DNA of 64,000 nucleotides from NCBI RefSeq assembly GCF_014931565.1, contig NZ_CP063353.1, positions 2,232,001 to 2,296,000 on the forward strand, in the 5' to 3' direction. A program made the translations under genes and the position numbers. Positions 1 through 64,000 of the stretch are shown piece by piece (the first letter of the stretch is position 1; the number at the start of each line of letters is the position of its first letter). The notes under the pieces were generated by a model. That model saw only the letters and a program-made list of their open reading frames with translations. It did not search any database and was not told the origin of the DNA. This DNA comes from Clostridium sp. 'deep sea' (GTDB lineage: Bacteria; Bacillota; UBA994; PWPR01).

Positions 1-17
1 TTACTTTACTTTTATTT

Positions 18-285
18 AAAAACAAAAAACACCTCCGCTCCTTTTTTCAGGAGACGAAGGTGATATCTCGTGGTACCACTCCTGTTTGTTTTCACTTCAC
101 AGTAAAAACCTTAATAAGTGCCTAGCAGCACTTTGGCTTATTAACGAAGCCAGCCCGTTGCAGCCTACTTTTTAAATTTCGGTGCACAGCTCCAAGACCA
201 TTTTCAGTAACCTTTGATTCACCTCTTCTCAGCAACGAGGCTCTCTGTGCAAACTTGTGTTACCTACTTTTCTTTTCATAGCTTT
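18..285 (-). promoter_or_regulatory. T-box riboswitch leader, gene off the left edge
   Basis: On the minus strand the conserved T-box core TGGTACCA lies at 78-71, followed by a long GC-rich hairpin (about 75-20) that ends in a U-rich run, the usual intrinsic terminator that competes with the antiterminator. Upstream, a stem I-like region holds GAGAGC and CTTGGAG elements. Uncharged tRNA binding would allow transcription of an aminoacyl-tRNA synthetase or amino-acid gene lying left of base 1. The triplet before the GAA of the likely specifier loop reads ACT, which would suggest threonine, but I could not fold it and hold this weakly. Confidence 0.85.
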
Positions 286-385
286 TTATTAGTATATATT
301 TTATTTTGATTATTATAACAATATTTCTTATATTTTTTCAAGAATTACATATAGTTTAATTTAAATATTAGTAGTTAGCGTATTA

Positions 386-1717
386 TTAAACTACCTGATT
401 TAATAGTTGTTGTTCTTCATTAAAAGATGTTACATGTTTACAAGACAATAAATAGGTTACAAGTGCTTCACAATAATAGGCCAATGTAAAGCTAAAACTA
501 CCAATCATTCCTCCTAGCTGTGGTGCTAGTTTTACCAAAGTAAAGATTGTAGCTATAAGAACCGTAATATTAACTACTTTACAGATCGTTATTTTTTTAG
601 ACTGTCTCTTTTTAATTAAAACTCCCTGATACATTTCCACAATAAACATTGCTGGAGGTGCAAAAGCAAAAACTGCTAAAGATTTTAAAGCTAGTTTAGC
701 TAAGCCTACTTCCACATTAAGAATATTGACATACATGAATTTTCCTAGTGGAGTAAAGGCTACCAAACCAACTAAAATAACCATTATTACAGATAATATA
801 TAAACAAATTTCTTTACAAATTTAAAGTCAGTTTGCTTTTTTACAAATACCAAAACCATTTGGCTTGCACTATAACTAACTGCTAAAAAAATCCATGCTA
901 TTGTACGGGCTAAAAAGTATGATGATAAAGATAGCTCAGGATTTGTAACTCTATTTAGGCCTGCACTAATACTAGTATCAACAAAACCATTTATCAGCTG
1001 GGCTATAACCAAGGGAAGCAAAAGTAGCCATATTTTTGAGGTACTATTCTCATCAACATTAGCTGTGTTAGCAGCATTGGCTTCTTTGAGCCACGGTCGA
1101 CCCTTAATGAACCATACTAAACCTTCTATTCCAAAACCAATAACCAGGATTAAAGCCCCTATATAACTACCCCTTATTAAGTTTAGTGTTATTAAAATTT
1201 TAGTTAATATAAACATGCTTATTATTCTTATTATAGTACCTATTGTTAACCAAATTGTTTTGCGCCTTAGTGCAATAAAGCTTTGATGGGTTGCTCTAAT
1301 TGCTCCTAAAATTGGCATGAAAATAAATACTTTAAATGCCTTTAGTACATCAGGAAAGGTTTCTGTACTAACCCCCATTAATGTTTTAAATACAAGTTTA
1401 TTGAGAGGTGTATAAGCTATTAAAATCATTATTGCACTTACTAACATTGTTGCTTGAAGTGCTACATTTATACTATTTTTTGCAGATTTTCGACCTTGGG
1501 CAACAGCTGTTGTTACCTTACTAAGCACCCAAATTGGAGCCATAATCATCATAGAGACACTCATTGCTACGGAATACGCAGATAGTGCTATTGCTGTGTT
1601 AGGTGTTTGCCCTAAGGCATAGTTAATTATATTATGCGAAGCTTTCATAATCATTGACATAGCTGCCATAGGCATAAAAAATATAATTAAGTCTTTCATT
1701 TTGAGTTCTTTGTACAT
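386..1717 (-). CDS. MATE/ANKH-fold multispanning membrane protein (copy 1)
   Basis: A 443-residue, very hydrophobic protein with about twelve predicted membrane segments in two similar halves and a charged linker near residues 210-225. The pattern of small, Met-rich helices and the motif QSFIALRRKTIWLT near residue 145 resemble MOP-superfamily flippases and exporters (MATE or ANKH type). The substrate cannot be read from the sequence. It is a clear paralogue of the next gene upstream (1893-3215), with the same motif and WLKE linker, so this is a tandem duplication. The start is supported by GAGGAG nine bases upstream. A terminator separates the copies, so they are probably transcribed separately. 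Confidence 0.6.
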   Translation of the reverse strand: MYKELKMKDLIIFFMPMAAMSMIMKASHNIINYALGQTPNTAIALSAYSVAMSVSMMIMAPIWVLSKVTTAVAQGRKSAKNSINVALQATMLVSAIMILIAYTPLNKLVFKTLMGVSTETFPDVLKAFKVFIFMPILGAIRATHQSFIALRRKTIWLTIGTIIRIISMFILTKILITLNLIRGSYIGALILVIGFGIEGLVWFIKGRPWLKEANAANTANVDENSTSKIWLLLLPLVIAQLINGFVDTSISAGLNRVTNPELSLSSYFLARTIAWIFLAVSYSASQMVLVFVKKQTDFKFVKKFVYILSVIMVILVGLVAFTPLGKFMYVNILNVEVGLAKLALKSLAVFAFAPPAMFIVEMYQGVLIKKRQSKKITICKVVNITVLIATIFTLVKLAPQLGGMIGSFSFTLAYYCEALVTYLLSCKHVTSFNEEQQLLNQVV

Positions 1718-1841
1718 TTATATAATTCTCCTCACTCAATGCCTCTTCATAATAGCACAGAATTATTTCGAGTACAAAAGGGATTTACAGTAAAATACTA
1801 TAATTATAAAATACTTAATTATATTCTTTTATAGAGAATAA

Positions 1842-1876
1842 AAAAATCACATTCTCTACTTATGAATGTGATTGAT
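1842..1876 (-). terminator. Rho-independent terminator
   Basis: Inverted repeat ATCACATTC / GAATGTGAT followed on the minus strand by seven T. It ends transcription of the 1893-3215 gene just before its paralogue. Confidence 0.7.
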
Positions 1877-1892
1877 AGTATTAGACAGTTGT

Positions 1893-3215
1893 TTAGTATA
1901 AGTTTATGCTTTTAATCTTTAAGTATTTTTTCGACAATAAAAAGGCTGTAACTGCCTCAGCAATATAACTACATGCAATGCTAATACCACCTATAGAGCT
2001 ACCTAGATTAGGAAAAAGAACCACTAAAGTTGTTAAAACTACAGCTAAAGAGGTTAAATTAACTATTTTACATATGGTAATGCCTGTTGAACTACGCTCT
2101 TTTAGCATTAGTCCTTGATAAAACTCAGATACAAATAGGGCAAACGGTATAATTACAAAATACTTTAATACCTTAGCAGCCTGAGCTGTTATTTCAGCAT
2201 TAATGTTTAACATGTTTGTTAACACCCAACTACCTAAAGGTGTAAAAGATAAAATGGCCAATAAAACTACCATAGTTATGGCAATTTTATAAACAAATTT
2301 TTTTACTACCTTATATGAATTTTGATCTTTAACATATACAATTACTAGTTGGTGTACCCTAAAGCCCATGCCAATAAATATCCATGCTAATGTATGTGCT
2401 ACAAAATACGATGAGATAGCAATTGTTGGATTTAATGCTCTAGATAGTCCAGCACTTATTACAGAGTTAATACTTGAAATTATTAACTGGGCAAATATTA
2501 GTGGATAAAAAATTCTCCATATATTTTTAGTTGATAAAACCTGTTGATTAGTTTCACTCTCTTCCGGTGCTTCTTTTAGCCATGGTCTTCCTTTAAAAAA
2601 GGCAACTATTGCTTCTATAGCAAACCCTGTAAGCAAAATTATTGAGCCTATTTTACCACCAGTTAAGAATTTAGTTTTACTAATTAGATAAGCTAAACCT
2701 AACATTATAACAACTCGGGCCATAGTGCCAACTGTTAGCCATATTGTTTTTTTACGTAATGCTACAAAAGATTGATGAGTTATTCTTAGTACAAGAATAA
2801 CTGGCATTAGCATTAGTGTTTTAAAAACCTGAAGGGTTTCGGTTAATATATTTTCTTTAATACCTATTAAATCTATAAATATAAATCTATTTAGCGAGGT
2901 ATAAGAAATAAATAACATAACAGCAATTACTAATGCCCCACCTTTAACAGCAACTTTTAGTAAGTTTTTAGCAGATTTTTTATAACGGGCTGAAGCTGTT
3001 GTAAGTTTCATTAAAGCCCAACAGGGAGCTTGAACAATACCGGCCACCCCTCTACCTACCGAAAATGCAGATAAGGCAATAGCTGGAGCCAAGGTTTGTG
3101 CTAAAGCTGAGCTTATAACATTTTGGGATAATACTAAAAGCATAGTCATGGCAACAATAGGCAAGAAAAACTTAACTAGTTCTCTTTCTGTAAGACGGTT
3201 TTCATCTTTAAGCAT
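1893..3215 (-). CDS. MATE/ANKH-fold multispanning membrane protein (copy 2)
   Basis: A 440-residue membrane protein paralogous to 386-1717. Shared features are the N-terminal ELVKFFLPIVAMTML-type helix, the QSFVALRKKTIWLTVGTMAR motif around residue 145, the GRPWLKE linker near 215 and the ALAWIF-like helix in the second half. Like its partner it has two six-helix halves, consistent with a MOP-superfamily transporter or flippase. The start has GAGGAG six bases upstream. The family assignment rests on fold-level resemblance only; substrate and direction are unknown. Confidence 0.6.
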   Translation of the reverse strand: MLKDENRLTERELVKFFLPIVAMTMLLVLSQNVISSALAQTLAPAIALSAFSVGRGVAGIVQAPCWALMKLTTASARYKKSAKNLLKVAVKGGALVIAVMLFISYTSLNRFIFIDLIGIKENILTETLQVFKTLMLMPVILVLRITHQSFVALRKKTIWLTVGTMARVVIMLGLAYLISKTKFLTGGKIGSIILLTGFAIEAIVAFFKGRPWLKEAPEESETNQQVLSTKNIWRIFYPLIFAQLIISSINSVISAGLSRALNPTIAISSYFVAHTLAWIFIGMGFRVHQLVIVYVKDQNSYKVVKKFVYKIAITMVVLLAILSFTPLGSWVLTNMLNINAEITAQAAKVLKYFVIIPFALFVSEFYQGLMLKERSSTGITICKIVNLTSLAVVLTTLVVLFPNLGSSIGGISIACSYIAEAVTAFLLSKKYLKIKSINLY

Positions 3216-3262
3216 TTACTCTCCTCTTTTCTCTACCTAAAACCAACGTATCCTATTGTAAC

Positions 3263-3472
3263 ACAAATACCAATCCCCCAAAGGGGGATTGGTATTTGTC
3301 TAAAAAAAGACTGTTGATACAATTCACAAAGTGATTTTTATCAACAGTCAAGTACTTAGCTTGCAATATTTGTAAGATATTAATTTATTGAGGTTAATAA
3401 TATTATTTAGCTTTATACTAACGGAGAATAGCTATAGCGATTAGCTAAATATCAGGGAATCTATCTTACAAA
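3263..3472. repeat. Cluster of inverted repeats between genes
   Basis: The 290-base gap 3216-3505 has no gene but is highly structured. A near-perfect palindrome spans 3263-3299 (arms ACAAATACCAATCCCC / GGGGATTGGTATTTGT). A second hairpin at 3310-3350 has arms GACTGTTGATA / TATCAACAGTC. A third, wider pair TTTGTAAGATA / TATCTTACAAA lies at 3369-3379 and 3462-3472. The first may serve as a terminator for degV on the minus strand, but it lacks a clean T run; the last could be the end of a small mobile repeat. Confidence 0.6.
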
Positions 3473-3505
3473 CATGCAATATTAAAATTTTAAATGTAAC
3501 ATAAT

Positions 3506-4381
3506 TTATTCTTTATAGATTATGCCAAAACCATTAAGACCTAAGTGAGTACCTACAGTAGCACCAACTAAAGAGACGATTATTTCTTTTGGGTTTAACT
3601 CTTTTTTTACTATATTTAGCTTTTCATTTAATTCTTCATTGTTATCTACACAACTATGCACAACACCAATAGTTTGATTTTCTATATTAAAAGCATCATT
3701 CTTTGCTGTGTTTAACATAGTAGCAAATGCCTTCTTTTTTCCTCTAGCCTTTGTATAAATATCCATATATCCGTCTTTTTTATTACCAACAATTAAAATA
3801 GGCTTAATCTGTAATAAGCCTCCTAACAACGCTCCTAAATGGCTGATTCTGCCACCTTTTTTAAGGTTTTCAAGTGTATCTGGTATTATCAAACAAGTAT
3901 ATTTTTTTTGCAACTCTACTACTACTGATTGAATATGCTCTAAGCTTTTTTTACTTTTTATACACTTTATTATTTCTATAGCCATAAATCCTTCTACCAA
4001 AGAAACTGCTTTAGAATCTATTAAAATTATTCTATGTTGATCTTTTTCAGCTACCATTTGCTTTGCTAACATTGCGGAGTTATAGGTTCCACTTAAAGCT
4101 GAAGCTAAGTGAAATGATACTACGGTTTTATATTGCTTTAATAACTGCTCATAAACTGTGTAAAACTGCTCCGGAGATGGCTGAGATGTAACTGGTAATT
4201 TTTTTTCTTGACTCATTTTTTTATAAAATTGCTCAGTCGTTATATCTATTCCATCCTGAATAGTGCTGCCACTTTTAAATGTAATGTTAAGTGGAATAAC
4301 TCTTACAAAGTCATGTTGAACATATTCTGTAGGTAAATCAACACAACTATCTAGTACTAAAGCCATTGATTTTTTTACCAA
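3506..4381 (-). CDS. DegV family fatty-acid-binding protein
   Basis: About 291 residues with the DegV fold: N-terminal ALVLDSCVDLP, the TSQPSPEQF segment near residue 75, the SGTYNSA lipid-headgroup loop near 105, and the LKKGGRIS motif near 175. DegV/FakB proteins bind a fatty acid and present it to the kinase FakA. An in-frame ATG exists at 4417, but the best start is TTG at 4381, six bases after GGAAGGAG. It is transcribed alone; FakA is not in the window. A second DegV lies at 19836-20675, so this genome carries at least two fatty-acid binders, probably with different acyl preference. Confidence 0.9.
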   Translation of the reverse strand: MVKKSMALVLDSCVDLPTEYVQHDFVRVIPLNITFKSGSTIQDGIDITTEQFYKKMSQEKKLPVTSQPSPEQFYTVYEQLLKQYKTVVSFHLASALSGTYNSAMLAKQMVAEKDQHRIILIDSKAVSLVEGFMAIEIIKCIKSKKSLEHIQSVVVELQKKYTCLIIPDTLENLKKGGRISHLGALLGGLLQIKPILIVGNKKDGYMDIYTKARGKKKAFATMLNTAKNDAFNIENQTIGVVHSCVDNNEELNEKLNIVKKELNPKEIIVSLVGATVGTHLGLNGFGIIYKE

Positions 4382-4490
4382 AATAATCTCCTTCCAAATA
4401 AATACTTTGATATTCAAATAGTTTTAAATTCAAACTTAATATACATCATCTCTTTAAAATATGCAAGAAAAATGTTACAACTCTTAATAT

Positions 4491-4561
4491 TTGACACACT
4501 ATTAATTCCGTTAGTTACATAATGCTCTATTTTACAAGTTAATATACTATTCTTTTTGACA
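4491..4561 (+). promoter_or_regulatory. TTGACA-type repeat boxes upstream of DUF2680 gene
   Basis: TTGACACA occurs at 4491 and 4556 ahead of the exported DUF2680 protein, and the same word recurs as an exact tandem repeat before its paralogue. The copy at 4556 could also be a -35 element. Shared boxes suggest common control, possibly by the neighbouring OmpR-type regulator. Confidence 0.45.
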
Positions 4562-4621
4562 CAGAAGTGCCACATTAAAGCATTAGGATAGTATTACGAA
4601 CTTATAAAGGAGAATGAACTT

Positions 4622-5092
4622 ATGAAACTTACAAAATTAACAGTTTTAGTTGCAGTATTGTGTTTATTGGTAGCTGGCAGTGCTTTAGCATGGGGAGGTC
4701 CAGGAGGGAACTCTCAACAGCTAGCTGCTGGAAACACTTACAGAAATCCTCAAGCAAATGTAGTTGCTGAGTTAACAGGTAAAACTGTAGATGAAGTCCG
4801 TGAATTATGCAGTGAATTACAGGACGAGGGTAAAACTATTGTTGACTATTTAAAAGAACAGAATTTATATGAAGAATTTAAAACTGAAACCTTTAGTAAT
4901 TTTGAAGAAAAATTTAGTAACGCTGTAGAGAATGGTAATATAACTCAAGAAAGAGCTGACGAGTTATTAAATCAGGTTAAAGACAAAATAGATAATGGAA
5001 CATTCTGTAATGGTACTAAATCAGGCTTAAATCTCAAAACAAGAGCTGGCAAAGGAATGGGAAATAGAGGAAGAGGAAGACGCTGTAATTAG
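4622..5092 (+). CDS. Exported DUF2680 domain protein (single domain)
   Basis: A 156-residue protein with a Sec signal peptide (positively charged start, hydrophobic core, probable cleavage after SALA near residue 23). One DUF2680 unit follows at about 45-120: VVAELTGKTVDEVRELCSEL, then GKTIVDYLKEQNLYEEF and a helix with ITQERADELL. The C-terminus is Gly/Arg-rich. DUF2680 proteins are small helical secreted proteins of unknown function. The gene is 250 bases upstream of a three-domain relative and close to a two-component system. RBS AAGGAG lies nine bases before the ATG. Confidence 0.85.
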   Translation: MKLTKLTVLVAVLCLLVAGSALAWGGPGGNSQQLAAGNTYRNPQANVVAELTGKTVDEVRELCSELQDEGKTIVDYLKEQNLYEEFKTETFSNFEEKFSNAVENGNITQERADELLNQVKDKIDNGTFCNGTKSGLNLKTRAGKGMGNRGRGRRCN

Positions 5093-5104
5093 TTAATATA
5101 GTAA

Positions 5105-5141
5105 AAGGGCTTACGTTTAGTTTACGTAAGCCTTTTTATTA
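5105..5141 (+). terminator. Rho-independent terminator
   Basis: Arms AAGGGCTTACG / TACGTAAGCCTT followed by TTTTATT directly after the DUF2680 gene. Confidence 0.85.
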
Positions 5142-5191
5142 TAGCAATAAAATATTTTACCTCGTTATTTTACATTTTAATTACAAACAAG

Positions 5192-5213
5192 TTTTGACAC
5201 AGTTTTGACACAT
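5192..5213 (+). promoter_or_regulatory. 11-bp tandem repeat, OmpR/PhoP-like box
   Basis: Two adjacent copies of TTTTGACACA(G/T), giving TTGACA-5 bp-TTGACA with an 11-bp period. This is the geometry at which OmpR/PhoB-family dimers bind. It lies about 140 bases before the three-domain DUF2680 gene, and the same word stands before the single-domain gene. Control by the adjacent regulator at 6616-7293 is inferred. Confidence 0.55.
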
Positions 5214-5348
5214 AGCTTAGCTACTTTAAAGATACTATAAACTTAGGAGGGATACCCTATATAATAATTATTTACAATTATACTGTCACAGTTCTGCCAT
5301 ATAAATAGCATAAAATAAAATTATTATAGATGAAAGGAATAAATATTA

Positions 5349-6464
5349 ATGAAAATTCTAAAAACTTTAGCAATAGCAGGTGTAGCTACAATGTTAGTTG
5401 CAGGTAGTGCATTTGCCTATAATGGAAACTCTGAAAACAATAATAATGCAAAAATAGATCGTATGAAGGTTATGTCGGTTAGTAAGTTTAGTAATATGGC
5501 TTCTAAATATAAATCTTTAGCAATGAATAGCCTAGAAGTAGTTGCTGAGGTTACTGGTAAATCTGTAGAGGAAGTTAAAGAATTATGTGCAAGCCTAAAA
5601 GAAGATGGTAAAACATTAGTTACTTATTTAGAAGAGCAAAACCTCCTTGAAGATGTTAAAGCCAAATTAATTAGCAATGCTGAAGAACGTCTTAACAAAC
5701 TAGTAGAAGAAGGCCGTATAAACGAAGACCAGCTATCAGAAAAGTTAGCTAGTATTACTACTAAAATTAACGATGAGGAATTTAAGCTATTTGGCGGAAT
5801 AAAATCTTCTGGCTTTATAAATATGAAAGATAATATTTTAGAGCTAACTGGATTAAGCAAAGAAGAATTGGTGCAGGTATGCAAAGATCTGAAAGCAGAA
5901 GGCAAAACTTTAGTTGATTATTTAAAAGACCAAGGCCTTTATGAAGAGTGGAAAGCTAATTTAATTAGTGAGTATGAAAACAAATTAGATTTAGCTGTGG
6001 AAAATGAGCGAATTACAGCAGAACGTGCTGCTGAGTTAAAAGAAAAACTAGAACAGCGTATTGAAGATGGCAAGGCACTTAATTTAGGTGTTCATAGAGG
6101 CAACTTTAAGCTTAATAAAAAAGATAACAGCTTTAATGCCAGTAAAAATATTTTAGATATAACTGGGTTAGACAAAGAAGAGTTAAAAGATTTATGCGCT
6201 GAGCTAAAAGAAGAAGGCAAAACTATAGTTGATTATTTAAAAGACCAAGGTTTATTTGACGAGTGGCAGCAAATCACTGTTGAAAGTTTTACTGAGCGAA
6301 TACAAAAAGCTGTTGATGCAGGTAAAATAACTTCAGAAAAAGCTGATGAAATGATTAGTAATTTTGAAGATAAACTTGAAAATTCAAAATCTGGCCTACG
6401 TGGTTTTAATAAAGGACATTTTGCTGCCAAAAAAACAGCTAAAAAACAAGGTAAAACTTTATAA
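5349..6464 (+). CDS. Exported protein with three DUF2680 domains
   Basis: A 371-residue protein with a Sec signal peptide ending near GSAFA (residue 24). Three tandem DUF2680 units follow, each opening with (L/V)xxxTG(K/L)(S/D)xEE(V/L)xxxC and GKTxVxYLxxQxL, at about residues 60-135, 160-235 and 265-345. Each unit has one Cys at the same place. The tail is Lys-rich. It resembles a multiplied version of the 4622-5092 product and is followed by a two-component system, so the pair may form an envelope-stress or cell-surface module. Molecular function is unknown. No strong Shine-Dalgarno is visible beyond AAAGGAAT. Confidence 0.85.
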   Translation: MKILKTLAIAGVATMLVAGSAFAYNGNSENNNNAKIDRMKVMSVSKFSNMASKYKSLAMNSLEVVAEVTGKSVEEVKELCASLKEDGKTLVTYLEEQNLLEDVKAKLISNAEERLNKLVEEGRINEDQLSEKLASITTKINDEEFKLFGGIKSSGFINMKDNILELTGLSKEELVQVCKDLKAEGKTLVDYLKDQGLYEEWKANLISEYENKLDLAVENERITAERAAELKEKLEQRIEDGKALNLGVHRGNFKLNKKDNSFNASKNILDITGLDKEELKDLCAELKEEGKTIVDYLKDQGLFDEWQQITVESFTERIQKAVDAGKITSEKADEMISNFEDKLENSKSGLRGFNKGHFAAKKTAKKQGKTL

Positions 6465-6525
6465 CTTAAAGTAGTTACCTCTATGATAATAATTTAAAAC
6501 TAAGTAGAAAATTATCCCTATTATT

Positions 6526-6562
6526 TGAGCATAGCCTAATAAAGGCTATGCTCACTTTTTTC
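6526..6562 (+). terminator. Rho-independent terminator
   Basis: Perfect arms TGAGCATAGCCT / AGGCTATGCTCA followed by a T-rich run, between the DUF2680 gene and the response regulator. Confidence 0.9.
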
Positions 6563-6615
6563 ATTAACTATGTAATAGTATAATAAACATATGTAATAAT
6601 TATAGGAGGCAAACC

Positions 6616-7293
6616 ATGCATAACATAAAAATTTTAATTGTTGAAGATGAAATAAACTTACAACAGCTTACAAAAAAGTATCTCGTACGTGAACGTTATC
6701 AAGTATTTACTGCAAGTAATGGTTATGATGCCTTAAAAATTTTTGAAAATAACGAAATAGATTTAGTGGTTTTAGATTTAATGTTACCTGATATAAGTGG
6801 TTATAAAATTGGTACTCGCATTAGAAGTTACAGTGAGGTTCCTATAATTATGTTAACAGCTCGGTCAGAAGAAGAAGATAAACTGGCTGGTTTTGATAGT
6901 GGAGCAGACGACTATATGACCAAACCTTTTAGTCCTAGAGAGTTACTTGCCCGTATTAAAGTCCTTTTAAAAAGAAGTAAAAAGCTTTTAGCTAGCTCAA
7001 AATATATGTATGGTAATTTTACTTTGAATACAGAGAATAATTGTGTATTTGTTAACGACAAAGTAGTTGACTTAACTCCCGGAGAACTACAACTAGTATA
7101 TTACCTAGTTCTTAACAAAAATATGACTTTAACTCGAGAACAAATTCTTGATAGAATATGGGGATTTGATTATGATGGAGATATCAGAACGGTTGATACC
7201 AGAATTAAAAGGTTAAGAAAAAAGCTTGTAGATGCAGATGTAGCTATAGAAACCGTAAGAGGTATTGGTTACAGGTTGGAGGAGATTTCTTAA
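6616..7293 (+). CDS. OmpR-family response regulator
   Basis: A 225-residue response regulator. The receiver domain (1-115) has the acidic pair E10/D11, phospho-acceptor D54 in VVLDLMLPD, T81 and K103 in MTKPF. A winged-helix DNA-binding domain occupies about 130-223, with the usual RTVDTRIKRLRKKL recognition helix region. It ends in TAATG, sharing one base with the sensor kinase, so the two are translationally coupled. RBS AGGAGG precedes the start. Likely targets are the TTGACA repeat boxes before the upstream DUF2680 genes; that link is inferred from proximity. Confidence 0.95.
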   Translation: MHNIKILIVEDEINLQQLTKKYLVRERYQVFTASNGYDALKIFENNEIDLVVLDLMLPDISGYKIGTRIRSYSEVPIIMLTARSEEEDKLAGFDSGADDYMTKPFSPRELLARIKVLLKRSKKLLASSKYMYGNFTLNTENNCVFVNDKVVDLTPGELQLVYYLVLNKNMTLTREQILDRIWGFDYDGDIRTVDTRIKRLRKKLVDADVAIETVRGIGYRLEEIS

Positions 7294-8711
7294 TGTTAAA
7301 AAGCTCTTTGTCTCGGCGAGTATTCTTTACTGTTTTATTGGCACTAACTATTATTTTATTGATTAGCAGGATTGGCATACATTACTTTGCAGACGAATTT
7401 TATTATAAAATTAAAGAGCAAAAGATGAAAGAAACCTCTATGGAGGTTGTGGAGTTTATAAATGACACTGCTAATGTAAACCTTATTAATAAATATATTT
7501 ATAGAAAAGCAAATGTATTAGGGGGCACTATTTTAGTTGCAGATAAAAGTGGCAATACTTTGTACAGTAATTTAAATATATCTGCTACCATGAGACACGG
7601 TGGTAATAATCAGGCAATGTTAAAACGATTTAATTCAGCTTTAGCAAAATCTCTTTATTACACAAAAAGTAGTGATGACTCAGAGTGGGTGGCATATAAG
7701 TTGGAAACAGATAACCTCGTTGTGTTATCTAGAATATCTGTTCCATCTATTGATGACTCCTTAAAAGCTATTAGCACTATCTTTAATTATATAACTTTAA
7801 TTGCATTTTTTATTGCTATAGGTGCATCATTTTTAGTGGCAAAAAATATTTCAAGACCTTTATTAGAACTAAATTCGGTTGCAAAGGATTTAAGTGAGCT
7901 AAACTTTAGCAGCAGATCAAAAATAAAAAGAAAAGATGAAATTGGTCAATTAGGTAATACTATAAATAATATGGCTCAACGTTTACAAACAACTATTAGT
8001 AGACTAAAACAAGAGTTGGTTAAAGAAAGAGATAGTGAAAAAGTAAGAAGAGCATTTGTGGCTCGTGCCTCTCATGAACTTCGTACTCCCCTAGCAGTAA
8101 TCAGTGGTTATACAGAGGCTTTACAAGATAATATTGCCGAAAACGATATTGAAAAACAGCGCTACTACAATATTATTAAAAATGAATCTATTAAACTAAA
8201 TAGCTTAGTTCAAGATATGTTAGAGCTAACACGTTTAGAGAATCCAGAATTTTCTATTAATAAAGAGGATTTTGACATTGTTAAACTCATTAACAGCTTA
8301 ATAGAAAAACAACTTAAGATAAATAAAGATATTAGTATTACTACCAGTAATCTAAATAATAGCTTTGTTATTAATGGTGACGCAAGAAGAATAGAACAGG
8401 CAATTAGTAACATTTTTAGAAATGCCTTAAGGCATACTGAACAACAGGGTTCTATAAACATTAGTGCTGAACAAAGTGGAAATAGTATAACAATAAATAT
8501 CGAAAATAGTGGATCTTACATTGATGAAGAAAGCTTACCTCATATATGGGACAGTTTTTATACCACAGATAAAGGTGAGGCTACCTCAGATGGCACTGGA
8601 CTAGGTTTGTCTATTGTGAAGAATATATTTTTAAAACATAATTGTTTATTTGGCGCTGAAAATACTACTAGTGGTGTGAAGTTTTGGTTTACGATATCAA
8701 AAAATAATTAA
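7293..8711 (+). CDS. Sensor histidine kinase
   Basis: A 472-residue membrane kinase. TM1 is at about 11-29, an extracytoplasmic sensor at 30-157, TM2 at about 160-183, and HAMP at 184-236. The dimerisation domain carries phospho-acceptor H261 in ASHELRTPL. The ATPase domain has an N box around N377 (NIFRNALRHT) and a G box DGTGLGLS at 433-440. All key residues are present, so it should be an active kinase for the regulator encoded just upstream. The ligand is unknown; nearby exported DUF2680 proteins are candidate partners in the envelope. Confidence 0.95.
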   Translation: MLKSSLSRRVFFTVLLALTIILLISRIGIHYFADEFYYKIKEQKMKETSMEVVEFINDTANVNLINKYIYRKANVLGGTILVADKSGNTLYSNLNISATMRHGGNNQAMLKRFNSALAKSLYYTKSSDDSEWVAYKLETDNLVVLSRISVPSIDDSLKAISTIFNYITLIAFFIAIGASFLVAKNISRPLLELNSVAKDLSELNFSSRSKIKRKDEIGQLGNTINNMAQRLQTTISRLKQELVKERDSEKVRRAFVARASHELRTPLAVISGYTEALQDNIAENDIEKQRYYNIIKNESIKLNSLVQDMLELTRLENPEFSINKEDFDIVKLINSLIEKQLKINKDISITTSNLNNSFVINGDARRIEQAISNIFRNALRHTEQQGSINISAEQSGNSITINIENSGSYIDEESLPHIWDSFYTTDKGEATSDGTGLGLSIVKNIFLKHNCLFGAENTTSGVKFWFTISKNN

Positions 8712-8725
8712 GGAGAGTTTATTTT

Positions 8726-9346
8726 ATGTGTGGAAGATATACTTTAATTACAGATATTGTTGATATATTAACACATTTTGGGATTGATTTATATGAAGAT
8801 CGCGGTCATAATCCTCAATATAATGTTGCCCCTACTAAACTTATGCCAATAATAAATCAGCACAAAAAGCTAAATATGCTTAAATGGGGTTGTGAATATA
8901 AAAAACATTATGTTATTAATGTAAGAAATGAAGGTGGCTTTAGAAAGCTTAAAACATGGCAACGTTGTTTAATACCTGCAGACGGTTATTATGAATGGCG
9001 AAAAGAAAAAGGTATTAAACAGCCCTATTATTTTAAAACTAATACAGCCTGGTTTATGTTTGCAGGCCTATATCAACTAGGTGAAAACGCTGGTTTTACT
9101 ATTCTTACAAGTAAAGCCAATGAACAAGTTAAACCTTATCACTCACGTATGCCTATTATTTTAACTAGTGACAATCAATTTAATGATTTTTTACAAAATA
9201 ATATTACGCCCGTATTATACCCAAATCTCAAAATAATTGAGGTTAATAAAGCGGTTAATAATGTTAGAAATAACTCCCCAACTTGCATTGAGCCCCAAAC
9301 TAAAAAACAAATGAGCTTAAATTTATTTAATTCTTTAATGAACTAA
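8726..9346 (+). CDS. SRAP/YedK-type abasic-site protein
   Basis: A 206-residue SOS response-associated peptidase domain protein. It starts MCGRYTL, so Cys2 becomes the N-terminal nucleophile that forms a thiazolidine link with abasic sites in single-stranded DNA. Further conserved blocks are NVAPT near 35, IPADGYYEWR near 90 and HSRMPIIL near 143, where Glu and His complete the active site. It starts 14 bases after the kinase stop with its own AAGGAGAG site and may be co-transcribed. Its 3' end overlaps the convergent gene by 20 bases. Confidence 0.93.
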   Translation: MCGRYTLITDIVDILTHFGIDLYEDRGHNPQYNVAPTKLMPIINQHKKLNMLKWGCEYKKHYVINVRNEGGFRKLKTWQRCLIPADGYYEWRKEKGIKQPYYFKTNTAWFMFAGLYQLGENAGFTILTSKANEQVKPYHSRMPIILTSDNQFNDFLQNNITPVLYPNLKIIEVNKAVNNVRNNSPTCIEPQTKKQMSLNLFNSLMN

Positions 9347-9941
9347 AGATTGTTTGTGTTAAACCACTTTGGCTATATAGCTGATTACTATGTAACACTA
9401 AGAGTGGTATTTTTGTTTTAGAAAATAATTTTGCTATTTGCTTTTTTTGTTTATCACTCACAAAAACTTCATATATATTAATAACCAATAAAACTTTTTC
9501 TGTTTTAGAATCTCTTATTACATAGTCTATATTAACATTAAATATTTCACTAAAATTAGGGTCTTTGTGGTTATAAACTAAGAGGCTATTGAGCTGCTCT
9601 TTTATATTTATTTTATATGCTCTTGTTTTTAATATACTAGAAAGGTAATAATTAAATCTGTCATTGCAGCTGGCTGCTATAGTTTTATCTGGCTCTTGCT
9701 TTGGGTTATGAGCTTCATTTTGATTATTATGTTTGGGTTGACTTATTTCTATTGATACGGGACTTGTCTTTTTACTAGTAATAAGCTTTGGAAAAAAATT
9801 AACTAAGGCTAAAGCTATAGGCACTACAACTAAAGGTAAGCCAATTATTAAACTAATTCTTTGACTAATAATTGCTATAAAAACTATGACTGCACCTACT
9901 AACATAATAGTAGATAAAATTGCTTTCATTACTTTTTGCAT
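9327..9941 (-). CDS. Membrane-anchored DUF2726-like protein
   Basis: A 204-residue protein with two N-terminal membrane helices (about 6-26 and 30-50), a polar linker to about 90 and a cytosolic domain. The segment NVNIDYVIRDSKTEKVLLVI near 135 and PLLVLHS near 185 match the core of DUF2726, a PD-(D/E)XK nuclease-like fold. The usual E-x-D/K catalytic pattern after the beta hairpin is not evident (INIYEVF), so it may be inactive. It lies 28 bases after the actin-like ATPase stop, and the two are probably one operon. Confidence 0.55.
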   Translation of the reverse strand: MQKVMKAILSTIMLVGAVIVFIAIISQRISLIIGLPLVVVPIALALVNFFPKLITSKKTSPVSIEISQPKHNNQNEAHNPKQEPDKTIAASCNDRFNYYLSSILKTRAYKINIKEQLNSLLVYNHKDPNFSEIFNVNIDYVIRDSKTEKVLLVINIYEVFVSDKQKKQIAKLFSKTKIPLLVLHSNQLYSQSGLTQTIFSSLKN

Positions 9942-9969
9942 TACATCATTCCTTTAATTTACCTCTTGA

Positions 9970-11154
9970 TTACATATAAATATCGTCTTCATCGTAAACT
10001 GCAGGCTTTTCTATTTGAATACCTTTGTCTCTAGCTGCAATATAGTAACCACGTACATTGGCCATTAAAGGCTCGTTAAGGACTTGAAAATCTAAATCAG
10101 TAATATTTTGGATAAGATATTTTTGTAAGGACAAGGCCCCTCCACCTACAAAATATACTTTATTAATTTGGTTCTTTTTTATATCATTTATTCTTAGGGT
10201 TTTAAATAGTTTGCTAGTAATATTTATAGTAAACTCTTGCAGATACTCATCTACTATTTGGTTTATGTCTACAACATCACCTTGTCGGGTTCTAATTACC
10301 CCTTTACTCTTCCTTATGGCTATACCTACCTGTTGCCTATTAACATCAATATTATAGTCTTTTAGCAATGATTCTGCGATTAAATTCATTGGTTCAGCAA
10401 CCCCTGAATCAAAGCCAAAGCTATCTTCAAAATCTCCATCATATAAAACTGCTACATCAGTAGTAAATCCACCAATATCTACAATTACGTTTAAAGAGTT
10501 TTTTATTTCGGAATAGGCAAAGTCGTTTTGTTTGCCAGTATCGGTGGTTATGTAGTTTAGAGCGGCTGCCGAGCTTTCGGGCATTACTACTATATCTTTA
10601 ATATGAATTTTTGTTTGAGCATTGTTGAAAATTGGGTTGTGAAACTTAATAGTATGCTCACCAACTAATCTGTTATATAAAAGTGTACGGTGCTCTTCAC
10701 GCTGCCAAAACTCCTCAGCAGACAAGCCTGTTCCTAGTATAATATTATGACTACTTTGGGGGTTATTGGGGTTATATAAGCAATAGGCGATTGCTGTTAG
10801 TATTGAATGAATAAGGTATGGATAATCGGCTTTATTACCCCCCTCTTCTCTATTTAATAAACGGCTATGACTATATTTAAATGCCATTCCTCCCACAAAC
10901 CATCTACCTAAGTTCTTTCCTTTACTTACAATGTCAACATCAAGCAAATTTATTGGGTGAGCCTTATCTGCTGTAAGTTTTCGGCGATTTCTTCCAGCGG
11001 CTATTAAATTAGCAATACCTATTTCATGATTTGTAGTTTTTACCTTAAGTATTTCATTACCATAATCTACACCTATTGGTATCGAGTTGGTTTCTGTAAT
11101 GAGGTTATTAAGGTCAACATTGTTTATTACTTTGTTATGTAGTTTGCTGTTCAT
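9970..11154 (-). CDS. Actin-like ATPase, ParM/Alp type
   Basis: About 394 residues with the actin/Hsp70 ATPase fold as in ParM and archaeal Ta0583. Phosphate-1 is near IPIGVDYGNE (residue 26), phosphate-2 is NVIVDIGGFTTDV near 225 and the adenosine loop is VYFVGGGALSL near 345. ParM-type filaments push plasmids or phage DNA apart with a DNA-binding partner. No ParR is visible; the downstream partner is a membrane DUF2726-like protein instead, so the role may be different from plasmid segregation. ATG at 11154 follows GGAG; a GTG four codons upstream also exists. Confidence 0.8.
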   Translation of the reverse strand: MNSKLHNKVINNVDLNNLITETNSIPIGVDYGNEILKVKTTNHEIGIANLIAAGRNRRKLTADKAHPINLLDVDIVSKGKNLGRWFVGGMAFKYSHSRLLNREEGGNKADYPYLIHSILTAIAYCLYNPNNPQSSHNIILGTGLSAEEFWQREEHRTLLYNRLVGEHTIKFHNPIFNNAQTKIHIKDIVVMPESSAAALNYITTDTGKQNDFAYSEIKNSLNVIVDIGGFTTDVAVLYDGDFEDSFGFDSGVAEPMNLIAESLLKDYNIDVNRQQVGIAIRKSKGVIRTRQGDVVDINQIVDEYLQEFTINITSKLFKTLRINDIKKNQINKVYFVGGGALSLQKYLIQNITDLDFQVLNEPLMANVRGYYIAARDKGIQIEKPAVYDEDDIYM

Positions 11155-11258
11155 TGAACACTCCACTCCTTAAACTCTAAAGTAATTTCTGGTAAATCAT
11201 AATCATTAAGTATAGGGGTTAATTAACAAGTTAAATAACCCCATCGCTACTTAACTAT

Positions 11259-12242
11259 TTAATCTTCGTCGGCTAAAAACAGTGATTCAATAGCATCTCT
11301 GTTTAGACCTGCACTTAAAGCTAATATTGCTCTAATACGAGCCTTTTGGCCATTAAATTTATTGGCAAAAATTGCACCCGCCTGTTTTAAGTGCCACGCT
11401 GCACCTTCATATCCGTAACTATCTAAAACTCTGCCCTCAAAACAACGTGAACAAATTATCACAACTATTCCCTGGGAAATAGCTCTTATAGCTGCCTCAG
11501 CCATTTTTGGTGGCAGATTTCCTCTACCCATAGCCTCTATTACTATGCCATGATATTTTTTACTAATGCAAAAGTCTATTAAATCCCCAGTCATACCCAC
11601 CCCAGATTTTATTAATGAAACCTTAACTGTTATGGCCTGTGGTTTAACTACAGGCAAGCGAGAGATATTTCGATAGTATATTATTTTATCTGTATCTACT
11701 AAGCCTATTGGTCCTAGCCCCGGGCTTTTAAATGTATTAAGCTTATTTGTATGGGTTTTAGTAACATCTCTAGCTGCATGTATTTCATTAGCCATTACTA
11801 ATACTACACCTTTACCACAAGACTTTTTGTTTATGGCAACTCTTAAAGCATCGTGTAAATTATGGTGACCATCATAAGCCATTTCAGAGCTATTTTTCAT
11901 TGCTCCTATAATTACTATAGGCTTTGGCCCATCATAAATGCCATCTAAAAAACTGGCTGTTTCTTCAAGAGAATCGGTGCCGTGGGTAACTATTACTCCA
12001 GTTATATCTTTTTGCTGCGTATATTTGTAAATTATTTTATACAGTTTTAGCATTAAATTTGGTGTCATATGAGGCCCTGGAAACATTCCAAAGTTATATA
12101 CTTCAACATCTGTTAAGTCTTCTGCATTTGATACACCTTTTAAGATGTCCTGACCTTTAAGTGCTGGTACAGCTGCCCCCATTTTATTATCAATTTTCAT
12201 TGATATTGTTCCACCTGTAAATATTATTGCAACCTTTGGCAT
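11259..12242 (-). CDS. ansA: L-asparaginase
   Basis: A 327-residue asparaginase. The first catalytic motif FTGGTISMK is at residues 8-16 (nucleophilic Thr in TGGTI), and the second, IVTHGTDSLEETA, is near 84-96, with the THGTD triad residues. Length and motifs fit cytoplasmic bacterial type I asparaginases: there is no signal peptide. It hydrolyses L-asparagine to aspartate and ammonia. It is monocistronic by appearance; the divergent prepilin peptidase gene lies 300 bases away. Confidence 0.93.
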   Translation of the reverse strand: MPKVAIIFTGGTISMKIDNKMGAAVPALKGQDILKGVSNAEDLTDVEVYNFGMFPGPHMTPNLMLKLYKIIYKYTQQKDITGVIVTHGTDSLEETASFLDGIYDGPKPIVIIGAMKNSSEMAYDGHHNLHDALRVAINKKSCGKGVVLVMANEIHAARDVTKTHTNKLNTFKSPGLGPIGLVDTDKIIYYRNISRLPVVKPQAITVKVSLIKSGVGMTGDLIDFCISKKYHGIVIEAMGRGNLPPKMAEAAIRAISQGIVVIICSRCFEGRVLDSYGYEGAAWHLKQAGAIFANKFNGQKARIRAILALSAGLNRDAIESLFLADED

Positions 12243-12546
12243 ATAAGCACCTCATTCTATTAAATGATTCATAATTATTTTAACATATTTGTATTACTTA
12301 ATATCTGTAATATTATTAAGTTATTTATCATTTAATGCCACTTATTTTATTGTTTTATGAAAATTACTGCTTTTAATATCAGCTACATAATGATTTTTGA
12401 TTTATGTTATGATATATTTAATATTAATTTAAACTATAAATGTGTTAAAATCAATGTTTATATATGGCTTATTAAGTAATAGCAATAATTATATAATGTT
12501 ATGGTACATGTTGTATTTATAAGGAATTATTATATGGAGTTATTAT
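12243..12546. other. Divergent intergenic region with 13-bp tandem duplication
   Basis: No gene is seen. The region is about 80% A+T and must hold promoters for ansA (minus) and the prepilin peptidase (plus). At its right end TATATGGAGTTAT occurs twice in tandem (12531-12543 and 12544-12556), duplicating a possible start codon and GGAG. Confidence 0.6.
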
Positions 12547-13293
12547 ATGGAGTTATTTATGTATGTATTTATTTTTATTTTAGGTTTAATTTTTGGTTCT
12601 TTTTTTAATGTATGTATTTATAGAATTCCCTTAAACGAAGATATTTTTATTTCTCGCTCAAAATGCTTTAGCTGTGGCAAAAGTCTTGGTGCTTTAGATA
12701 TGGTGCCAGTATTAAGCTATATTTTTTTAGGTGGTAAATGTAGGTATTGTAAAAGTAAAATAAGCCTAAGGTATCCTTTAATAGAGCTTTTAACAGCAGT
12801 ACTGTTTTGTATTACCTACTATAGAACAGGTTTAAACATAAATTTAGTTGTGCACCTTTTACTTGTTTCTTTGTTAATAATAATAGCTTTTATTGATTTA
12901 GACCACCTAATAATACCCCATTCTTTAACTATTACTGGTATGTTTATTGCTTTAGGCTGGCAGCTTTATAGTAGTAGTTTATCTTGGACCTCTATTACCT
13001 TAGGTTTTATTATTGGCTTTGGCGTTCCTGGAATAATTGCTTTATTTGGTGGCATGGGTGGTGGAGACGTTATGTTAGGGGGCATGTTTGGTCTCTTTTT
13101 GGGGTTTAAGTACACCTTAACACTTTTAATGATATCTTTTATTATCGGTGGAATTTATAGCATATTTATGTTAGCTACTAAAAAGAAAAAGGGCAAAGAG
13201 ATGGTAGCCTTTGGTCCGTTTTTGGTTATTGCTGGTTTAATAGTATTATGGTATGGAGCTGAAATTTTAACTTGGTATGGAGTTAGTTTATAG
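12547..13293 (+). CDS. Type IV prepilin peptidase
   Basis: A 248-residue multispanning aspartyl protease of the PilD/ComC family. The N-terminal domain has GSFFNVCIYR and two CxxC pairs (CFSCG near 36 and CRYC near 60) that bind zinc for the methyltransferase half. The catalytic aspartates lie in AFIDLDHLIIP near 117 and GGGDVMLGG near 177. It cleaves leader peptides of type IV pilins or competence pseudopilins at the membrane. The start is ambiguous: ATG 12547 lies far from AAGGA, whereas Met5 (12559) follows GGAG by six bases. No pilin genes are nearby. Confidence 0.9.
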   Translation: MELFMYVFIFILGLIFGSFFNVCIYRIPLNEDIFISRSKCFSCGKSLGALDMVPVLSYIFLGGKCRYCKSKISLRYPLIELLTAVLFCITYYRTGLNINLVVHLLLVSLLIIIAFIDLDHLIIPHSLTITGMFIALGWQLYSSSLSWTSITLGFIIGFGVPGIIALFGGMGGGDVMLGGMFGLFLGFKYTLTLLMISFIIGGIYSIFMLATKKKKGKEMVAFGPFLVIAGLIVLWYGAEILTWYGVSL

Positions 13294-13399
13294 AAACTCA
13301 TTTTTCTATAATGGATTATGAATTAATTGTTTTTTAAATTTTTGTTGTAAATACTTGATTTATTAAGCATACTATATTATAATACTGTAAATATTTATT

Positions 13400-13660
13400 A
13401 CACAGATAGGAAGAGTAAGTTTGCTTAATCGATAAAGAGAGCTGGCGATGGTGAAAAACCAGTACGATTGGTATCCTGAAAAACATCCTGGAGTTGTCAG
13501 AAGAAATCTTTTTTGGAGAGTAGAACTGACCGGTAACACACCGTTATTTGTGTCACGGCATGTTAGTGCTGGTAGAGTGGTCTTTATAAGACAATTTGGG
13601 TGGTACCGCGGAAAGTAATCTTTCGTCCCTTTTAGATTAGGGATTGAGGGATTTTTTATA
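13400..13660 (+). promoter_or_regulatory. T-box riboswitch leader of asnS
   Basis: The core TGGTACCGCG is at 13601-13610. Stem I elements include AGAGAGCTGGCGATGG around 13436-13451 and TCCTGGAGTTG around 13488. A terminator hairpin (TCCCTTTTAGATTAGGGA then TTTTTTAT) follows at about 13624-13662. It couples asnS transcription to uncharged tRNA, expected to be tRNA-Asn from the gene downstream; I could not assign the specifier triplet unambiguously. Confidence 0.9.
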
Positions 13661-13679
13661 TTTTAAAGGAGGTTTTACT

Positions 13680-15074
13680 ATGCAAGACTTTACTCTAATT
13701 AAACAATTATTTAGAAACTCAGAATCGTTTAGTGACAAAGAAATTATTGTAACAGGTTGGGTAAGAAGTAATAGGGCTTCTAACAAATTTGGATTTTTAG
13801 CTATTAATGATGGAAGTTTTTTTAACGCCTTACAAGTTGTTTATGAGGAAGAACTAAGCAATTTTAAAGATGCCTGTAAATTTAACATTGGTACTGCTTT
13901 AATAATTAAAGGCAAATTAGTTTTAACTCCTAATGCCAAACAGCCTTTTGAACTAAAGGCCAGTGAAATTATAGTTGAAGGTGAGTCTACTCCCGATTTT
14001 CCGCTACAAAAAAAGCGCCATAGTTTTGAGTATTTAAGATCTATTGCTCATTTAAGACCCAGAACAAATACCTTTGCTGCAGTAAACAGGGTACGCTCCG
14101 AGGCGGCCTTTGCTCTTCATAAGTTTTTTAATGATAGAGGCTTTGTATATGTTCATACCCCTATTATTACAGGTAGTGACTGTGAGGGTGCTGGTGAAAT
14201 GTTTAGGGTTACAACTTTAAACCTAAGTGATATACCCAAAGATGAACAAGGCAAAGTGGATTATAATAAAGACTTTTTTGGTAAAGAAACATTTTTAACT
14301 GTTAGTGGACAATTAAATGTTGAAGGCTTTGCTCAGTCTTTAAGAAACGTATATACCTTTGGTCCTACTTTTAGATCTGAGAACTCAAATACCTCACGTC
14401 ATGCCTCTGAGTTTTGGATGATTGAGCCCGAAATGGCTTTTGCAGATATCAATGATAATATGCGTGTTGGTGAAGCCATGATGAAGTCTTTAATTACCGA
14501 TATTATAAATAAATGTCCTGAAGAAATGCAGTTTTTTAATAAGTTTGTTGATAAGGGGTTATTAAGTAGACTAGAGAATATTGTTAATTCAGATTTTGCT
14601 TGCATAACCTACACAGAGGCAATTGAGCTGTTAGAAAAGGCCCCTGTTAAGTTTGAGTTTCCTGTTAAATGGGGTATTGATTTACAGTCTGAACATGAGC
14701 GTTATATTACTGAAAAGGTGTTTAAAAAGCCTGTTTATGTAATTAATTATCCCAAAGAGATTAAGGCCTTTTATATGCGTTTAAATGACGATAATAAAAC
14801 CGTTGGTGCTATGGACTTGTTGGTACCAGGAATTGGTGAAATTATTGGTGGTAGTGAGCGTGAAAACAGATACGATGTATTGTTAAGACGTATTAAAGAA
14901 ATGGATTTAAACGAAGAAGATTATTCATTCTATTTAGATTTACGTAAATATGGTTCTACACGTCACTCTGGTTACGGATTAGGATTTGAGAGAGCTATTA
15001 TGTATTTAACTGGTATGTCTAATATTAGAGACGTTTTGCCATACCCACGCACCCCCAGAAACGCTCAATTTTAG
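13680..15074 (+). CDS. asnS: Asparaginyl-tRNA synthetase
   Basis: A 464-residue class IIb synthetase. The OB-fold anticodon-binding domain occupies 1-115 (VTGWVRSNR near 20). Class II motif 1 is around 135-165, motif 2 is [20 protein letters not shown] near 225, and motif 3 is [17 protein letters not shown] near 425. The motif 2 and C-terminal PRTPRNAQF patterns are those of AsnRS rather than AspRS. It charges tRNA-Asn with asparagine. I chose ATG 13680 because AAAGGAGG stands eight bases upstream, twelve codons inside the longest frame. It is controlled by the T-box and followed after three bases by a cyclase-family gene. Confidence 0.97.
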
Positions 15075-15077
15075 GCT

Positions 15078-15716
15078 ATGCAGGTATACGACTTAAGCCA
15101 CACTTTAAGTTCAACAATGCCCTATTATCCTGGCACTAGTAAACCAGTTTTTAATAAACTATTTAACTATGAAGATAACGGTATCAACTATACTCAGTTT
15201 GAGTTTACTTGTCATACCGGTACCCATATTGACTGCCCAGCGCATCTTACTGATAAACAGCTTTATACCCACAATGTTGCTTTAACAAACTTTTGTGGTA
15301 AAGCAACAGTAGTTGACTGTACTAAATATACTTTTAACAATGAAATACAGTTAGCAGTATTAAAAGATGTAGCTATAGCTGATTATGATTATGTTTTATT
15401 TTACACTGGTTTTGACAAAAATTGGGGTAAAGAATGTTATTTCAGTGAGTTTTCAGTATTTAGTGCTGACTTAGCTAATTATATTGCTGACTCTAAACTA
15501 AAAGGCATAGGTGTTGACCTTGTTTCTATTGACCCAGTTAAAAACACTAACTATAGAAATCATAAAAAAGTTCTAGGTAGTAACAAGATTATTGTAGAAA
15601 ACCTAACAAACTTAGAACAATTAATAAATAAGTGTTTTGAATTTTATGCTTTACCGCTAAAAATTAAAAATGGTGATGGTTCTCCAGTGAGGGCAATAGC
15701 TGTTATTAATAGTTAA
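15078..15716 (+). CDS. Cyclase/kynurenine formamidase-like metal hydrolase
   Basis: A 212-residue protein of the cyclase family (PF04199). The signature HTGTHIDCPAHL near residues 46-57 supplies His/Asp metal ligands, and VDLVSIDPV near 145 is the other conserved block. Family members hydrolyse N-formylkynurenine, isatin or other amides; the substrate here cannot be assigned. It starts three bases after asnS stops and so belongs to the T-box-controlled unit, which is odd for a kynurenine enzyme and hints at an amino-acid-related role. Confidence 0.85.
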   Translation: MQVYDLSHTLSSTMPYYPGTSKPVFNKLFNYEDNGINYTQFEFTCHTGTHIDCPAHLTDKQLYTHNVALTNFCGKATVVDCTKYTFNNEIQLAVLKDVAIADYDYVLFYTGFDKNWGKECYFSEFSVFSADLANYIADSKLKGIGVDLVSIDPVKNTNYRNHKKVLGSNKIIVENLTNLEQLINKCFEFYALPLKIKNGDGSPVRAIAVINS

Positions 15717-15745
15717 GTAAAGCTCTTTATAGTTAGTTATATGGT

Positions 15746-15796
15746 AAAAAGCATTAAATTATAGGAAATTTGCTCTACAATTTAATGCTTTTTTTT
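15746..15796 (+). terminator. Rho-independent terminator
   Basis: Arms AAAAGCATTAAATT / AATTTAATGCTTTT with a long loop and eight T, closing the asnS-cyclase unit. Confidence 0.85.
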
Positions 15797-15993
15797 ATTA
15801 TTAGTCACTAAATTTAAAACGAATAATATAATAAAATATGCTGTTATTATTAGTTTATTATGTTTTTAGTGTTTATTAATATTATAATATTTTTGATAGC
15901 TTTTATGACAAAATGTTTATTATTTTAAGACTAGCTTGTCACCTTTGTCCAGATATGTACATACCATATAATGAATGAGGGGGAGGTGAAGAG

Positions 15994-16398
15994 TTGACTA
16001 CTTCATTTACAACAGGACCTATTTATGTTGACCCACCAGTTCGTGTTGGAGAATTTGCCTTTGGATTATTAATTTCCTTATTTATGGGAGAGCCAAGCGT
16101 AACAATAGAATCTATAGAGCTTTATGGTGCGCCAAATTCAGGATTTAATACCCCAGAAACCTGAACTAGGATTTTATTAGTAGATAAAATGGAACTCGAA
16201 AATGATAAGATGATTAATATTGTAGAAGAGGTTCGTAGCGGTTTTCCATACTACCAGTGGGTAATTAACTACCAAACTGAAGTTCAAGTTAACGGAGTAA
16301 CTCACTCTTTATATTTATTAAATAAAAATTATCAATCTATAAGTAATGCTCCATTAATAGCTAATGGAGCTTGGACCTTAATTCCAACGCTGGTCTAA
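15994..16398 (+). pseudogene. Unknown small gene interrupted by an in-frame TGA
   Basis: A strong GGGGGAGGTGAAGAG site precedes TTG at 15994, opening a 56-codon frame (MTTSFTTGPIYVDPP...) that ends in TGA at 16162-16164. The same frame then stays open to 16398, giving the piece with GFPYYQWVINYQ and LYLLNKNYQSISNAP. The second part has an ATG at 16189 but no good ribosome site, so the two look like halves of one roughly 134-codon gene. Alternatives are a nonsense mutation, two genes, or UGA read as selenocysteine, since this organism appears to decode Sec. I do not recognise the family. A terminator follows. Confidence 0.5.
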
Positions 16399-16418
16399 AA
16401 TTATTCTGTAAAAATGGC

Positions 16419-16456
16419 AAATCCGTTTCATTCATGAAACGGATTTTTATTTTATA
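16419..16456 (+). terminator. Rho-independent terminator
   Basis: Arms AAATCCGTTTCAT / ATGAAACGGATTT followed by TTATTTTAT after the interrupted small gene. Confidence 0.9.
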
Positions 16457-16512
16457 GCAGGATTCATACAGTAAAATGTCTAATTTTATACAAAATCGAA
16501 AGGAGTTAAGCT

Positions 16513-17958
16513 ATGCAAAAGAAAATCGAACAAATCTTAAATTTTTTGAAATCAAAAAATGTTGACTATGCGGATATACGAGTTCAAGAAGTAGTTACCG
16601 AAGATATTGCCACTGAAAACCTAAATGTTTTAACATTGCAAACTGACCGCTCTAAAGGATATGGTATAAGGGTATTTTTAAACGGAGCTTTGGGATTTGC
16701 TGGCTCTCAGGAATTTGACAAAATGGAGCAGGTTGCTTTACAAGCTATTGAAATTGCCAAAGCAAGTGCTATAGCTCAAAAAGAGCCTTTAAAACTGGAT
16801 AAAAAACCAGTTGTTGTTGATGAATACAATACACCTTTTAAAATTGATCCATTTTCAATTTCTAAAAAGAAAAAAATAGATTTACTTTTAAATGCTGAAA
16901 AAGCCATGCAAGACAATGCTAAGTTGTTTAAAACTAAGGGATTTTTAGGATTTAGAAAAGAGAGTAAAATTTTTGCTGACACCGATGGATCATACATAAC
17001 TCAAAATTTACTTGAGTCGGGTGGTGGAATTGAGGCTGCAGCTGCTGATGGTAAAGATATGCAAATGAGAAGTTATCCTAATTCATTTAGAGGTAACTTT
17101 AGCACCGCTGGTTATGAATATGTTGAATCGTTACAATTAGTAGAAACAGCACCTAAAATCGCTAAAGAAGCCGAGGCATTGTTAATTGCTGAGGAGTGCC
17201 CTAGTGGTATTTATGATTTAGTTATTGATGGTACCCAACTCTACCTTCAAATTCATGAAAGTATTGGTCACCCAATTGAGCTAGATAGAGTTTTGGGTTA
17301 TGAGGCTGGTTATGCTGGTACAAGCTTTTTAGATCCTAGTATGATTGATAATTTAAAATACGGCTCTGAACATGTAAACGTAGTGGCAGATGCTACAGTT
17401 CCAGGTGGTTTAGGTACATTTGGTTATGATGATGAGGGCATAAAAGCTCAATGTACCCCTATTATTACCAAGGGTATTTTTAAGGGATTTTTATCTTCTC
17501 GTGATACAGCCCCTGTTATCAATCAGGTTTCTAATGGCACCTCTCGTGCCTCAAGCTGGGGTCGTATTCCTATTGTAAGAATGACAAATATAAATCTATT
17601 ACCAGGAGATAAAACTTTAGACGAGTTGTTTGCTGGAATCGAAAATGGTTTATACCTAAAAACTAATAAAAGTTGGAGTATTGACGACAGAAGACTTAAT
17701 TTTCAGTTTGCAACTGAAATAGCTTTTGAAATTAAAAATGGCAAACTTACAGGTAAGATTTATAAAAATCCTATTTATACTGGTATTACACCAGAATTTT
17801 GGGGTTCTTGTGACGGTGTTGGCAATGAAGATTTATGGGTATTTTATGGCACACCTAACTGTGGTAAAGGTGAACCAGGTCAGGTTGCCCATGTGGGTCA
17901 TGGTTGCTCTCCTGCAAGATTCCGTAAAGTAAAGGTAGGTGTTTCGGATGTTAAATAA
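16513..17958 (+). CDS. tldD: TldD metalloprotease subunit
   Basis: A 481-residue TldD/PmbA-family protein. The zinc motif HESIGH is at 248-253, followed by ELDRVLGYEAGYAGTSF, typical of TldD. A third ligand cysteine may be in GCSPARF near the C-terminus. TldD and TldE form a heterodimeric protease that degrades unfolded peptides and, in some bacteria, removes leader peptides of modified peptides. The tldE partner overlaps its 3' end, so the pair is one operon. Start ATG follows AAAGGAG. Confidence 0.95.
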   Translation: MQKKIEQILNFLKSKNVDYADIRVQEVVTEDIATENLNVLTLQTDRSKGYGIRVFLNGALGFAGSQEFDKMEQVALQAIEIAKASAIAQKEPLKLDKKPVVVDEYNTPFKIDPFSISKKKKIDLLLNAEKAMQDNAKLFKTKGFLGFRKESKIFADTDGSYITQNLLESGGGIEAAAADGKDMQMRSYPNSFRGNFSTAGYEYVESLQLVETAPKIAKEAEALLIAEECPSGIYDLVIDGTQLYLQIHESIGHPIELDRVLGYEAGYAGTSFLDPSMIDNLKYGSEHVNVVADATVPGGLGTFGYDDEGIKAQCTPIITKGIFKGFLSSRDTAPVINQVSNGTSRASSWGRIPIVRMTNINLLPGDKTLDELFAGIENGLYLKTNKSWSIDDRRLNFQFATEIAFEIKNGKLTGKIYKNPIYTGITPEFWGSCDGVGNEDLWVFYGTPNCGKGEPGQVAHVGHGCSPARFRKVKVGVSDVK

Positions 17959-19282
17959 ACAAGAACTTTATAACATTATTGATTTTGTTGTTGAAAAATC
18001 AAAGGGTTATGATACCCGGGTGTTAATAAATAGTCAGGCTGAGAGTTTAATTAGATATGCAAACTCTATGATTCATCAAAATGTATTTGAGGATGTAACA
18101 AATGTATCTATTACAGTTATTGATGGCAAAAAAAGAAGTGAGCAATCTACAACAGACTATAGCCATGAGGGTTTAGAAAGTGCTGTTTCTGAGGCTATTG
18201 CAAATTTAGAGTTTTTACCAAACAGTGGTCAGCAACCCGCTCCTGTAACTGAGCCTGTTTTAATTGAAGAGGATAGCTACAATAAAAAATTGGCTGAATC
18301 TTATACTGTTTTTAGTAGAGCAAAAGAATTAAAAGAAGCTTTAGATACCTTACCAGAGACTTACTTAGCTTATGGTACTTATGTTTATAGTGATATGCAA
18401 CTTGTTTATGGTAATAGCCAAGGTGTTAAACGTTTTGTAAGAGGTAATAAAATTAACTACACTATTTTAGTAGCCGATAAAAATGGTGGATCAAGCTTTA
18501 TTGATGAATCTCATCAAAACCCAACCAACATTGATTTTAATAAAAGCTTTGCTAGGGTTTATGAAAAAGCTAAACTTAATGTTAATGCCAAACAAATTGA
18601 GCCAGGTGCATATACTGTAATACTAGAGCCAGCAGCAGTTGCAGACATTATTTCATATCTTTCATATACTAGCTTTACAGCTAAAAGTGTTCAAAATCAA
18701 ATGAGCTTTTTAACTGGTAAACTAAATACAAAGGTATTTGATGAGCGTATTTCTATTATTGATGATTGGCAAAATGAAAATACTATGTCTATGCCATTTG
18801 ACTTTGAAGGTTATCCCAGAAAAAAACTTAATATCATTGAGAATGGGGTAGCAAAAGACCTTAGCCATGATACTTTAAGTGCCCTTAATGAAGGTGCTGA
18901 AACAACTGGACACTCAGTTAATATGCCTTCTTACGGTGGTATAGCTATTAATATTGTTATGGCTGGTGGAGAAAAGTGTTTAGATGATATAATTAAGCAA
19001 AGCGATAAGGCAATTTTAGTTACTCGCTTTCACTATATGAATGTTGTTAATCCCAGAACTGCTCAATTAACTGGTTTAACGCGTGATGGTGTATTTGAAA
19101 TTAAAAATGGTAAAATTGTTTCGGCTATTAAAAATATGCGCTTTACAGAAAGCATGTTAGATGCCTTTAATAATATTGCTGAAATTTCTAGTGATCGTAA
19201 AGGTGTTCCGGCTTTCTTTGGCAATATTTATGTTCCTGCACTTAAAATTAATAACTATCACTTTACTGGTAAAACTAATTAG
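17948..19282 (+). CDS. tldE: TldE/PmbA protease partner
   Basis: A 444-residue TldD/PmbA-family protein without the HExxxH zinc motif, as expected for the non-catalytic TldE half. The C-terminal half has the family pattern TGHSVNMPSYGGIAINIVM near 325 and a NPRTAQLTGLTRDGVFEI-type block near 375. It overlaps tldD by 11 bases. ATG 17948 is preferred over a GTG at 17939 because GGTAGG lies at a suitable distance. The heterodimer may matter for the radical SAM/tail cluster 14 kb away, since TldDE can process modified peptides, but that link is speculative. Confidence 0.93.
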   Translation: MLNKQELYNIIDFVVEKSKGYDTRVLINSQAESLIRYANSMIHQNVFEDVTNVSITVIDGKKRSEQSTTDYSHEGLESAVSEAIANLEFLPNSGQQPAPVTEPVLIEEDSYNKKLAESYTVFSRAKELKEALDTLPETYLAYGTYVYSDMQLVYGNSQGVKRFVRGNKINYTILVADKNGGSSFIDESHQNPTNIDFNKSFARVYEKAKLNVNAKQIEPGAYTVILEPAAVADIISYLSYTSFTAKSVQNQMSFLTGKLNTKVFDERISIIDDWQNENTMSMPFDFEGYPRKKLNIIENGVAKDLSHDTLSALNEGAETTGHSVNMPSYGGIAINIVMAGGEKCLDDIIKQSDKAILVTRFHYMNVVNPRTAQLTGLTRDGVFEIKNGKIVSAIKNMRFTESMLDAFNNIAEISSDRKGVPAFFGNIYVPALKINNYHFTGKTN

Positions 19283-19293
19283 GAGTATTAAAT

Positions 19294-19746
19294 ATGAAAT
19301 TTAAGGCTACTTTTGGAGGCGGCTGATTTTGGAATACTGAGGCTAAATTTGCTCAGTTAGATGGTGTCGTAGACACTACCGTTGGCTATATGGGTGGTAA
19401 CACAAAGAACCCTACTTACGAAGAGGTTTGTAGTAATACTACTGGACATATTGAAGTAGTGCAAGTAACTTATGATGAGGAAGTTATTTGTTATAATGAG
19501 TTACTGAAAAGATTCTTTGAAATCCATGATCCTACTTCGTGGGACTCTCAGAATAGTGATGATGGTGAGCAGTATAGGTCAGTTATTTTTTACCACAATA
19601 TTAAACAACAAGATTTAGCTAAAGAGTATATAAAACAACTCTCAACAGGTAAAAAATACGCTAAACCAATTGTTACTGTTGTAAAACAAGCAACTAAATT
19701 TTACAAAGCTGAAGAGTATCATCAACAGTATTATGAAAAACAGTAA
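19294..19746 (+). CDS. msrA: Methionine sulfoxide reductase A, selenoprotein
   Basis: A 151-residue MsrA whose catalytic residue is encoded by TGA (19324-19326, residue 11) in the motif GGG-U-FWNTEAKF, exactly where most MsrA proteins have Cys in GCFW. The frame is open on both sides: MKFKATFGGG before it, and GYMGG, GHIEVVQV and HDPTSWDSQ after it, all classic MsrA blocks. RBS AGGAG is eight bases upstream of ATG 19294. A SECIS-like hairpin follows the UGA. The enzyme reduces methionine-S-sulfoxide. A conventional gene caller would start it at an internal ATG (19390) and lose the active site. It is eleven bases after tldE. Confidence 0.93.
19324..19358 (+). promoter_or_regulatory. UGA selenocysteine codon and SECIS-like hairpin
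   Basis: Nine bases after the UGA, ACTGAG (19336-19341) pairs with CTCAGT (19352-19357) around a ten-base loop GCTAAATTTG. Position and size fit bacterial SECIS elements that recruit SelB. Confidence 0.75.
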
Positions 19747-19768
19747 AGCATAAGGCTGTTATTAACAT

Positions 19769-19805
19769 TACTAGGGTAGTTATTTTTATAACTACCCTAG
19801 TTCTT
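19769..19805 (+). terminator. Rho-independent terminator
   Basis: Arms ACTAGGGTAGTTAT / ATAACTACCCTAGT around a short T loop, followed by TCTT, after msrA. Confidence 0.85.
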
Positions 19806-19835
19806 AAAATTTTTGTAAAGAAGTGATTAAAAATT

Positions 19836-20675
19836 ATGAAAGAATATTTAATAATGTATGATAGTGGTTGTGACATGAGTGAAAACATTTTATGTAACAT
19901 ACCCGTAGTGCGTGTACCAATAACTTTAACATTACAAAACAAAAATTACACAGACGACGGAAATATGGATTTAGATAGTTTTTTAGCTGAGATGAAGGCC
20001 TGCCCTACATCTCCAAAATCTTCAGCCCCATCTCCAGCATTATATATTCAGCACTTTAATAAAGCCGATAAAATTTTTATTATTACAATTTCAAGTAAAA
20101 TTAGTTCAACTTATAATAATGCTTTGTTAGCTAAAAAGCTATATCACGAAACAAACCCCGATAAATTTATTGAGGTTATTGATACTAAAAGTGCCTCTGT
20201 TGGTGGCTCACTTGTTGTTCAGTACTTACATAATCTTTTACAACTTAATATACCAGCAGCCGAAGCTGCTCAGCAAACTAAACAACATGTGCAAAATCTC
20301 AATACGCTATTTGTAATTGATGATTTAAGTAATATAAAAAAATCAGGTAGATTAAGCCACTTATCTAGTGTGGTAGCATCTATTTTAAATATAAAGCCTT
20401 TATTTGGTGATGATGATGGTGATATTGTTATGAAAGAAAAAATTAGAGGCTACCGTAAAGCATTAGATAGAATGTTAGTTAAAATTGGTGAAACAAAAAA
20501 TATTAATTTTGAAAATAGAATTTTAGCAGTAGCTTATTGTAAAGCAGCCAATATTGCCAAACATTTTGCCCAAAAAGCTACCGATTTATATAACTTTAAA
20601 GATGCATTTACAGTTGAAATGAAACCAACTATTAGTACCTTTGCTAATATAAAAGGCATACTTATATCCTATTAA
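19836..20675 (+). CDS. DegV family fatty-acid-binding protein (second copy)
   Basis: A 279-residue DegV/FakB-type protein with IMYDSGCDMSENI at the start, SSAPSPALYIQHF near 60, SSKISSTYNNA near 86, and the IKKSGRLSH motif near 166. As for the 3506-4381 product, the role is binding a fatty acid for activation by a FakA-type kinase. The two copies are diverged from each other. Only a weak GAAGTGATT-like site precedes the ATG. It is bounded by terminators, so it is likely monocistronic. Confidence 0.88.
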   Translation: MKEYLIMYDSGCDMSENILCNIPVVRVPITLTLQNKNYTDDGNMDLDSFLAEMKACPTSPKSSAPSPALYIQHFNKADKIFIITISSKISSTYNNALLAKKLYHETNPDKFIEVIDTKSASVGGSLVVQYLHNLLQLNIPAAEAAQQTKQHVQNLNTLFVIDDLSNIKKSGRLSHLSSVVASILNIKPLFGDDDGDIVMKEKIRGYRKALDRMLVKIGETKNINFENRILAVAYCKAANIAKHFAQKATDLYNFKDAFTVEMKPTISTFANIKGILISY

Positions 20676-21067
20676 ATTAAGAAACTGTTGCATTAAAGAT
20701 AATTGATTTAAGTATCACACCTAATGGTTTTAAAATGATAATTTATAGATAAACACTATATCTTTGCTATTTTATTACCACAAAAAATACCAAGAACACA
20801 AAGAGATAGATTTGAATTAAGTTGATACTAACTGATTCAAAACCATTTAATTTACTTAAACAGATACTCATTTAAAAAACTTAATTAATATTTAGTTGAA
20901 TCATCTTTGTGTTCTTAGAATTCTTTTCTGATTCCCTTATTACCTTAAATATTTAAAAGCCACTATTTAAGTAAACATTAGTTTGCTTTTTTTATGTTTA
21001 TCTCTGTTTTTAAGTGTTTGATAATGATAAAATATAGGTGTTTAAAACATTTTGGGGGAGGAAGAAA
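20676..21067. repeat. Gene-free gap with long-range inverted repeat
   Basis: No coding frame is convincing. AAGAACACAAAGA at 20792-20804 is answered by TCTTTGTGTTCTT at 20904-20916, and smaller complementary words lie between. This could be a degenerate small mobile repeat or a structured leader. Confidence 0.45.
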
Positions 21068-21937
21068 ATGCTTAAGATACGACCAGCAACCTTAAAAGAT
21101 AAAGATATTGTAATAGATTTTAGTAAAAGATCCTGGAATAGTAACGATGGAGAATTTGATTATATACCTTTAGTTTTTGATAAATGGGTTAACGACAAAG
21201 AGGGTCAGTTTGTAATTGCTGAGTTAAATGGTAAGCCTGTTGGCTGTGCAAAATTAACCTGTCTTAAACCAAATATCGCTTGGCTAGAGGGTTTACGGGT
21301 AGATAACACAAAACAGGGTTTAGGTATAGGTAAAGCTCTGCAAAAGCATTTTATAGATCAACGTGAAAATTTTGAAAATGTAAGGTTAAGTAGTTTTATT
21401 GAAAACTACGCTTCATTACACATTATAAAAAAGCGTGGTTTTGAAGAAAAAGCAAGGTTTACAATTTATGAAGCAGAGGTAAAAGAAAGCCTGCCCATAA
21501 ATTTTGATGTAAAAGTTATTACTGATATAACAACTGTTAGTAGTTACCTTAACAAACAACAATTATTAGTTAGCAACAACTTTTTAGGTTTTGATTGGGT
21601 ATTTAAGCCCCTTACTAATCAATTGCTGAGTTCGCTAGTAAAAAACAATAGTGTTTATGGAGTATATGATAATAACAAACTACAAGGGCTAATGATATTG
21701 TCTTCGGATCATTGTAAAGAAACAGATTATTGTATTAACTACCTACAATATAATAATGAAAAATACGCAAAAAGCCTTTTGAACTTTGCTAAAAACAAGG
21801 TTGCAGGTTTAAAAGTAAATAAAGTTGTAGCTATGTGTTCCGATATACCAGATATGAGAGAGTTATTTATTAATAATAACTTTTATAGTTACAACAAAGA
21901 GATCAACAATGTTTTTGCATTTGAACTCAAAAAATAA
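21068..21937 (+). CDS. GNAT family N-acetyltransferase
   Basis: About 289 residues. The N-terminal half (1-140) is a canonical GNAT domain: IRPATLKDKDIVIDF, then the acetyl-CoA loop LRVDNTKQGLGIGKALQ near 78-94 with the Q/RxxGxG/A pattern. The C-terminal half is a second, weaker GNAT-like fold, so this may be a tandem GNAT. The substrate is not evident. The start is ATG 21068 after GGGGGAGG, ten codons into the longest frame. It is 18 bases before the DUF1361 gene and probably co-transcribed. Confidence 0.85.
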   Translation: MLKIRPATLKDKDIVIDFSKRSWNSNDGEFDYIPLVFDKWVNDKEGQFVIAELNGKPVGCAKLTCLKPNIAWLEGLRVDNTKQGLGIGKALQKHFIDQRENFENVRLSSFIENYASLHIIKKRGFEEKARFTIYEAEVKESLPINFDVKVITDITTVSSYLNKQQLLVSNNFLGFDWVFKPLTNQLLSSLVKNNSVYGVYDNNKLQGLMILSSDHCKETDYCINYLQYNNEKYAKSLLNFAKNKVAGLKVNKVVAMCSDIPDMRELFINNNFYSYNKEINNVFAFELKK

Positions 21938-21955
21938 TTAAGAGGCCCATATACT

Positions 21956-22621
21956 ATGAGAGCATATCTTCCTAAACATAATCAACTTGTTCGACTTATT
22001 ATATTAACTGCTATTTGTGTTGCTATGATTATTTACAAGTACTTTCAATTAAACAGTATATTTTTAATGTTTTTAGGATGGAATATATTTTTAGCATGGA
22101 TACCCTTGTTGGCTTTATTTTTATTAACTATTCGAGGTAAAAACGGCTTTAGGCTTTTAATATCAATTTTATTGTGGTTAGTATGGATTCTTTTTTATCC
22201 TAATGCCCCTTACCTAATTACTGATATAATTCATGTACCACGTAATGCTATTATGGTATCTTACTCAGCGTTATCAGTTAATATTTTAGCTTGGTATGAT
22301 ATTGTTTTAATTTTGCTTAGTGTTTGGACTGGCATATTATTAGCTTTTCATGCTTTATACCCTGTTCATCAAGCTATTTGTAACCAAGTGGGAATAATAA
22401 TAGGACATGCCTTTAGTTTAGCTATTTGTTTATTAAGCAGTTATGGAATTTATTTAGGTAGATTTCCTCGCTTAAATAGCTGGGACATAATTAAAAAACC
22501 TTCAATTCTTTATACTGTAATAATAAATTCATTTAATATGGTAACCTTAAAATTTGTGTTATTATTTGGTTTATTGATTTATATTATTTATAACACGTTG
22601 TACTCATTAGAGAGAAGATAA
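21956..22621 (+). CDS. DUF1361 membrane protein
   Basis: A 221-residue integral membrane protein with about seven helices. The block LFYPNAPYLITDIIHV near residues 79-94 is the DUF1361 signature, and the NIFLAWIPLLAL helix near 43 agrees. Function is unknown. It follows a GNAT gene by 18 bases with GAGG as ribosome site, and a terminator closes the pair. Confidence 0.85.
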   Translation: MRAYLPKHNQLVRLIILTAICVAMIIYKYFQLNSIFLMFLGWNIFLAWIPLLALFLLTIRGKNGFRLLISILLWLVWILFYPNAPYLITDIIHVPRNAIMVSYSALSVNILAWYDIVLILLSVWTGILLAFHALYPVHQAICNQVGIIIGHAFSLAICLLSSYGIYLGRFPRLNSWDIIKKPSILYTVIINSFNMVTLKFVLLFGLLIYIIYNTLYSLERR

Positions 22622-22644
22622 AAACAAACAGTTTGTTTGTATAT

Positions 22645-22678
22645 AAAGGGCTGTGTATGTTAATACACAGCCCTTTCA
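22645..22678 (+). terminator. Bidirectional terminator
   Basis: Arms AAAGGGCTGTGTAT / ATACACAGCCCTTT between two convergent genes, so it could serve DUF1361 (plus) and serS (minus). Confidence 0.85.
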
Positions 22679-22692
22679 TGACTCCTGATTTT

Positions 22693-23970
22693 TTAGCTTT
22701 TAATTATATGGGTTGCTCCATTCAGGTAATATGCCAAAGACTCTGGTAATTTTACACTACCATCTGCTTGCTGGTGATTCTCTAACAAGGCTGCAATACA
22801 TCGTCCTATAGCTAAGCCAGAGCCATTTAGGGTATGTACATACTCTGTTTTGGCTTTTTTACCTCTTTTAAACTTTACATTGGCTCTTCGTGATTGGTAA
22901 GTTCTACAGTTACTACATGAAGATATTTCAACATACCTACCATAGCTAGGCATCCACACCTCTAAATCAAACTTTTTAGCGGCACTTATACCAAGGTCTC
23001 CAGTACACATTTCAATTATACGATAGGGTAACTCTAAAGCCTCTAACACATTGCCAGCGGCTTTTACCATTTGATTTAAGGCCTCGGGAGAATCCTCGGG
23101 AGTTGTAAAGTTTACCATTTCTACTTTATCGAACTGGTGTTGACGAATTAAACCACGGGTGTCTCTTCCTGCTGCTCCAGCCTCGGCTCTAAAACAAGCA
23201 CTATAAGCACAGTACTTAATAGGTAATTGCTTTACATCTAAAATTTCATCTCTAAACCTGTTGGTTACAGGCACCTCGGCAGTTGGTATTAAATAATAGT
23301 CCTGCCCCTCAATTTTAAATGCATCTTCGGCAAACTTAGGTAGTTGACCAGTTCCTGTCATACTGGCACTATTAACTAAGTATGGTGGTAAAACCTCGGT
23401 ATATCCGTGCATTTGCACATGTAACTCAATCATCATGGCGGCCAAGCCCCTTACTAAACGGGCACCTAAACCATAAAAAAAGGTGAATCTGGAGCCAGTT
23501 ATTTTTGAAGCTGTTTCGAAATCTAAAATACCTAAATCAGTACCAATATCCCAATGAGCCTTAGGATTAAAGCTAAAGTTTTGAGGGGTTCCCCATTTTT
23601 TAATCTCGACATTGTGTTCCTCATTTGGCCCAATTGGCACATCGTCATCTGGTAAGTTAGGAGTCATTAAGAGGATATTTTGAATGCTATTGTCAATATT
23701 TTTTAACTCAATATCATACTGCTGTATTTGTTGCCCTACCTCACGCATTTGTATAAACACTTCACTGGTTTCTCTGCCCTCTTTTTTTAAACGAGGAACC
23801 GATTTAGATACCTCATTGCGAAGCTTTTTAAGTTGTTCAACTTTTTGTAAAATTGCTCTACGATTATTATCTAAAAGCAATAAATCATCAAGCTGTAGGT
23901 TTTCATGACGGGTTTCTAAACGGCGTTTAACTTCTTGAAAATTATTTCTGATATACTTAATATCTAACAT
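22693..23970 (-). CDS. serS: Seryl-tRNA synthetase
   Basis: A 425-residue class II synthetase. The N-terminal coiled-coil arm that grips tRNA-Ser spans about 25-105. The catalytic core follows with [11 protein letters not shown] near 228, motif 2 [20 protein letters not shown] near 258, and motif 3 [20 protein letters not shown] near 382. It charges tRNA-Ser and tRNA-Sec, the latter relevant because msrA here uses selenocysteine. ATG 23970 is preferred over the longer frame because GAGGAG lies nine bases upstream and MLDIKYIR is the usual SerRS start. It is under T-box control. Confidence 0.97.
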
Positions 23971-24002
23971 AACAAAGCTCCTCACTAAAAGATTTTTTAA
24001 AA

Positions 24003-24235
24003 CAAAAAACTCAGTCCCCAACAAATAAATATAAGGGACGAGATTACCCGCGATACCACCCTTTTTGGCTAATTTTTAGCCCGGCTTAATTTAAATTATA
24101 ACGGCTCTGTACCGTAACAGCATACTTAGTTCTGCCATTAACTCAAGGAGGCTAACATAAGTTCCTAACTATCAGCTCACAGCAACCACTGACTCTCTTA
24201 AAATTTATTGTTATGTCATGTTCCTATCAAAGTTT
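24003..24235 (-). promoter_or_regulatory. T-box riboswitch leader of serS
   Basis: On the minus strand TGGTATCGCG (24058-24049) is the T-box core, followed by a terminator hairpin CGTCCC / GGGACTGAG and TTTTTTGTTTT (24044-24003). Stem I with AGAGAGTCAGTGG begins near 24203. The expected ligand is uncharged tRNA-Ser. Confidence 0.88.
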
Positions 24236-24392
24236 TCACAATATATTTTTTTGTATTATACGACTATTTTTACCATTTTGCAAGCAAACTATGCAATTTG
24301 CTTTAAGTGCTAATATTTATAAAGAATACTGTATACAATTCGATTTTTTTGTGATACTCTAATAATGTAAATATCAGCAGGAGGTGCTTACC

Positions 24393-25580
24393 TTGAAAAA
24401 ATTATCTGCAAGAACTAATCGTTTATCACCATCTATGACTTTAGCTATAAGTGCTAAGTTTAAGTCAATGGTACGTGAAGGAAAAGACGCTATTAACTTT
24501 AGTGTTGGTGAACCAGATTTTAATACTCCTCAACATATATGTGATGCTGCAATTAAAGCTATAAATGATGGTTTTACCCGCTATACACCAGCAAGTGGTA
24601 TTCCTGAACTTAAAGAAGCTATTTGCCAAAAATTAAAACAAGATAATGGTTTAGATTATACAAATAAAAACATTATCGTTGGTACAGGTGCAAAACAGCC
24701 TTTATTTAATGCCTTTTTGTCGTTATGTGAAGCTGGCGACGAAGTTATAGTACCTACCCCTTACTGGGTTAGCTATAGCGAAATGGTTAAGGTTTCGGAT
24801 GCTACACCAATTTACGTTGAATGTAAGGAAGAAAATGATTTTAAATTAGATATTAACGATTTAAGAGCTGCTGTTACAGATAAAACAAAAGCAATTATTT
24901 TTAGTAGCCCAGTTAATCCTACAGGTGCTATTTATACAGCAGAAGAAATGAAAGCTATTGCTGATTTAGCAGTTGAAAAAGATTTTTATGTAATAGCTGA
25001 TGAAATTTATGAAAAGCTTGTTTATGATGGAAGAAAACATACCTCTATTGCTTCATTTGGTGAAGAAATAAAGAAACGTACAGTTGTTATTAATGGTGTT
25101 TCTAAAGCCTATGCCATGACCGGCTGGCGTATGGGTTATGCTGCTGCTCCAGAGCAAGTTGTTGCTGCCATGAATAAAATTCAAGGACACAGTACATCAA
25201 ACCCAACATCATTTGTACAAAAGGCAGCTGTTCAAGCTTTAACAGGACCAACTGAGTCAATTGAAGCTATGCGTCAAGAGTTTGAAAAGCGTCGTAACTT
25301 TATGGTAGAAACAATTAATAATATTCCTGGTATTAGTTGCAACAAGCCTGGCGGAGCTTTTTATGTAATGATGAATATTAAAAATATTATTGGTAAAGAA
25401 ATTGATGGTGTAGTAATTAAAGATAGCATGACTTTTGCTACAACATTATTAGAGAAAAAATACGTAGCTTTAGTTCCTGGTTCAGCCTTTGGTGCCGAAG
25501 GTTACGTACGTATGAGCTATGCTAACTCAATGGAAAATATTGCAGAGGGTTTACGTAGAATTGCCGATTTTATTAAGTAA
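24393..25580 (+). CDS. Class I aminotransferase, aspartate type
   Basis: A 395-residue PLP enzyme of fold type I. Visible blocks are INFSVGEPDFNTP near 33, the SSPVNPTGA loop near 171, DEIYEKLVYDG near 203, and the PLP lysine in INGVSKAYAMTGWRMGYAA near 235 (lysine of SKAYAMTGWR), with VRMSYANS near 375. It is closest in pattern to the Bacillus-type aspartate aminotransferases (AspB/AspC Igamma), interconverting aspartate and oxaloacetate with 2-oxoglutarate. The likely start is TTG 24393, eight bases after AGGAGG; a GTG at 24384 overlaps that site. A hairpin array follows. Confidence 0.93.
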   Translation: MKKLSARTNRLSPSMTLAISAKFKSMVREGKDAINFSVGEPDFNTPQHICDAAIKAINDGFTRYTPASGIPELKEAICQKLKQDNGLDYTNKNIIVGTGAKQPLFNAFLSLCEAGDEVIVPTPYWVSYSEMVKVSDATPIYVECKEENDFKLDINDLRAAVTDKTKAIIFSSPVNPTGAIYTAEEMKAIADLAVEKDFYVIADEIYEKLVYDGRKHTSIASFGEEIKKRTVVINGVSKAYAMTGWRMGYAAAPEQVVAAMNKIQGHSTSNPTSFVQKAAVQALTGPTESIEAMRQEFEKRRNFMVETINNIPGISCNKPGGAFYVMMNIKNIIGKEIDGVVIKDSMTFATTLLEKKYVALVPGSAFGAEGYVRMSYANSMENIAEGLRRIADFIK

Positions 25581-25603
25581 TAGTTTATAAATGAGCTAAC
25601 ATT

Positions 25604-25755
25604 TAAGCTTTATTTTGGGCTTGGACTTGCCTTTTGGCATCGCGGTGTGGGTAGCTGACAAGTCAACTACGGTGTGGGTAACCCAATTATGGGTTACGGT
25701 TTGGGCTGGCGCGGAATTAAAGAAATTTTTAAAATTTCCGAAAATAAGCTTTTTC
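25604..25755 (+). repeat. Hairpin array 1, CGGTKTGGG units with 27-base period
   Basis: A GC-rich island in AT-rich DNA. The nonamer CGGTKTGGG starts at 25643, 25670 and 25697, exactly 27 bases apart. Between copies sit two different 18-base palindromes, TAGCTGACAAGTCAACTA and TAACCCAATTATGGGTTA. The set is framed by AAGCTTTATTTT (25607) and AAAATAAGCTT (25741), which can pair and close a multibranched RNA. A related array lies at 29437-29551. Confidence 0.7.
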
Positions 25756-25782
25756 GTGTAGCTATATAAAAAATAATATAAG

Positions 25783-25817
25783 GAGACTATTATACTGTTG
25801 TATGATAGTCTCTTTTT
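25783..25817 (+). terminator. Rho-independent terminator
   Basis: Arms GAGACTAT / ATAGTCTC followed by TTTTTA, downstream of the aminotransferase and hairpin array. Confidence 0.75.
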
Positions 25818-25892
25818 AGTGCTTTAAAATCACCCTACTATACATTAATTACTAAGCAAAGCGACATATTTTCTCTCCATTATTATTTTTAT

Positions 25893-27143
25893 TTAGGAAA
25901 TAAACTCTATTTTAACCGGTGAATATTGATTTTTTGATGGCCAATAGTTAAGCTGAGCTACTCCATTGGCTCCCCAACCATAGATTTCACCAGAGACTGT
26001 TATAGCAAAGGTGTGGGCATTACCACAGGATATATGTTTAAACTCTTGGTCATGTTCTAATAATAAGGGTTCATCAATAAACTCTTCTTCAGTTTTACGC
26101 CCTGTTTGACCAAATAAATTCCAACCCCATGACCATAAATTCCCTGAATTAGCTATAGCTACGATGTGAGACATGCCAGATTCAATTAGTTTAACATCTG
26201 TTAATGTAGGTATATGAGTTGGTTCTTTTAATAGTTCAGTATTAGCAATACCTAATTCTCCATAGCTACAAGATCCCCAACTCATAACTTTTCCACTCTC
26301 TAATATCACAAAACTGCAACTTTTTGAAACTTCTATACCTATTGCATTTTCATTTAAGTCAATATACACTGGCTTTTCAATAATATTATCCATTATATTT
26401 GCTACTTGCCAATTATCGTTATCTCCCCAAGCTAACAGTTTTCCGGACTCTGTTATAGCTAGATTATGACCACCACCAGCAGAGATATCTATAATCGCCT
26501 CAGCAGTCTCAATCTTAATAGGTCTATTTTTATCCTCAGTAGTACCGTCACCTAAAGCCCCATACTTGTTACTTCCCCAAGCATATAAGTTATTGTTTAC
26601 TGACAAAGCTAAGGTATGTGCACTACCCATCTCTACCTTTTTAATGGCCTCATTAATCTCTATTTTTATAGGTGTATATTGATCATCATTATTACCAATA
26701 CCTAATTGACCTCTACTATTATTACCCCACATATACAGTTCCCCAGTGTCTAGTAGTGCATAAGATCTATATGATTTTGTACCAATCTCAACTACTTTTT
26801 CATTCAGCTTAACTTTTAGGGGAATTAAATAATAATTACTATCGGAATACTCACTGCTTTCAATAAAAGATGGATTAATATTAGGCACTTCTTCTCCTAT
26901 ACCTAAACATCCACTACTACTTGACCCCCAAGCATATATCTCACTTGCTTCAGTTAAAACCATTGAACATTCCTCACCAGCTACAGCTTGTATTACAGGA
27001 CTACTAATTTTTATTTCATTATACTCTTGTTTAACAGGCTGAGTATCTATGTTACTTGGTTCTTTACTAAATTTACATGATGTAAAAAACAAAGACAGTA
27101 ACATTATTGCTACTAAAGCAAAAACTCTTTTACCTTTATTCAT
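25893..27143 (-). CDS. RCC1-repeat lipoprotein
   Basis: A 416-residue protein with a lipoprotein signal peptide: hydrophobic core to residue 21 and lipobox FTSC with Cys23. The rest consists of about seven RCC1-type repeats of roughly 50 residues, each with a core such as (Y/L)xWGxNxxGQLGxG, predicting a seven-bladed beta propeller on the outer face of the membrane. RCC1 propellers mediate protein or carbohydrate contacts; the ligand here is unknown. GGAGG lies seven bases upstream of the ATG. Confidence 0.88.
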   Translation of the reverse strand: MNKGKRVFALVAIMLLSLFFTSCKFSKEPSNIDTQPVKQEYNEIKISSPVIQAVAGEECSMVLTEASEIYAWGSSSSGCLGIGEEVPNINPSFIESSEYSDSNYYLIPLKVKLNEKVVEIGTKSYRSYALLDTGELYMWGNNSRGQLGIGNNDDQYTPIKIEINEAIKKVEMGSAHTLALSVNNNLYAWGSNKYGALGDGTTEDKNRPIKIETAEAIIDISAGGGHNLAITESGKLLAWGDNDNWQVANIMDNIIEKPVYIDLNENAIGIEVSKSCSFVILESGKVMSWGSCSYGELGIANTELLKEPTHIPTLTDVKLIESGMSHIVAIANSGNLWSWGWNLFGQTGRKTEEEFIDEPLLLEHDQEFKHISCGNAHTFAITVSGEIYGWGANGVAQLNYWPSKNQYSPVKIEFIS

Positions 27144-27340
27144 GTTTACCTCCTTTGCATATATTTCAACAATAGCATTTTTTTATTTTGCTGTCTATAT
27201 TTAACAACTTAAATAATTAATAAAAGTTACGCTAATATATTGATTAATCGTAAACTTTATTTTATATTTCATATTTCGCTTTTAAAACATACTTTATTGG
27301 GCTATATTAATAATTAGAAATATAAGAGGAGGCCGAATGC

Positions 27341-29437
27341 ATGAAAAGCCGAATCGGCAAAGCCTTAATAATTGCAATAGGTTCAATTTCCTTATTCGTG
27401 GTTGTTTTTGGCGCCATAACATTTATATATTATTATTCGCAACCTCTACCCCCACCCAAGGTCACAACGGCTAGTGAAATATTTGATGACCAAGATAACA
27501 TGGTTACAACTTTAGGTGGGGTTAAACGTTTTGAGGTTAATCTTAAAGATATATCCGTTAACTTTCAAAAAGCAATAGTGGCCATGGAAGACCACCGCTT
27601 TTATAGCCACCATGGTGTTGACTTATATGGTATAGCCAGAGCTATTTATACTAATCTAAGAAATGGTACTTTATATGGACCCGGTGGAAGCACTATAACT
27701 CAGCAAATGGCTCGTAACTCCTATGAGTTTTTGGGACAAGAAAAAAAATACTCCCGTAAAATAGTAGAAATGATTGTGTCTATTAAACTAGAGACAATTT
27801 ACACTAAAGATGAAATACTAGAGATGTATTGTAATGTAATTTATATGGGACATGGTGTGTATGGCATTGAATCTGCCTCTAAATTATACTTTGGCAAATC
27901 GGCTAAAGACTTAAACCTAAGTGAGGCCGCTACCCTAGCTGGCATAGTAAGAAGCCCGGGCTATAACTCACCCTATGTGTCACTCGAAAAAGCCACTAAA
28001 AGACGTAGTATTGTGCTAAATAGAATGTTAGAGCTTGGTTACATTACTGAGACAGAGAATAAAGAAGCTAAAGAACAAGAGATTAAAACCATTGGTTTAA
28101 AAACCTCTAAAAAAAATATAGACCATTTTCGCAATGCTGTTATGAAGTTTTTAAACAATGATATACCGAATATGCCTAGTAGCATAAATGGCGAAGAGTT
28201 ACTTAAAGAGGGTGGTTTAAAGATTTATACCACCATGAATACCAAAATGCAAGAGGCCGCTGAAGAGGCTGTGGAAAATTGGGGAGACCAAGAAAAACAC
28301 GATGGTTTGCAAACAGCTTTAGTGGCAGTAGACCCCCAAAATGGTGAAATTAAAGCCATGGTAGGTAGCAGAGATTTAAACCAAAGTACTTGGAGTAGAG
28401 TATTTGCCAAACGACCTCCAGGCTCTACCTTTAAACCATTTTTATATGCCTCTGCAATTGAAAGCAAACAGTATACAGCGGCAAGCATCTTAACAAGCGA
28501 ACCACTAACCTTTGAAATTTATAATCAAGAGCCTTATATTCCTCACGAAACTAACAGAGATGAATATTACGGTAACTTAACTATGCGTAAGGCCATACAA
28601 AAATCAAGCAATATTACCGCCATAGCCCTTAACTATGCCTTAACTGCAGATCCGTTTAAAGGGCCGTGGTCGGACAACTTAATTGATATAGCTAAACGTT
28701 TAGGTATCAAGTCTCAGTTAGATAGAGTGCTTAGTTTACCACTGGGAGTTAGCCCTGTTTCGCCTTTAGAAATGGCTAATGCCTATGCTACCTTTGCCAA
28801 TGGCGGTTACCGTAATGAACCATATTTTATTAAAAGAATAGAGGACAAACACGGTAATATTTTATTTGAAAACCGTCCCTATAAAGAAAAAGTTTTAGAT
28901 GAAAATGTAGCCTACATAATGACTAGCATGATGAAATCGGTATTAGAACCGGGTGGCACAGCTAGCTATTTAAAGTCTAAAATAGGTCGGCCTGCTGCCG
29001 CTAAAACTGGTACAAGTGAAAACAAATTCGATGCTTGGTTTGTAGGATATACTCCAGAAATAGCCTGTGCAGTATGGTCGGGAGCCGACGATAACTCAAA
29101 AAAAATTGCCAGTGGTGGAAGAACCTCGGGCTACACATGGTCTTACTTTGTTAAAAATGGTTTAGCAGATGTACCAGTAAAAGATTTTCCTGCAACTAAT
29201 AACCTGCGAACTGCTGTAATTGACCCCGAAAGTGGTCAGTTAGCAACAAGTAGATGTGAAAACTTTTATACTGAAGTATTTATTGCAGGAACAGAGCCAA
29301 CTCAAACCTGTGAATTACACCCAGATACCCTGTTTCCACCTATTGTAGATAACGATGGAGATGGTCAAAATGATTTTAATTTTTGGGATTGGTTGTTTAA
29401 TAAAAATAAAGATAAGAAGAGTAATACAGGAGATTAA
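27341..29437 (+). CDS. Class A penicillin-binding protein (PBP1A type)
   Basis: A 698-residue bifunctional peptidoglycan synthase. TM anchor at about 10-33. Glycosyltransferase family 51 domain at about 55-230 with catalytic E83 in AMEDHRFYSHHG and GGSTITQQMARN. Transpeptidase domain at about 320-620 with S362-T-F-K365, SSN near 425, and K555-T-G-T-S. It polymerises and crosslinks lipid II outside the membrane. The C-terminus is acidic with a short DNDGDGQND stretch. RBS GAGGAGG is close upstream. A hairpin array begins at its stop codon and probably ends the transcript. Confidence 0.95.
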   Translation: MKSRIGKALIIAIGSISLFVVVFGAITFIYYYSQPLPPPKVTTASEIFDDQDNMVTTLGGVKRFEVNLKDISVNFQKAIVAMEDHRFYSHHGVDLYGIARAIYTNLRNGTLYGPGGSTITQQMARNSYEFLGQEKKYSRKIVEMIVSIKLETIYTKDEILEMYCNVIYMGHGVYGIESASKLYFGKSAKDLNLSEAATLAGIVRSPGYNSPYVSLEKATKRRSIVLNRMLELGYITETENKEAKEQEIKTIGLKTSKKNIDHFRNAVMKFLNNDIPNMPSSINGEELLKEGGLKIYTTMNTKMQEAAEEAVENWGDQEKHDGLQTALVAVDPQNGEIKAMVGSRDLNQSTWSRVFAKRPPGSTFKPFLYASAIESKQYTAASILTSEPLTFEIYNQEPYIPHETNRDEYYGNLTMRKAIQKSSNITAIALNYALTADPFKGPWSDNLIDIAKRLGIKSQLDRVLSLPLGVSPVSPLEMANAYATFANGGYRNEPYFIKRIEDKHGNILFENRPYKEKVLDENVAYIMTSMMKSVLEPGGTASYLKSKIGRPAAAKTGTSENKFDAWFVGYTPEIACAVWSGADDNSKKIASGGRTSGYTWSYFVKNGLADVPVKDFPATNNLRTAVIDPESGQLATSRCENFYTEVFIAGTEPTQTCELHPDTLFPPIVDNDGDGQNDFNFWDWLFNKNKDKKSNTGD

Positions 29438-29551
29438 AAGGTCGCTTTAAAGGCGACCTTTGGTTTGGGCTCGCTTTCGCATTGCGGTTTGGGTATTTAC
29501 GGTGTAAATACGGGGTGGACTCACTGTGTTCGCGGATTGGGCTTCGCGGTA
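29437..29551 (+). repeat. Hairpin array 2, related CGGTTTGGG units
   Basis: Starts with the hairpin AAAGGTCGC / GCGACCTTT (29437-29462), then nonamers TGGTTTGGG (29461), CGGTTTGGG (29485), CGGGGTGGA (29511) and CGGATTGGG (29533) separated by 13-17 bases. The spacer TATTTACGGTGTAAATA is palindromic. It shares the nonamer-hairpin design with array 1 but is less regular. It may act as terminator or RNA element at the 3' end of the PBP gene. Confidence 0.6.
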
Positions 29552-29597
29552 ACTTTAAGCGATGCTTATAGAGAGTACCACACGGAGCGCTAGCTTC

Positions 29598-30253
29598 TTA
29601 TTCATTTTGGGCTATTTTATGAAATTCATCTTTGTAATAGCTTTTTCTAAAAAAGTCGGCTAATTCGTCTAAATCAGTGGCGATTTTTTCCAGTTGTAGG
29701 GGGTTTCGCTTTCTCCTTGGCTGTATACATAGTTGTAGCCATAACCATCAAAGGTATTGCTTACTACTTTTATCGCCATTTTTATGTTTAGCCCCTTTAA
29801 AAACATGTTTAAATTAATATTGCCGTATACACTTTCATACATTTTTTTGGCATATTCATAGTTTTCTTCTATAAATCTTTTACCAGCAATACGGCGTTCT
29901 TCTTTAAAACACTTCATAATAAACTCCGTCATTAACGGGTACTGATAATTAATTCGGGATTTTAGAAAGGCTGTTTCCCGTAAATTATGAATAATATCTC
30001 CGGGTATTAACTTAACATTTTTTTCAATCTCTTTTATGTAATAAACAATTGCATGGTTAACAACTGCCCAATAAAGCTTTTGCTTATTGCCAAAGTAATG
30101 AAAAATTAAGGCCTTAGAGACCCCTGCCTTTTCAGCAATTAAACTGGTTGAGCATTTATCATATCCTCTAGTTGCAAACTCCTTTATACAGGCAGTAATT
30201 ATTCTATCTTTTTTATCATGTAGCCTAGTATAATTTGACTGTAGCAAACACAT
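29598..30253 (-). CDS. TetR-family regulator, C-terminus frameshifted
   Basis: The N-terminal helix-turn-helix is typical TetR: RIITACIKEFATRGYDKCST, then IAEKAGVSKALIFHYFGNKQKLY (residues about 17-60). The frame stops at 29669 after TPYNWKKSPLI. One extra C in the five-C run (minus strand, 29703-29699) would instead give PLQLEKIATDLDELADFF and run to 29600, a far more protein-like ending, with the stop at 29600-29598. I therefore read this as a one-base deletion, real or a sequencing error. The start is uncertain (GTG/ATG at 30256/30253 sit too close to GAGGG). Two operator palindromes lie upstream. Confidence 0.75.
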
Positions 30254-30315
30254 CACCCTCAGTTTTTTAAAAACAAACCAAATTGGTTAATTAAACAATT
30301 TTAGCTTATCATCGC

Positions 30316-30370
30316 TGACCATAAAGGTCAATACCCCAAAATAGTTTAGTTTTACTGACCTTAGCGGTCA
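30316..30370. promoter_or_regulatory. Two operator palindromes upstream of the TetR gene
   Basis: TGACCATAAAGGTCA (30316-30330) and TGACCTTAGCGGTCA (30356-30370) are both TGACC-N5-GGTCA, 40 bases apart and 63 bases or more before the TetR start. They are probable autoregulatory operators. Confidence 0.7.
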
Positions 30371-30403
30371 ATGTGGGGGTGTGTATAAACTAATTTCTTA
30401 CTA

Positions 30404-31057
30404 TTATTGGTACGAATATTGAACTACATAATGAAGTATTATACCTTTGTGCTCTATCTTTATGGCAAATCTACTGTTGAAATCTAAATCAGGAAATACA
30501 TCTATAACTGAGTTATATGATTGATTACCAAAGTGCGTAAATCCAACTGCTGAATTAGCAATAGATGGTCGCTGCAATCTTCTTTCAGGATTGTTATCTA
30601 TTGTATATAATATATCTCCCCATTTATTGTTTGCTCTTAAAGTACCAGTATCATAGTAAACTATAGATATTCTTTTAATTTTACCTTTCCCATTAAATGA
30701 TCCAACATTACAAAACGAAAACCCTCCAGATGTAGTTCCACAGATTTGACCCATTTTTGTTAACCTTGGCACATCCCCAACTCCTCTCCAATTAATTCCA
30801 TTTGTGCTAATTTCTAGTTTTCCATTATTAAGTCTAAGATAACCATTTAAAAAATTGATTACTTTATTGGTGACAATATGACCATTTTCATCTGTTTTTA
30901 CATTTTTGTTAGGTTCGGCAGCTACAGTTGATAGATTACTTATACTTTGCTGAACTCCTAAAGCGGTCATGTATTTATTATTATCACTTCCATTATTAAT
31001 ATCTAATTTCGTTGCTTTTTGAATCATACCAATTCCCATATCTATAAAATTACTCAT
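30404..31057 (-). CDS. Phage tail fibre-like protein
   Basis: A 217-residue protein at the distal end of the tail element. It opens with MSNFIDMGIGMIQKATKLD, a short helical region, then ALGVQQSISNLSTVA and a beta-rich C-terminal domain with FGNQSYNSVIDVFPDLDF. This is a plausible fibre tip or fibre accessory protein, but no family is recognised. Start ATG 31057 follows GGGGGAG and overlaps the upstream fibre gene by 8 bases, so the two are coupled. It lies downstream of the amidase terminator and may have its own promoter. Confidence 0.6.
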   Translation of the reverse strand: MSNFIDMGIGMIQKATKLDINNGSDNNKYMTALGVQQSISNLSTVAAEPNKNVKTDENGHIVTNKVINFLNGYLRLNNGKLEISTNGINWRGVGDVPRLTKMGQICGTTSGGFSFCNVGSFNGKGKIKRISIVYYDTGTLRANNKWGDILYTIDNNPERRLQRPSIANSAVGFTHFGNQSYNSVIDVFPDLDFNSRFAIKIEHKGIILHYVVQYSYQ

Positions 31058-31673
31058 TAATCTCAACTCCCCCATCACTAGATATTATTAAACCCTTAGA
31101 GTTGTATTTCAGGTTGAATTTTATTATTCTTCTTATGCTTACTCCATCAACTCTAAAGTATTGCTCTGTTATTGTTTGATAAAAGCCATTATCATCTGGA
31201 TTACTGGCTGTTTTACGTAAATAAAGGGTGTTATCTTTACGTTTATATTCTACCGTAATAGGGTTTTCATTTGAGTCTGTTTCGGTTACCTCAAACTTAA
31301 GTCTATCAAGTGATAATAAACCACCATTCCATTCTATTTTATCTTTTGTTACATCTAAAATAGGGTTCCAGGTTGACCCATTATCTGTAGTATAGTCCAT
31401 ACATAAACCTACTTCACCCTCTACATTTGAATCTTTTAATATAAGTCGCTGTTGCATAGTATCTTGAGTGTTATTAATAATAACCCCAGAAGAATTATTA
31501 TCTCTATTTTCTTTTGTAAGTTTTAAACTATTATCAACAGTTAATGAACCAGTTACCATTGTATCGGTATGTACATAAGAATCTGCAATACCTTGTTCAA
31601 TACGGTTTAAATCATGTTCTGTTACTACATCATTCATTTCCCAATTTGTTTTTGATACAAAGTTTCTACTCAT
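31050..31673 (-). CDS. Tail fibre protein with shared adaptor N-terminus
   Basis: A 207-residue protein. Residues 7-33 (SKTNWEMNDVVTEHDLNRIE) match closely the start of the 39977-40225 product, an adaptor found at the head of many clostridial tail fibre proteins. The rest is beta-rich with TGSLTVDNSL and a segment resembling trimeric fibre shafts. Start ATG 31673 is set by GGATAGGTGG. Its presence beyond the lysis genes suggests a second, possibly alternative, receptor-binding fibre. Confidence 0.65.
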   Translation of the reverse strand: MSRNFVSKTNWEMNDVVTEHDLNRIEQGIADSYVHTDTMVTGSLTVDNSLKLTKENRDNNSSGVIINNTQDTMQQRLILKDSNVEGEVGLCMDYTTDNGSTWNPILDVTKDKIEWNGGLLSLDRLKFEVTETDSNENPITVEYKRKDNTLYLRKTASNPDDNGFYQTITEQYFRVDGVSIRRIIKFNLKYNSKGLIISSDGGVEINE

Positions 31674-31758
31674 TTTTCCACCTATCCAATTCATTTTTTT
31701 GTAAAACAGTACAGTTATAAACAACCTAAGTAATAAGAAAAATACTACTTAAATATAA

Positions 31759-31785
31759 AAAAGAGCAGATTAATCTGCTCTTTTA
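31759..31785 (-). terminator. Rho-independent terminator after the lysis genes
   Basis: Perfect palindrome AAAAGAGCAGATTAATCTGCTCTTTT with a T-rich continuation on the minus strand, between the amidase and the distal fibre genes. Confidence 0.85.
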
Positions 31786-31837
31786 ATACTATTTACTTTA
31801 TTAAACCGACTTAACTTTAGAATACTTATTTATACCT

Positions 31838-32578
31838 TTACTCAACTTTATTATTCTTAAGTATTCTTCTAAACATCTCCCAAACAACCCAAGCTGGTAA
31901 TGGTTTTAGTAAGTCTTTTTTCCACTGCTCGGGGTTGTTTAAGTAACCAGCTTTTGTTAATTCATTTATAGCATGTTTACCAATTTCAGTTCGCCATTCA
32001 GGCTTAGGCCTACCAAACATCTTTATGATAGAATCGGTGAGTACCTGAGCAGCTTGTTTTCTAAACTTATCACTTTTAAGTAATTTTAGATCAGCTTTAT
32101 TAGACATAAAACCATGCTCAATTAAAACTGCAGGAATACCAGCTTTATGGGTCTCTCGGTTCATAAAGAAATTACACCATTCATTAAGATTACCGGCTCT
32201 CATTCCTCTTGAAGGATGCGTAAAGTTTTTTTGAGCTTGATTAAGCCAATGTTCACAAAATTGCTTGGCTGTTTCATTTTCATGCCAATAAAATATCCAA
32301 TAACCTCTCGGTTTGGGGTCGCTATTATAATCGGCATGAATGCTTATTAAAAAATCTGCTTTATTATTTTTAGATATTTTTAATCTTTGTTGTAGACTAT
32401 TACTATTACCTTGCAAAGGCTGGGTTAAAATTACTTGAAATCCTGCTTCTTGCAGATTTTTTTTAGCGTAACCTGCTACGGCAGAGTTAAACTCGAACTC
32501 TGCCATTTCTGGTACCCCTTTACTTTTGGTTAAGGGGTACGTTTCTATTCCGTGACCTGCATCAAGAGCGATTATCAT
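31838..32578 (-). CDS. N-acetylmuramoyl-L-alanine amidase (tail element lysin)
   Basis: A 246-residue Amidase_3 enzyme. Zinc ligands and catalytic residues are in IALDAGHG (H9), LISIHADYN (H81) and VLIEHGFMSN (Glu near 155). The C-terminal 60 residues (HAINELTKAGYLNNPEQW...) form a small helical domain often found on phage lysins. It cuts the amide bond between muramic acid and the stem peptide, releasing particles once the holin opens the membrane. There is no signal peptide. It overlaps the holin gene by 17 bases. Confidence 0.9.
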   Translation of the reverse strand: MIIALDAGHGIETYPLTKSKGVPEMAEFEFNSAVAGYAKKNLQEAGFQVILTQPLQGNSNSLQQRLKISKNNKADFLISIHADYNSDPKPRGYWIFYWHENETAKQFCEHWLNQAQKNFTHPSRGMRAGNLNEWCNFFMNRETHKAGIPAVLIEHGFMSNKADLKLLKSDKFRKQAAQVLTDSIIKMFGRPKPEWRTEIGKHAINELTKAGYLNNPEQWKKDLLKPLPAWVVWEMFRRILKNNKVE

Positions 32579-32987
32579 CTTGAGTCATCTCCGATTTATT
32601 TTGAAAAATTTTTATGGCCTGTTTTAATGCATTAGGAACTGGTAAACCAATTCTACCTGCGTTTTCTATTATGGATAATAATTCTGTTCCTAAGTAGAAA
32701 AATATAACTGCGTTCATGATTAAATTAGTTTTGGCAGTACCCAAAGCTACATCACCAAAATGACCTGCTGACACTAACAAAAAAATCATCACTTTGCCAG
32801 CTATGCCTCTTCTACCTATTTTACTAGATAATTGTTTTTCAACAAAGGCTGCCAATATTCCCGTGATGATATCTATTGAGATTATAATTACTAATACAGT
32901 GAGTAGGTCCGACCACCCACCAAACACTGCAGCTATTTTTGCTGCAATAAAAGCCAAAGAGGCTTTTATAATATTTGAGGTTTGCAT
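32562..32987 (-). CDS. Phage holin (TcdE/phage_holin_4 family)
   Basis: A 141-residue membrane protein with about three helices (10-25, 30-50, 70-110) and the family pattern IISIDIITGILAAF around 35-50 and SKIGRRGIAGK near 56. These holins form pores that let the amidase reach the wall; relatives such as TcdE also export large proteins. It is placed directly before the amidase and after the radical SAM genes, so lysis is transcribed with particle production. Confidence 0.88.
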   Translation of the reverse strand: MQTSNIIKASLAFIAAKIAAVFGGWSDLLTVLVIIISIDIITGILAAFVEKQLSSKIGRRGIAGKVMIFLLVSAGHFGDVALGTAKTNLIMNAVIFFYLGTELLSIIENAGRIGLPVPNALKQAIKIFQNKSEMTQDDNRS

Positions 32988-33002
32988 GTAATATGCTCCT
33001 TT

Positions 33003-34037
33003 TTATTTATTTTTTTGGAATTTATTAGAGATGTAAACTATAAGCTTTCTGTATATCTCACAATGCTGTCCGTTAATTTTATCTAATGATTTAAACTCTC
33101 TATAAAAATGAGCATTACAACCGCCAGAGCACTTACCTGCTAACTCACAGCCGCTTAAATAACATTGCTCTAATCTCTTAGAGACTTGTTTAAGCAATTC
33201 TAATCTTTCTTTGCAATATAATATATCTCCAAAATCATCATAATCATCTAAATAGCCAAAGTTTAGTTCTCTTGGGAAAGCACCAAAATCACATAATCCT
33301 AATAAACCATCATTATCCATACCTATCCAGTGGTCATGGCAATTGGTACACAATGCACCCGAGGCTGATTGTCCTGTTAACATTTTTAAAATTTGTTTAA
33401 ACTGAAAAATTTCTATTCTATTTTGATCTTTAATCCAATAATCAAATAGCTTACACATGGATTTTATATATTTTTGAGTATATTCATTATCTATACCATC
33501 ACCAAACAGTTCATTAATTCTAAAGTGTTTTACTCCTAAAGATTTAATATGCTCGTATTCATTTATTATATTATCTAAAAAGATTTCATTGCCAACACTA
33601 ACAAGCCCTACATTAATGTTTTTACTTAATAACAGTTTTATTTTATCTGCTATTATTTCATGGTCGCACCTATAATGGTCTGATGAAAGTCCATCATAAG
33701 ATACAGCATAGCTTAGCTTAAGCCTTTTAATCAAATCTATCCATTCTTCATTAACCAATGTTCCATTAGAAGTCATTGAATACCTAACTCCTATATTTAG
33801 GCTTTTAGCATATTGATTAATTTCTTCATAAAAAGAAACTGGCATAATTAAAGGCTCTCCACCATGAAAAAAAAGAGAAATATTTTTAAAATATTTACTA
33901 GCTAATTTAATTATCTTCTTAACATTGTTAATATCTATGTCTTGTCCTGTTTTTTTAATGAGTTGGGCATCATAACAATACTTGCATTTTAAATTACATC
34001 TGTGTGTTAGTTTTAAAAAGATACTTAAATTTCTCAT
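33003..34037 (-). CDS. Radical SAM/SPASM protein A
   Basis: A 344-residue radical SAM enzyme. The [4Fe-4S]-SAM motif CNLKCKYC uses C14, C18 and C21. FFHGGEPL near 58 is the SAM-binding GGE motif. The C-terminal half (about 230-325) has a SPASM-type cysteine set: CTNCHDHW, GLCDFG, then CYLSGCELAGKCSGGC and a final HC, predicted to hold one or two extra clusters. Such proteins modify ribosomal peptides or proteins, for example through thioether or other crosslinks. It overlaps gene B by 4 bases (ATGA) and lies three genes downstream of the octad-repeat fibre. Confidence 0.9.
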   Translation of the reverse strand: MRNLSIFLKLTHRCNLKCKYCYDAQLIKKTGQDIDINNVKKIIKLASKYFKNISLFFHGGEPLIMPVSFYEEINQYAKSLNIGVRYSMTSNGTLVNEEWIDLIKRLKLSYAVSYDGLSSDHYRCDHEIIADKIKLLLSKNINVGLVSVGNEIFLDNIINEYEHIKSLGVKHFRINELFGDGIDNEYTQKYIKSMCKLFDYWIKDQNRIEIFQFKQILKMLTGQSASGALCTNCHDHWIGMDNDGLLGLCDFGAFPRELNFGYLDDYDDFGDILYCKERLELLKQVSKRLEQCYLSGCELAGKCSGGCNAHFYREFKSLDKINGQHCEIYRKLIVYISNKFQKNK

Positions 34038-35203
34038 AGCCCTATCCTGCCTTCCCAGTTATAATCAATAATTTGTTTAATAGTTGAAAGCCCTCTATAT
34101 GCAGATTTTTTTAGTTTTTTAGATACAGCTGGATTAATATTGTCTAACTCTTCTATACTTAAATCTTTGATTTTCACAAAAACATGTTTAATCATTGCCT
34201 TAAAAATATAACAAAAATTTGGATCTGGCTTAGTCGCATCACCATATAGAGTAAGTGAAGATCCGTTACAGCCTCCAAAGCAATATTCAGAAAAATCACA
34301 GGTTTTTAAACAGTTCAGCCTTTTATCTGCCTGTTGCTGTTTTAGCATTAAAAAATTTTTATGATAAAATACATTAGCAATATTCTTATAGTCACTAATA
34401 TTACCTAAGTTATAAGGATACCACCTGTCACAGGGATAAATATCCCCATTTGGGTTAAATGCTAACCACTTACCAACGCAAGTATCATAATAACAGGGTA
34501 AACTTTTTGAACCTAAAATAAGGTCTATAAAAGTCATAAAAGTTCTTTCACTCACACCATCTTTGTCACTTAACCAATAATCAAAAAACTTAAGATATTT
34601 ATCTAAAAACTCGTCTGGGTTTTCTAAAGGACGAACAATGGTACCGTTCATATCATAAGGAGTGGCTATATTATAAGAAAATGATTTTATACCATTTTCT
34701 TTATATAAATTATATGTGTCTATTAATTTATCTACATTATGGTAGCCAATTACTGTTATTAATCCACAGTTTCCTGTTTTATTAAAATATTTTTTAAAAT
34801 TACTAAATACTTTGTTACCACTGCCTCTCGAAACATCATGAGCAGTTCCATCATATGATACTCCTACATTTATTTTAAGTTTAATCATAGTTTCTATCAT
34901 ATCATCATCTAGTAATGTTCCATTTGTTTGTAGTTTAAAATCTACTGTATCTATATATTTTTCTACGATTTCACAAGCCTCAGTTAACCACTCTTTACCC
35001 ATTAACAGGGCTTCGCCACCATGCCAGATCCAATTAACAGATTTAGCAAAGTTGCCTAATTTTTTTGATATTTCCTCAACCGTATCTAATGACATATCAT
35101 TTTTTATTTCATCTCTATATTTTTTATCATAACAGTAAATACAATTTAAATTACATCTATGGGTAGGTTTAACCATAATACCTATTCTATCTAAGAGTTG
35201 CAT
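34034..35203 (-). CDS. Radical SAM/SPASM protein B
   Basis: A 389-residue radical SAM/SPASM protein. The cluster motif CNLNCIYC comprises C17, C21 and C24; WIWHGGEALL near 58 is the GGE motif. The SPASM region runs CYYDTCVGKW, IYPCDRWYPYNLGN, then CLKTCDFSEYCFGGCNG and a late FC. The pattern YNLGN after the cysteine is typical of peptide-modifying SPASM enzymes such as anaerobic sulfatase-maturase relatives. It starts inside the 3' end of the 67-residue small gene and ends in a 4-base overlap with gene A, so the three are tightly coupled. Confidence 0.9.
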   Translation of the reverse strand: MQLLDRIGIMVKPTHRCNLNCIYCYDKKYRDEIKNDMSLDTVEEISKKLGNFAKSVNWIWHGGEALLMGKEWLTEACEIVEKYIDTVDFKLQTNGTLLDDDMIETMIKLKINVGVSYDGTAHDVSRGSGNKVFSNFKKYFNKTGNCGLITVIGYHNVDKLIDTYNLYKENGIKSFSYNIATPYDMNGTIVRPLENPDEFLDKYLKFFDYWLSDKDGVSERTFMTFIDLILGSKSLPCYYDTCVGKWLAFNPNGDIYPCDRWYPYNLGNISDYKNIANVFYHKNFLMLKQQQADKRLNCLKTCDFSEYCFGGCNGSSLTLYGDATKPDPNFCYIFKAMIKHVFVKIKDLSIEELDNINPAVSKKLKKSAYRGLSTIKQIIDYNWEGRIGL

Positions 35204-35390
35204 AATAAGAGCCTTTCATTATTTTTAACTGTTTATATGAATCTTCTAAAAGTTTCTGTTGGTTTATTTCAGCTTTATTGGCAGCAAAATGAACATCTGT
35301 ATGCCTGAAACCTCGCTCTTCAACATTATTAAATTTTTTAAAAAGCCTTAATTCATTTATATTAAAATTAGCTACTTTATAATCTTTCAT
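35187..35390 (-). CDS. Small protein between radical SAM genes
   Basis: A 67-residue basic protein (MKDYKVANFNINELRLFKKF...) with no Cys. Residues 27-55 are probably helical and end in SYKQLKIMKGSYYATLR. It overlaps the next radical SAM gene by 17 bases, a spacing typical of precursor peptides or recognition subunits beside their maturases. I do not recognise a family. It could be a precursor whose Tyr/Lys-rich C-terminus is modified, a RiPP recognition element-like partner, or a fibre chaperone. RBS is GAGGTGAAGAC. Confidence 0.55.
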   Translation of the reverse strand: MKDYKVANFNINELRLFKKFNNVEERGFRHTDVHFAANKAEINQQKLLEDSYKQLKIMKGSYYATLR

Positions 35391-35425
35391 GTCTTCACCT
35401 CAACTAAAGAGTATTTAAAATAAAA

Positions 35426-36556
35426 TTATCTTCTGTTTAGTAATTTTTTTACTATAGGATTTAAAATTGGTTTATTAGTGTTGTTTATATAGTTATATAC
35501 ATGAGTAAATGTTTTTTTAAATATTGTACAATCTCTAGTAGCATGGCTTGCTACATCTCCATTATCACTTAAAGCTGTTGCTGGACAAGCACCGTGACAA
35601 ATATGAAAGAGATTACATTTTATCTCGTCTCTGCAGCGTGTTAGTTTTTTACTAACTTGGTTTACATAGTTTTCATAACTAGTGCTTAGAAATGCTTCTT
35701 GAAAAGTTAATTCATTAATATTACCCATTTGGTATTCTTCTGTCCAATCTCTACCACATGGATAATAATTACCCCTAGGATCTACACTAATCCATTTATA
35801 ATTGCAGATCATATTATTACAGACCATGCCCTTTTTTTGACCTATGGCAAGTTTTATTAATCTATCAAAATTTGTTATAGATGATCTACAATCCATTTTT
35901 GTAATATAGTGATTAAATAACTCACACATATAATTTATATATTGATTTATGTTCATATCATCGTATAAGTCTTTATCCATATGTTTTGTTTTAAACATAG
36001 GGGCAAACTGAACATTAATATTTAACATATTAAAGTACTCAAACTCTTTAATTAACTGCTGATAATTATTTTTACTAACTAAGCATATACAGCCTAAAGA
36101 ACCCGAGCTTTTTCTTGTAAGTTGCATATTCTTTAGGATTTTTTTAGTAGAACCCCTAGTTAATTCGTTAGTTAAACCATCAAAACTAAAACCAAATGAA
36201 ATTCCATATGTATTTGCAACCTCTAAAATCTCTTCACTTAATAATGTTGCATTGGTTTGTATTGCTGCCTCAATATTACATCTGTAAGAAGAATTATATA
36301 CTCTTAAAAGCTGCCCTAATTCTTTAATCCACTCAACACCTACAAGCAAGGGTTCACCTCCATGTAGTACTATTGAACCCCCTTCGTAGTACCTAGCAAC
36401 GTTATAGATTATTTTTTCTAATATTTCCAGAGACATTACGGTTACATTATCTTTAATGTTTTTATCTCTGTTATAACAGTATGGGCATTGTAGATTGCAG
36501 TCGTTAGTTACTTTAGCTATAACAGTTATGTATTTGTTTTGATTTTTTTCAAACAT
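35426..36556 (-). CDS. Radical SAM/SPASM protein C
   Basis: A 376-residue radical SAM/SPASM protein. The cluster motif CNLQCPYC comprises C20, C24 and C27; SIVLHGGEPLL near 60 is the GGE motif. The SPASM set includes MVCNNMICNYKW, YYPCGRDW, then CRDEIKCNLFHICHGACPA and a late RDC. ATG 36556 is preferred over a longer frame because AAGAGG is suitably placed. It is separated from the octad-repeat gene by a short hairpin, which may lower enzyme level relative to substrate, as seen in many RiPP operons. Confidence 0.9.
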   Translation of the reverse strand: MFEKNQNKYITVIAKVTNDCNLQCPYCYNRDKNIKDNVTVMSLEILEKIIYNVARYYEGGSIVLHGGEPLLVGVEWIKELGQLLRVYNSSYRCNIEAAIQTNATLLSEEILEVANTYGISFGFSFDGLTNELTRGSTKKILKNMQLTRKSSGSLGCICLVSKNNYQQLIKEFEYFNMLNINVQFAPMFKTKHMDKDLYDDMNINQYINYMCELFNHYITKMDCRSSITNFDRLIKLAIGQKKGMVCNNMICNYKWISVDPRGNYYPCGRDWTEEYQMGNINELTFQEAFLSTSYENYVNQVSKKLTRCRDEIKCNLFHICHGACPATALSDNGDVASHATRDCTIFKKTFTHVYNYINNTNKPILNPIVKKLLNRR

Positions 36557-36596
36557 TACTATACCTCTTTTTGTAAATATAGTTGGTTTAAAAGTA

Positions 36597-36623
36597 AAAG
36601 TGATAGGCAATGCCTATCACTTT
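36597..36623 (-). terminator. Hairpin between fibre and radical SAM C genes
   Basis: Perfect palindrome AAAGTGATAGGCA / TGCCTATCACTTT just after the octad-repeat gene, followed by TTACTTTT on the minus strand. It is probably a partial terminator. Confidence 0.7.
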
Positions 36624-36631
36624 ATATTCTT

Positions 36632-37780
36632 TTAACCTATATTATCTAATATATTTCTTATTTCTTTTAAATCAATTCCTGCAACACCTGTGTTATTTGT
36701 CTGTAATGTTTCTCTGCTAAATGGATATGTTGATTCACCATTTAACGCTTGCTGAGCCTTTAAAGCTTCGGTTCTAAGCTCAGTTATATGTGCAACTTTC
36801 ATCTTGGTTACATTAGCTGTTATTGGTCCTTCTGCCCAGGTTGGGGCAGTTAGATTTGCAGAGGTTATGGCAGTGTTTAACTCTGTTCTTAATTCATCTA
36901 TATCTGCTTTACGTAATCTCTTTGCATTATCATCTATAACAGTAGCCCATGATGGCGCTTTATAATGACATATAGTAAGGACTTCCGATTCAATAGCAGG
37001 GCTAAACTCTTTTTTATCCCATGCTCTTACCTGTACTTTATACTCTCCAGCAGTAAGCTTACTTGTATCCCAATCGTACTCATTACTAGTATGATTGGCT
37101 GAAGTATTAACTAACATTACCCAATTTTCCCAGATATCACTCTCAGACTGTCGATAAGCATACTGTAATTCATAATAAATAGTATTATTATCTGCATCTG
37201 TTGCAACAGGCCAAGCTAATGAAATTAAAGTATTAAAGGTATTAGCTGGTGGACTAATAACCCCTGATATTACAGGATTATAATTATCTGTATAGTTGGT
37301 ATGGGTACTACAGCCAGAATTACTATGAGTATTACAACCACTATCACTATGCGTATTACAACCAGTATTAGAGTGGGTATTACAGCCTGTATCTGAATGA
37401 GTACTACAACCAGAGTTTGTATGATCATGGCAGCCAGAGTTTTTATCTGCATGGGCAGTATAACACCCTACACTACAATTACAATACTTGGCATTATTAT
37501 TATGATATTGATAGTAATTATCACAACCACTTTCACTGTAATTATTACAACCTTCAGAATAATGGTTATCATACCCATTAGAAGATCTATTATCATAACC
37601 ACAATCATAGTGATCATCATATCCTGAATTATAATGATTACTATATCCTGTATTTGTATGAAGGTTATTTAGTCGATACTCATCATAGGTATTAGGTGAT
37701 AATACAGGGTTATAAGAGTCTGTTCCAATGTTATTTTCTGTTAGGGTTGAATCTAAATACTGAACATTAGAATTAGTCAT
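36632..37780 (-). CDS. Octapeptide-repeat, Cys/Tyr/His-rich fibre-like protein
   Basis: A 382-residue protein. Residues 43-161 hold twelve 8-residue repeats of the form (N/D/S)-(S/T)-G-(Y/C)-x-x-(H/N/Y)-x, six before and six after a 23-residue insert (91-113) that has YCNCSVGCYTAH. The first four repeats have Tyr at position 4 and the last eight have Cys; the second block is mostly GC(N/S)THS. Similar words TDSYNPVLS (20-28) and TDNYNPVIS (164-172) bracket the repeats. A fibronectin-III-like domain follows (about 170-265), then two copies of an HI(D/T)ELRTE-type helix. There is no signal peptide. It lies where receptor-binding fibres sit, surrounded by radical SAM genes, so it is the prime candidate substrate. 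Confidence 0.75.
   Translation of the reverse strand: MTNSNVQYLDSTLTENNIGTDSYNPVLSPNTYDEYRLNNLHTNTGYSNHYNSGYDDHYDCGYDNRSSNGYDNHYSEGCNNYSESGCDNYYQYHNNNAKYCNCSVGCYTAHADKNSGCHDHTNSGCSTHSDTGCNTHSNTGCNTHSDSGCNTHSNSGCSTHTNYTDNYNPVISGVISPPANTFNTLISLAWPVATDADNNTIYYELQYAYRQSESDIWENWVMLVNTSANHTSNEYDWDTSKLTAGEYKVQVRAWDKKEFSPAIESEVLTICHYKAPSWATVIDDNAKRLRKADIDELRTELNTAITSANLTAPTWAEGPITANVTKMKVAHITELRTEALKAQQALNGESTYPFSRETLQTNNTGVAGIDLKEIRNILDNIG
37298..37654 (-). repeat. 24-base coding repeats of the octad domain
   Basis: DNA encoding twelve 8-residue repeats in two blocks of six. The block at 37298-37441 is more uniform than the other, suggesting recent unequal duplication. Confidence 0.8.
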
Positions 37781-37791
37781 TTGTATCACCT

Positions 37792-38076
37792 CTATCTAAT
37801 GATATCTCCAGTAATAGTAAGTGTCCCTTTAGCTCCCGATGATGAGTCATCAATCATTAATTTGGCATCTGTGATATTTGTTACTGTAATAATTTCAGTT
37901 TCTGTAAATTTAAACACAATCTTATTAGAGCTCTTAAATAGCTCCACTGCATTAAAATCTATATCTTCAAAGTTTTGATTTATGTTAATTTCAGCATTAA
38001 CTCCATCAAAATTAAAGTGCAATCCTTCAGCTTTAAAATTGTGTAAAACATCATCTATGATTATTTGCTTAATCAT
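37792..38076 (-). CDS. Small beta-rich protein of the tail insert
   Basis: A 94-residue acidic protein (MIKQIIIDDVLHNFKAEG...) predicted to be mostly beta strand, ending in SSSGAKGTLTITGDIIR. It has no cysteines or signal peptide. It abuts the stop of radical SAM D and lies 11 bases ahead of the octad-repeat gene start. It could be a fibre cap, chaperone or collar piece. No family is recognised; the 40227-40508 product is a protein of similar size and style but not clearly homologous. Confidence 0.6.
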   Translation of the reverse strand: MIKQIIIDDVLHNFKAEGLHFNFDGVNAEININQNFEDIDFNAVELFKSSNKIVFKFTETEIITVTNITDAKLMIDDSSSGAKGTLTITGDIIR

Positions 38077-39048
38077 TTATTTCACTCCTTGATATTTGTG
38101 TAATTTATATGCATGACATCCACAACTCTGGTTATTATTTCTTTTGTAAATTGTGCAGTCTTTGCATTCTTCAAACAGCTTTACTGTATATAAATCTTTG
38201 AATTTATCGTGCATATGATTTGATAACTCTTGTACATTCTTAAAGTTTGTAAGTTTAGTAGAATACTCTCTGGAGAGACCAAAACATCTTACTACATCTA
38301 AATTAGGAGAAACATCTAGTACAGTACCACAAGATCTATTTACTAAATTTATAGCACTACAGTATACCATTTCTCTTAAATCTGTATCTTCTAATAAACA
38401 TAAAGGAATACTATTGCAATCTAACCGTATGTTTTTTCTATACTTTACACTATCTTTAAAGAAGTTCTTTAGTAGAGGTATAAAGCTTTTATAGTATTCT
38501 TTAATATCAAACTCATTTGCTATTTCTACATTAGGAACAGCAATGCTCCAACGTATACTAGGAATATTAAATCTATTGGCTATATCAAATATATATTTAT
38601 AGTTCATGTTTGGCTTATAGATATTTATTCCTACTACTTCTACTATTCTCTTTTTAGCTAAATTCTCTATATTGTAAAGTAAAGTGTTATAATTTTTTTT
38701 GCCAATAATCTCTTGTTCATTACAATTTGGCAATAAGGTAACTCTTTTAGAACTAGATGCTAACAAAATTGTTTGCAGAATATTTTCATTAAAAACTGCA
38801 TTAGAGAAAATGTGCATTGCTTTAAAATGTGGATCGTTCGCAATTTTGCACACAAAATAAGCAAAATTAGGATGCAAAGTTGGCTCTCCACCTATAAATC
38901 TAATATTATTTTCACCAGCTTGCTTTAACCAATTTACTATTACTTCGAAGTTTTCTCTGTTCATATTTATTTTTTGTTTACCCATAACATCATTGGCAAA
39001 GCAATAACTACAGTTTAAATTACAATAATTATTAAGTAAGATGTTCAT
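38077..39048 (-). CDS. Radical SAM protein D
   Basis: A 323-residue radical SAM protein, distinct from A-C. The cluster motif CNLNCSYC comprises C9, C13 and C16, starting almost at the N-terminus, and IRFIGGEPTLHP near 49 is the GGE motif. The C-terminal part has scattered cysteines: VYCSAINLVNRSCG, VVRCFGLS, then EECKDCTIYK and SCGCHAYK, which may ligate an auxiliary cluster but do not follow the SPASM order cleanly. It is adjacent to the subtilase (9 bases) and the small beta protein. The different architecture suggests a second type of modification or a separate target. Confidence 0.85.
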   Translation of the reverse strand: MNILLNNYCNLNCSYCFANDVMGKQKINMNRENFEVIVNWLKQAGENNIRFIGGEPTLHPNFAYFVCKIANDPHFKAMHIFSNAVFNENILQTILLASSSKRVTLLPNCNEQEIIGKKNYNTLLYNIENLAKKRIVEVVGINIYKPNMNYKYIFDIANRFNIPSIRWSIAVPNVEIANEFDIKEYYKSFIPLLKNFFKDSVKYRKNIRLDCNSIPLCLLEDTDLREMVYCSAINLVNRSCGTVLDVSPNLDVVRCFGLSREYSTKLTNFKNVQELSNHMHDKFKDLYTVKLFEECKDCTIYKRNNNQSCGCHAYKLHKYQGVK

Positions 39049-39057
39049 TATACTCTC

Positions 39058-39960
39058 CTAAAATACCATTTTTGGTTTGTAATTACTTTCTTTTAACGAT
39101 TCAAAAACATACTTTAATGTTGGTACACCTAAACCATATTCGTTATCAAAACCTATCTCGCCTAGGTCTATTGTATTTTTAGTAAACCATTTTCTTAATT
39201 GAAATACATTATACTTAGTCCCAAAATATTTAAGCCTTAGGTGTACAAGTACTCCTATAATATTAACTGCTATAGCAGTCGCTGGAGAAGATCCACTTAA
39301 AATAGCAAATCTACCGAATGAGTATAGTGAAGGTATATTTACACTAGGACAAACGATATCTAGCTCATCACCAGTAGCACTAAATTTTGCCCTTTTTAAT
39401 GAATAATCTATTCCACCAACACATATTACCTCTTTTAATTTAGCAGGATACTCTATTTCTTGTGGGTTATTTCCGGCAGAGGCTACTAAAATAATTCCTT
39501 TATTTACGGCATTCTTTATTATTTTATGTAGCTCTATAGAATACTCTGTAGAGCCAAAAGCCATACAAACAATATCTATTTCATTTTTAATGCACCATTT
39601 TATACCATCAATAACAGTATCATGTGACATAACACCATCATCATCAGTTATTTTTACTGAGTATAAATTTGCATTTTGCAATACCCCAATTTCTTTTCCT
39701 GCTATTAAACCAGCTATATATGTGCCATGCCCTACTCTATCAACTGTATTAACTTGAGAATTAGTTAGTACATTAAATGTACCATTTAATCTATTAACCA
39801 AATTGGCATGTTTATGGTCAACACCAGAATCCATTATCGCTATTTTAAGTAACTCACCTTTAGCAATAGTGTTTAAAGGATAAACATATGATTCTTTGTA
39901 AAATTTTTTTAAATCGTTTAAAGTATTAAGTTTATTTATATTTTTATAAATTGCTGACAT
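39058..39960 (-). CDS. Subtilisin-family (S8) serine protease, cytoplasmic
   Basis: A 300-residue S8 peptidase. Catalytic residues are D44 in IAIMDSGVDHK, H78 in RVGHGTYIAG, oxyanion N164 in VASAGNN, and S225 in SGSSPATAIA. There is no signal peptide and only a short N-terminal region instead of a long prodomain. Located between fibre adaptor and radical SAM D, it is likely to act inside the cell, either cutting a leader from the modified protein or processing a fibre. Its family is otherwise common in RiPP operons (PatA/LanP types). RBS is weak and overlaps a Met-poor leader. Confidence 0.9.
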   Translation of the reverse strand: MSAIYKNINKLNTLNDLKKFYKESYVYPLNTIAKGELLKIAIMDSGVDHKHANLVNRLNGTFNVLTNSQVNTVDRVGHGTYIAGLIAGKEIGVLQNANLYSVKITDDDGVMSHDTVIDGIKWCIKNEIDIVCMAFGSTEYSIELHKIIKNAVNKGIILVASAGNNPQEIEYPAKLKEVICVGGIDYSLKRAKFSATGDELDIVCPSVNIPSLYSFGRFAILSGSSPATAIAVNIIGVLVHLRLKYFGTKYNVFQLRKWFTKNTIDLGEIGFDNEYGLGVPTLKYVFESLKESNYKPKMVF

Positions 39961-39976
39961 AGCTTACACCTACATT

Positions 39977-40225
39977 CTATGCATAGGTACCTTCTACAAC
40001 CCATGTTGATCCATCCCAAAACTTCTTTACATAAGGTGTGTTTGAAGTATCTATCCACATTTTATAAATTGATGTGTCTGGCTCTACTGCTCCCTCATAA
40101 ACAGGACTTAGATTATTAAATATTCCTACTACATCAGATACACCTTTTTCAATTCTATTAAAATCATGTTCTGTAACAATATCATTTTTTTGCCAATTAG
40201 TTTTTGAAGTATAGTCAAGTGGCAT
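39977..40225 (-). CDS. Short tail fibre adaptor protein
   Basis: An 82-residue protein. Residues 7-30 (SKTNWQKNDIVTEHDFNRIE) match the N-terminus of the 31050-31673 fibre. The second half (GAVEPDTSIYKMWIDTSNTP, then KFWDGSTWV) is a fibre-surface motif frequent in Firmicute phage tails. It may be a stub adaptor that links the baseplate to a separately encoded fibre, or a fibre truncated by insertion of the radical SAM module. Start ATG 40225 follows GAGGGGTG. Confidence 0.7.
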   Translation of the reverse strand: MPLDYTSKTNWQKNDIVTEHDFNRIEKGVSDVVGIFNNLSPVYEGAVEPDTSIYKMWIDTSNTPYVKKFWDGSTWVVEGTYA

Positions 40226-40226
40226 A

Positions 40227-40508
40227 TTATTCACCCCTCACTGTAATACGGTATATAAGTGTTGTTTCTGCTCTAATAATAGGAATATTAACATTGTTGT
40301 TTGATATTATAGTTCCATCACTTAAGCGACACTTAAAGTTTGTTAAATTTTTAATACTACTTGGTATTTTTAACTCAAGTTCAACAACATTTTCAGTTAC
40401 TTGTTTATACAAAAAACTACTGATGACTTCAGTGTCATTCAGTAGTATATCGTGCATATCTGTATTCAACCTATTAGTAACTGAATTTAAATAAATACTA
40501 TTAATCAA
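40227..40508 (-). CDS. Baseplate/tail-associated protein, unknown
   Basis: A 93-residue beta-rich protein with no recognised domain. It overlaps the DUF2313 gene by 8 bases at its start and ends one base before the fibre adaptor start codon, so it belongs to the baseplate-fibre transition of the tail operon. Confidence 0.6.
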   Translation of the reverse strand: MINSIYLNSVTNRLNTDMHDILLNDTEVISSFLYKQVTENVVELELKIPSSIKNLTNFKCRLSDGTIISNNNVNIPIIRAETTLIYRITVRGE

Positions 40509-41082
40509 TAATTGTCACCTCGTTTACTAACTCACCAAATTTTGAATTACCTAAAGACCACAAGCCTAGCTTAGTGTATCGATCATACTCTTTAATCATG
40601 GCTTTTTCATCAAATAAAATTCTATTTTCATCAGCCACCCCAATTTCACATACCATATTAGCTGGTAAATATACATTAACAGTACGATCCATTTCATTAA
40701 TAATATCTGCATCTTTAGCTGGCATGTTAACCTTTACTTTGTACTCTGCTACTACAGGTTTAATTGTTACCTGTCGACCTTCGGCCATAGCACTAATTTG
40801 CTCTTCTAAAAATTTCATAGTAAACGGAGGACGAGTGCTATAACGGTTAATTATACGTAAACGTCTAAAGTCTAAACTCTCTCCCCCTAAACTATCTATC
40901 CCTAGTTCATTCTCACGTTTTTTTAGAGTTTCGGTAGAGGTAGCTACAAACTGGTTATCTAAAATCCATTTTAATGCTGTCTTTAGCTTATCTATTTCAT
41001 TTCCCTCTGAATTCATTAATGCTTGAATTTCAGGAAACTGTTTATAGTAGTTTGGTAAGTATTTTAATAATTTATGAGACAT
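40501..41082 (-). CDS. DUF2313 tail protein (XkdU/YmfQ-like)
   Basis: A 193-residue protein starting SHKLLKYLPNYYKQFPEIQ, the typical opening of DUF2313 (YmfQ/XkdU) proteins, which cap the baseplate wedge after the gpJ homologue in PBSX and Mu-like tails. The middle block RRLRIINRYSTRPPFTMKFL and the C-terminal VYLPANM beta region fit. It overlaps the baseplate J gene by 11 bases. Confidence 0.85.
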   Translation of the reverse strand: MSHKLLKYLPNYYKQFPEIQALMNSEGNEIDKLKTALKWILDNQFVATSTETLKKRENELGIDSLGGESLDFRRLRIINRYSTRPPFTMKFLEEQISAMAEGRQVTIKPVVAEYKVKVNMPAKDADIINEMDRTVNVYLPANMVCEIGVADENRILFDEKAMIKEYDRYTKLGLWSLGNSKFGELVNEVTIID

Positions 41083-42124
41083 TGATAGTCACCGTCCCTA
41101 ATACAGGAACCTCAGTTTCACTTATAGTTAGATTAGAAGTATTACTATTTAATAATAAACTAGTGATGTCATTAATTCCTTTAATTCCTAATATGGCTGA
41201 ATTAACGTAAGAAACTCTTACCGTAGTTTTACTGAAAGAAATTGATTTAAAGTATTTTTTTATTTCATTTTCTACCTCAGGTTTTACATCTGCCTCAGAA
41301 TAACCCTCTGCTAGTTCTAAGGTTGTCTCTATATTAATTTGTGCTGCCGTAACTGGTTCAGCTGTAAATACATGACCTATTGGAACTAATCCATAACCTT
41401 TTCCGTTTTTATCTGGATCAAGTTCATTCTGTACTTTTTGAATTAATTCAGCACTAGGTACACCCATTAAAGTGTCAACTATTACAGCTTTTACGGTTCC
41501 AGCACCGTTCCATAAAGGAAAAATTTTTGCATCTCCAACACCATCAATTTTTAAAACCCAATCACGGTATTGATTTACATTACCACCATAAGTGGGTTCA
41601 TTGATTATTCGCAAATAACGCTGATAAAGAGCATCGTCGCTTTCTTCATTTTCACCAGGTATAACAATGTCTGTTAAATTAGCTGAAACTAAATCTGGCA
41701 ACTCAGTGATTGGTATTAGTTTACCTACATCTCTATTACCAATCTCACCACTTATTTCACACTCAACAATTACATTATCTTGACCTGCTGAAATATCTGC
41801 CACAATATAAGTAAGTTCATTTAAACTGTATCTGTCACCAATAGCTGGAGTGGCTCCCTCAAATACTACTTTTCGTTTTGCCTTTGTGGCAGCTAATCTA
41901 TTAACTCCAAACTCTGCACAACGACGTGTTAAATAACTACCACTAGCAGTATCCGCAAAGGTTAGTTGTAAAACATTCTCTAGGTTTAAATAAGCCTCAG
42001 TTAATTCTATAGCTGCAGGTGCTAAGGCATCGTAAATAATACTGCCTTGGCGTTTATCTATATTACTAGGAACTTCATTTAACATTGATTGCAAAATAGA
42101 CTCATATGTTTTATGCTCATACAC
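41072..42124 (-). CDS. Baseplate J-like protein (XkdT-like)
   Basis: A 350-residue gpJ-family baseplate wedge protein. Recognisable blocks: TYESILQSMLNEVPSNIDKRQGS at the start, ASGSYLTRRCAEFGVNR near 90, and GGNVNQYRDWVLKIDGVGDAKIFPLW near 180. It forms the wedge that links the hub to the fibres and triggers sheath contraction. It overlaps both neighbours, as is normal for PBSX-type tail operons. Confidence 0.92.
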   Translation of the reverse strand: MYEHKTYESILQSMLNEVPSNIDKRQGSIIYDALAPAAIELTEAYLNLENVLQLTFADTASGSYLTRRCAEFGVNRLAATKAKRKVVFEGATPAIGDRYSLNELTYIVADISAGQDNVIVECEISGEIGNRDVGKLIPITELPDLVSANLTDIVIPGENEESDDALYQRYLRIINEPTYGGNVNQYRDWVLKIDGVGDAKIFPLWNGAGTVKAVIVDTLMGVPSAELIQKVQNELDPDKNGKGYGLVPIGHVFTAEPVTAAQINIETTLELAEGYSEADVKPEVENEIKKYFKSISFSKTTVRVSYVNSAILGIKGINDITSLLLNSNTSNLTISETEVPVLGTVTINVS

Positions 42125-42524
42125 TTACAATCACCTCCATATCTATATCGCCTTCAATACTTAATACTGTAAATTTAATTGGTACTTTGCCAGTTAAGTT
42201 ATCGTTAAAAACAAAGTTAGTTACATCCAAAATCCTGTCATCTACTATTAGGGCATCTTTAATAATTCTTCTTAACTCTGCTTTAATATAGTCACTATTT
42301 TTTCCTACTAGGCTATTTATTTCGTGACCATAATCCCAATCGTAAATTAAAAAACGATACCTTTCTGTGTTTAGTATTTTTATAACTGTTTGACTAATAG
42401 CATGAATTCCATCTACATTGCCAACTATTCTTTTATTACTAAAATCTAGTTTATAGGTTTTGCTTGGGAATCTACTATCATCTATATTTACGCTTAATGC
42501 ATTATTACTTGGTATTAAAGCCAT
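42117..42524 (-). CDS. DUF2634 baseplate protein (XkdS-like)
   Basis: A 135-residue protein of the gp25/DUF2634 type. The segment ISQTVIKILNTERYRFLIYDWDYGHEI near 45-70 is the family core, a lysozyme-like baseplate wedge subunit. It lies between the DUF2577 and baseplate J genes, the same order as xkdR-xkdS-xkdT in PBSX. Start ATG 42524 follows GGTGGTG; the preceding gene ends three bases upstream. Confidence 0.88.
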   Translation of the reverse strand: MALIPSNNALSVNIDDSRFPSKTYKLDFSNKRIVGNVDGIHAISQTVIKILNTERYRFLIYDWDYGHEINSLVGKNSDYIKAELRRIIKDALIVDDRILDVTNFVFNDNLTGKVPIKFTVLSIEGDIDMEVIVSV

Positions 42525-42526
42525 AA

Positions 42527-42910
42527 TCACACCACCTTATCTAATACAATATATTTTTGTCCACCTTGAATACGTAATAGAATAACTCTATCATTTACAG
42601 CTAAGGCACTCGAAACCTCTATATTACTTAAATCACTACTATTAGCTTTTGGTGGTTCGGTGTCTTTATTAATTGAATTTGAACCGTCATTATCTTCGTA
42701 TTGATGGGTATGATTAAGGTTTAGACTTTTTGATTGTAATCTATGAGTTAGTATTAAGAAATCTTTGTCTATAATGAATCTCTGATCAACTTTTATTTGT
42801 AAAGGATTAGCATCTATTACTAAACCAAACATCACAGCAATACCTTGCTGTGATTCAGAAACATTCGTGTTTATTGTTTTTATCATGTTAACTAATTTAC
42901 TTGCACTCAT
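42527..42910 (-). CDS. DUF2577 tail protein (XkdR-like)
   Basis: A 127-residue DUF2577 protein: GIAVMFGLVIDANPLQIKVDQRFII near residues 23-47 and a polar loop with NHTHQYEDNDG, then ALAVNDRVILLRIQGGQKYIVLD. The fold is related to the OB-like gpV/central spike region. The start codon follows one base after the hub gene stop. Confidence 0.85.
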   Translation of the reverse strand: MSASKLVNMIKTINTNVSESQQGIAVMFGLVIDANPLQIKVDQRFIIDKDFLILTHRLQSKSLNLNHTHQYEDNDGSNSINKDTEPPKANSSDLSNIEVSSALAVNDRVILLRIQGGQKYIVLDKVV

Positions 42911-43867
42911 TTATATCACCTTCAAAGTTAAACTCATAGTATGTTGTCCACCATTAAAATTATGGCTACAATCATCTGTTATTAATAGTTGCTTTCTATT
43001 AAGATCTTTTATGTTAATATATATGGCATTACCAGCTCTAATTCGTAAGTCTCCTACAGCGTCTAGTTGTAAGCTTAGAGCTGATCTATTTTTATTTGAT
43101 AATAGTTGTTTTGCTCTCTCTTGAATTTGAGCTTCATTTAACTTTTCTGAAACCTTTTCGTAGTACTGTAGAGTTCCCCAACTTATAATATTTGATTTAT
43201 CTTGAACAATATAGGCCTCTCTTTTACCGGTTTTTTCGTTATCTTTAACTAGTTTTATTTTATTAAAGCTATCTTTATCTATATTTTGCTCATAGTTATA
43301 ACCTGTCATTAAAGAGCTATCTCCTATAATAACTGGTAGTCTCATATCTTCAATATCTCGTAAAACTAACTTGCCAAAATCATCGTAAAAAACAAATAAT
43401 TTTCCGGTATTAATTAAGGTTAAATCAAGGGCTTTATAAATAATATCTATTAGAGATTGGCTATCTTCAACCATAGCAGGAATTAAGTACTTAGTGTTAG
43501 CTAAATTACCAACTTTAAGTTGAAAATCTGATGTTATTCTTTTTATTATTTGATCAGCTCTTTTTGCCTTAAACACATATGTTTCTTTATTTAAAAGATA
43601 TCTCACTTGGTCATAAGCTGTTATAGAGGCCTTATTATCTTGATTGTACTGTATACTAAAAATGTACCCATAAAAAATATTTTTATTATTGTACTTAAAC
43701 CTTATAATACTCCCGTTTTCAAGCAAACTAATATTTTCACTTATCATTGAAAAAGTTAGGGTACTTGCTTTGCCAACTCGAAGTGTTTGCCATTTTATAT
43801 CTTCAACAATATTTGAGATATTATATACCTTGCCGCTTTTGGAGTTTTGTAAATAAAGCTCTATCAT
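42911..43867 (-). CDS. Tail hub protein (XkdQ-like)
   Basis: A 318-residue gpD/gp27-type hub protein. It starts IELYLQNSKSGKVYNISNIVEDIKW, as in XkdQ, with GKASTLTFSM near 32, YNQDNKASITAYDQVRYLLNK near 75 and a C-terminal RAGNAIYINIKDLN. The trimeric hub joins tube and spike. It overlaps the LysM gene by 4 bases. Confidence 0.88.
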   Translation of the reverse strand: MIELYLQNSKSGKVYNISNIVEDIKWQTLRVGKASTLTFSMISENISLLENGSIIRFKYNNKNIFYGYIFSIQYNQDNKASITAYDQVRYLLNKETYVFKAKRADQIIKRITSDFQLKVGNLANTKYLIPAMVEDSQSLIDIIYKALDLTLINTGKLFVFYDDFGKLVLRDIEDMRLPVIIGDSSLMTGYNYEQNIDKDSFNKIKLVKDNEKTGKREAYIVQDKSNIISWGTLQYYEKVSEKLNEAQIQERAKQLLSNKNRSALSLQLDAVGDLRIRAGNAIYINIKDLNRKQLLITDDCSHNFNGGQHTMSLTLKVI

Positions 43868-44541
43868 CCTCTTACATCTCCATCTGGTAACTTTATAACT
43901 TGACCGGCATAGATATCCGTATAGCTATAAATATTGTTTTCTTTTTGAATATTTTTAGCCTTGTTACCATCGTTTAGCTCTTTTTTAGCAATAGAAAATA
44001 ATGTATCTCCTTTTTTGGCAATGTATTTTTTGGCTACTTCTTTGGTTTGAGTTCTTTTTTTAGCTTTATTCTTTATTACTACTTTACTAGATTTTTTACT
44101 AGAAATTACCGAAACCTCTTGAGCACTAAACTCACGATATTCTTTGATATTCATTTTATAAAAAATATCGCCTGGTTGGCCTGCTTTTTCCTCAAACTCA
44201 AACTGTTCAAGTAAACATAAAATATTAATTGGAGTAGCACTACCACATATTACTATTCTTAATATTTTTTTTGCTGTTTTCCATTGCAATAGCTTTTCTA
44301 CATAGTATTTTGGCTCGAAATGAGACTCTGCTGTTACATATGGGCCAGCATACTTTGGGAAAAAGCTTTCTATACTAAGAGATAATAGCTTTCTGTCTTC
44401 AGGAACTATTATTTCGCCAAAGTTTACGATATTATGTGTTTTACTGTTACCATCATGAGATATAGGTAAGCTTTTAGGTAAAACAGGTAGCTCGATAACT
44501 TCGGAGTTATCTTTTAACCCTATATACATACGATAGGTCAT
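43864..44541 (-). CDS. LysM-containing tail protein (XkdP-like)
   Basis: A 225-residue protein. The N-terminal part (1-150) carries the DUF1371-like block LPKSLPISHDGNSKTHNIVNFGEI of XkdP. The C-terminal LysM domain (about 170-222) has KYIAKKGDTLFSIAKKELNDG and IYAGQVIKLP. It is thought to sit between tape measure and hub, gripping the baseplate or cell wall. It overlaps both neighbours by 4 bases. Confidence 0.88.
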   Translation of the reverse strand: MTYRMYIGLKDNSEVIELPVLPKSLPISHDGNSKTHNIVNFGEIIVPEDRKLLSLSIESFFPKYAGPYVTAESHFEPKYYVEKLLQWKTAKKILRIVICGSATPINILCLLEQFEFEEKAGQPGDIFYKMNIKEYREFSAQEVSVISSKKSSKVVIKNKAKKRTQTKEVAKKYIAKKGDTLFSIAKKELNDGNKAKNIQKENNIYSYTDIYAGQVIKLPDGDVRG

Positions 44542-46085
44542 ACAGCATACACCCCTCTCGCTGAATTAGCTATCTCTTTTTCAAGAGCACTTGTTATTAC
44601 ACCTAATAACTTATTAGCGTCAGCATTTTCATTTATTGTTGTACTGCCAAAGCTTACTGTTGGAGTAAGTGTTACAAAGTTCTTAATAGCTTCTCGTTCT
44701 GCAACATCACGCATAAGCTTAATATCTTCATCAGCAATATTAACATCGTTATTAATTTTTCCAACCTCTTCTACTACTTTAATATGTTTGTCAGCATTAT
44801 TAGTAGCGTTTAGCCCAGTTGTTGATGCAAGGTCATCTATTTTTTTGGTTTTTTTATTAATACCAAGCCATCTACCAAACTTGGCAACAAGATCAGCAAA
44901 AAAATTAACTAAATGTAGTATTATAGTAGCTACTGACATAATAAACTTACCTACAATTATTAAAATTTTCATTATAACAGAAACTATTGGAATAATATAT
45001 GCCAAAGATTCTTTTAGTGTTTTTAAGAAAAGCTGAAATACAGGGCCCTCCAATAATTGAATTACATCATCTAAGATTGGTTTTATGGGTGCCAATAAAT
45101 CTGTACCAAAGGTAGACTTTAGACTTCGCAAAGAGTTTTGGATTATTTGCACCTTACCCAAAGTGGTATCTTCCATATCAGTTAGAAATCTATCAGTATA
45201 GCCCAATTCTGTTAGCACCTTATCTAAACCTTGCACCACACCATCAACATTACCAGCATTAGCTAAATCTGCTAAGCCAGCTGAGTTAATTGATTCTTCT
45301 GATATACCACTACTAATTAAAGCCGAAAAGTCTCCACTTAAGGCACTCTTAAAAGCATTTGCTACGCTAGATACATCACTTGAGCTAGCCATAGCTAATC
45401 TCTCTGACATAGCTAAAACCTTTTCCATATTATTACCAGCATTAGCTGAGCCACTAAGCTTAGGGGCTAGGCTTTCTCCTGCCTTCATAAAATCTTCTAG
45501 CTCAAAAGTAGAGTGAAATGCAGACTTATAGATTGATTCAACAATTTCATTTTCCTTATTTCCGGATTTATATCTTATTAGTTTTTCAGCTTTTTGAGTT
45601 TTAGCAGCAGGTAAAAGTACTGCATTCCAGATTTTTTTACCTAACTCAAATACTGACTTTGCAACTGCTACTACTTTGCTAAATTTAGAAAGCACATTTG
45701 CTGCAGATCCTATTACAGATTTTCCAGTATTAAATATTCTTGAAACAAAATTACCTACAGGTCCAATAGAATTACCTGGTCTGTGATATCTATTAATTGA
45801 TACTTTACCAAGTGCTTTTTTCTCTGTTGCTTTTACTTTTTCTTTAATTTTACTAATAGAATCACTTATAGATTGCCTAATAACAGATTCCACATCTAAT
45901 GAAAAGTTATAATTATTTGTTATATTATTAGTTATATTTTCAGTAGTGTTATATGTTTTATTAATGTTTTTCTCAATCTGACCACTTAATTTAAGGCTTA
46001 AGGATAGTTTATTATTGATGTTACGTATGAATTTATCAAACTTATTTATAGTACCAATATTAGAGTCTAAAATATCTCTATTCAT
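44538..46085 (-). CDS. Tail tape measure protein
   Basis: A 515-residue protein with the composition of tape measures: N-terminal coiled coils (about 10-110), a long helical middle, and two hydrophobic segments at about 345-400 (LAYIIPIVSVIMKILIIVGK). It lies directly after the chaperone pair. At roughly 0.15 nm per residue the predicted tail is only about 75 nm long, short for a myovirus and compatible with a compact tailocin; this length estimate is inference. Confidence 0.85.
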   Translation of the reverse strand: MNRDILDSNIGTINKFDKFIRNINNKLSLSLKLSGQIEKNINKTYNTTENITNNITNNYNFSLDVESVIRQSISDSISKIKEKVKATEKKALGKVSINRYHRPGNSIGPVGNFVSRIFNTGKSVIGSAANVLSKFSKVVAVAKSVFELGKKIWNAVLLPAAKTQKAEKLIRYKSGNKENEIVESIYKSAFHSTFELEDFMKAGESLAPKLSGSANAGNNMEKVLAMSERLAMASSSDVSSVANAFKSALSGDFSALISSGISEESINSAGLADLANAGNVDGVVQGLDKVLTELGYTDRFLTDMEDTTLGKVQIIQNSLRSLKSTFGTDLLAPIKPILDDVIQLLEGPVFQLFLKTLKESLAYIIPIVSVIMKILIIVGKFIMSVATIILHLVNFFADLVAKFGRWLGINKKTKKIDDLASTTGLNATNNADKHIKVVEEVGKINNDVNIADEDIKLMRDVAEREAIKNFVTLTPTVSFGSTTINENADANKLLGVITSALEKEIANSARGVYAV

Positions 46086-46089
46086 TCTA

Positions 46090-46248
46090 TCACCGCCTAC
46101 TGCGAATTTTCATCGCTCTTATTTTTTCTGCCCTTAAATACTCATCTATGCTTGCCATAATAAAGGCTTGTTCAGCACGTGATAAGTTCATAAACTGACT
46201 AGGCAGTATTTTGAGTTTGTGGAGGGCGTAATGGCAATAATTTGCCAT
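46090..46248 (-). CDS. Second tail assembly chaperone (frameshift product)
   Basis: A 52-residue frame, MANYCHYALHKLKILPSQF..., with LSRAEQAFIMASIDEYLRAEK, matching the short second chaperone (gpT-like) of PBSX-type tails. It is in the -1 frame relative to the 46266-46661 gene and joins it without a stop through the slippery A AAA AAC at its 3' end, so it is probably made as a C-terminal extension of that protein. An internal ATG 46248 with AAGGAGG also permits independent translation. Confidence 0.78.
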   Translation of the reverse strand: MANYCHYALHKLKILPSQFMNLSRAEQAFIMASIDEYLRAEKIRAMKIRSRR

Positions 46249-46275
46249 GCCATCGCCCTCCTTGATTAGTTTTTT
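46221..46275 (-). promoter_or_regulatory. -1 ribosomal frameshift signal
   Basis: On the minus strand the slippery heptamer A AAA AAC (46275-46269) is in the correct zero-frame phase and is followed at once by TAA. Seven bases on begins a hairpin with GGAGGGCG / CGCCCTCC arms (46261-46254 and 46228-46221) and an inner ATGGCAA / TTGCCAT stem. Confidence 0.8.
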
Positions 46276-46661
46276 GCTTGTTCCTTTAAATTTTCTAAAT
46301 CACTATAACCAGAGATATCTAGTATCTGCTCAGCTAAAACAGCTATTTCACCAGGAAGCAATACTTTTTTAATATATTCCTCTGAAGTACGACACCCTAA
46401 CTCACTTAAGCTTTTGCTATCACTAAAGTTAGGGTTTACAGTTCCGGCAACTGCAACTAAACGCAAGTAGCGAGAGTTGTTTAATTTAGTACCACTCTTA
46501 CTACGTTTTGTACAGCGCTGTAAAACATCTTCTGCTTCATTTTCGGTTAATGCTTTTATAGTGAATTCAGCAGGTTTGTCATCAATTACTATTCTTTCAG
46601 ATATAACAATATTTTTAGTTTCATTAAGATCACGAGCATTTAAAAACTGTTGTAAATTCAT
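46266..46661 (-). CDS. Tail assembly chaperone (XkdN-like)
   Basis: A 131-residue acidic protein in the position of XkdN, between tube and tape measure. The sequence VIDDKPAEFTIKALTENEAEDVLQRC near 25-50 and CRTSEEYIKKVLLPGEIAVL near 90 are typical of gpG-like chaperones that coat the tape measure during tail assembly. It ends in EQAKN-stop, the codons that form a -1 slippery site, so a fraction of ribosomes should extend it by about 60 residues. Confidence 0.85.
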   Translation of the reverse strand: MNLQQFLNARDLNETKNIVISERIVIDDKPAEFTIKALTENEAEDVLQRCTKRSKSGTKLNNSRYLRLVAVAGTVNPNFSDSKSLSELGCRTSEEYIKKVLLPGEIAVLAEQILDISGYSDLENLKEQAKN

Positions 46662-46663
46662 AA

Positions 46664-47125
46664 TTATTTGCTTACCTCATTAAATTGGTCTAAAATCTCT
46701 AAATCTTCAAAAGTAAATGGTACTTCTTCTTCTAAGTAACCAGCATCTCCATCTAGCTTTGCCATAATAACTGAATCTGGTAAGCAGTTCTTAAGTACTA
46801 TAGTTTGTTTACCAGAGCTACTTGCTGGGTCTTCATTTTTAATTTGAATATCAAAATAAGGTACTGAACCTTTTTTAATATAGTCTTTAACCATGTTACG
46901 AAAATAACTTGTCATATAATAAATTGTCATTGAGCCAGAGCCTGTCCAGCCAGCAATTTTTTTGCCTGTACCACGATTACCAATTAACATAATATCTTCT
47001 TTTGTTAATTCCACTGTAGCTTCAATATTACGAAGTTCAGCTAGCTCTCTGACATTGCCTTCTTTAACTACAAATGCAATGCCTTCTTTACCACTAACAA
47101 CATCATTAGCTTTAATAATTGCCAT
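46664..47125 (-). CDS. Tail tube protein (XkdM-like)
   Basis: A 153-residue XkdM family protein: AIIKANDVVSGKEGIAFV at the start, LMGNRG-type loop at 48 (MLIGNRGTGKKIAGWTGSGS) and SMTIYYMTSYFRNMVKDYI near 68-86. Hexamers stack to form the inner tube around which the sheath contracts. It is two bases after the sheath stop. Confidence 0.92.
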   Translation of the reverse strand: MAIIKANDVVSGKEGIAFVVKEGNVRELAELRNIEATVELTKEDIMLIGNRGTGKKIAGWTGSGSMTIYYMTSYFRNMVKDYIKKGSVPYFDIQIKNEDPASSSGKQTIVLKNCLPDSVIMAKLDGDAGYLEEEVPFTFEDLEILDQFNEVSK

Positions 47126-47126
47126 A

Positions 47127-48461
47127 TTACTTCACCTCAACTGCAATATAAATTTTTTCAATACTGTCTACAGGTTGAACAGCAACATTAACAACTACTG
47201 CATCAGTAGCTTCTCCTGCAACAACCTCAATATCTGCACTTGTATCTAAGTTTTGAATTGCACCTTTGTTTTGCAAGCTTTGTAGGTACTTAATAATTTC
47301 ACTTCTTAATAAGTTTCTGCCATCATCGTTATTACTAACTTTACCAATAAAGTAAGCTTCACCAATTTGAATTAGAGTATTATTAATTGTATCTAAGACT
47401 CTAATGACACGATTCTTTTTAAATACATCACCTTTTGTTAACGTAAATGTAGTTAAACTGTTAATATCATATTCAACACGTGCTCCATTACTGGTAGATG
47501 TAAATAGAAATTTACCAGCCTCAATAAAGCCTTCAATCTGACTATTAGTGTACTTAACATCAACATCTACAGCATTATCATAGTAACTATAGGTTAATGA
47601 CTCGGTGCTTAATGAGGCAGCTGTTGCACCTGCAACCCAAGCTACTGCTTTTGTAGCAGGTACTATGGTGTTATTACTTAGTACAACGCCATTTTGCACC
47701 TCAATAACGCCTTCATAATCCGCACCACCAGAGGTATATGCTTCTACTACTAATTGACGTTTTAGCCCCTCTTCATCTCTTAAACGAGTAATGTAAGTTT
47801 TATAGGTTTCTTTAATAGCTGTATCAGCAATGTTATATAAACCCATAACATTCCATTGATAGGTTTCCATTGTTGTTCTGTATGTTTCATGGTCTGCTGT
47901 AGTAGCTGTTGCAGATACACCACCTGCTAATTTAACAGTTGTTCCTGTTACAACTAAATCTGCTGTGGAAGTACCAGCAAATGAAACCCAAACATTCTCT
48001 TTTAAATCTTCAATTTTTTCTACTTGATCTTGCTCCAAAACAATATGAGTACCTAAGAATAATGTAAATTTCTTTTTAGTATCACTTGTTTCAATTGTAA
48101 AAGATAAATCATTACCTTTAGTACCTGTATACAATGCTGTAACAGTCAGTTCATTACTTGTAGCAGTAGCCTTTACTCCTTCAGCAACACCATTTAATCG
48201 ATAAACATACAGTTTTGAAGCTCTTTTTAAAGCTTCACTAACTGCAGTGATGTTTTGTTTCTCATCACCAAATAATGCTAAAAAATCACTTGAGTTCATG
48301 TCATTAGTTACTTCAAGAACTCGCTGTTCTGGACCCCACTCAAGGTTTAAAGGCATTGTTACCTCACCACGTTGATCCTTGTTCTTAATACCAGCAAGTT
48401 GTGAAAACTTAACATAAACTCCTGGTCGAACTGCACTTTGTTGTACATAGTTCTGTCCCAT
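47127..48461 (-). CDS. Contractile tail sheath protein (XkdK-like)
   Basis: A 444-residue sheath protein. The opening SAVRPGVYVKFSQLAG, GEVTMPLNLEWGPEQ near 35, and the C-terminal half with KVSNNDDGRNLLRSEIIKYLQSLQNKGAI are diagnostic of the XkdK/phage tail sheath family. It defines the element as contractile (myovirus or R-type tailocin). ATG 48461 follows GGAGCGTGA; the longer frame starts in a leader. Terminator-like hairpins upstream suggest its own promoter. Confidence 0.93.
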   Translation of the reverse strand: MGQNYVQQSAVRPGVYVKFSQLAGIKNKDQRGEVTMPLNLEWGPEQRVLEVTNDMNSSDFLALFGDEKQNITAVSEALKRASKLYVYRLNGVAEGVKATATSNELTVTALYTGTKGNDLSFTIETSDTKKKFTLFLGTHIVLEQDQVEKIEDLKENVWVSFAGTSTADLVVTGTTVKLAGGVSATATTADHETYRTTMETYQWNVMGLYNIADTAIKETYKTYITRLRDEEGLKRQLVVEAYTSGGADYEGVIEVQNGVVLSNNTIVPATKAVAWVAGATAASLSTESLTYSYYDNAVDVDVKYTNSQIEGFIEAGKFLFTSTSNGARVEYDINSLTTFTLTKGDVFKKNRVIRVLDTINNTLIQIGEAYFIGKVSNNDDGRNLLRSEIIKYLQSLQNKGAIQNLDTSADIEVVAGEATDAVVVNVAVQPVDSIEKIYIAVEVK

Positions 48462-48575
48462 TACTTCACGCTCCTTAAATAAATTTAATATATAAATCAA
48501 AGCCTTTAGGCTTGATTCGCATAATTAAGCAATCTACTAAAGATAAAACGTTACCTCATAGATTACCAATATAAA

Positions 48576-48599
48576 AAAACTCGCTATATGCGAGTTTTA
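48576..48599 (-). terminator. Rho-independent terminator upstream of the sheath gene
   Basis: AAAACTCGC / GCGAGTTTT with seven T on the minus strand, after the DUF6838-like gene. Confidence 0.85.
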
Positions 48600-48607
48600 C
48601 AACTAAA

Positions 48608-49018
48608 TTAGCTTAGTTTTATTTTTTTGCTTAAGTTATTAATTAGCGCTACCTCTTCAATAACATTAAAATAAGGAATTTTTATTGAAAATGTGTATTT
48701 TAGATTGCTTTCATATGTAGAGCTTTGATTGTTACTATAAAAGCTGTCATTCCCTATTTTCATAATCTGAAATTTATTATCCAAATTATTTGCAATGTCA
48801 TAGTAGCTTAATTGGTTTGTGCTAGCTTGTTTACATTCAATCTGAATTTTAATGGTAATAATACCTCTACGTCCTAATTTTTTATCTCTTTTGCATTCTG
48901 TTATTTTAATAATAAAGGCAGGCTCAGTTATTTCAGCAGCTTCCATAGTATATATATTAAAAGTTGGATATAACTCTTTTAATATTTCTTTAACTCTTTC
49001 AATAATATTATTTATCAT
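48608..49018 (-). CDS. Tail terminator-like protein (DUF6838-like)
   Basis: A 136-residue protein with a small alpha/beta fold: IIERVKEILKELYPTFNIYT, ITEPAFIIKITECKRDKKLG and a beta ending. It matches the position and size of the tail terminator found before the sheath in PBSX-like tails of clostridia (the family annotated DUF6838). It is the only remnant of the head-tail joining zone. It is separated from its neighbours by terminators on both sides. Confidence 0.7.
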   Translation of the reverse strand: MINNIIERVKEILKELYPTFNIYTMEAAEITEPAFIIKITECKRDKKLGRRGIITIKIQIECKQASTNQLSYYDIANNLDNKFQIMKIGNDSFYSNNQSSTYESNLKYTFSIKIPYFNVIEEVALINNLSKKIKLS

Positions 49019-49047
49019 AATTTACCTCCTAATTTTTATAAAAGTAA

Positions 49048-49078
49048 AGCCCCAGACCTTTATGTTTGGTCTGAGGCT
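49048..49078 (-). terminator. Terminator after the NeuB-like gene
   Basis: AGCCTCAGACC / GGTCTGGGGCT followed by TTACTTTTAT on the minus strand. Confidence 0.75.
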
Positions 49079-49173
49079 ATTTATTTACATTAACATAGTA
49101 TCATCATATTTATAGAAAAACAATGAACTAAATGTGAAGTTCATTCTAAACACATTACTAACACTAATATTTA

Positions 49174-49836
49174 TTAGATTTGCCAACTTGGTAATTTATT
49201 TATGTAATTAAGTAGTCTCTTATATTTATCTATTTCATTAGTTAAATTCGCTTTATTAGCTACAACTATATTGTATTCAATGGTAGTTGCCCCTAATGCT
49301 ATTGCGATAACTGAATATAGGTAATTATTAAAAGCACTTTTATAACCTACATAAGTATTATCTCGACACTTACAGCTTTGTTTAAGCTTTTTTAGATTTT
49401 TAAAGCTAATACCACTTTTTACATCTTGAGCTGTTTCATAATAAATAAAAGTGATTTTTATATTGCTACTATACATTGATATAAGCTTGTTTATATTACC
49501 TAAGCTCTCACTGCCTATTGGTATTATTACTGATGTTTTTAGATTCGAAGCCTCTGTTAATAGCTTATTACTACAACTACCTTTCGACATCTTAATTATA
49601 GGAGAATTTACTTTTGAACATAACGGAAGTGAATCTAAATTATCTACTTCAGTTATGTACTTTATATTTTCATTCTCGAATTTTAAGTCTTTTATACTAT
49701 TCATTATTTTTATATTATTTATTAGAATAGTATTAAGTTTTATGTTTGAAAAAGTCTTAATTAAATAATCAATTTCATTATTTGTACAAGTATCTTGGAT
49801 ATCAATATTTGTTATAACCTCAATATTACAAACCAT
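49174..49836 (-). CDS. Degenerate NeuB/SpsE-like TIM-barrel protein
   Basis: About 220 residues, recalling the C-terminal two thirds of sialic acid synthase (NeuB) barrels. SPIIKMSKGSCSNKLLTEA parallels the usual KIASGE-type strand, SVIIPIGSESLGNINK the PVILSTGM loop, and YSVIAIALGATTIEYNIVV the SIAAVALGAxxIEKHFT block. The catalytic Glu, His and metal ligands of NeuB are mostly replaced (KGS, EYN), so activity is doubtful. A standalone protein with this fold in a tail element is odd. Start ATG 49836 follows AGGGAGC; terminators isolate it. Confidence 0.55.
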   Translation of the reverse strand: MVCNIEVITNIDIQDTCTNNEIDYLIKTFSNIKLNTILINNIKIMNSIKDLKFENENIKYITEVDNLDSLPLCSKVNSPIIKMSKGSCSNKLLTEASNLKTSVIIPIGSESLGNINKLISMYSSNIKITFIYYETAQDVKSGISFKNLKKLKQSCKCRDNTYVGYKSAFNNYLYSVIAIALGATTIEYNIVVANKANLTNEIDKYKRLLNYINKLPSWQI

Positions 49837-50151
49837 ATTCCTAGCTCCCTTTTGTTTAAATAATTTTTCAAACACTATGTAATTTATCTTAAAATCATTC
49901 AAATTACATAGTTTTTTTACCCCCTTTTTTTAATTTAAAGACTCTATTTAAGTTGTCTCTCACTGCCTCGAACGACATCATTTTATCACTATTTTTTAGG
50001 TATATGGCGTAGTAAACATTAATAACACAGTTAATTTTATATTATTTTAAAAAAATACCCTTTAGATTCATAGGAAACTAAGGATACTTTTAGATAATAT
50101 GATATTAACATGCTTTTTAAGGTTATTCAATGAACAATAAATGAACTAATA

Positions 50152-50604
50152 TTATACTGGTAACCCAAAAATAGATCGAGCGACTTTCTCAACTCCTCTA
50201 CTCGAGAGTTTCTTGACCCATCTCTCACTAAAGAATAATCTGTCCGCTACTTTTGTCCATGAAAGTCCTAACACATACCTATTATAAACCGATTGATATT
50301 CAACATCGTCCAAAGTTAATAAAGCTGCCTTAATTATTTTTACCCGAATTTTGGTAATTTTTAACCGTTCTGCAATTTCAGCTCTTTCAATTGCTACAGC
50401 CGAAGATATATCTGAGTTTTTAGTTGTAGGAACAGATACGGCTTTGTATTGAACAGCTCGCATACCATCTGTATTGTTATACAGCTCCTCTAAAGACTTA
50501 ATAGCCTGCTCAAGTTGTAACAACTCTCTTAACCATTTTTTTGTTATTTTAATAGCCTTATCTATCCGCTCTTCTTTTGTTAAAAATCCTGTCAAGCCAC
50601 TCAC
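50152..50604 (-). CDS. ArpU-like phage transcriptional regulator
   Basis: A 150-residue protein with an N-terminal coiled region (20-50) and a C-terminal sigma-70 region 4-like helix-turn-helix: VYNRYVLGLSWTKVADRLFFSERWVKKL near 105-132. ArpU/late-gene regulators with this layout activate phage late operons. It sits upstream of the tail operon, in line with a late activator. No other phage activator is visible. Confidence 0.75.
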   Translation of the reverse strand: MSGLTGFLTKEERIDKAIKITKKWLRELLQLEQAIKSLEELYNNTDGMRAVQYKAVSVPTTKNSDISSAVAIERAEIAERLKITKIRVKIIKAALLTLDDVEYQSVYNRYVLGLSWTKVADRLFFSERWVKKLSSRGVEKVARSIFGLPV

Positions 50605-50610
50605 CTCAAT

Positions 50611-51533
50611 TTAGTAAATCTTAAAAATACGTGTATTACTTAACTCAATAAATTTTTCATATATATTAGGATATTTCTTTTTAAATTCTAAGTAGTTAAA
50701 GCTTGAACTTAATTCATTTGACCATTCTATTTTACGATTCCATACATAAGCACTGGTAGCCTGTCCTAACATTAGCTTTAATTTTTGCTCTATTACTCTT
50801 AGCTCTACTTCTAGTTTGTTTTTTTCTTTAACTAATTCATCATAAACTTTAAGTAACTCATAACAATTTGGTAAATTTCTATGGTCATTATCTCTTGCTA
50901 TGGGAAATAAATTATTAATTAGCTGGCTTGTTTCTGCTTTTCCATCTGGATAAGGTAGTCTTTTATTTTTTACACAATTCCAAAAGCTATTGCACTTTAT
51001 CAATAAATTATCTCTTATCTGTTGTGATTGATTAATTTTTATGATATCTATAATCTTATTGTTTGTAACTATTGCAAAATAGCAAAAGCTTAAGCCACTA
51101 ACAAGCATTTTGTACTGCAATTGCAATAGTAGACTAGCTGATAAAATATCTTCATTACTGGTAAAGTGTTTAACCTCTTTATACTCAAAAAAAGCATCTT
51201 CTGCTACTACCACTCTATTAATAAGGCTATGTAACCATGGATATTTACGGTGTTGAATTATGCTATATACACCTTTTGTTTTTTTGCCTGTTTTTAAGGC
51301 AAATAGGTGTGCTATTCTTCTATTTTTATGAATTCTATCGGTAGATAGTAATAAGTTATTGTGAATAAAAATATTATTATTACCTAATTTTTCATTATAA
51401 ACAGACTTAGTACCTTTCCATGGATGTAATCCACATATTGCTACAACATCGTTATCTAGTAAACTAGCTTTAATTATTTTAACTAAATTTATTTCGCAAT
51501 TATTTTTTAAATTGCATATTTTTTTCCTTTCAT
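50611..51533 (-). pseudogene. YqaJ-like phage recombinase, frame broken near its start
   Basis: The longest frame with a start runs only from GTG 51213, but the reading frame is open further upstream and encodes VVAICGLHPWKGTKSVYNEKLG, the typical N-terminal block of YqaJ exonucleases (GSDxxAIxGxxPW). It reaches ATG 51533 with GAGGAGG if one A is added to the seven-A run at 51525-51519. The downstream half carries FFEYKEVKH (the E-x-K strand) and a helical C-terminus, as in YqaJ. Either a one-base deletion has killed the gene, or slippage on the A run restores it. It is the only replication/recombination gene of the element. Confidence 0.65.
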
Positions 51534-51550
51534 AATTAACCTCCTCTATA

Positions 51551-51681
51551 TGTGCTAATTAAGCACATTAAAAAACAAAAAAATATAGTATAAATAAACA
51601 AATAAAGTAATATTTAAAACCTAAATTATGTAAAAAGTGCTTTTATAGCACTATTGTACTAATCAATTCTTTTAAAGTCAA
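51551..51681 (-). promoter_or_regulatory. Tail-element promoter with two repressor operators
   Basis: On the minus strand TTGACT (51681-51676), 17 bases, then TACAAT (51658-51653). An operator AGTGCT-tttat-AGCACT covers 51636-51652, at the expected start site, and a second GTGCT-aattA-GCAC copy lies at 51551-51567. These are likely sites for the repressor encoded at 51760. Confidence 0.78.
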
Positions 51682-51710
51682 GGGTCAATGTGTTAAATTT
51701 AAACATTTTC

Positions 51711-51739
51711 TTGCACTGATATTTCATTTTCGTTATAAT
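51711..51739 (+). promoter_or_regulatory. Repressor gene promoter
   Basis: TTGCAC (51711-51716), 17 bases, TATAAT (51734-51739), with the AAGGAGG ribosome site immediately after. The predicted start leaves a very short leader. Confidence 0.6.
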
Positions 51740-51759
51740 AATAAGGAGGAGTGTTGTAT

Positions 51760-52191
51760 ATGAGCACATTATCTGTTAGATTGAAGCAGGCTCGTAAACA
51801 TGCTAAATTAACACAAAATGAAGTATCCCTTAAAACTAGCATTAATCGAGCAACATTGGCAAATTGGGAAGTTGGTAGAACAGAACCCGACACAAACACC
51901 TTAAGTAGATTAGCTGACTTGTATAACGTTTCTCTTGACTATTTGTTTGGAAAAACTAACGAGTTGTATTCTTATGAAAATGCTAATAGCAATAGCAAAC
52001 AGCAAATTACTGATATGCTAAAAAACGATGATCAAGAACTCCTAGAATTTTGGAATACTCTTAAAGAAAGAGAAGATTTATTTTTGTTGTTTAAACAAGT
52101 ACGTGGCTTAGATAAAGATGATATTAAACGGGTAATACGAATAATTAAAGCTATTGAAGACGAAGAGGAAGCTGGCAATAGGCATGACTAA
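51760..52191 (+). CDS. Cro/CI-type repressor (XRE family)
   Basis: A 143-residue repressor. The helix-turn-helix at about 1-60 reads LSVRLKQARKHAKLTQNEVSLKT, INRATLANWEVGRTEPDTNTL. The remainder is helical with an acidic C-terminus. It is divergent from the tail element and probably binds the GTGCT-N5-AGCAC operators in the shared region. It overlaps the next gene, an ImmA-type peptidase, by 8 bases, as in phages where the peptidase removes the repressor after damage. ATG 51760 is ten bases from AAGGAGG. Confidence 0.88.
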   Translation: MSTLSVRLKQARKHAKLTQNEVSLKTSINRATLANWEVGRTEPDTNTLSRLADLYNVSLDYLFGKTNELYSYENANSNSKQQITDMLKNDDQELLEFWNTLKEREDLFLLFKQVRGLDKDDIKRVIRIIKAIEDEEEAGNRHD

Positions 52192-52534
52192 AATAATAGA
52201 TAGTACTATTTTTAAACAACTTATGAGTGAGCCTGAATCTGCCCAAGAAATTTTACGATTACACAATATTATTACAAGAATAGCCCCGCTAGGTAAAAAC
52301 TTAGCGGGTATGGTATATCGGTCGACAAATGGAACCTACTACATAATTGCTAATCAAATATTAGAACAAGCTGAGCAAAGATTTGTTTTTTTTCATGAAC
52401 TAGCTCATATTATATTAGATGCACCTAAAAGCACTTATTTACTAAGTATTAAACATACTCAAGCTGAACTAGTTGCAGATAATGAGGCTGTAACTGCTTA
52501 TGAGTTATCTGCACGTCAATATAATAATTATTAA
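52184..52534 (+). CDS. ImmA/IrrE-type zinc peptidase, partner of repressor
   Basis: A 116-residue protein with the zinc motif HELAH (H71, E72, H75) and FFHELAHIILDAP. The ATG at 52184 overlaps the repressor gene, so the two are co-translated. In ICEBs1 and related elements such ImmA peptidases cleave the ImmR repressor to induce the element. It is smaller than usual (about 160 residues) and may be a minimal version. Confidence 0.82.
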   Translation: MTKIIDSTIFKQLMSEPESAQEILRLHNIITRIAPLGKNLAGMVYRSTNGTYYIIANQILEQAEQRFVFFHELAHIILDAPKSTYLLSIKHTQAELVADNEAVTAYELSARQYNNY

Positions 52535-52557
52535 CTACATAAAATAATACATATTTT

Positions 52558-52590
52558 AAGCCTAGCTCATTTGAACTAGGCTTGTTTTGA
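52558..52590 (+). terminator. Rho-independent terminator
   Basis: Arms AAGCCTAG / CTAGGCTT followed by GTTTTGATT, closing the repressor-peptidase unit. Confidence 0.75.
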
Positions 52591-52644
52591 TTATTAATAA
52601 AATAAAAAGAACTCTAAAGGAACACTAAAGATAAACTTTATTCT

Positions 52645-53088
52645 TTAGGTATATAGTCCTTTATCTTCTTCTTCATCTTGTGAAATAAGGTCTTGTACAA
52701 TCATCATTGTGCTTGGCCTTTTTGGGTCAAACAAGTATTTAACCATTACATAAAATGTAGCCAAGACTTGTCCAATTATACTCACTATATATACTTTTAG
52801 AAATTCATCTGAATATTGTAAATAATTTAGTCCTCTTGCAAATGTTATTATAGCAAAAAATATAAGTTCAGCTATAATAATGCGAATAGTCCATTTAGCT
52901 ATGCTTTTCTTTAGATTTAGCTCTTCTCTGGACTCTTGAATAGCACTTGTTAAAGCTTTATTTGTATGAACTTTACTAAATGTTTGTTTATCTAGTTCTT
53001 TAGGATCTTTTGCATTATCTACAGGTATGTTATCAAAGTCAATTTTAACTGCAGTATGAGTAGTTTTGCTATTAAGCTCGCTAGACAC
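52645..53088 (-). CDS. Two-helix membrane protein paired with ImmA-type peptidase
   Basis: A 147-residue protein with a polar N-terminal 60 residues, two membrane helices at about 65-85 and 97-117, and an acidic tail (QDEEEDKG). It overlaps the upstream peptidase gene by 8 bases, so they form a pair. Unknown family; a peptidase-membrane pair could be a regulated immunity or export module. It is not part of the tail operon. Confidence 0.7.
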   Translation of the reverse strand: MSSELNSKTTHTAVKIDFDNIPVDNAKDPKELDKQTFSKVHTNKALTSAIQESREELNLKKSIAKWTIRIIIAELIFFAIITFARGLNYLQYSDEFLKVYIVSIIGQVLATFYVMVKYLFDPKRPSTMMIVQDLISQDEEEDKGLYT

Positions 53089-53623
53089 TTCGTATCAACC
53101 CCAATACATCTAATCTTATTTGCATTGCAGATATGGAAACATCATATTTATTAGCTAAAGATTCTACTATAGTCCTATCATAAATATCACATAAGCCTAA
53201 AATATTGTTAGGACTAGCTGAAAAGACCCGATAATCATAAGATATTTTATGCTCATCCATTAATAAAGCGGAAGCAAATATATTAGCTTCTCTCTCTATT
53301 CGGGTATGTTCATTACCCCTGTACATATCAACCATTTCCTGAATATTTTTATTTCTCATGTGTAAAAGATAATGGCCAATTTCATGTGCCACAGTAAAAC
53401 GCTGTCTTTGCCTATTATCATTAGTGTTTACATAAATAGTAGGTGGAAATTGTTTAGTTGTTATTGCCCCAAATATGTTATTGTTATTAAAGCAAGCAAA
53501 CAAAACTCTTAAACCAATTGATTCGGCTAAAGCTACTATTTGTAAAGGGATTTGATTTGCAAAACCATATGTAGTTAGGATAGAACTTGCAGCTGTTTCT
53601 ATATCATCTTTAATGTTTACCAT
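53081..53623 (-). CDS. ImmA/IrrE family metallopeptidase
   Basis: A 180-residue COG2856-type zinc peptidase. H80, E81 and H84 in TVAHEIGHYLLH form the motif, with a downstream Glu in EREANIFASALLM near 113. The C-terminal part (QIRLDVLGL) is the typical ending. It may cleave a regulator that acts with the membrane protein encoded immediately downstream. The nearby repressor has its own, shorter peptidase. Confidence 0.88.
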   Translation of the reverse strand: MVNIKDDIETAASSILTTYGFANQIPLQIVALAESIGLRVLFACFNNNNIFGAITTKQFPPTIYVNTNDNRQRQRFTVAHEIGHYLLHMRNKNIQEMVDMYRGNEHTRIEREANIFASALLMDEHKISYDYRVFSASPNNILGLCDIYDRTIVESLANKYDVSISAMQIRLDVLGLIRSV

Positions 53624-53902
53624 TTTGCTCCTCCCTTTCTTTTATTATAGTATAATAAAGTCAATTTGTAAATTTATAGAAATATAAAAACATATACACT
53701 TTTGCTTAATTACCGATTTAAGAGATTTTCCACATATTTTTAGTGTTAATTAAGTCTTTTTATGTAAAAAGAACAGGGCATATTTTTACACACCCTGTTC
53801 TTCTTTCTGTTTTTTAAGTTTTTACCATACTAAAATCTGAATTTATATGTATTTTTATTAATGACCAATAATATTAAAATTATGTTAGGGTTAATAATCT
53901 TA

Positions 53903-54418
53903 TTAATATACCCATCTTATCTCTCGTTCTATCTCTTCATTATTTTGATTAATTGTAATATTTACAAGCTCACCAACTTTGTTATATATTTTGTTAGCTT
54001 TAAAAATAACTATTGGCCTTGAAAACTCACTTACATATTCAACTTGAGATATAGTGGATTCTTTAATATTAAAAACAAAAAACAAAACCTCCTTGTAATC
54101 CACTTTTGTGCCTTTTAGACTTACTATATTAACATCATAACCTTTTTTATAATACTCTCCACCACAAAATGCTACATAACTAACTTCATTTTTCTTATTA
54201 CCGTGTTCAAAGAAGTATACCATTCTCTGTAAACCTTCGTCTTCATCTATTTGCTTTAAGTCTTTATATACCTGAGGTGAAATATCTTGAGTTTTTATAA
54301 CTTTGGTAAAGGCAGGGGTATTAAGATAATAATTTACTCCTAATAAAACACAAAATACAAAAAAAGCAGTAAAAAATATTAACAATTTATAGTTCTTAAT
54401 TTTAAAGTTATTTGCCAT
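53903..54418 (-). CDS. Membrane-anchored protein, paralogue 1
   Basis: A 171-residue protein with one N-terminal membrane anchor (about 13-29) and an extracytoplasmic domain with YVAFCGGEYYKKGYDVNIVSL near 85 and FSRPIVIFKANKIYNKVGELV near 137. It is a close paralogue of 55028-55558, with the same ending REIRWVY. The pattern G-GYDVxI and later FxIKES...PIVIFK is loosely like PrcB-type domains, but I am not confident. Unknown function. Confidence 0.65.
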   Translation of the reverse strand: MANNFKIKNYKLLIFFTAFFVFCVLLGVNYYLNTPAFTKVIKTQDISPQVYKDLKQIDEDEGLQRMVYFFEHGNKKNEVSYVAFCGGEYYKKGYDVNIVSLKGTKVDYKEVLFFVFNIKESTISQVEYVSEFSRPIVIFKANKIYNKVGELVNITINQNNEEIEREIRWVY

Positions 54419-54553
54419 AGAGTACCTCTTACTGAGTCATTAAAATATATAATATTATTTTTCAATAAATGCAAATATTTGTGTTGCAAACTTTCTATAA
54501 GCAATACTATCATATGTACTATCAATCATTAGTGGATGGTATTGCAAAAATGA

Positions 54554-55018
54554 TTAATTAATATTCACATCAAGATAACAAACATTACCTCTAAAAAACA
54601 GTACACAATTTTTATTATTTAGCTTAAAAGATACTTTTGAAGAATCAATATATATTTCCTTGTCTACATAATAAACTTCCATTTTTTCTACCCAATCTTG
54701 AGATAAATAAACTTTAATATCATACAACAATTCTACTTTATGTTTCACTAGTCTCCTAGCTGAACATAACTGATATTCAAACCTATACGAGTTTACTAAA
54801 TCTTGTATTTTATCTTTATCATTATAGATAACTTCTTTATCATTTTTATTGTCATATACAACTATGGCTTCAATCTTATCGGTATTCGTAAAAAAATTGT
54901 AAATATCTATTAAATTATTTTTATATCTTCTCTCAATTATAAATGTAAAGATTAAAATAATAATCAACAAAAAAAGCGTTAAATTAACTAACATTTCTTT
55001 TTTCTTAGACATCTGCAT
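54554..55018 (-). CDS. Small membrane-anchored protein
   Basis: A 154-residue protein with an N-terminal membrane helix (about 9-28) and a polar extracytoplasmic domain. It lies between the two paralogues 53903-54418 and 55028-55558, nine bases after the latter, so those two are probably co-transcribed. No family is recognised. Confidence 0.6.
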   Translation of the reverse strand: MQMSKKKEMLVNLTLFLLIIILIFTFIIERRYKNNLIDIYNFFTNTDKIEAIVVYDNKNDKEVIYNDKDKIQDLVNSYRFEYQLCSARRLVKHKVELLYDIKVYLSQDWVEKMEVYYVDKEIYIDSSKVSFKLNNKNCVLFFRGNVCYLDVNIN

Positions 55019-55027
55019 ATAACCCTA

Positions 55028-55558
55028 TTAATATACCCATCTTAAATCTCGTTCTATCTCTTCACCTTTTTGATTAACTGTATACCTTACTAGTTCTCCA
55101 CCCTGATAATAGATTTTTTTAGCTTTAAAAACAACTATTGGACTTGAAAATTCTTCTAAATATTTAACATCGGTTATATCTGATTCTTTAATTCCAAAGG
55201 CAAATTTTAAAACACTATTTCTACCTATATCAATCACTTTAGAATCTTTAAGACTAATAATATCAACATCATAGCCATTTTTATACTTATTACCACCACA
55301 AAAAACTACATAACTTACTTCATCTTTATTGTTTCCGTGAACATAAAAGTATACCTTTCTCTGGAGACCTGTTTCATTATCTATTCTTTTTAAATCTTCA
55401 TAAACTTGACTATTAATGTCCTTAACATCAATTACTTTACTAAAAGCTGGACTATTAATTTTATGATTTATATATATTAGTGTACTAAACATAATAAGTA
55501 CTGATAGTGATATTATTAAAAATCTGTGATTACTAATTATAAGACTTCTTAATGACAT
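55028..55558 (-). CDS. Membrane-anchored protein, paralogue 2
   Basis: A 176-residue protein anchored by a helix at about 13-29, with YVVFCGGNKYKNGYDVDIISL near 86. It shares most conserved positions with 53903-54418 (NSPAFSKVI, EVSYV, RWVY ending) and probably arose by duplication around the 154-residue gene. Possible PrcB-like fold, low confidence. Confidence 0.65.
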   Translation of the reverse strand: MSLRSLIISNHRFLIISLSVLIMFSTLIYINHKINSPAFSKVIDVKDINSQVYEDLKRIDNETGLQRKVYFYVHGNNKDEVSYVVFCGGNKYKNGYDVDIISLKDSKVIDIGRNSVLKFAFGIKESDITDVKYLEEFSSPIVVFKAKKIYYQGGELVRYTVNQKGEEIERDLRWVY

Positions 55559-55767
55559 AAATACCTCGCTTCAATTGATTTTTTTCTATTATATCACTAA
55601 AATGGATAGTACTATTAAAATTATTTAAATTTCAACAATAGCATTAATTACTTTAGGGTTGAAATATGGGTTTGTTGATTAGTGAGTTTCTTCTAGTCCT
55701 AAGCTTCAATTAAAAGCAAAACCACCAAATTAATGGTGGTTTTTATAAATTAATATTTTATTTATCT

Positions 55768-56868
55768 CTAATACTCAAAACTCAATATCTCTTCTACAAC
55801 CTTAAGCCTTAGCTCTTCAATCTTATCAAAATCCATGTGAGGAACATAACTTGCTTCTAAGATATCGTGATTTACCTTGGCCATAGCTATAAATGATGCC
55901 CCTTTTTCTATGCTTTTATTTAATAGTTTAGCTAATTCTTCACGCTCACTTTCTACCTCACCTAATAAATCGAAGTTAGTAAAGCGTTTCATTTCTAGGA
56001 TTATGTCGTTTGTTTCTGGCTGATAAGTATGGTAGCTATTGCTGGTTATAACCATTAAATTGAGTGCTGGCACTAATAAATGTTCTATTTTATTGGGGTG
56101 TAAAGCACAATGGAATGCTGTATAATCTATACCACGCATTTGTAGCTCATTAATCATTTGATTTACAAGCATATTTTGACCCATTGCAATTTGCTCATTT
56201 ATTACTATTCTATTGCTAACTTTTTCAGCTATAATAGGTAAGGCATTTACACAACCTTTAGGGGTAATCGCACTAGCAAACAGGTTTCTTACTTTACTTA
56301 CATTCATTTGCACCTTAACATCATTAAATACTTTAGCTAGTATTTTGTTTACATGTCTTCTTAAAGTTACTATGTCAATTGCCTCAAAATCTGCATAATA
56401 AGCATTAAGGGTATGCCAATATACTGATGCTACCTTAAAGTAATCGTATGCTCTTCTAAAGCAGCGTTTGTAAGCAAATGTGGCACAGAAAATATCTTCT
56501 CTGTTTTTACGCATGGCTTTTTCGTTCCAGTAGTCACCCATATGCAGTATTGTGTCTACAGCCCCAGGGTTTTTAGGATCGACTACGTGCGGTGATGTTC
56601 CATCTAACATTGCTACTCGTAGTTTAGGTATAACTAATCCGTCTAGTGAGTTATTATCTGAGGAACAGTAATGTAGCTCTACATCGTAACCTTTTGCCAT
56701 TAGATCTGAGGCAATTTTTTTCATAAAGGTTGATTTACCTGTTCCTGGTCCCCCTTTAATTACATAGATTTTATTTGCTTCATGTTCATTAATAATATAG
56801 TCGTAAAAAGAGTAAAATCCGAGTGATGTGTTTCCACCTGGATATAATTTAATCATACTACCGTCCAC
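55768..56868 (-). CDS. P-loop ATPase, PRK06851-like
   Basis: About 366 residues. Walker A GGPGTGKSTFM is near residue 40, followed by a second region with DGTSPHVVDPKNPGAVD near 90. The layout, with a duplicated nucleotide-binding half, is that of the PRK06851 family found in clostridia and bacilli. Cellular function unknown. Start GTG 56868 follows GGGAGG by seven bases. The palindrome at 56934 lies just upstream. Confidence 0.8.
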   Translation of the reverse strand: MDGSMIKLYPGGNTSLGFYSFYDYIINEHEANKIYVIKGGPGTGKSTFMKKIASDLMAKGYDVELHYCSSDNNSLDGLVIPKLRVAMLDGTSPHVVDPKNPGAVDTILHMGDYWNEKAMRKNREDIFCATFAYKRCFRRAYDYFKVASVYWHTLNAYYADFEAIDIVTLRRHVNKILAKVFNDVKVQMNVSKVRNLFASAITPKGCVNALPIIAEKVSNRIVINEQIAMGQNMLVNQMINELQMRGIDYTAFHCALHPNKIEHLLVPALNLMVITSNSYHTYQPETNDIILEMKRFTNFDLLGEVESEREELAKLLNKSIEKGASFIAMAKVNHDILEASYVPHMDFDKIEELRLKVVEEILSFEY

Positions 56869-56920
56869 TATAAAACCTCCCATTTATTACTCTTTAAAAA
56901 TATATGCAAAAACTAAGAAT

Positions 56921-56960
56921 ATGTGCTGTTTATTGATAATAATTATCAATAAACAGCTTT
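56921..56960. promoter_or_regulatory. Perfect 7-1-7 Fur-type palindrome
   Basis: TGATAATAATTATCA (56934-56948) is an exact match to the 7-1-7 Fur box. It lies inside a longer palindrome, GCTGTTTAT...ATAAACAGC, followed on the plus strand by seven T, so it could also be a terminator. Fur binding is inferred. Confidence 0.5.
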
Positions 56961-57152
56961 TTTTACAGCTATCTTAAGTTATATGTGCTTTATGTTTAAG
57001 TAATGCCTAATTTTTTTATTTTTTTTATATTGTTTTTTATTTTAATTTAATGCTTAATTTACATTTTATTACATAACTTTATTTTACTTTTTGATGTATA
57101 ATCTTTATTAGAATTAGAGATTTAGATACTTAGAGATGGGTGGAGGATGAAA

Positions 57153-57716
57153 ATGCAGTTTATAGCTATAGATTTTGAAACAGCTACTAGTAACTATACT
57201 AGTGCTTGTTCGTTAGGGCTTGCTATTGTTGCTAATGGAAAAATTGTTGATAATGTATCGTGGTTAATAAAGCCTGAGCCGTTTGAGTTTGCTGAAAGAA
57301 ATATGTTAATACATGGTATAAAACCAGCAGATGTTTTTGATGCTCCAACATTTTCTGAAATTTGGCCAGAGGTTTATTTATATTTACAAGACAGTATATT
57401 AGTAGCTCATAGCGCCTCTTTTGACATGAGTGTTTTAAGGAGCAGTTTACAAACACATGGCATAACACCGCCACCTTTTAAATATGCTTGTTCTTTAAAA
57501 GTATCTCGTAAAGTATGGCCCAAACTTGAACGACATAAACTTAATTATGTAGCTAATTTTTTAAAGCTCGATTTTACTCACCATGATGCTAAAGAAGACG
57601 CTTATGCATCTGCTTATATACTGATTGAGGCAGCTAAAGCACTGCATGTTAAGAGCTTAGATGAGCTTTATAAAACTATTGGTCATAAATATGGCACACT
57701 TAAACCAAAAAAGTAA
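57153..57716 (+). CDS. DnaQ-like 3'-5' exonuclease
   Basis: A 187-residue DEDDh exonuclease. ExoI motif IDFETATS with D7 and E9, ExoII VAHSASFDMSVL near 85, and ExoIII HHDAKEDAYAS near 145 with His and Asp. It is a standalone epsilon-type nuclease, often used for repair or RNA trimming. The start ATG 57153 is six bases from GGAGG, two codons into the longest frame. It is 12 bases before the methyltransferase gene. Confidence 0.9.
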   Translation: MQFIAIDFETATSNYTSACSLGLAIVANGKIVDNVSWLIKPEPFEFAERNMLIHGIKPADVFDAPTFSEIWPEVYLYLQDSILVAHSASFDMSVLRSSLQTHGITPPPFKYACSLKVSRKVWPKLERHKLNYVANFLKLDFTHHDAKEDAYASAYILIEAAKALHVKSLDELYKTIGHKYGTLKPKK

Positions 57717-57728
57717 GGAATAGATTAT

Positions 57729-58499
57729 ATGGATTTGTATAATTATAATAAGCGAGCTTGGGACGCTAGTGTAGAGAGAAAAGATTACTTTACTCTGCCT
57801 GCTACCCCGGCTGAAATAGAAGATGCCCGTAATGGCTATATCCCTTTAACCATAACAGGTAATAGAATCATACCCAAAAGTTGGTTAGCTGATATTGCTG
57901 GCAAGCAAGTTTTATGTTTGGCAGCCGGTGGAGGTTTACAGGCTCCAATTATGGCAGCTGCAGGTGCTATTGTTACTGTTTTTGATAGCTCCCCTTTGCA
58001 ATTAGCTCAAGATGCTGAAATTGCCCGTAAACATGATTTACAAATTAAAATTGTTGAGGGTGATATGAAAGACCTTAGTTGTTTTAACGATAAGTATTTT
58101 GACTACATAATACATCCTGTTGCCAACGTATTTATTGATAATGTAAGACCTCTATGGCTTGAGGCCTATAGGGTGTTAAAAAAGGGTGGGGTTATGATAG
58201 CAGGCATAGCCAATCCTATTTTATATATTTTTGACCAAGAGCAGTTAGATAAGGGGCGTTTTATTGTTAGAAATAAATTGCCTTATTCCGACTTGCGAGA
58301 TTTACCACCTAAAAGGTTACAGTATTATAAAAAGAAAAATATTCCCCTTGAGTTTGGTCATACACTTGAGCAACAACTAGGTGGTGTATGTGATGTTGGT
58401 TTTGTTATAGCTAATTTATTCGAGGATGATTTTGACGGTGAAGATTTAATGGATGATTATTTAAAGTCCTTAATTGTGTTTAGAGCGCTTAAACTCTAA
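57729..58499 (+). CDS. Class I SAM-dependent methyltransferase
   Basis: A 256-residue Rossmann-fold methyltransferase. Motif I VLCLAAGGGLQAPIMAAAGA near 58-77, the acidic residue after the second strand in VTVFDSSPLQ, and a GDMKDLSCF motif near 115. The target is unknown. It starts 12 bases after the exonuclease, so they share a transcript. The 3' end overlaps the convergent YkuK-like gene by 30 bases. Confidence 0.85.
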   Translation: MDLYNYNKRAWDASVERKDYFTLPATPAEIEDARNGYIPLTITGNRIIPKSWLADIAGKQVLCLAAGGGLQAPIMAAAGAIVTVFDSSPLQLAQDAEIARKHDLQIKIVEGDMKDLSCFNDKYFDYIIHPVANVFIDNVRPLWLEAYRVLKKGGVMIAGIANPILYIFDQEQLDKGRFIVRNKLPYSDLRDLPPKRLQYYKKKNIPLEFGHTLEQQLGGVCDVGFVIANLFEDDFDGEDLMDDYLKSLIVFRALKL

Positions 58500-59048
58500 T
58501 TTAGGTGCTTTATAATTACCCTTTGTATGTTTATTCGCATAGGCACTCGCTGTATAACTATCTGGTTTGATGGTCGGTTTAAAGGGAGTTGCTTTAACAA
58601 TTGATATCATTTCACTAATAAGGCTTCTTGTTGCTCCTTTTTTACCTATATCTAAATGAAACTCAAAATTAATATCTCCCTTAATACTTGTTATAAAAGG
58701 GGTTAGTAATGCTTGCATTACTTCAGCTGTAAACATATTAGCTAGCTCTAGGGTGGCAATTGTTTCTCGATATATTTTTTCTCTAAGGCTATTAAAGTTT
58801 CTGTTAATTTTTTGATTTGTAATAAAACCTATTGCGCCTTTACCAATTCTGTGTACGTGAATTGCAGTTACTAAAAGCGACTTATTCATACGTGATTGAG
58901 AGTCTGATCCTATTGATAATTTGTAGTGATACTCAGGGGCTTCATTAATAAACTTTATTATTTTTGAAATTACTTGTTTAAAGCTTTGGTTACTAGTATT
59001 AATGCTACTAAATCTTTTTTTATAATTATTTATATTCTGAGCTTCCAC
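58470..59048 (-). CDS. YkuK/DUF458 family protein
   Basis: A 192-residue DUF458 protein. The RNase H-like core has LSIGSDSQSRMNKS near 42, NFEFHLDIGKKGATRSLISEM near 130-150, and KPDSYTASAYANKHTKG at the C-terminus. Function is unknown; relatives are linked to sporulation and competence-era expression in bacilli. Confidence 0.85.
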   Translation of the reverse strand: MEAQNINNYKKRFSSINTSNQSFKQVISKIIKFINEAPEYHYKLSIGSDSQSRMNKSLLVTAIHVHRIGKGAIGFITNQKINRNFNSLREKIYRETIATLELANMFTAEVMQALLTPFITSIKGDINFEFHLDIGKKGATRSLISEMISIVKATPFKPTIKPDSYTASAYANKHTKGNYKAPKLEFKRSKHN

Positions 59049-59155
59049 AGTATCACCTTTCCTTTACCATATTTTAATTATCCCCTTATGGTTTAACTAG
59101 AATACATTTAAGTTTATGAGTGATGTGTTTTAAATATATCATATTTTTGTACATG

Positions 59156-59917
59156 TTATGGTATATAAGAAATATCCAAATACCCAGTTTCTAAATTATC
59201 TTTAACTACAGCGTTAACATTAAAGACTTCTTTAAACATTTCCTGTGTTAATACATCTTTTGTTTTACCTATATTATACACCTTTCCTTTTTTCATGATA
59301 ATTAAATAGTCACAATAAAATGCAGCTATGTTTAGGTCATGTATGGCTGAAAAAACTGTTATATTGAGTGTTTTTACTAAATTCATTATTTGTAGTTTGT
59401 AGTATATATCTAAATGATTTGTAGGCTCATCTAAAATTAGTATTCTAGCTTTTTGAGCTAATGAACGTGCAATTAATACTCTCTGTTTTTCTCCACCAGA
59501 CAGTGTTAAAAATTTTCTATCTTTATAGTCATACATACCAACCTGTTGTAAAGCATTATTAACTATTTCTTCATCTGCTTTGCTATCTGGTTCTAATAAT
59601 TTTTTATGGGGCGAACGACCCATAAAAACCATTTCTTTTACTAAAAAATCAAATGCCCCTGATGACTCTTGTCCTAAAACAGACATAACTTTAGCAGATT
59701 GTTTATAACTCATACTATGAAGTGAAACATTATTTAGCAAGATATCTCCTTTATTCGGATTATACAATCTGTAAATATTTTTTAGCAAAGTACTTTTACC
59801 ACTACCATTAGGACCCACTAGTCCTACAAAAGCTCCTTTATTTATGCAAAAACTAACGTCATCTACAATTAGATGTTCATTAATTGAGTAGCTTAAATTT
59901 TCCACCTGTAATTTCAT
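59156..59917 (-). CDS. ABC transporter ATPase, FecE-like
   Basis: A 253-residue ATPase of the iron-siderophore/B12 importer type. Walker A GPNGSGKST near 34-42, signature LSGGEKQR near 135, Walker B ILILDEP near 155, and the H-loop near 190. It would drive the permease encoded just upstream (FecCD type). ATG 59917 follows AAAGGA; 19 codons of the longest frame are discarded. Confidence 0.92.
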   Translation of the reverse strand: MKLQVENLSYSINEHLIVDDVSFCINKGAFVGLVGPNGSGKSTLLKNIYRLYNPNKGDILLNNVSLHSMSYKQSAKVMSVLGQESSGAFDFLVKEMVFMGRSPHKKLLEPDSKADEEIVNNALQQVGMYDYKDRKFLTLSGGEKQRVLIARSLAQKARILILDEPTNHLDIYYKLQIMNLVKTLNITVFSAIHDLNIAAFYCDYLIIMKKGKVYNIGKTKDVLTQEMFKEVFNVNAVVKDNLETGYLDISYIP

Positions 59918-59918
59918 G

Positions 59919-60953
59919 TTAAAAATCCTTTTCTTTGCTGTTACGTAATAGATATATAAAAAACGGACCACCACACAATGAAGTAAGAATACCTATGGGT
60001 ATTTCACGAGGGGCTAATAAAATTCTGGCTAATACATCCATCCACATTAAAAATAGAGCCCCTAATAAGAAGCTGATAGGTGTTACTCGTTTATGATTAG
60101 TGTTAAACATCATACGAGTCATATGAGGAATAACTAAACCAATAAAACCAATTGACCCACTTACAGCAACAAGTGTTCCGGCTATAACTGAAACTATAAT
60201 TAATAGTCTTTTTCTGGTTTTATGAACATTAATGCCTAATACTATTGCTGATTCATCCCCTAAACTTAAAGCATTGAGTACTCTTGAGAGGATATATATT
60301 AAAGCTGTTCCTGCAATAACTACTATTATAGGTACAATAATAACCTGCCATCTGGCATATCCTAAACCACCCATCATCCAAAACATTGCCGTTCTAATCG
60401 ACTCACTTTGAGGAGCCAACATAACAACAAAATTAGTTAAGGCAGATAACACCATAGATACCGCTATACCAGATAATAATAAGCGGGTTGATGACGTTCT
60501 ACCTCTTACTATGGACATAGAATAGACTAAAATCAATGATAAAAATGCTCCTATAAAAGCACCTATTGTTAAGCTATAGGTACCAAAAAAATTCAAACCC
60601 AATATAATTATAATTGTGGCTGCAGTAGATGCCCCCGATGAAACTCCAAGTATATAGGGATTAGCTAGGGGGCTTCTTGTAAGAGCTTGTATTGCTACTC
60701 CACAAACTGCAAGTCCACCACCTACTGCTATAGCTAAAAGTACACGTGGTAGCCTTAAATTCCAAACTATATGTACTCTACCCAACTTTATTTCTGGAGG
60801 TATCGGTTTCATAAATATTTTACTAGTTATTATTTTAATTGTTTCATTCGCAGGTAAGGGTACAGATCCTAGTATAATACATAGTGGTATAGATATTATT
60901 ATAAGTACAATTAAAATTGTAATAATTAATGATAATTTAGTATTCTTAAACAT
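59919..60953 (-). CDS. FecCD-family ABC permease
   Basis: A 344-residue permease with about ten membrane helices. RLPRVLLAIAVGGGLAVCGVAIQALTRSPLANPYILGVSSGA near 70-105 is the family core. It forms a homodimer channel for iron-siderophore, heme or cobalamin. Its start overlaps nothing but sits just after the preceding exporter stop; ATG 60953 follows GGAAG. No substrate-binding lipoprotein is seen in the window; it may lie beyond the right edge. Confidence 0.92.
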   Translation of the reverse strand: MFKNTKLSLIITILIVLIIISIPLCIILGSVPLPANETIKIITSKIFMKPIPPEIKLGRVHIVWNLRLPRVLLAIAVGGGLAVCGVAIQALTRSPLANPYILGVSSGASTAATIIIILGLNFFGTYSLTIGAFIGAFLSLILVYSMSIVRGRTSSTRLLLSGIAVSMVLSALTNFVVMLAPQSESIRTAMFWMMGGLGYARWQVIIVPIIVVIAGTALIYILSRVLNALSLGDESAIVLGINVHKTRKRLLIIVSVIAGTLVAVSGSIGFIGLVIPHMTRMMFNTNHKRVTPISFLLGALFLMWMDVLARILLAPREIPIGILTSLCGGPFFIYLLRNSKEKDF

Positions 60954-60957
60954 AACT

Positions 60958-62682
60958 CTATCTTCCTTCATTTATTATCTTATTAAACATTTGTGAGCTA
61001 TCCATTAATTCGGTTAAGGTTCCCTGATTGTCAAGGCATCCATTGTTTAAAACAATAATTTTATCACATAATTTAATAGTTGATAATTTATGAGCTATAA
61101 TAATTGTTGTTTTATTTTTCATTAAATCTTCTAAACTAGCATTGATTTTTTCTTCATTAATGGAATCTAAATTAGAAGAAGACTCATCTAGTATAAGTAT
61201 TGAGCTGTTTTTCATAAAAGTTCTGGCAATTGATATTCTTTGTTTTTCACCGCCCGAAAGCTTAGCACCACGTTCACCAACTTCTGTGTCATAACCCTCA
61301 GGTAAATTTATTATAAAATCATGAATAGAGGCTTTTTTTGCCGAGTTATATACTTCTGTATCACTATAGTCATGCAAAAGCTTAATATTTTCAGTTATAC
61401 TCCTGCTAAATAAATAAACATCTTGAGATACCAAAGAGATATTTTTTCTAATACTATCACCAGAAATAGTGGCTATATCTTTACCACCAATCAAAATTTC
61501 ACCTTTATCTGGCTGCCAAAATTTCATTAGTAATTTACTACAGGTACTTTTACCAGCACCCGAAGAGCCTACAATGGCAATCTTCTCACCCGCATTAATC
61601 TTAAAGGAAACATTATTAAGTGCATTTCTTTTTGCATTTGGGTATTTAAAATATACATTTTTAAACTCTATAGTTGGTTCTAAAGCAGCTGTTAGTAGTT
61701 GGCCATTATCATTTACATAGGGTTTTGCTTCAAGAATATCGTAAACCCTTTTAGCTGCTGAAAAAATCATTCCGAATTGTGATGACATACTCATTATCTC
61801 AGAGATAGGTGCAAAAATAGCACCAGATAACACCACAGCCACCATATACCATTCTATTGTAATTAAATTGCTCTTATAAAGGTAGGCAGAAACCAATACA
61901 ACCGATAACATAGCCATAGACATAAAGACTTTTATTAACAAAGATTCTGTACCTTTTCTGGTACAGTATTGAATATTTGCTTTTTCATAATCTGTTGCCA
62001 CAAGCTTAAATTTATTTATGTAATTTTTTTGCCAATTATAAGATATAATATCTTTTAATCCTTGAATTCCATCTATAACTACTGCTATTATGGTGGAATT
62101 TTTTTCTCTTACTTTAGCGCCCTGCTCATTGGCCTGTTTCTTAAATATACGAGGAATACTAACCACTGCTATAATCCAAGGAACTATCACAGCTGCAATA
62201 AGCGGATTTATATTGTAAAGTACCACAAAAGTAGTACCTGGAATGATAATAGCCAATAAGAATACCCCTACTACATGGGCATAAAACCACTCTAGTAGCT
62301 CTACATCATTCATAGCTGTATTTATTAATTTACCAGTTCTTTTTGTTGATAAATATGAGGGTGACAGCCTTGCTATTGCTTCATATAACATAACCCTAAA
62401 TTTTGATAAAATTTTATAGGCTATATCATGCGATATTATGCAATCAAGGTAGCTAAATAATCCTCTTAATGCGGCCAAAACTATAATAAAAGCTACTAGG
62501 TATATTTCTATTTTACCACCTGCAAAAACGTGGCCAACCATATAGGCTGTTAGTCCACTAGTTACAATTGGTAGTACTCTAAATACTCCCCCACAAAATA
62601 GGTATAATATCATTTGCCAAATAAATTCTTTAATATATGTTAATAATTTTATAACATAATACAACCTACTACTTGTTTTCAT
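60958..62682 (-). CDS. ABC exporter-fold half transporter (IrtB/YbtQ-like)
   Basis: A 574-residue half transporter. Six membrane helices occupy 1-310; the ATPase domain has Walker A GSSGAGKST near 375, signature LSGGEKQR near 480 and Walker B ILILDES near 502. In pairs with another half it resembles IrtAB/YbtPQ, exporter-fold proteins that import or process ferric siderophores. It overlaps the neighbouring half transporter by 14 bases, so they form a heterodimer in principle. Confidence 0.85.
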   Translation of the reverse strand: MKTSSRLYYVIKLLTYIKEFIWQMILYLFCGGVFRVLPIVTSGLTAYMVGHVFAGGKIEIYLVAFIIVLAALRGLFSYLDCIISHDIAYKILSKFRVMLYEAIARLSPSYLSTKRTGKLINTAMNDVELLEWFYAHVVGVFLLAIIIPGTTFVVLYNINPLIAAVIVPWIIAVVSIPRIFKKQANEQGAKVREKNSTIIAVVIDGIQGLKDIISYNWQKNYINKFKLVATDYEKANIQYCTRKGTESLLIKVFMSMAMLSVVLVSAYLYKSNLITIEWYMVAVVLSGAIFAPISEIMSMSSQFGMIFSAAKRVYDILEAKPYVNDNGQLLTAALEPTIEFKNVYFKYPNAKRNALNNVSFKINAGEKIAIVGSSGAGKSTCSKLLMKFWQPDKGEILIGGKDIATISGDSIRKNISLVSQDVYLFSRSITENIKLLHDYSDTEVYNSAKKASIHDFIINLPEGYDTEVGERGAKLSGGEKQRISIARTFMKNSSILILDESSSNLDSINEEKINASLEDLMKNKTTIIIAHKLSTIKLCDKIIVLNNGCLDNQGTLTELMDSSQMFNKIINEGR

Positions 62683-64000
62683 AGTTTATACTCTCTTTTA
62701 TATTCATTAATTGGTTATATAATTCGCTATTTTTAAGTAGCTCATTATGACTACCTTGAGTATTTATAACTCCATTTTTTAATATTGCAATATTATCAGC
62801 AAAGTTAATGGTTTGTAATCTGTGACTTATAATTAAGATAATTTTACTTTTTGCTAACTCTTTAAGAGTTTTTTGAATAATAATTTCATTTTCTCCATCT
62901 AAAGCTGATGATGGTTCATCCAAAATAATTACAGGAGAATCTCTTAATAAACATCTTGCTAAAGAAATTCTTTGTTTTTGTCCACCAGATAATGTCATTC
63001 CTCTTTCACCCACAAAAGAGTTATACTGCTGCGGTAAACTCATAATATAATCATGTATATTAACTCTTTTAGCAGCCTGCACAACTTCTGCTATTGTGGC
63101 GCTAGGTTTTCCTACCATAATATTTTCTAAAATAGTTCCATAAAACATATAAGGATCTTGCCACATTACAGAAATACTGTTTCGATAAGATTCTTTTTCA
63201 AAATCTGTTATAGCTATGTTATTTATTAATACCTCACCACATTGTGTAGTAATAAACCCTAAAATAAGATTAACAATTGTGGATTTACCTTCGCCAGATT
63301 TACCAACAATGGCGGTTATTGATCCTGATTTTAAACTCAGGTTAATATTTTTTAAGACCTGCTTATCATTACCATAAGAAAATGAGATGTTTTTTAATTG
63401 AATGCTTTCTACCTGGCTTAATGATTTTTTATTATTAAAGATATTCATTTTTTCTTGTACATTTAATATTTCTAATAAAAAGTTTGAGGCAGACACACCC
63501 CTAAAACCTAAATGCCAGGTATTTATTAGGGTATAAATTGGTGAAAAACAGCTAGAAACTAAAAACAAAATTATAAATAGGTATTCACTACTTATAATGC
63601 TTTTTCCAGCCAAATAGGCTGCTACAGCAATTGCCAAGCTTGCTCCTATTGCTGCTGAAAACTGTAAAAATCCAGATTCAACTTGTGATACCGCTAAGTG
63701 TTTCATAGTACCACGATGAATGTCATATGATTTCTTTTTCACCTCTTTTTTGATATTTTCAGTAGCGTTAAAGGATTTAATTGTTTCCATTCCCTGAAAA
63801 ACATCAAGTAAGTATGCAGATAGCTCCGAAAACATTTTCCAATCATCAGTTCCTCTTTTTTTCATTAGCTTCATCCAAAAATTTGGTAACAGTAATACTC
63901 CTAAATTATTAGCAATAAAGATCCCAAAACTGTTGCTATTAAGTGTGGCAGGTAGGTAGCAAAATAAGGAGCTAATGCCTCTACATAGGAGCTCAAAACT
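62669..64000 (-). pseudogene. ABC exporter-fold half transporter, frame-disrupted, runs off right edge
   Basis: The 401-residue frame starting at 63874 carries the last two helices and a complete ATPase domain (Walker A GKSGEGKST near 195, LSGGQKQR near 300). Upstream of it a different frame encodes SYVEALAPYFATYLPHLIAT, clearly the matching N-terminal membrane domain, but it reaches a TAG near 63901 before the protein core resumes at VLLLPNFWMKLM. A short deletion with frameshift around 63870-63905 best explains this. Unless it is a sequencing error, the partner of the 60958-62682 protein lacks an intact membrane domain. The gene continues beyond base 64000. Confidence 0.7.

What the first reader, a model, noticed from the sequence alone, without database searches (positions are those of the whole stretch)
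33003..39960. Radical SAM maturation cassette embedded in the fibre locus of a headless contractile tail
Seen: four radical SAM proteins (CxxxCxxC motifs), three with SPASM-type cysteine sets, a cytoplasmic S8 protease, three small proteins and a Cys/Tyr/His octad-repeat fibre lie between baseplate J/DUF2313 genes and holin/amidase, where receptor-binding fibres belong. Known: SPASM enzymes modify ribosomal peptides, and S8 proteases often trim their leaders. Inferred: a tailocin whose fibre or a partner peptide is post-translationally crosslinked or otherwise modified, perhaps changing host range or stability. I know of no described system of this composition.
Basis: partly seen in the sequence, partly recalled or inferred. 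Interest (0 to 1): 0.93.

Follow-up and report, generated by a model that had tools for sequence, protein, structure and literature searches.

The report
Enzyme-modified repeat fibre of a tailocin
A headless phage tail in this genome carries, where its receptor-binding fibre should be, a repetitive protein plus four radical SAM enzymes that very probably chemically cross-link it, and the same enzyme-plus-repeat pairing turns up in many phages, including cultured Thermus phages where it can be tested.

Summary
A PBSX/diffocin-like tail operon with no head genes found has, between baseplate genes and holin/amidase, four radical SAM genes (rSAM-A to D), a cytoplasmic S8 protease, small proteins and a 385-aa Tyr/His/Cys octad-repeat protein. 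The cassette is not a one-off. An independent tail locus in IMG/VR (L099, sibling L321) has the same set: repeat protein, rSAM-A (35% id), the 67-aa protein's homologue, and two SPASM enzymes. Sibling phages with near-identical baseplates carry an ordinary fibre there instead. Dehalobacter-type genomes have rSAM-A, a SPASM enzyme fused to the '67-aa' domain, and a YSN-repeat protein beside a Tad/type IVc-like pilus locus. Among 79 viral SPASM loci 36 have such a repeat protein; among 78 baseplate-selected control tails one does, and it is the only one with rSAM genes. Repeat dialect follows enzyme phylogeny. In most non-Cys dialects aromatic/His residues sit exactly two before Asn/Asp (57 of 62 in Thermus phage Cumys), the substrate grammar of three-residue cyclophane-forming SPASM enzymes. 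Best reading: an iteratively cross-linked tail fibre, a virion-scale RiPP. The chemistry itself is inferred, not shown.

The parts
36632..37789 (-). Repeat fibre protein (385 aa; GTG start): octads such as GYDNHYSE / GCNTHS[ND][ST], then a predicted beta-rich region and a C-terminal helical '..LRxADIDELRxEL..' region; proposed substrate
   Evidence: sequence; 18 of 28 Tyr/His/Trp in the repeat region have Asn/Asp at +2 (z 5.4); local BLAST similarity to the L099 repeat protein E 6e-6; AF2 model unusable, pLDDT 34
38077..39048 (-). rSAM-A, 323 aa, distant from rSAM-B/C/D, seven invariant Cys besides CX3CX2C
   Evidence: Pfam Radical_SAM 6.5e-13; 35% id to L099, E 1.6e-74; 34-36% to Dehalobacter-type; every sampled member of its clade lies near a repeat protein
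35426..36610 (-). rSAM-B, SPASM maturase
   Evidence: Pfam SPASM 6.6e-6; 32% id to the second SPASM enzyme of L099, E 5e-58
34034..35203 (-). rSAM-C, SPASM maturase
   Evidence: Pfam SPASM 1.7e-4; 34% id to L099, E 1.6e-73; AF2 fold matches anSMEcpe 4k36 (TM 0.72/0.76) and ChlB 9gm3
33003..34037 (-). rSAM-D, SPASM-type maturase
   Evidence: Radical_SAM 9e-15; all eight auxiliary Cys aligned with B and C
35187..35390 (-). 67-aa partner protein ('..LFKKFNNxEER..'), overlaps the start of rSAM-C
   Evidence: homologue of the 102-aa protein in L099 (E 6e-11) and of the N-terminal domain of the Dehalobacter-type SPASM enzyme (E 5e-4 pairwise; motif alignment)
39058..39960 (-). S8 serine protease, no signal peptide seen, Asp/His/Ser motifs present
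   Evidence: Pfam 3e-37; NCBIfam mycosin 5e-31 and QhpE 4e-27, both below curated cut-off; not found in the other cassettes
37792..38076 (-). 94-aa protein without relatives
39977..40234 (-). Fibre N-terminal stub (85 aa); sibling tails carry a full-length fibre with this N-terminus
   Evidence: phrog_15651 tail fibre 5e-6; matches a 385-aa fibre in L254, E 3.9e-6; 61% id over 31 aa to the second fibre at 31050
36597..36623 (-). Terminator-like hairpin directly after the octad gene; could give more substrate than enzyme (inference)
   Evidence: 12 bp stem
40227..49018 (-). Contractile tail genes: phrog_6293, DUF2313, gpJ, baseplate proteins, XkdP-like, tape measure, XkdN-like, tube, sheath
31838..32987 (-). 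Holin and amidase
30404..31724 (-). Second fibre gene (31050-31724) and a 224-aa protein (30404-31078)

Best explanation
The locus is a tailocin (headless contractile tail) whose fibre module is a large ribosomal substrate matured by radical SAM enzymes. SHOWN: the cassette is a conserved, swappable unit in tail fibre loci; the repeat protein and enzymes travel together; repeat type tracks enzyme type; the enzymes are under purifying selection. INFERRED: the SPASM enzymes (B, C, D), helped by the 67-aa partner protein, act iteratively on the repeats and join each Tyr/His (Trp in relatives) to the Asn/Asp two residues on, forming three-residue cyclophanes; rSAM-A, and possibly the Cys positions, add a further link. 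The result would be a rigid, protease-resistant rod between the baseplate anchor and the C-terminal domains. The S8 protease may trim or release the product, as QhpE does for the QhpD-modified subunit. Modification would occur in the anaerobic cytoplasm before assembly and lysis.
For: Independent syntenic cassette in L099. L099/L321 against siblings L302, L307, L314, L318: same baseplate and amidase, ordinary fibre in place of the cassette. Control: 1 of 78 baseplate-selected tails has a repeat protein, the one with the rSAM cassette, against 36 of 79 SPASM loci; of 41 repeat-bearing viral rSAM loci, 35 have the repeat gene under 1.5 kb from an rSAM gene. Omega-to-Asn/Asp spacing peaks at +2 in the window (18/28), L099 (43/65), Dehalobacter-type (20/28, 21/31); +2 is the top of seven offsets in 13 of 25 non-redundant repeat proteins with at least 8 Omega residues; Cumys 57/62, phiMa 58/62, phiLo 80/98. 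Known three-residue cyclophane enzymes join Trp/Phe/Tyr/His at i to i+2 residues including Asn and Asp (PMC11002830). Dialect follows the enzyme tree: 6 changes against a shuffled mean of 18.0, minimum 9. dN/dS 0.016-0.125 for L099/L321 enzymes. In 50,697 phage records the H-x-D repeat protein and its close rSAM (at least 55% id) occur in the same three Thermus phages only; in Cumys and phiMa they are adjacent, and in Cumys they directly follow genes annotated as baseplate and tail fibre.
Against: No modification has been measured. NCBIfam scores to cyclophane families are far below their cut-offs, and anaerobic sulfatase maturase and DynA score as well or better. The nearest solved structures are anSMEcpe and ChlB. 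The window repeat also holds 12 Cys, and other phage dialects are Cys-based, so thioethers are possible. L179 (WTT/WGN) shows no clear +2 peak (z 1.5). 63 of 137 non-redundant viral rSAM proteins have no repeat protein detected within 5 kb. The composition test assumes shuffled repeats; periodic sequences inflate z at several offsets.
Confidence: 0.62

Rival explanations
1. The enzymes modify the repeat protein, but at Cys (thioether links to neighbouring residues as in sactipeptides, ranthipeptides or QhpC, or oxidation of Cys/Ser as in anaerobic sulfatase maturases) rather than by joining Tyr/His to Asn/Asp.
For: 12 Cys in the octads, replacing Tyr at the same octad position (composition); several viral rSAM loci carry purely Cys-rich repeats with C-C spacing of 4 or 2 and 7; nearest solved structures include anSMEcpe and the thioether-forming 5wgg; S8 protease resembles QhpE, partner of a thioether-forming enzyme.
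Against: The close relatives with the same rSAM-A, partner and SPASM set (L099, Dehalobacter-type) have repeats wholly without Cys; +2 spacing is the common feature there.
Confidence: 0.25
2. The repeats are unmodified metal-binding or simple low-complexity fibre segments (like the HxH iron sites of some phage fibres), and the radical SAM genes act on something else.
For: His/Cys/Asp-rich repeats are good metal ligands; iron-binding HxH fibres are known (literature hits).
Against: Repeat proteins are strongly enriched at rSAM loci and nearly absent from the control tails; dialect follows enzyme phylogeny; some dialects have few or no His or Cys (YSN, WTT).
Confidence: 0.07
3. The cassette is a passenger bacteriocin/RiPP cluster whose precursor is one of the small proteins (67, 85 or 94 aa), inserted by chance in the tail operon.
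For: Small genes lie next to SPASM genes; an unrelated RiPP-like cluster with small precursors exists elsewhere in the genome (L346).
Against: The 67-aa protein is fused to the enzyme in Dehalobacter-type genomes; the 85-aa protein is a fibre anchor; the same cassette sits at the same place in an unrelated tail and no transporter gene is present in the cassette.
Confidence: 0.04

Closest known systems
Triceptides / three-residue cyclophane-forming enzymes (XncB, OscB/GrrM, MscB, YxdB, HaaB, YhhB)
   Same: SPASM radical SAM enzymes; substrates with aromatic/His residue at i and Asn, Asp or other residue at i+2 (PMC11002830)
   Different: Known substrates are RiPP precursor peptides; here a 385-aa tail fibre with many repeats; several enzymes per locus; no NCBIfam cyclophane model passes its cut-off
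His-Xaa-Ser (Hxs) systems, NCBIfam TIGR03978 and relatives
   Same: Repeat protein with His-x-residue triads paired with more than one radical SAM protein (from own knowledge)
   Different: HxsB score 62-70 bits against a cut-off of 370 for rSAM-B and C; no tail genes known in those systems (own knowledge)
Quinohemoprotein amine dehydrogenase maturation (QhpD/QhpE)
   Same: Radical SAM cross-linking of a structural subunit plus a cytoplasmic S8 protease; the window protease matches QhpE at E 4e-27
   Different: Below cut-off (95 against 165 bits); no amine dehydrogenase gene among the cassette genes
Anaerobic sulfatase maturase (anSMEcpe)
   Same: Closest solved sequence and fold; eight auxiliary Cys layout as known for it
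   Different: Below family cut-off; no sulfatase nearby
PBSX/diffocin-type tailocins
   Same: Xkd-like contractile tail, own regulators, holin and amidase, no head genes found
   Different: Fibre locus holds a repeat protein and four radical SAM genes

Membership tests
Three-residue cyclophane-forming (triceptide) systems | SPASM-type radical SAM enzyme | tested here: met
Three-residue cyclophane-forming (triceptide) systems | Substrate motif with aromatic/His at i and acceptor at i+2 | tested here: met
   L179 an exception
Three-residue cyclophane-forming (triceptide) systems | Score above the curated cut-off of a known family (GrrM/OscB, YhhB, XyeB, FxsB, AmcB) | tested here: not met
   at most about 102 bits against cut-offs of 310-450
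Three-residue cyclophane-forming (triceptide) systems | C-C bond from ring carbon to C-beta | not testable with these tools
   needs mass spectrometry/NMR
Three-residue cyclophane-forming (triceptide) systems | Short precursor peptide with leader | tested here: not met
   385-aa structural protein; no short precursor gene identified
Anaerobic sulfatase maturase | Above TIGR03942 cut-off, sulfatase substrate | tested here: not met
   108-143 bits against 349; no sulfatase among the annotated neighbours
His-Xaa-Ser system | HxsB model above cut-off and H-x-S repeats | tested here: not met
   triads here end mostly in Asn/Asp
Contractile tailocin (PBSX/diffocin-like) | Sheath, tube, tape measure, baseplate and lysis genes without capsid/terminase | tested here: met
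Contractile tailocin (PBSX/diffocin-like) | Particle production and killing | not testable with these tools
   no experiment

The most novel reading that the evidence does not exclude
Phages, tailocins and some pili share an undescribed way of building surface appendages: dedicated radical SAM enzymes staple dozens of Omega-x-Asn/Asp (or Cys) triads along a genetically encoded repeat, giving covalently rigid fibres. Enzyme and repeat dialect co-evolve and are exchanged as fibre cassettes.
Probability: 0.5. Interest if true: 0.95.

Novelty: new variant of a known kind. Interest (0 to 1): 0.89.

Why it matters
Radical SAM cross-linking is known from small peptides and enzyme subunits. If it also builds the receptor-binding fibres of phages and tailocins, virion proteins would carry a hidden layer of covalent chemistry invisible to sequence-based structure prediction, relevant to fibre stability, host recognition and to making robust peptide materials. 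It also gives a genome-mining rule (repeat protein beside SPASM genes in a tail locus) and ready test systems: Thermus phages Cumys, phiMa and phiLo, recorded with a laboratory host strain.

Tried and rejected
Octad protein as query: no relatives in phages, IMG/VR, its class, or 398 phylum genomes beyond chance or generic low-scoring matches (neighbourhoods checked). S8 protease as the conserved marker: it matches only generic phage subtilisins and is not part of the other cassettes. Small proteins as precursors: rejected for the 67-aa and 85-aa proteins. A search of 83 genomes of the Dehalobacter class found two other genomes with rSAM-A-like genes but no repeat protein on their short contigs; goat/termite/Bacteroidales/Anaerolineae rSAM-A-like hits also lack repeat proteins. 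Human faecal 'Bacteriophage sp.' records with SPASM genes look bacterial and have no repeat protein. AF2 of the octad protein was useless. Literature: no paper in the held library describes it; the Cumys record calls its gene 'rSAM protein', so its depositors saw the enzyme. An id-format slip left L099 and the Dehalobacter loci out; they were analysed.
Full report
WHAT IS THERE. The window lies in a 3.83-Mb single-contig genome of a small class of its phylum (15 held genomes). On the minus strand from about 53.6 to 30.4 kb runs a tail element: a sigma-like regulator and a RecE-like protein, sheath, tube, XkdN-like, tape measure, baseplate proteins, gpJ and DUF2313, then the cassette, then holin, amidase and a second fibre. 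No capsid, portal or terminase was found in the scanned flanks. B, C and D share the eight auxiliary SPASM cysteines; rSAM-A has seven invariant extra cysteines. The genes overlap or nearly touch from the 67-aa gene through rSAM-C and rSAM-D to the holin, and a terminator-like hairpin lies just after the octad gene.

THE CASSETTE RECURS. Searching 398 phylum genomes with rSAM-A found full-length relatives only in three genomes of one other genus. These sit beside a pilus locus with pseudopilin-like genes and a type IV prepilin peptidase, together with a SPASM enzyme, a U32 peptidase and a protein made of YSN/WENH repeats followed by an Ig-like stretch. I take the genus to be Dehalobacter from genome size (own knowledge); a named relative, Candidatus Dichloromethanomonas, has the same cassette. 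The N-terminus of their SPASM enzyme matches the window's free 67-aa protein, so that protein looks like a split enzyme domain. A profile search of IMG/VR then gave L099: gpJ, DUF2313, fibre stub, an 11-residue repeat protein (HTNTGYSAYSD), rSAM-A, a 102-aa homologue of the 67-aa protein, two SPASM enzymes, a second fibre stub, amidase. Pairwise E-values to the window are 1.6e-74 (rSAM-A), 6e-11 (67-aa), 1.6e-73 (rSAM-C), 5e-58 (rSAM-B), 1.6e-46 (rSAM-D) and 6e-6 (repeat protein).

IT IS A FIBRE MODULE. In the same metagenome, phages with near-identical gpJ, tail and lysis genes (L302, L307, L314, L318) carry one or two ordinary fibre-like genes where L099 and L321 carry the cassette. In the window, the 85-aa protein before the cassette is the anchor end of a fibre that is 385 aa long in a related tail, L254. 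The same genome's other contractile tail has ordinary fibres and no radical SAM genes.

CONTROL FOR CHANCE. Loci fetched by baseplate gpJ (78) contain one repeat protein by my composition criterion, in L321, which is also the only one with radical SAM genes; loci fetched by SPASM similarity (79) contain 36. In 41 repeat-bearing viral rSAM loci the repeat gene is usually the next gene or within 1.5 kb (35 of 41). Some loci are near-duplicates, so I also used a non-redundant set of 137 radical SAM proteins: the Omega and Cys repeat dialects need 6 changes on the tree against a shuffled mean of 18.0 (minimum 9, none of 300 as low), shuffling whole loci. FastTree on divergent sequences is approximate, but the clustering is large. 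Enzyme genes of L099/L321 have dN/dS 0.016-0.125, and the Dehalobacter-type rSAM-A and repeat genes 0.15-0.16.

THE GRAMMAR OF THE REPEATS. In the window 18 of 28 Tyr/His/Trp in the repeat region have Asn or Asp exactly two residues on (z 5.4 against composition shuffles), in L099 43 of 65, in the Dehalobacter-type proteins 20 of 28 and 21 of 31. Across 25 non-redundant repeat proteins with at least eight such residues, +2 is the best of seven offsets in 13; most of the rest are Cys dialects (CNCNYCTC, CxxxC). The clearest cases are the cultured Thermus phages: Cumys 57 of 62, phiMa 58 of 62, phiLo 80 of 98. Their H-x-D repeat protein lies, in Cumys, directly after genes annotated as baseplate and tail collar fibre and is followed by a gene annotated 'rSAM protein' and a DUF483 gene; phiMa has the same order. 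Among 50,697 phage records the repeat protein and the close enzyme (at least 55% identity) occur in the same three records only. The enzyme and DUF483 partner recur in about twenty IMG/VR loci. Known three-residue cyclophane-forming SPASM enzymes join Trp, Phe, Tyr or His at i to a residue at i+2, including Asn and Asp (PMC11002830).

MECHANISM. Shown: a conserved, exchangeable tail-fibre cassette; physical and evolutionary coupling of enzymes and repeats; SPASM fold. Inferred: iterative i to i+2 cross-linking in the cytoplasm, with the 67-aa protein as partner of the SPASM enzymes and the S8 protease as an accessory, giving a stiff fibre. Why four enzymes: the window octad mixes Tyr, His and Cys positions (G-[YC]-x-x-H-x-[ND]), so different enzymes may serve different positions; this is a guess.

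WHERE IT STANDS. It works like a triceptide-type RiPP system but cannot be filed there: family cut-offs are not met and the bond is unmeasured. Cys-directed chemistry is the main rival. No paper in the held library describes radical SAM-modified phage fibres; bioRxiv preprints and most subscription papers were not searchable, and the Cumys record shows that others have noticed an rSAM gene there. Hence 'new variant of a known kind', with a categorically new reading kept open.

Noticed in passing
L330 (MH673673), L348 (PQ109079), L349 (MH673674): Thermus phages phiLo, Cumys and phiMa carry an H-x-D repeat protein and a SPASM-like radical SAM enzyme, plus DUF483 downstream of the enzyme in Cumys and phiMa; good test systems.
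   Followed up: yes
L332:8917-9429 (Vibrio phage D479, OZ195776): Unannotated 170-aa ORF with TSWTTSWTTSWTTKW repeats next to two radical SAM genes.
   Followed up: partly
L108, L139, L145, L146, L152 and L113, L116, L125, L129: Phage loci, several with multiple radical SAM genes, and purely Cys-rich repeat proteins (CNCNYCTC; CTGTC-like), some with '..FDEIRGAL..' helical segments: possibly a second, thioether-like dialect.
   Followed up: partly
L346 (G000:C1:346000-358000), 5544-9947: Separate RiPP-like cluster in the window's genome: a radical SAM gene, a PqqD-like protein and three near-identical 63-71 aa peptides sharing GGDWGLWSKSSP.
   Followed up: no
L023, L025, L027, L028: Pilus-associated version in Dehalobacter-type genomes: rSAM-A, SPASM enzyme, U32 peptidase and YSN-repeat protein; two copies in two of the genomes.
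   Followed up: partly
L100/L180 (IMGVR_UViG_3300033463_000007, 232 kb): YSNYSNYSNY-containing ORF near fragmented radical SAM ORFs; the phage may use a recoded stop codon.
   Followed up: no
window 49174-49902: 242-aa protein upstream of the tail genes with a weak NeuB-family match (E 1.7e-6); role unknown.
   Followed up: no
L179:10001-11974 (146-kb phage contig): rSAM-A relative followed closely by a Trp repeat protein (WTT/WDN/WGN).
   Followed up: partly
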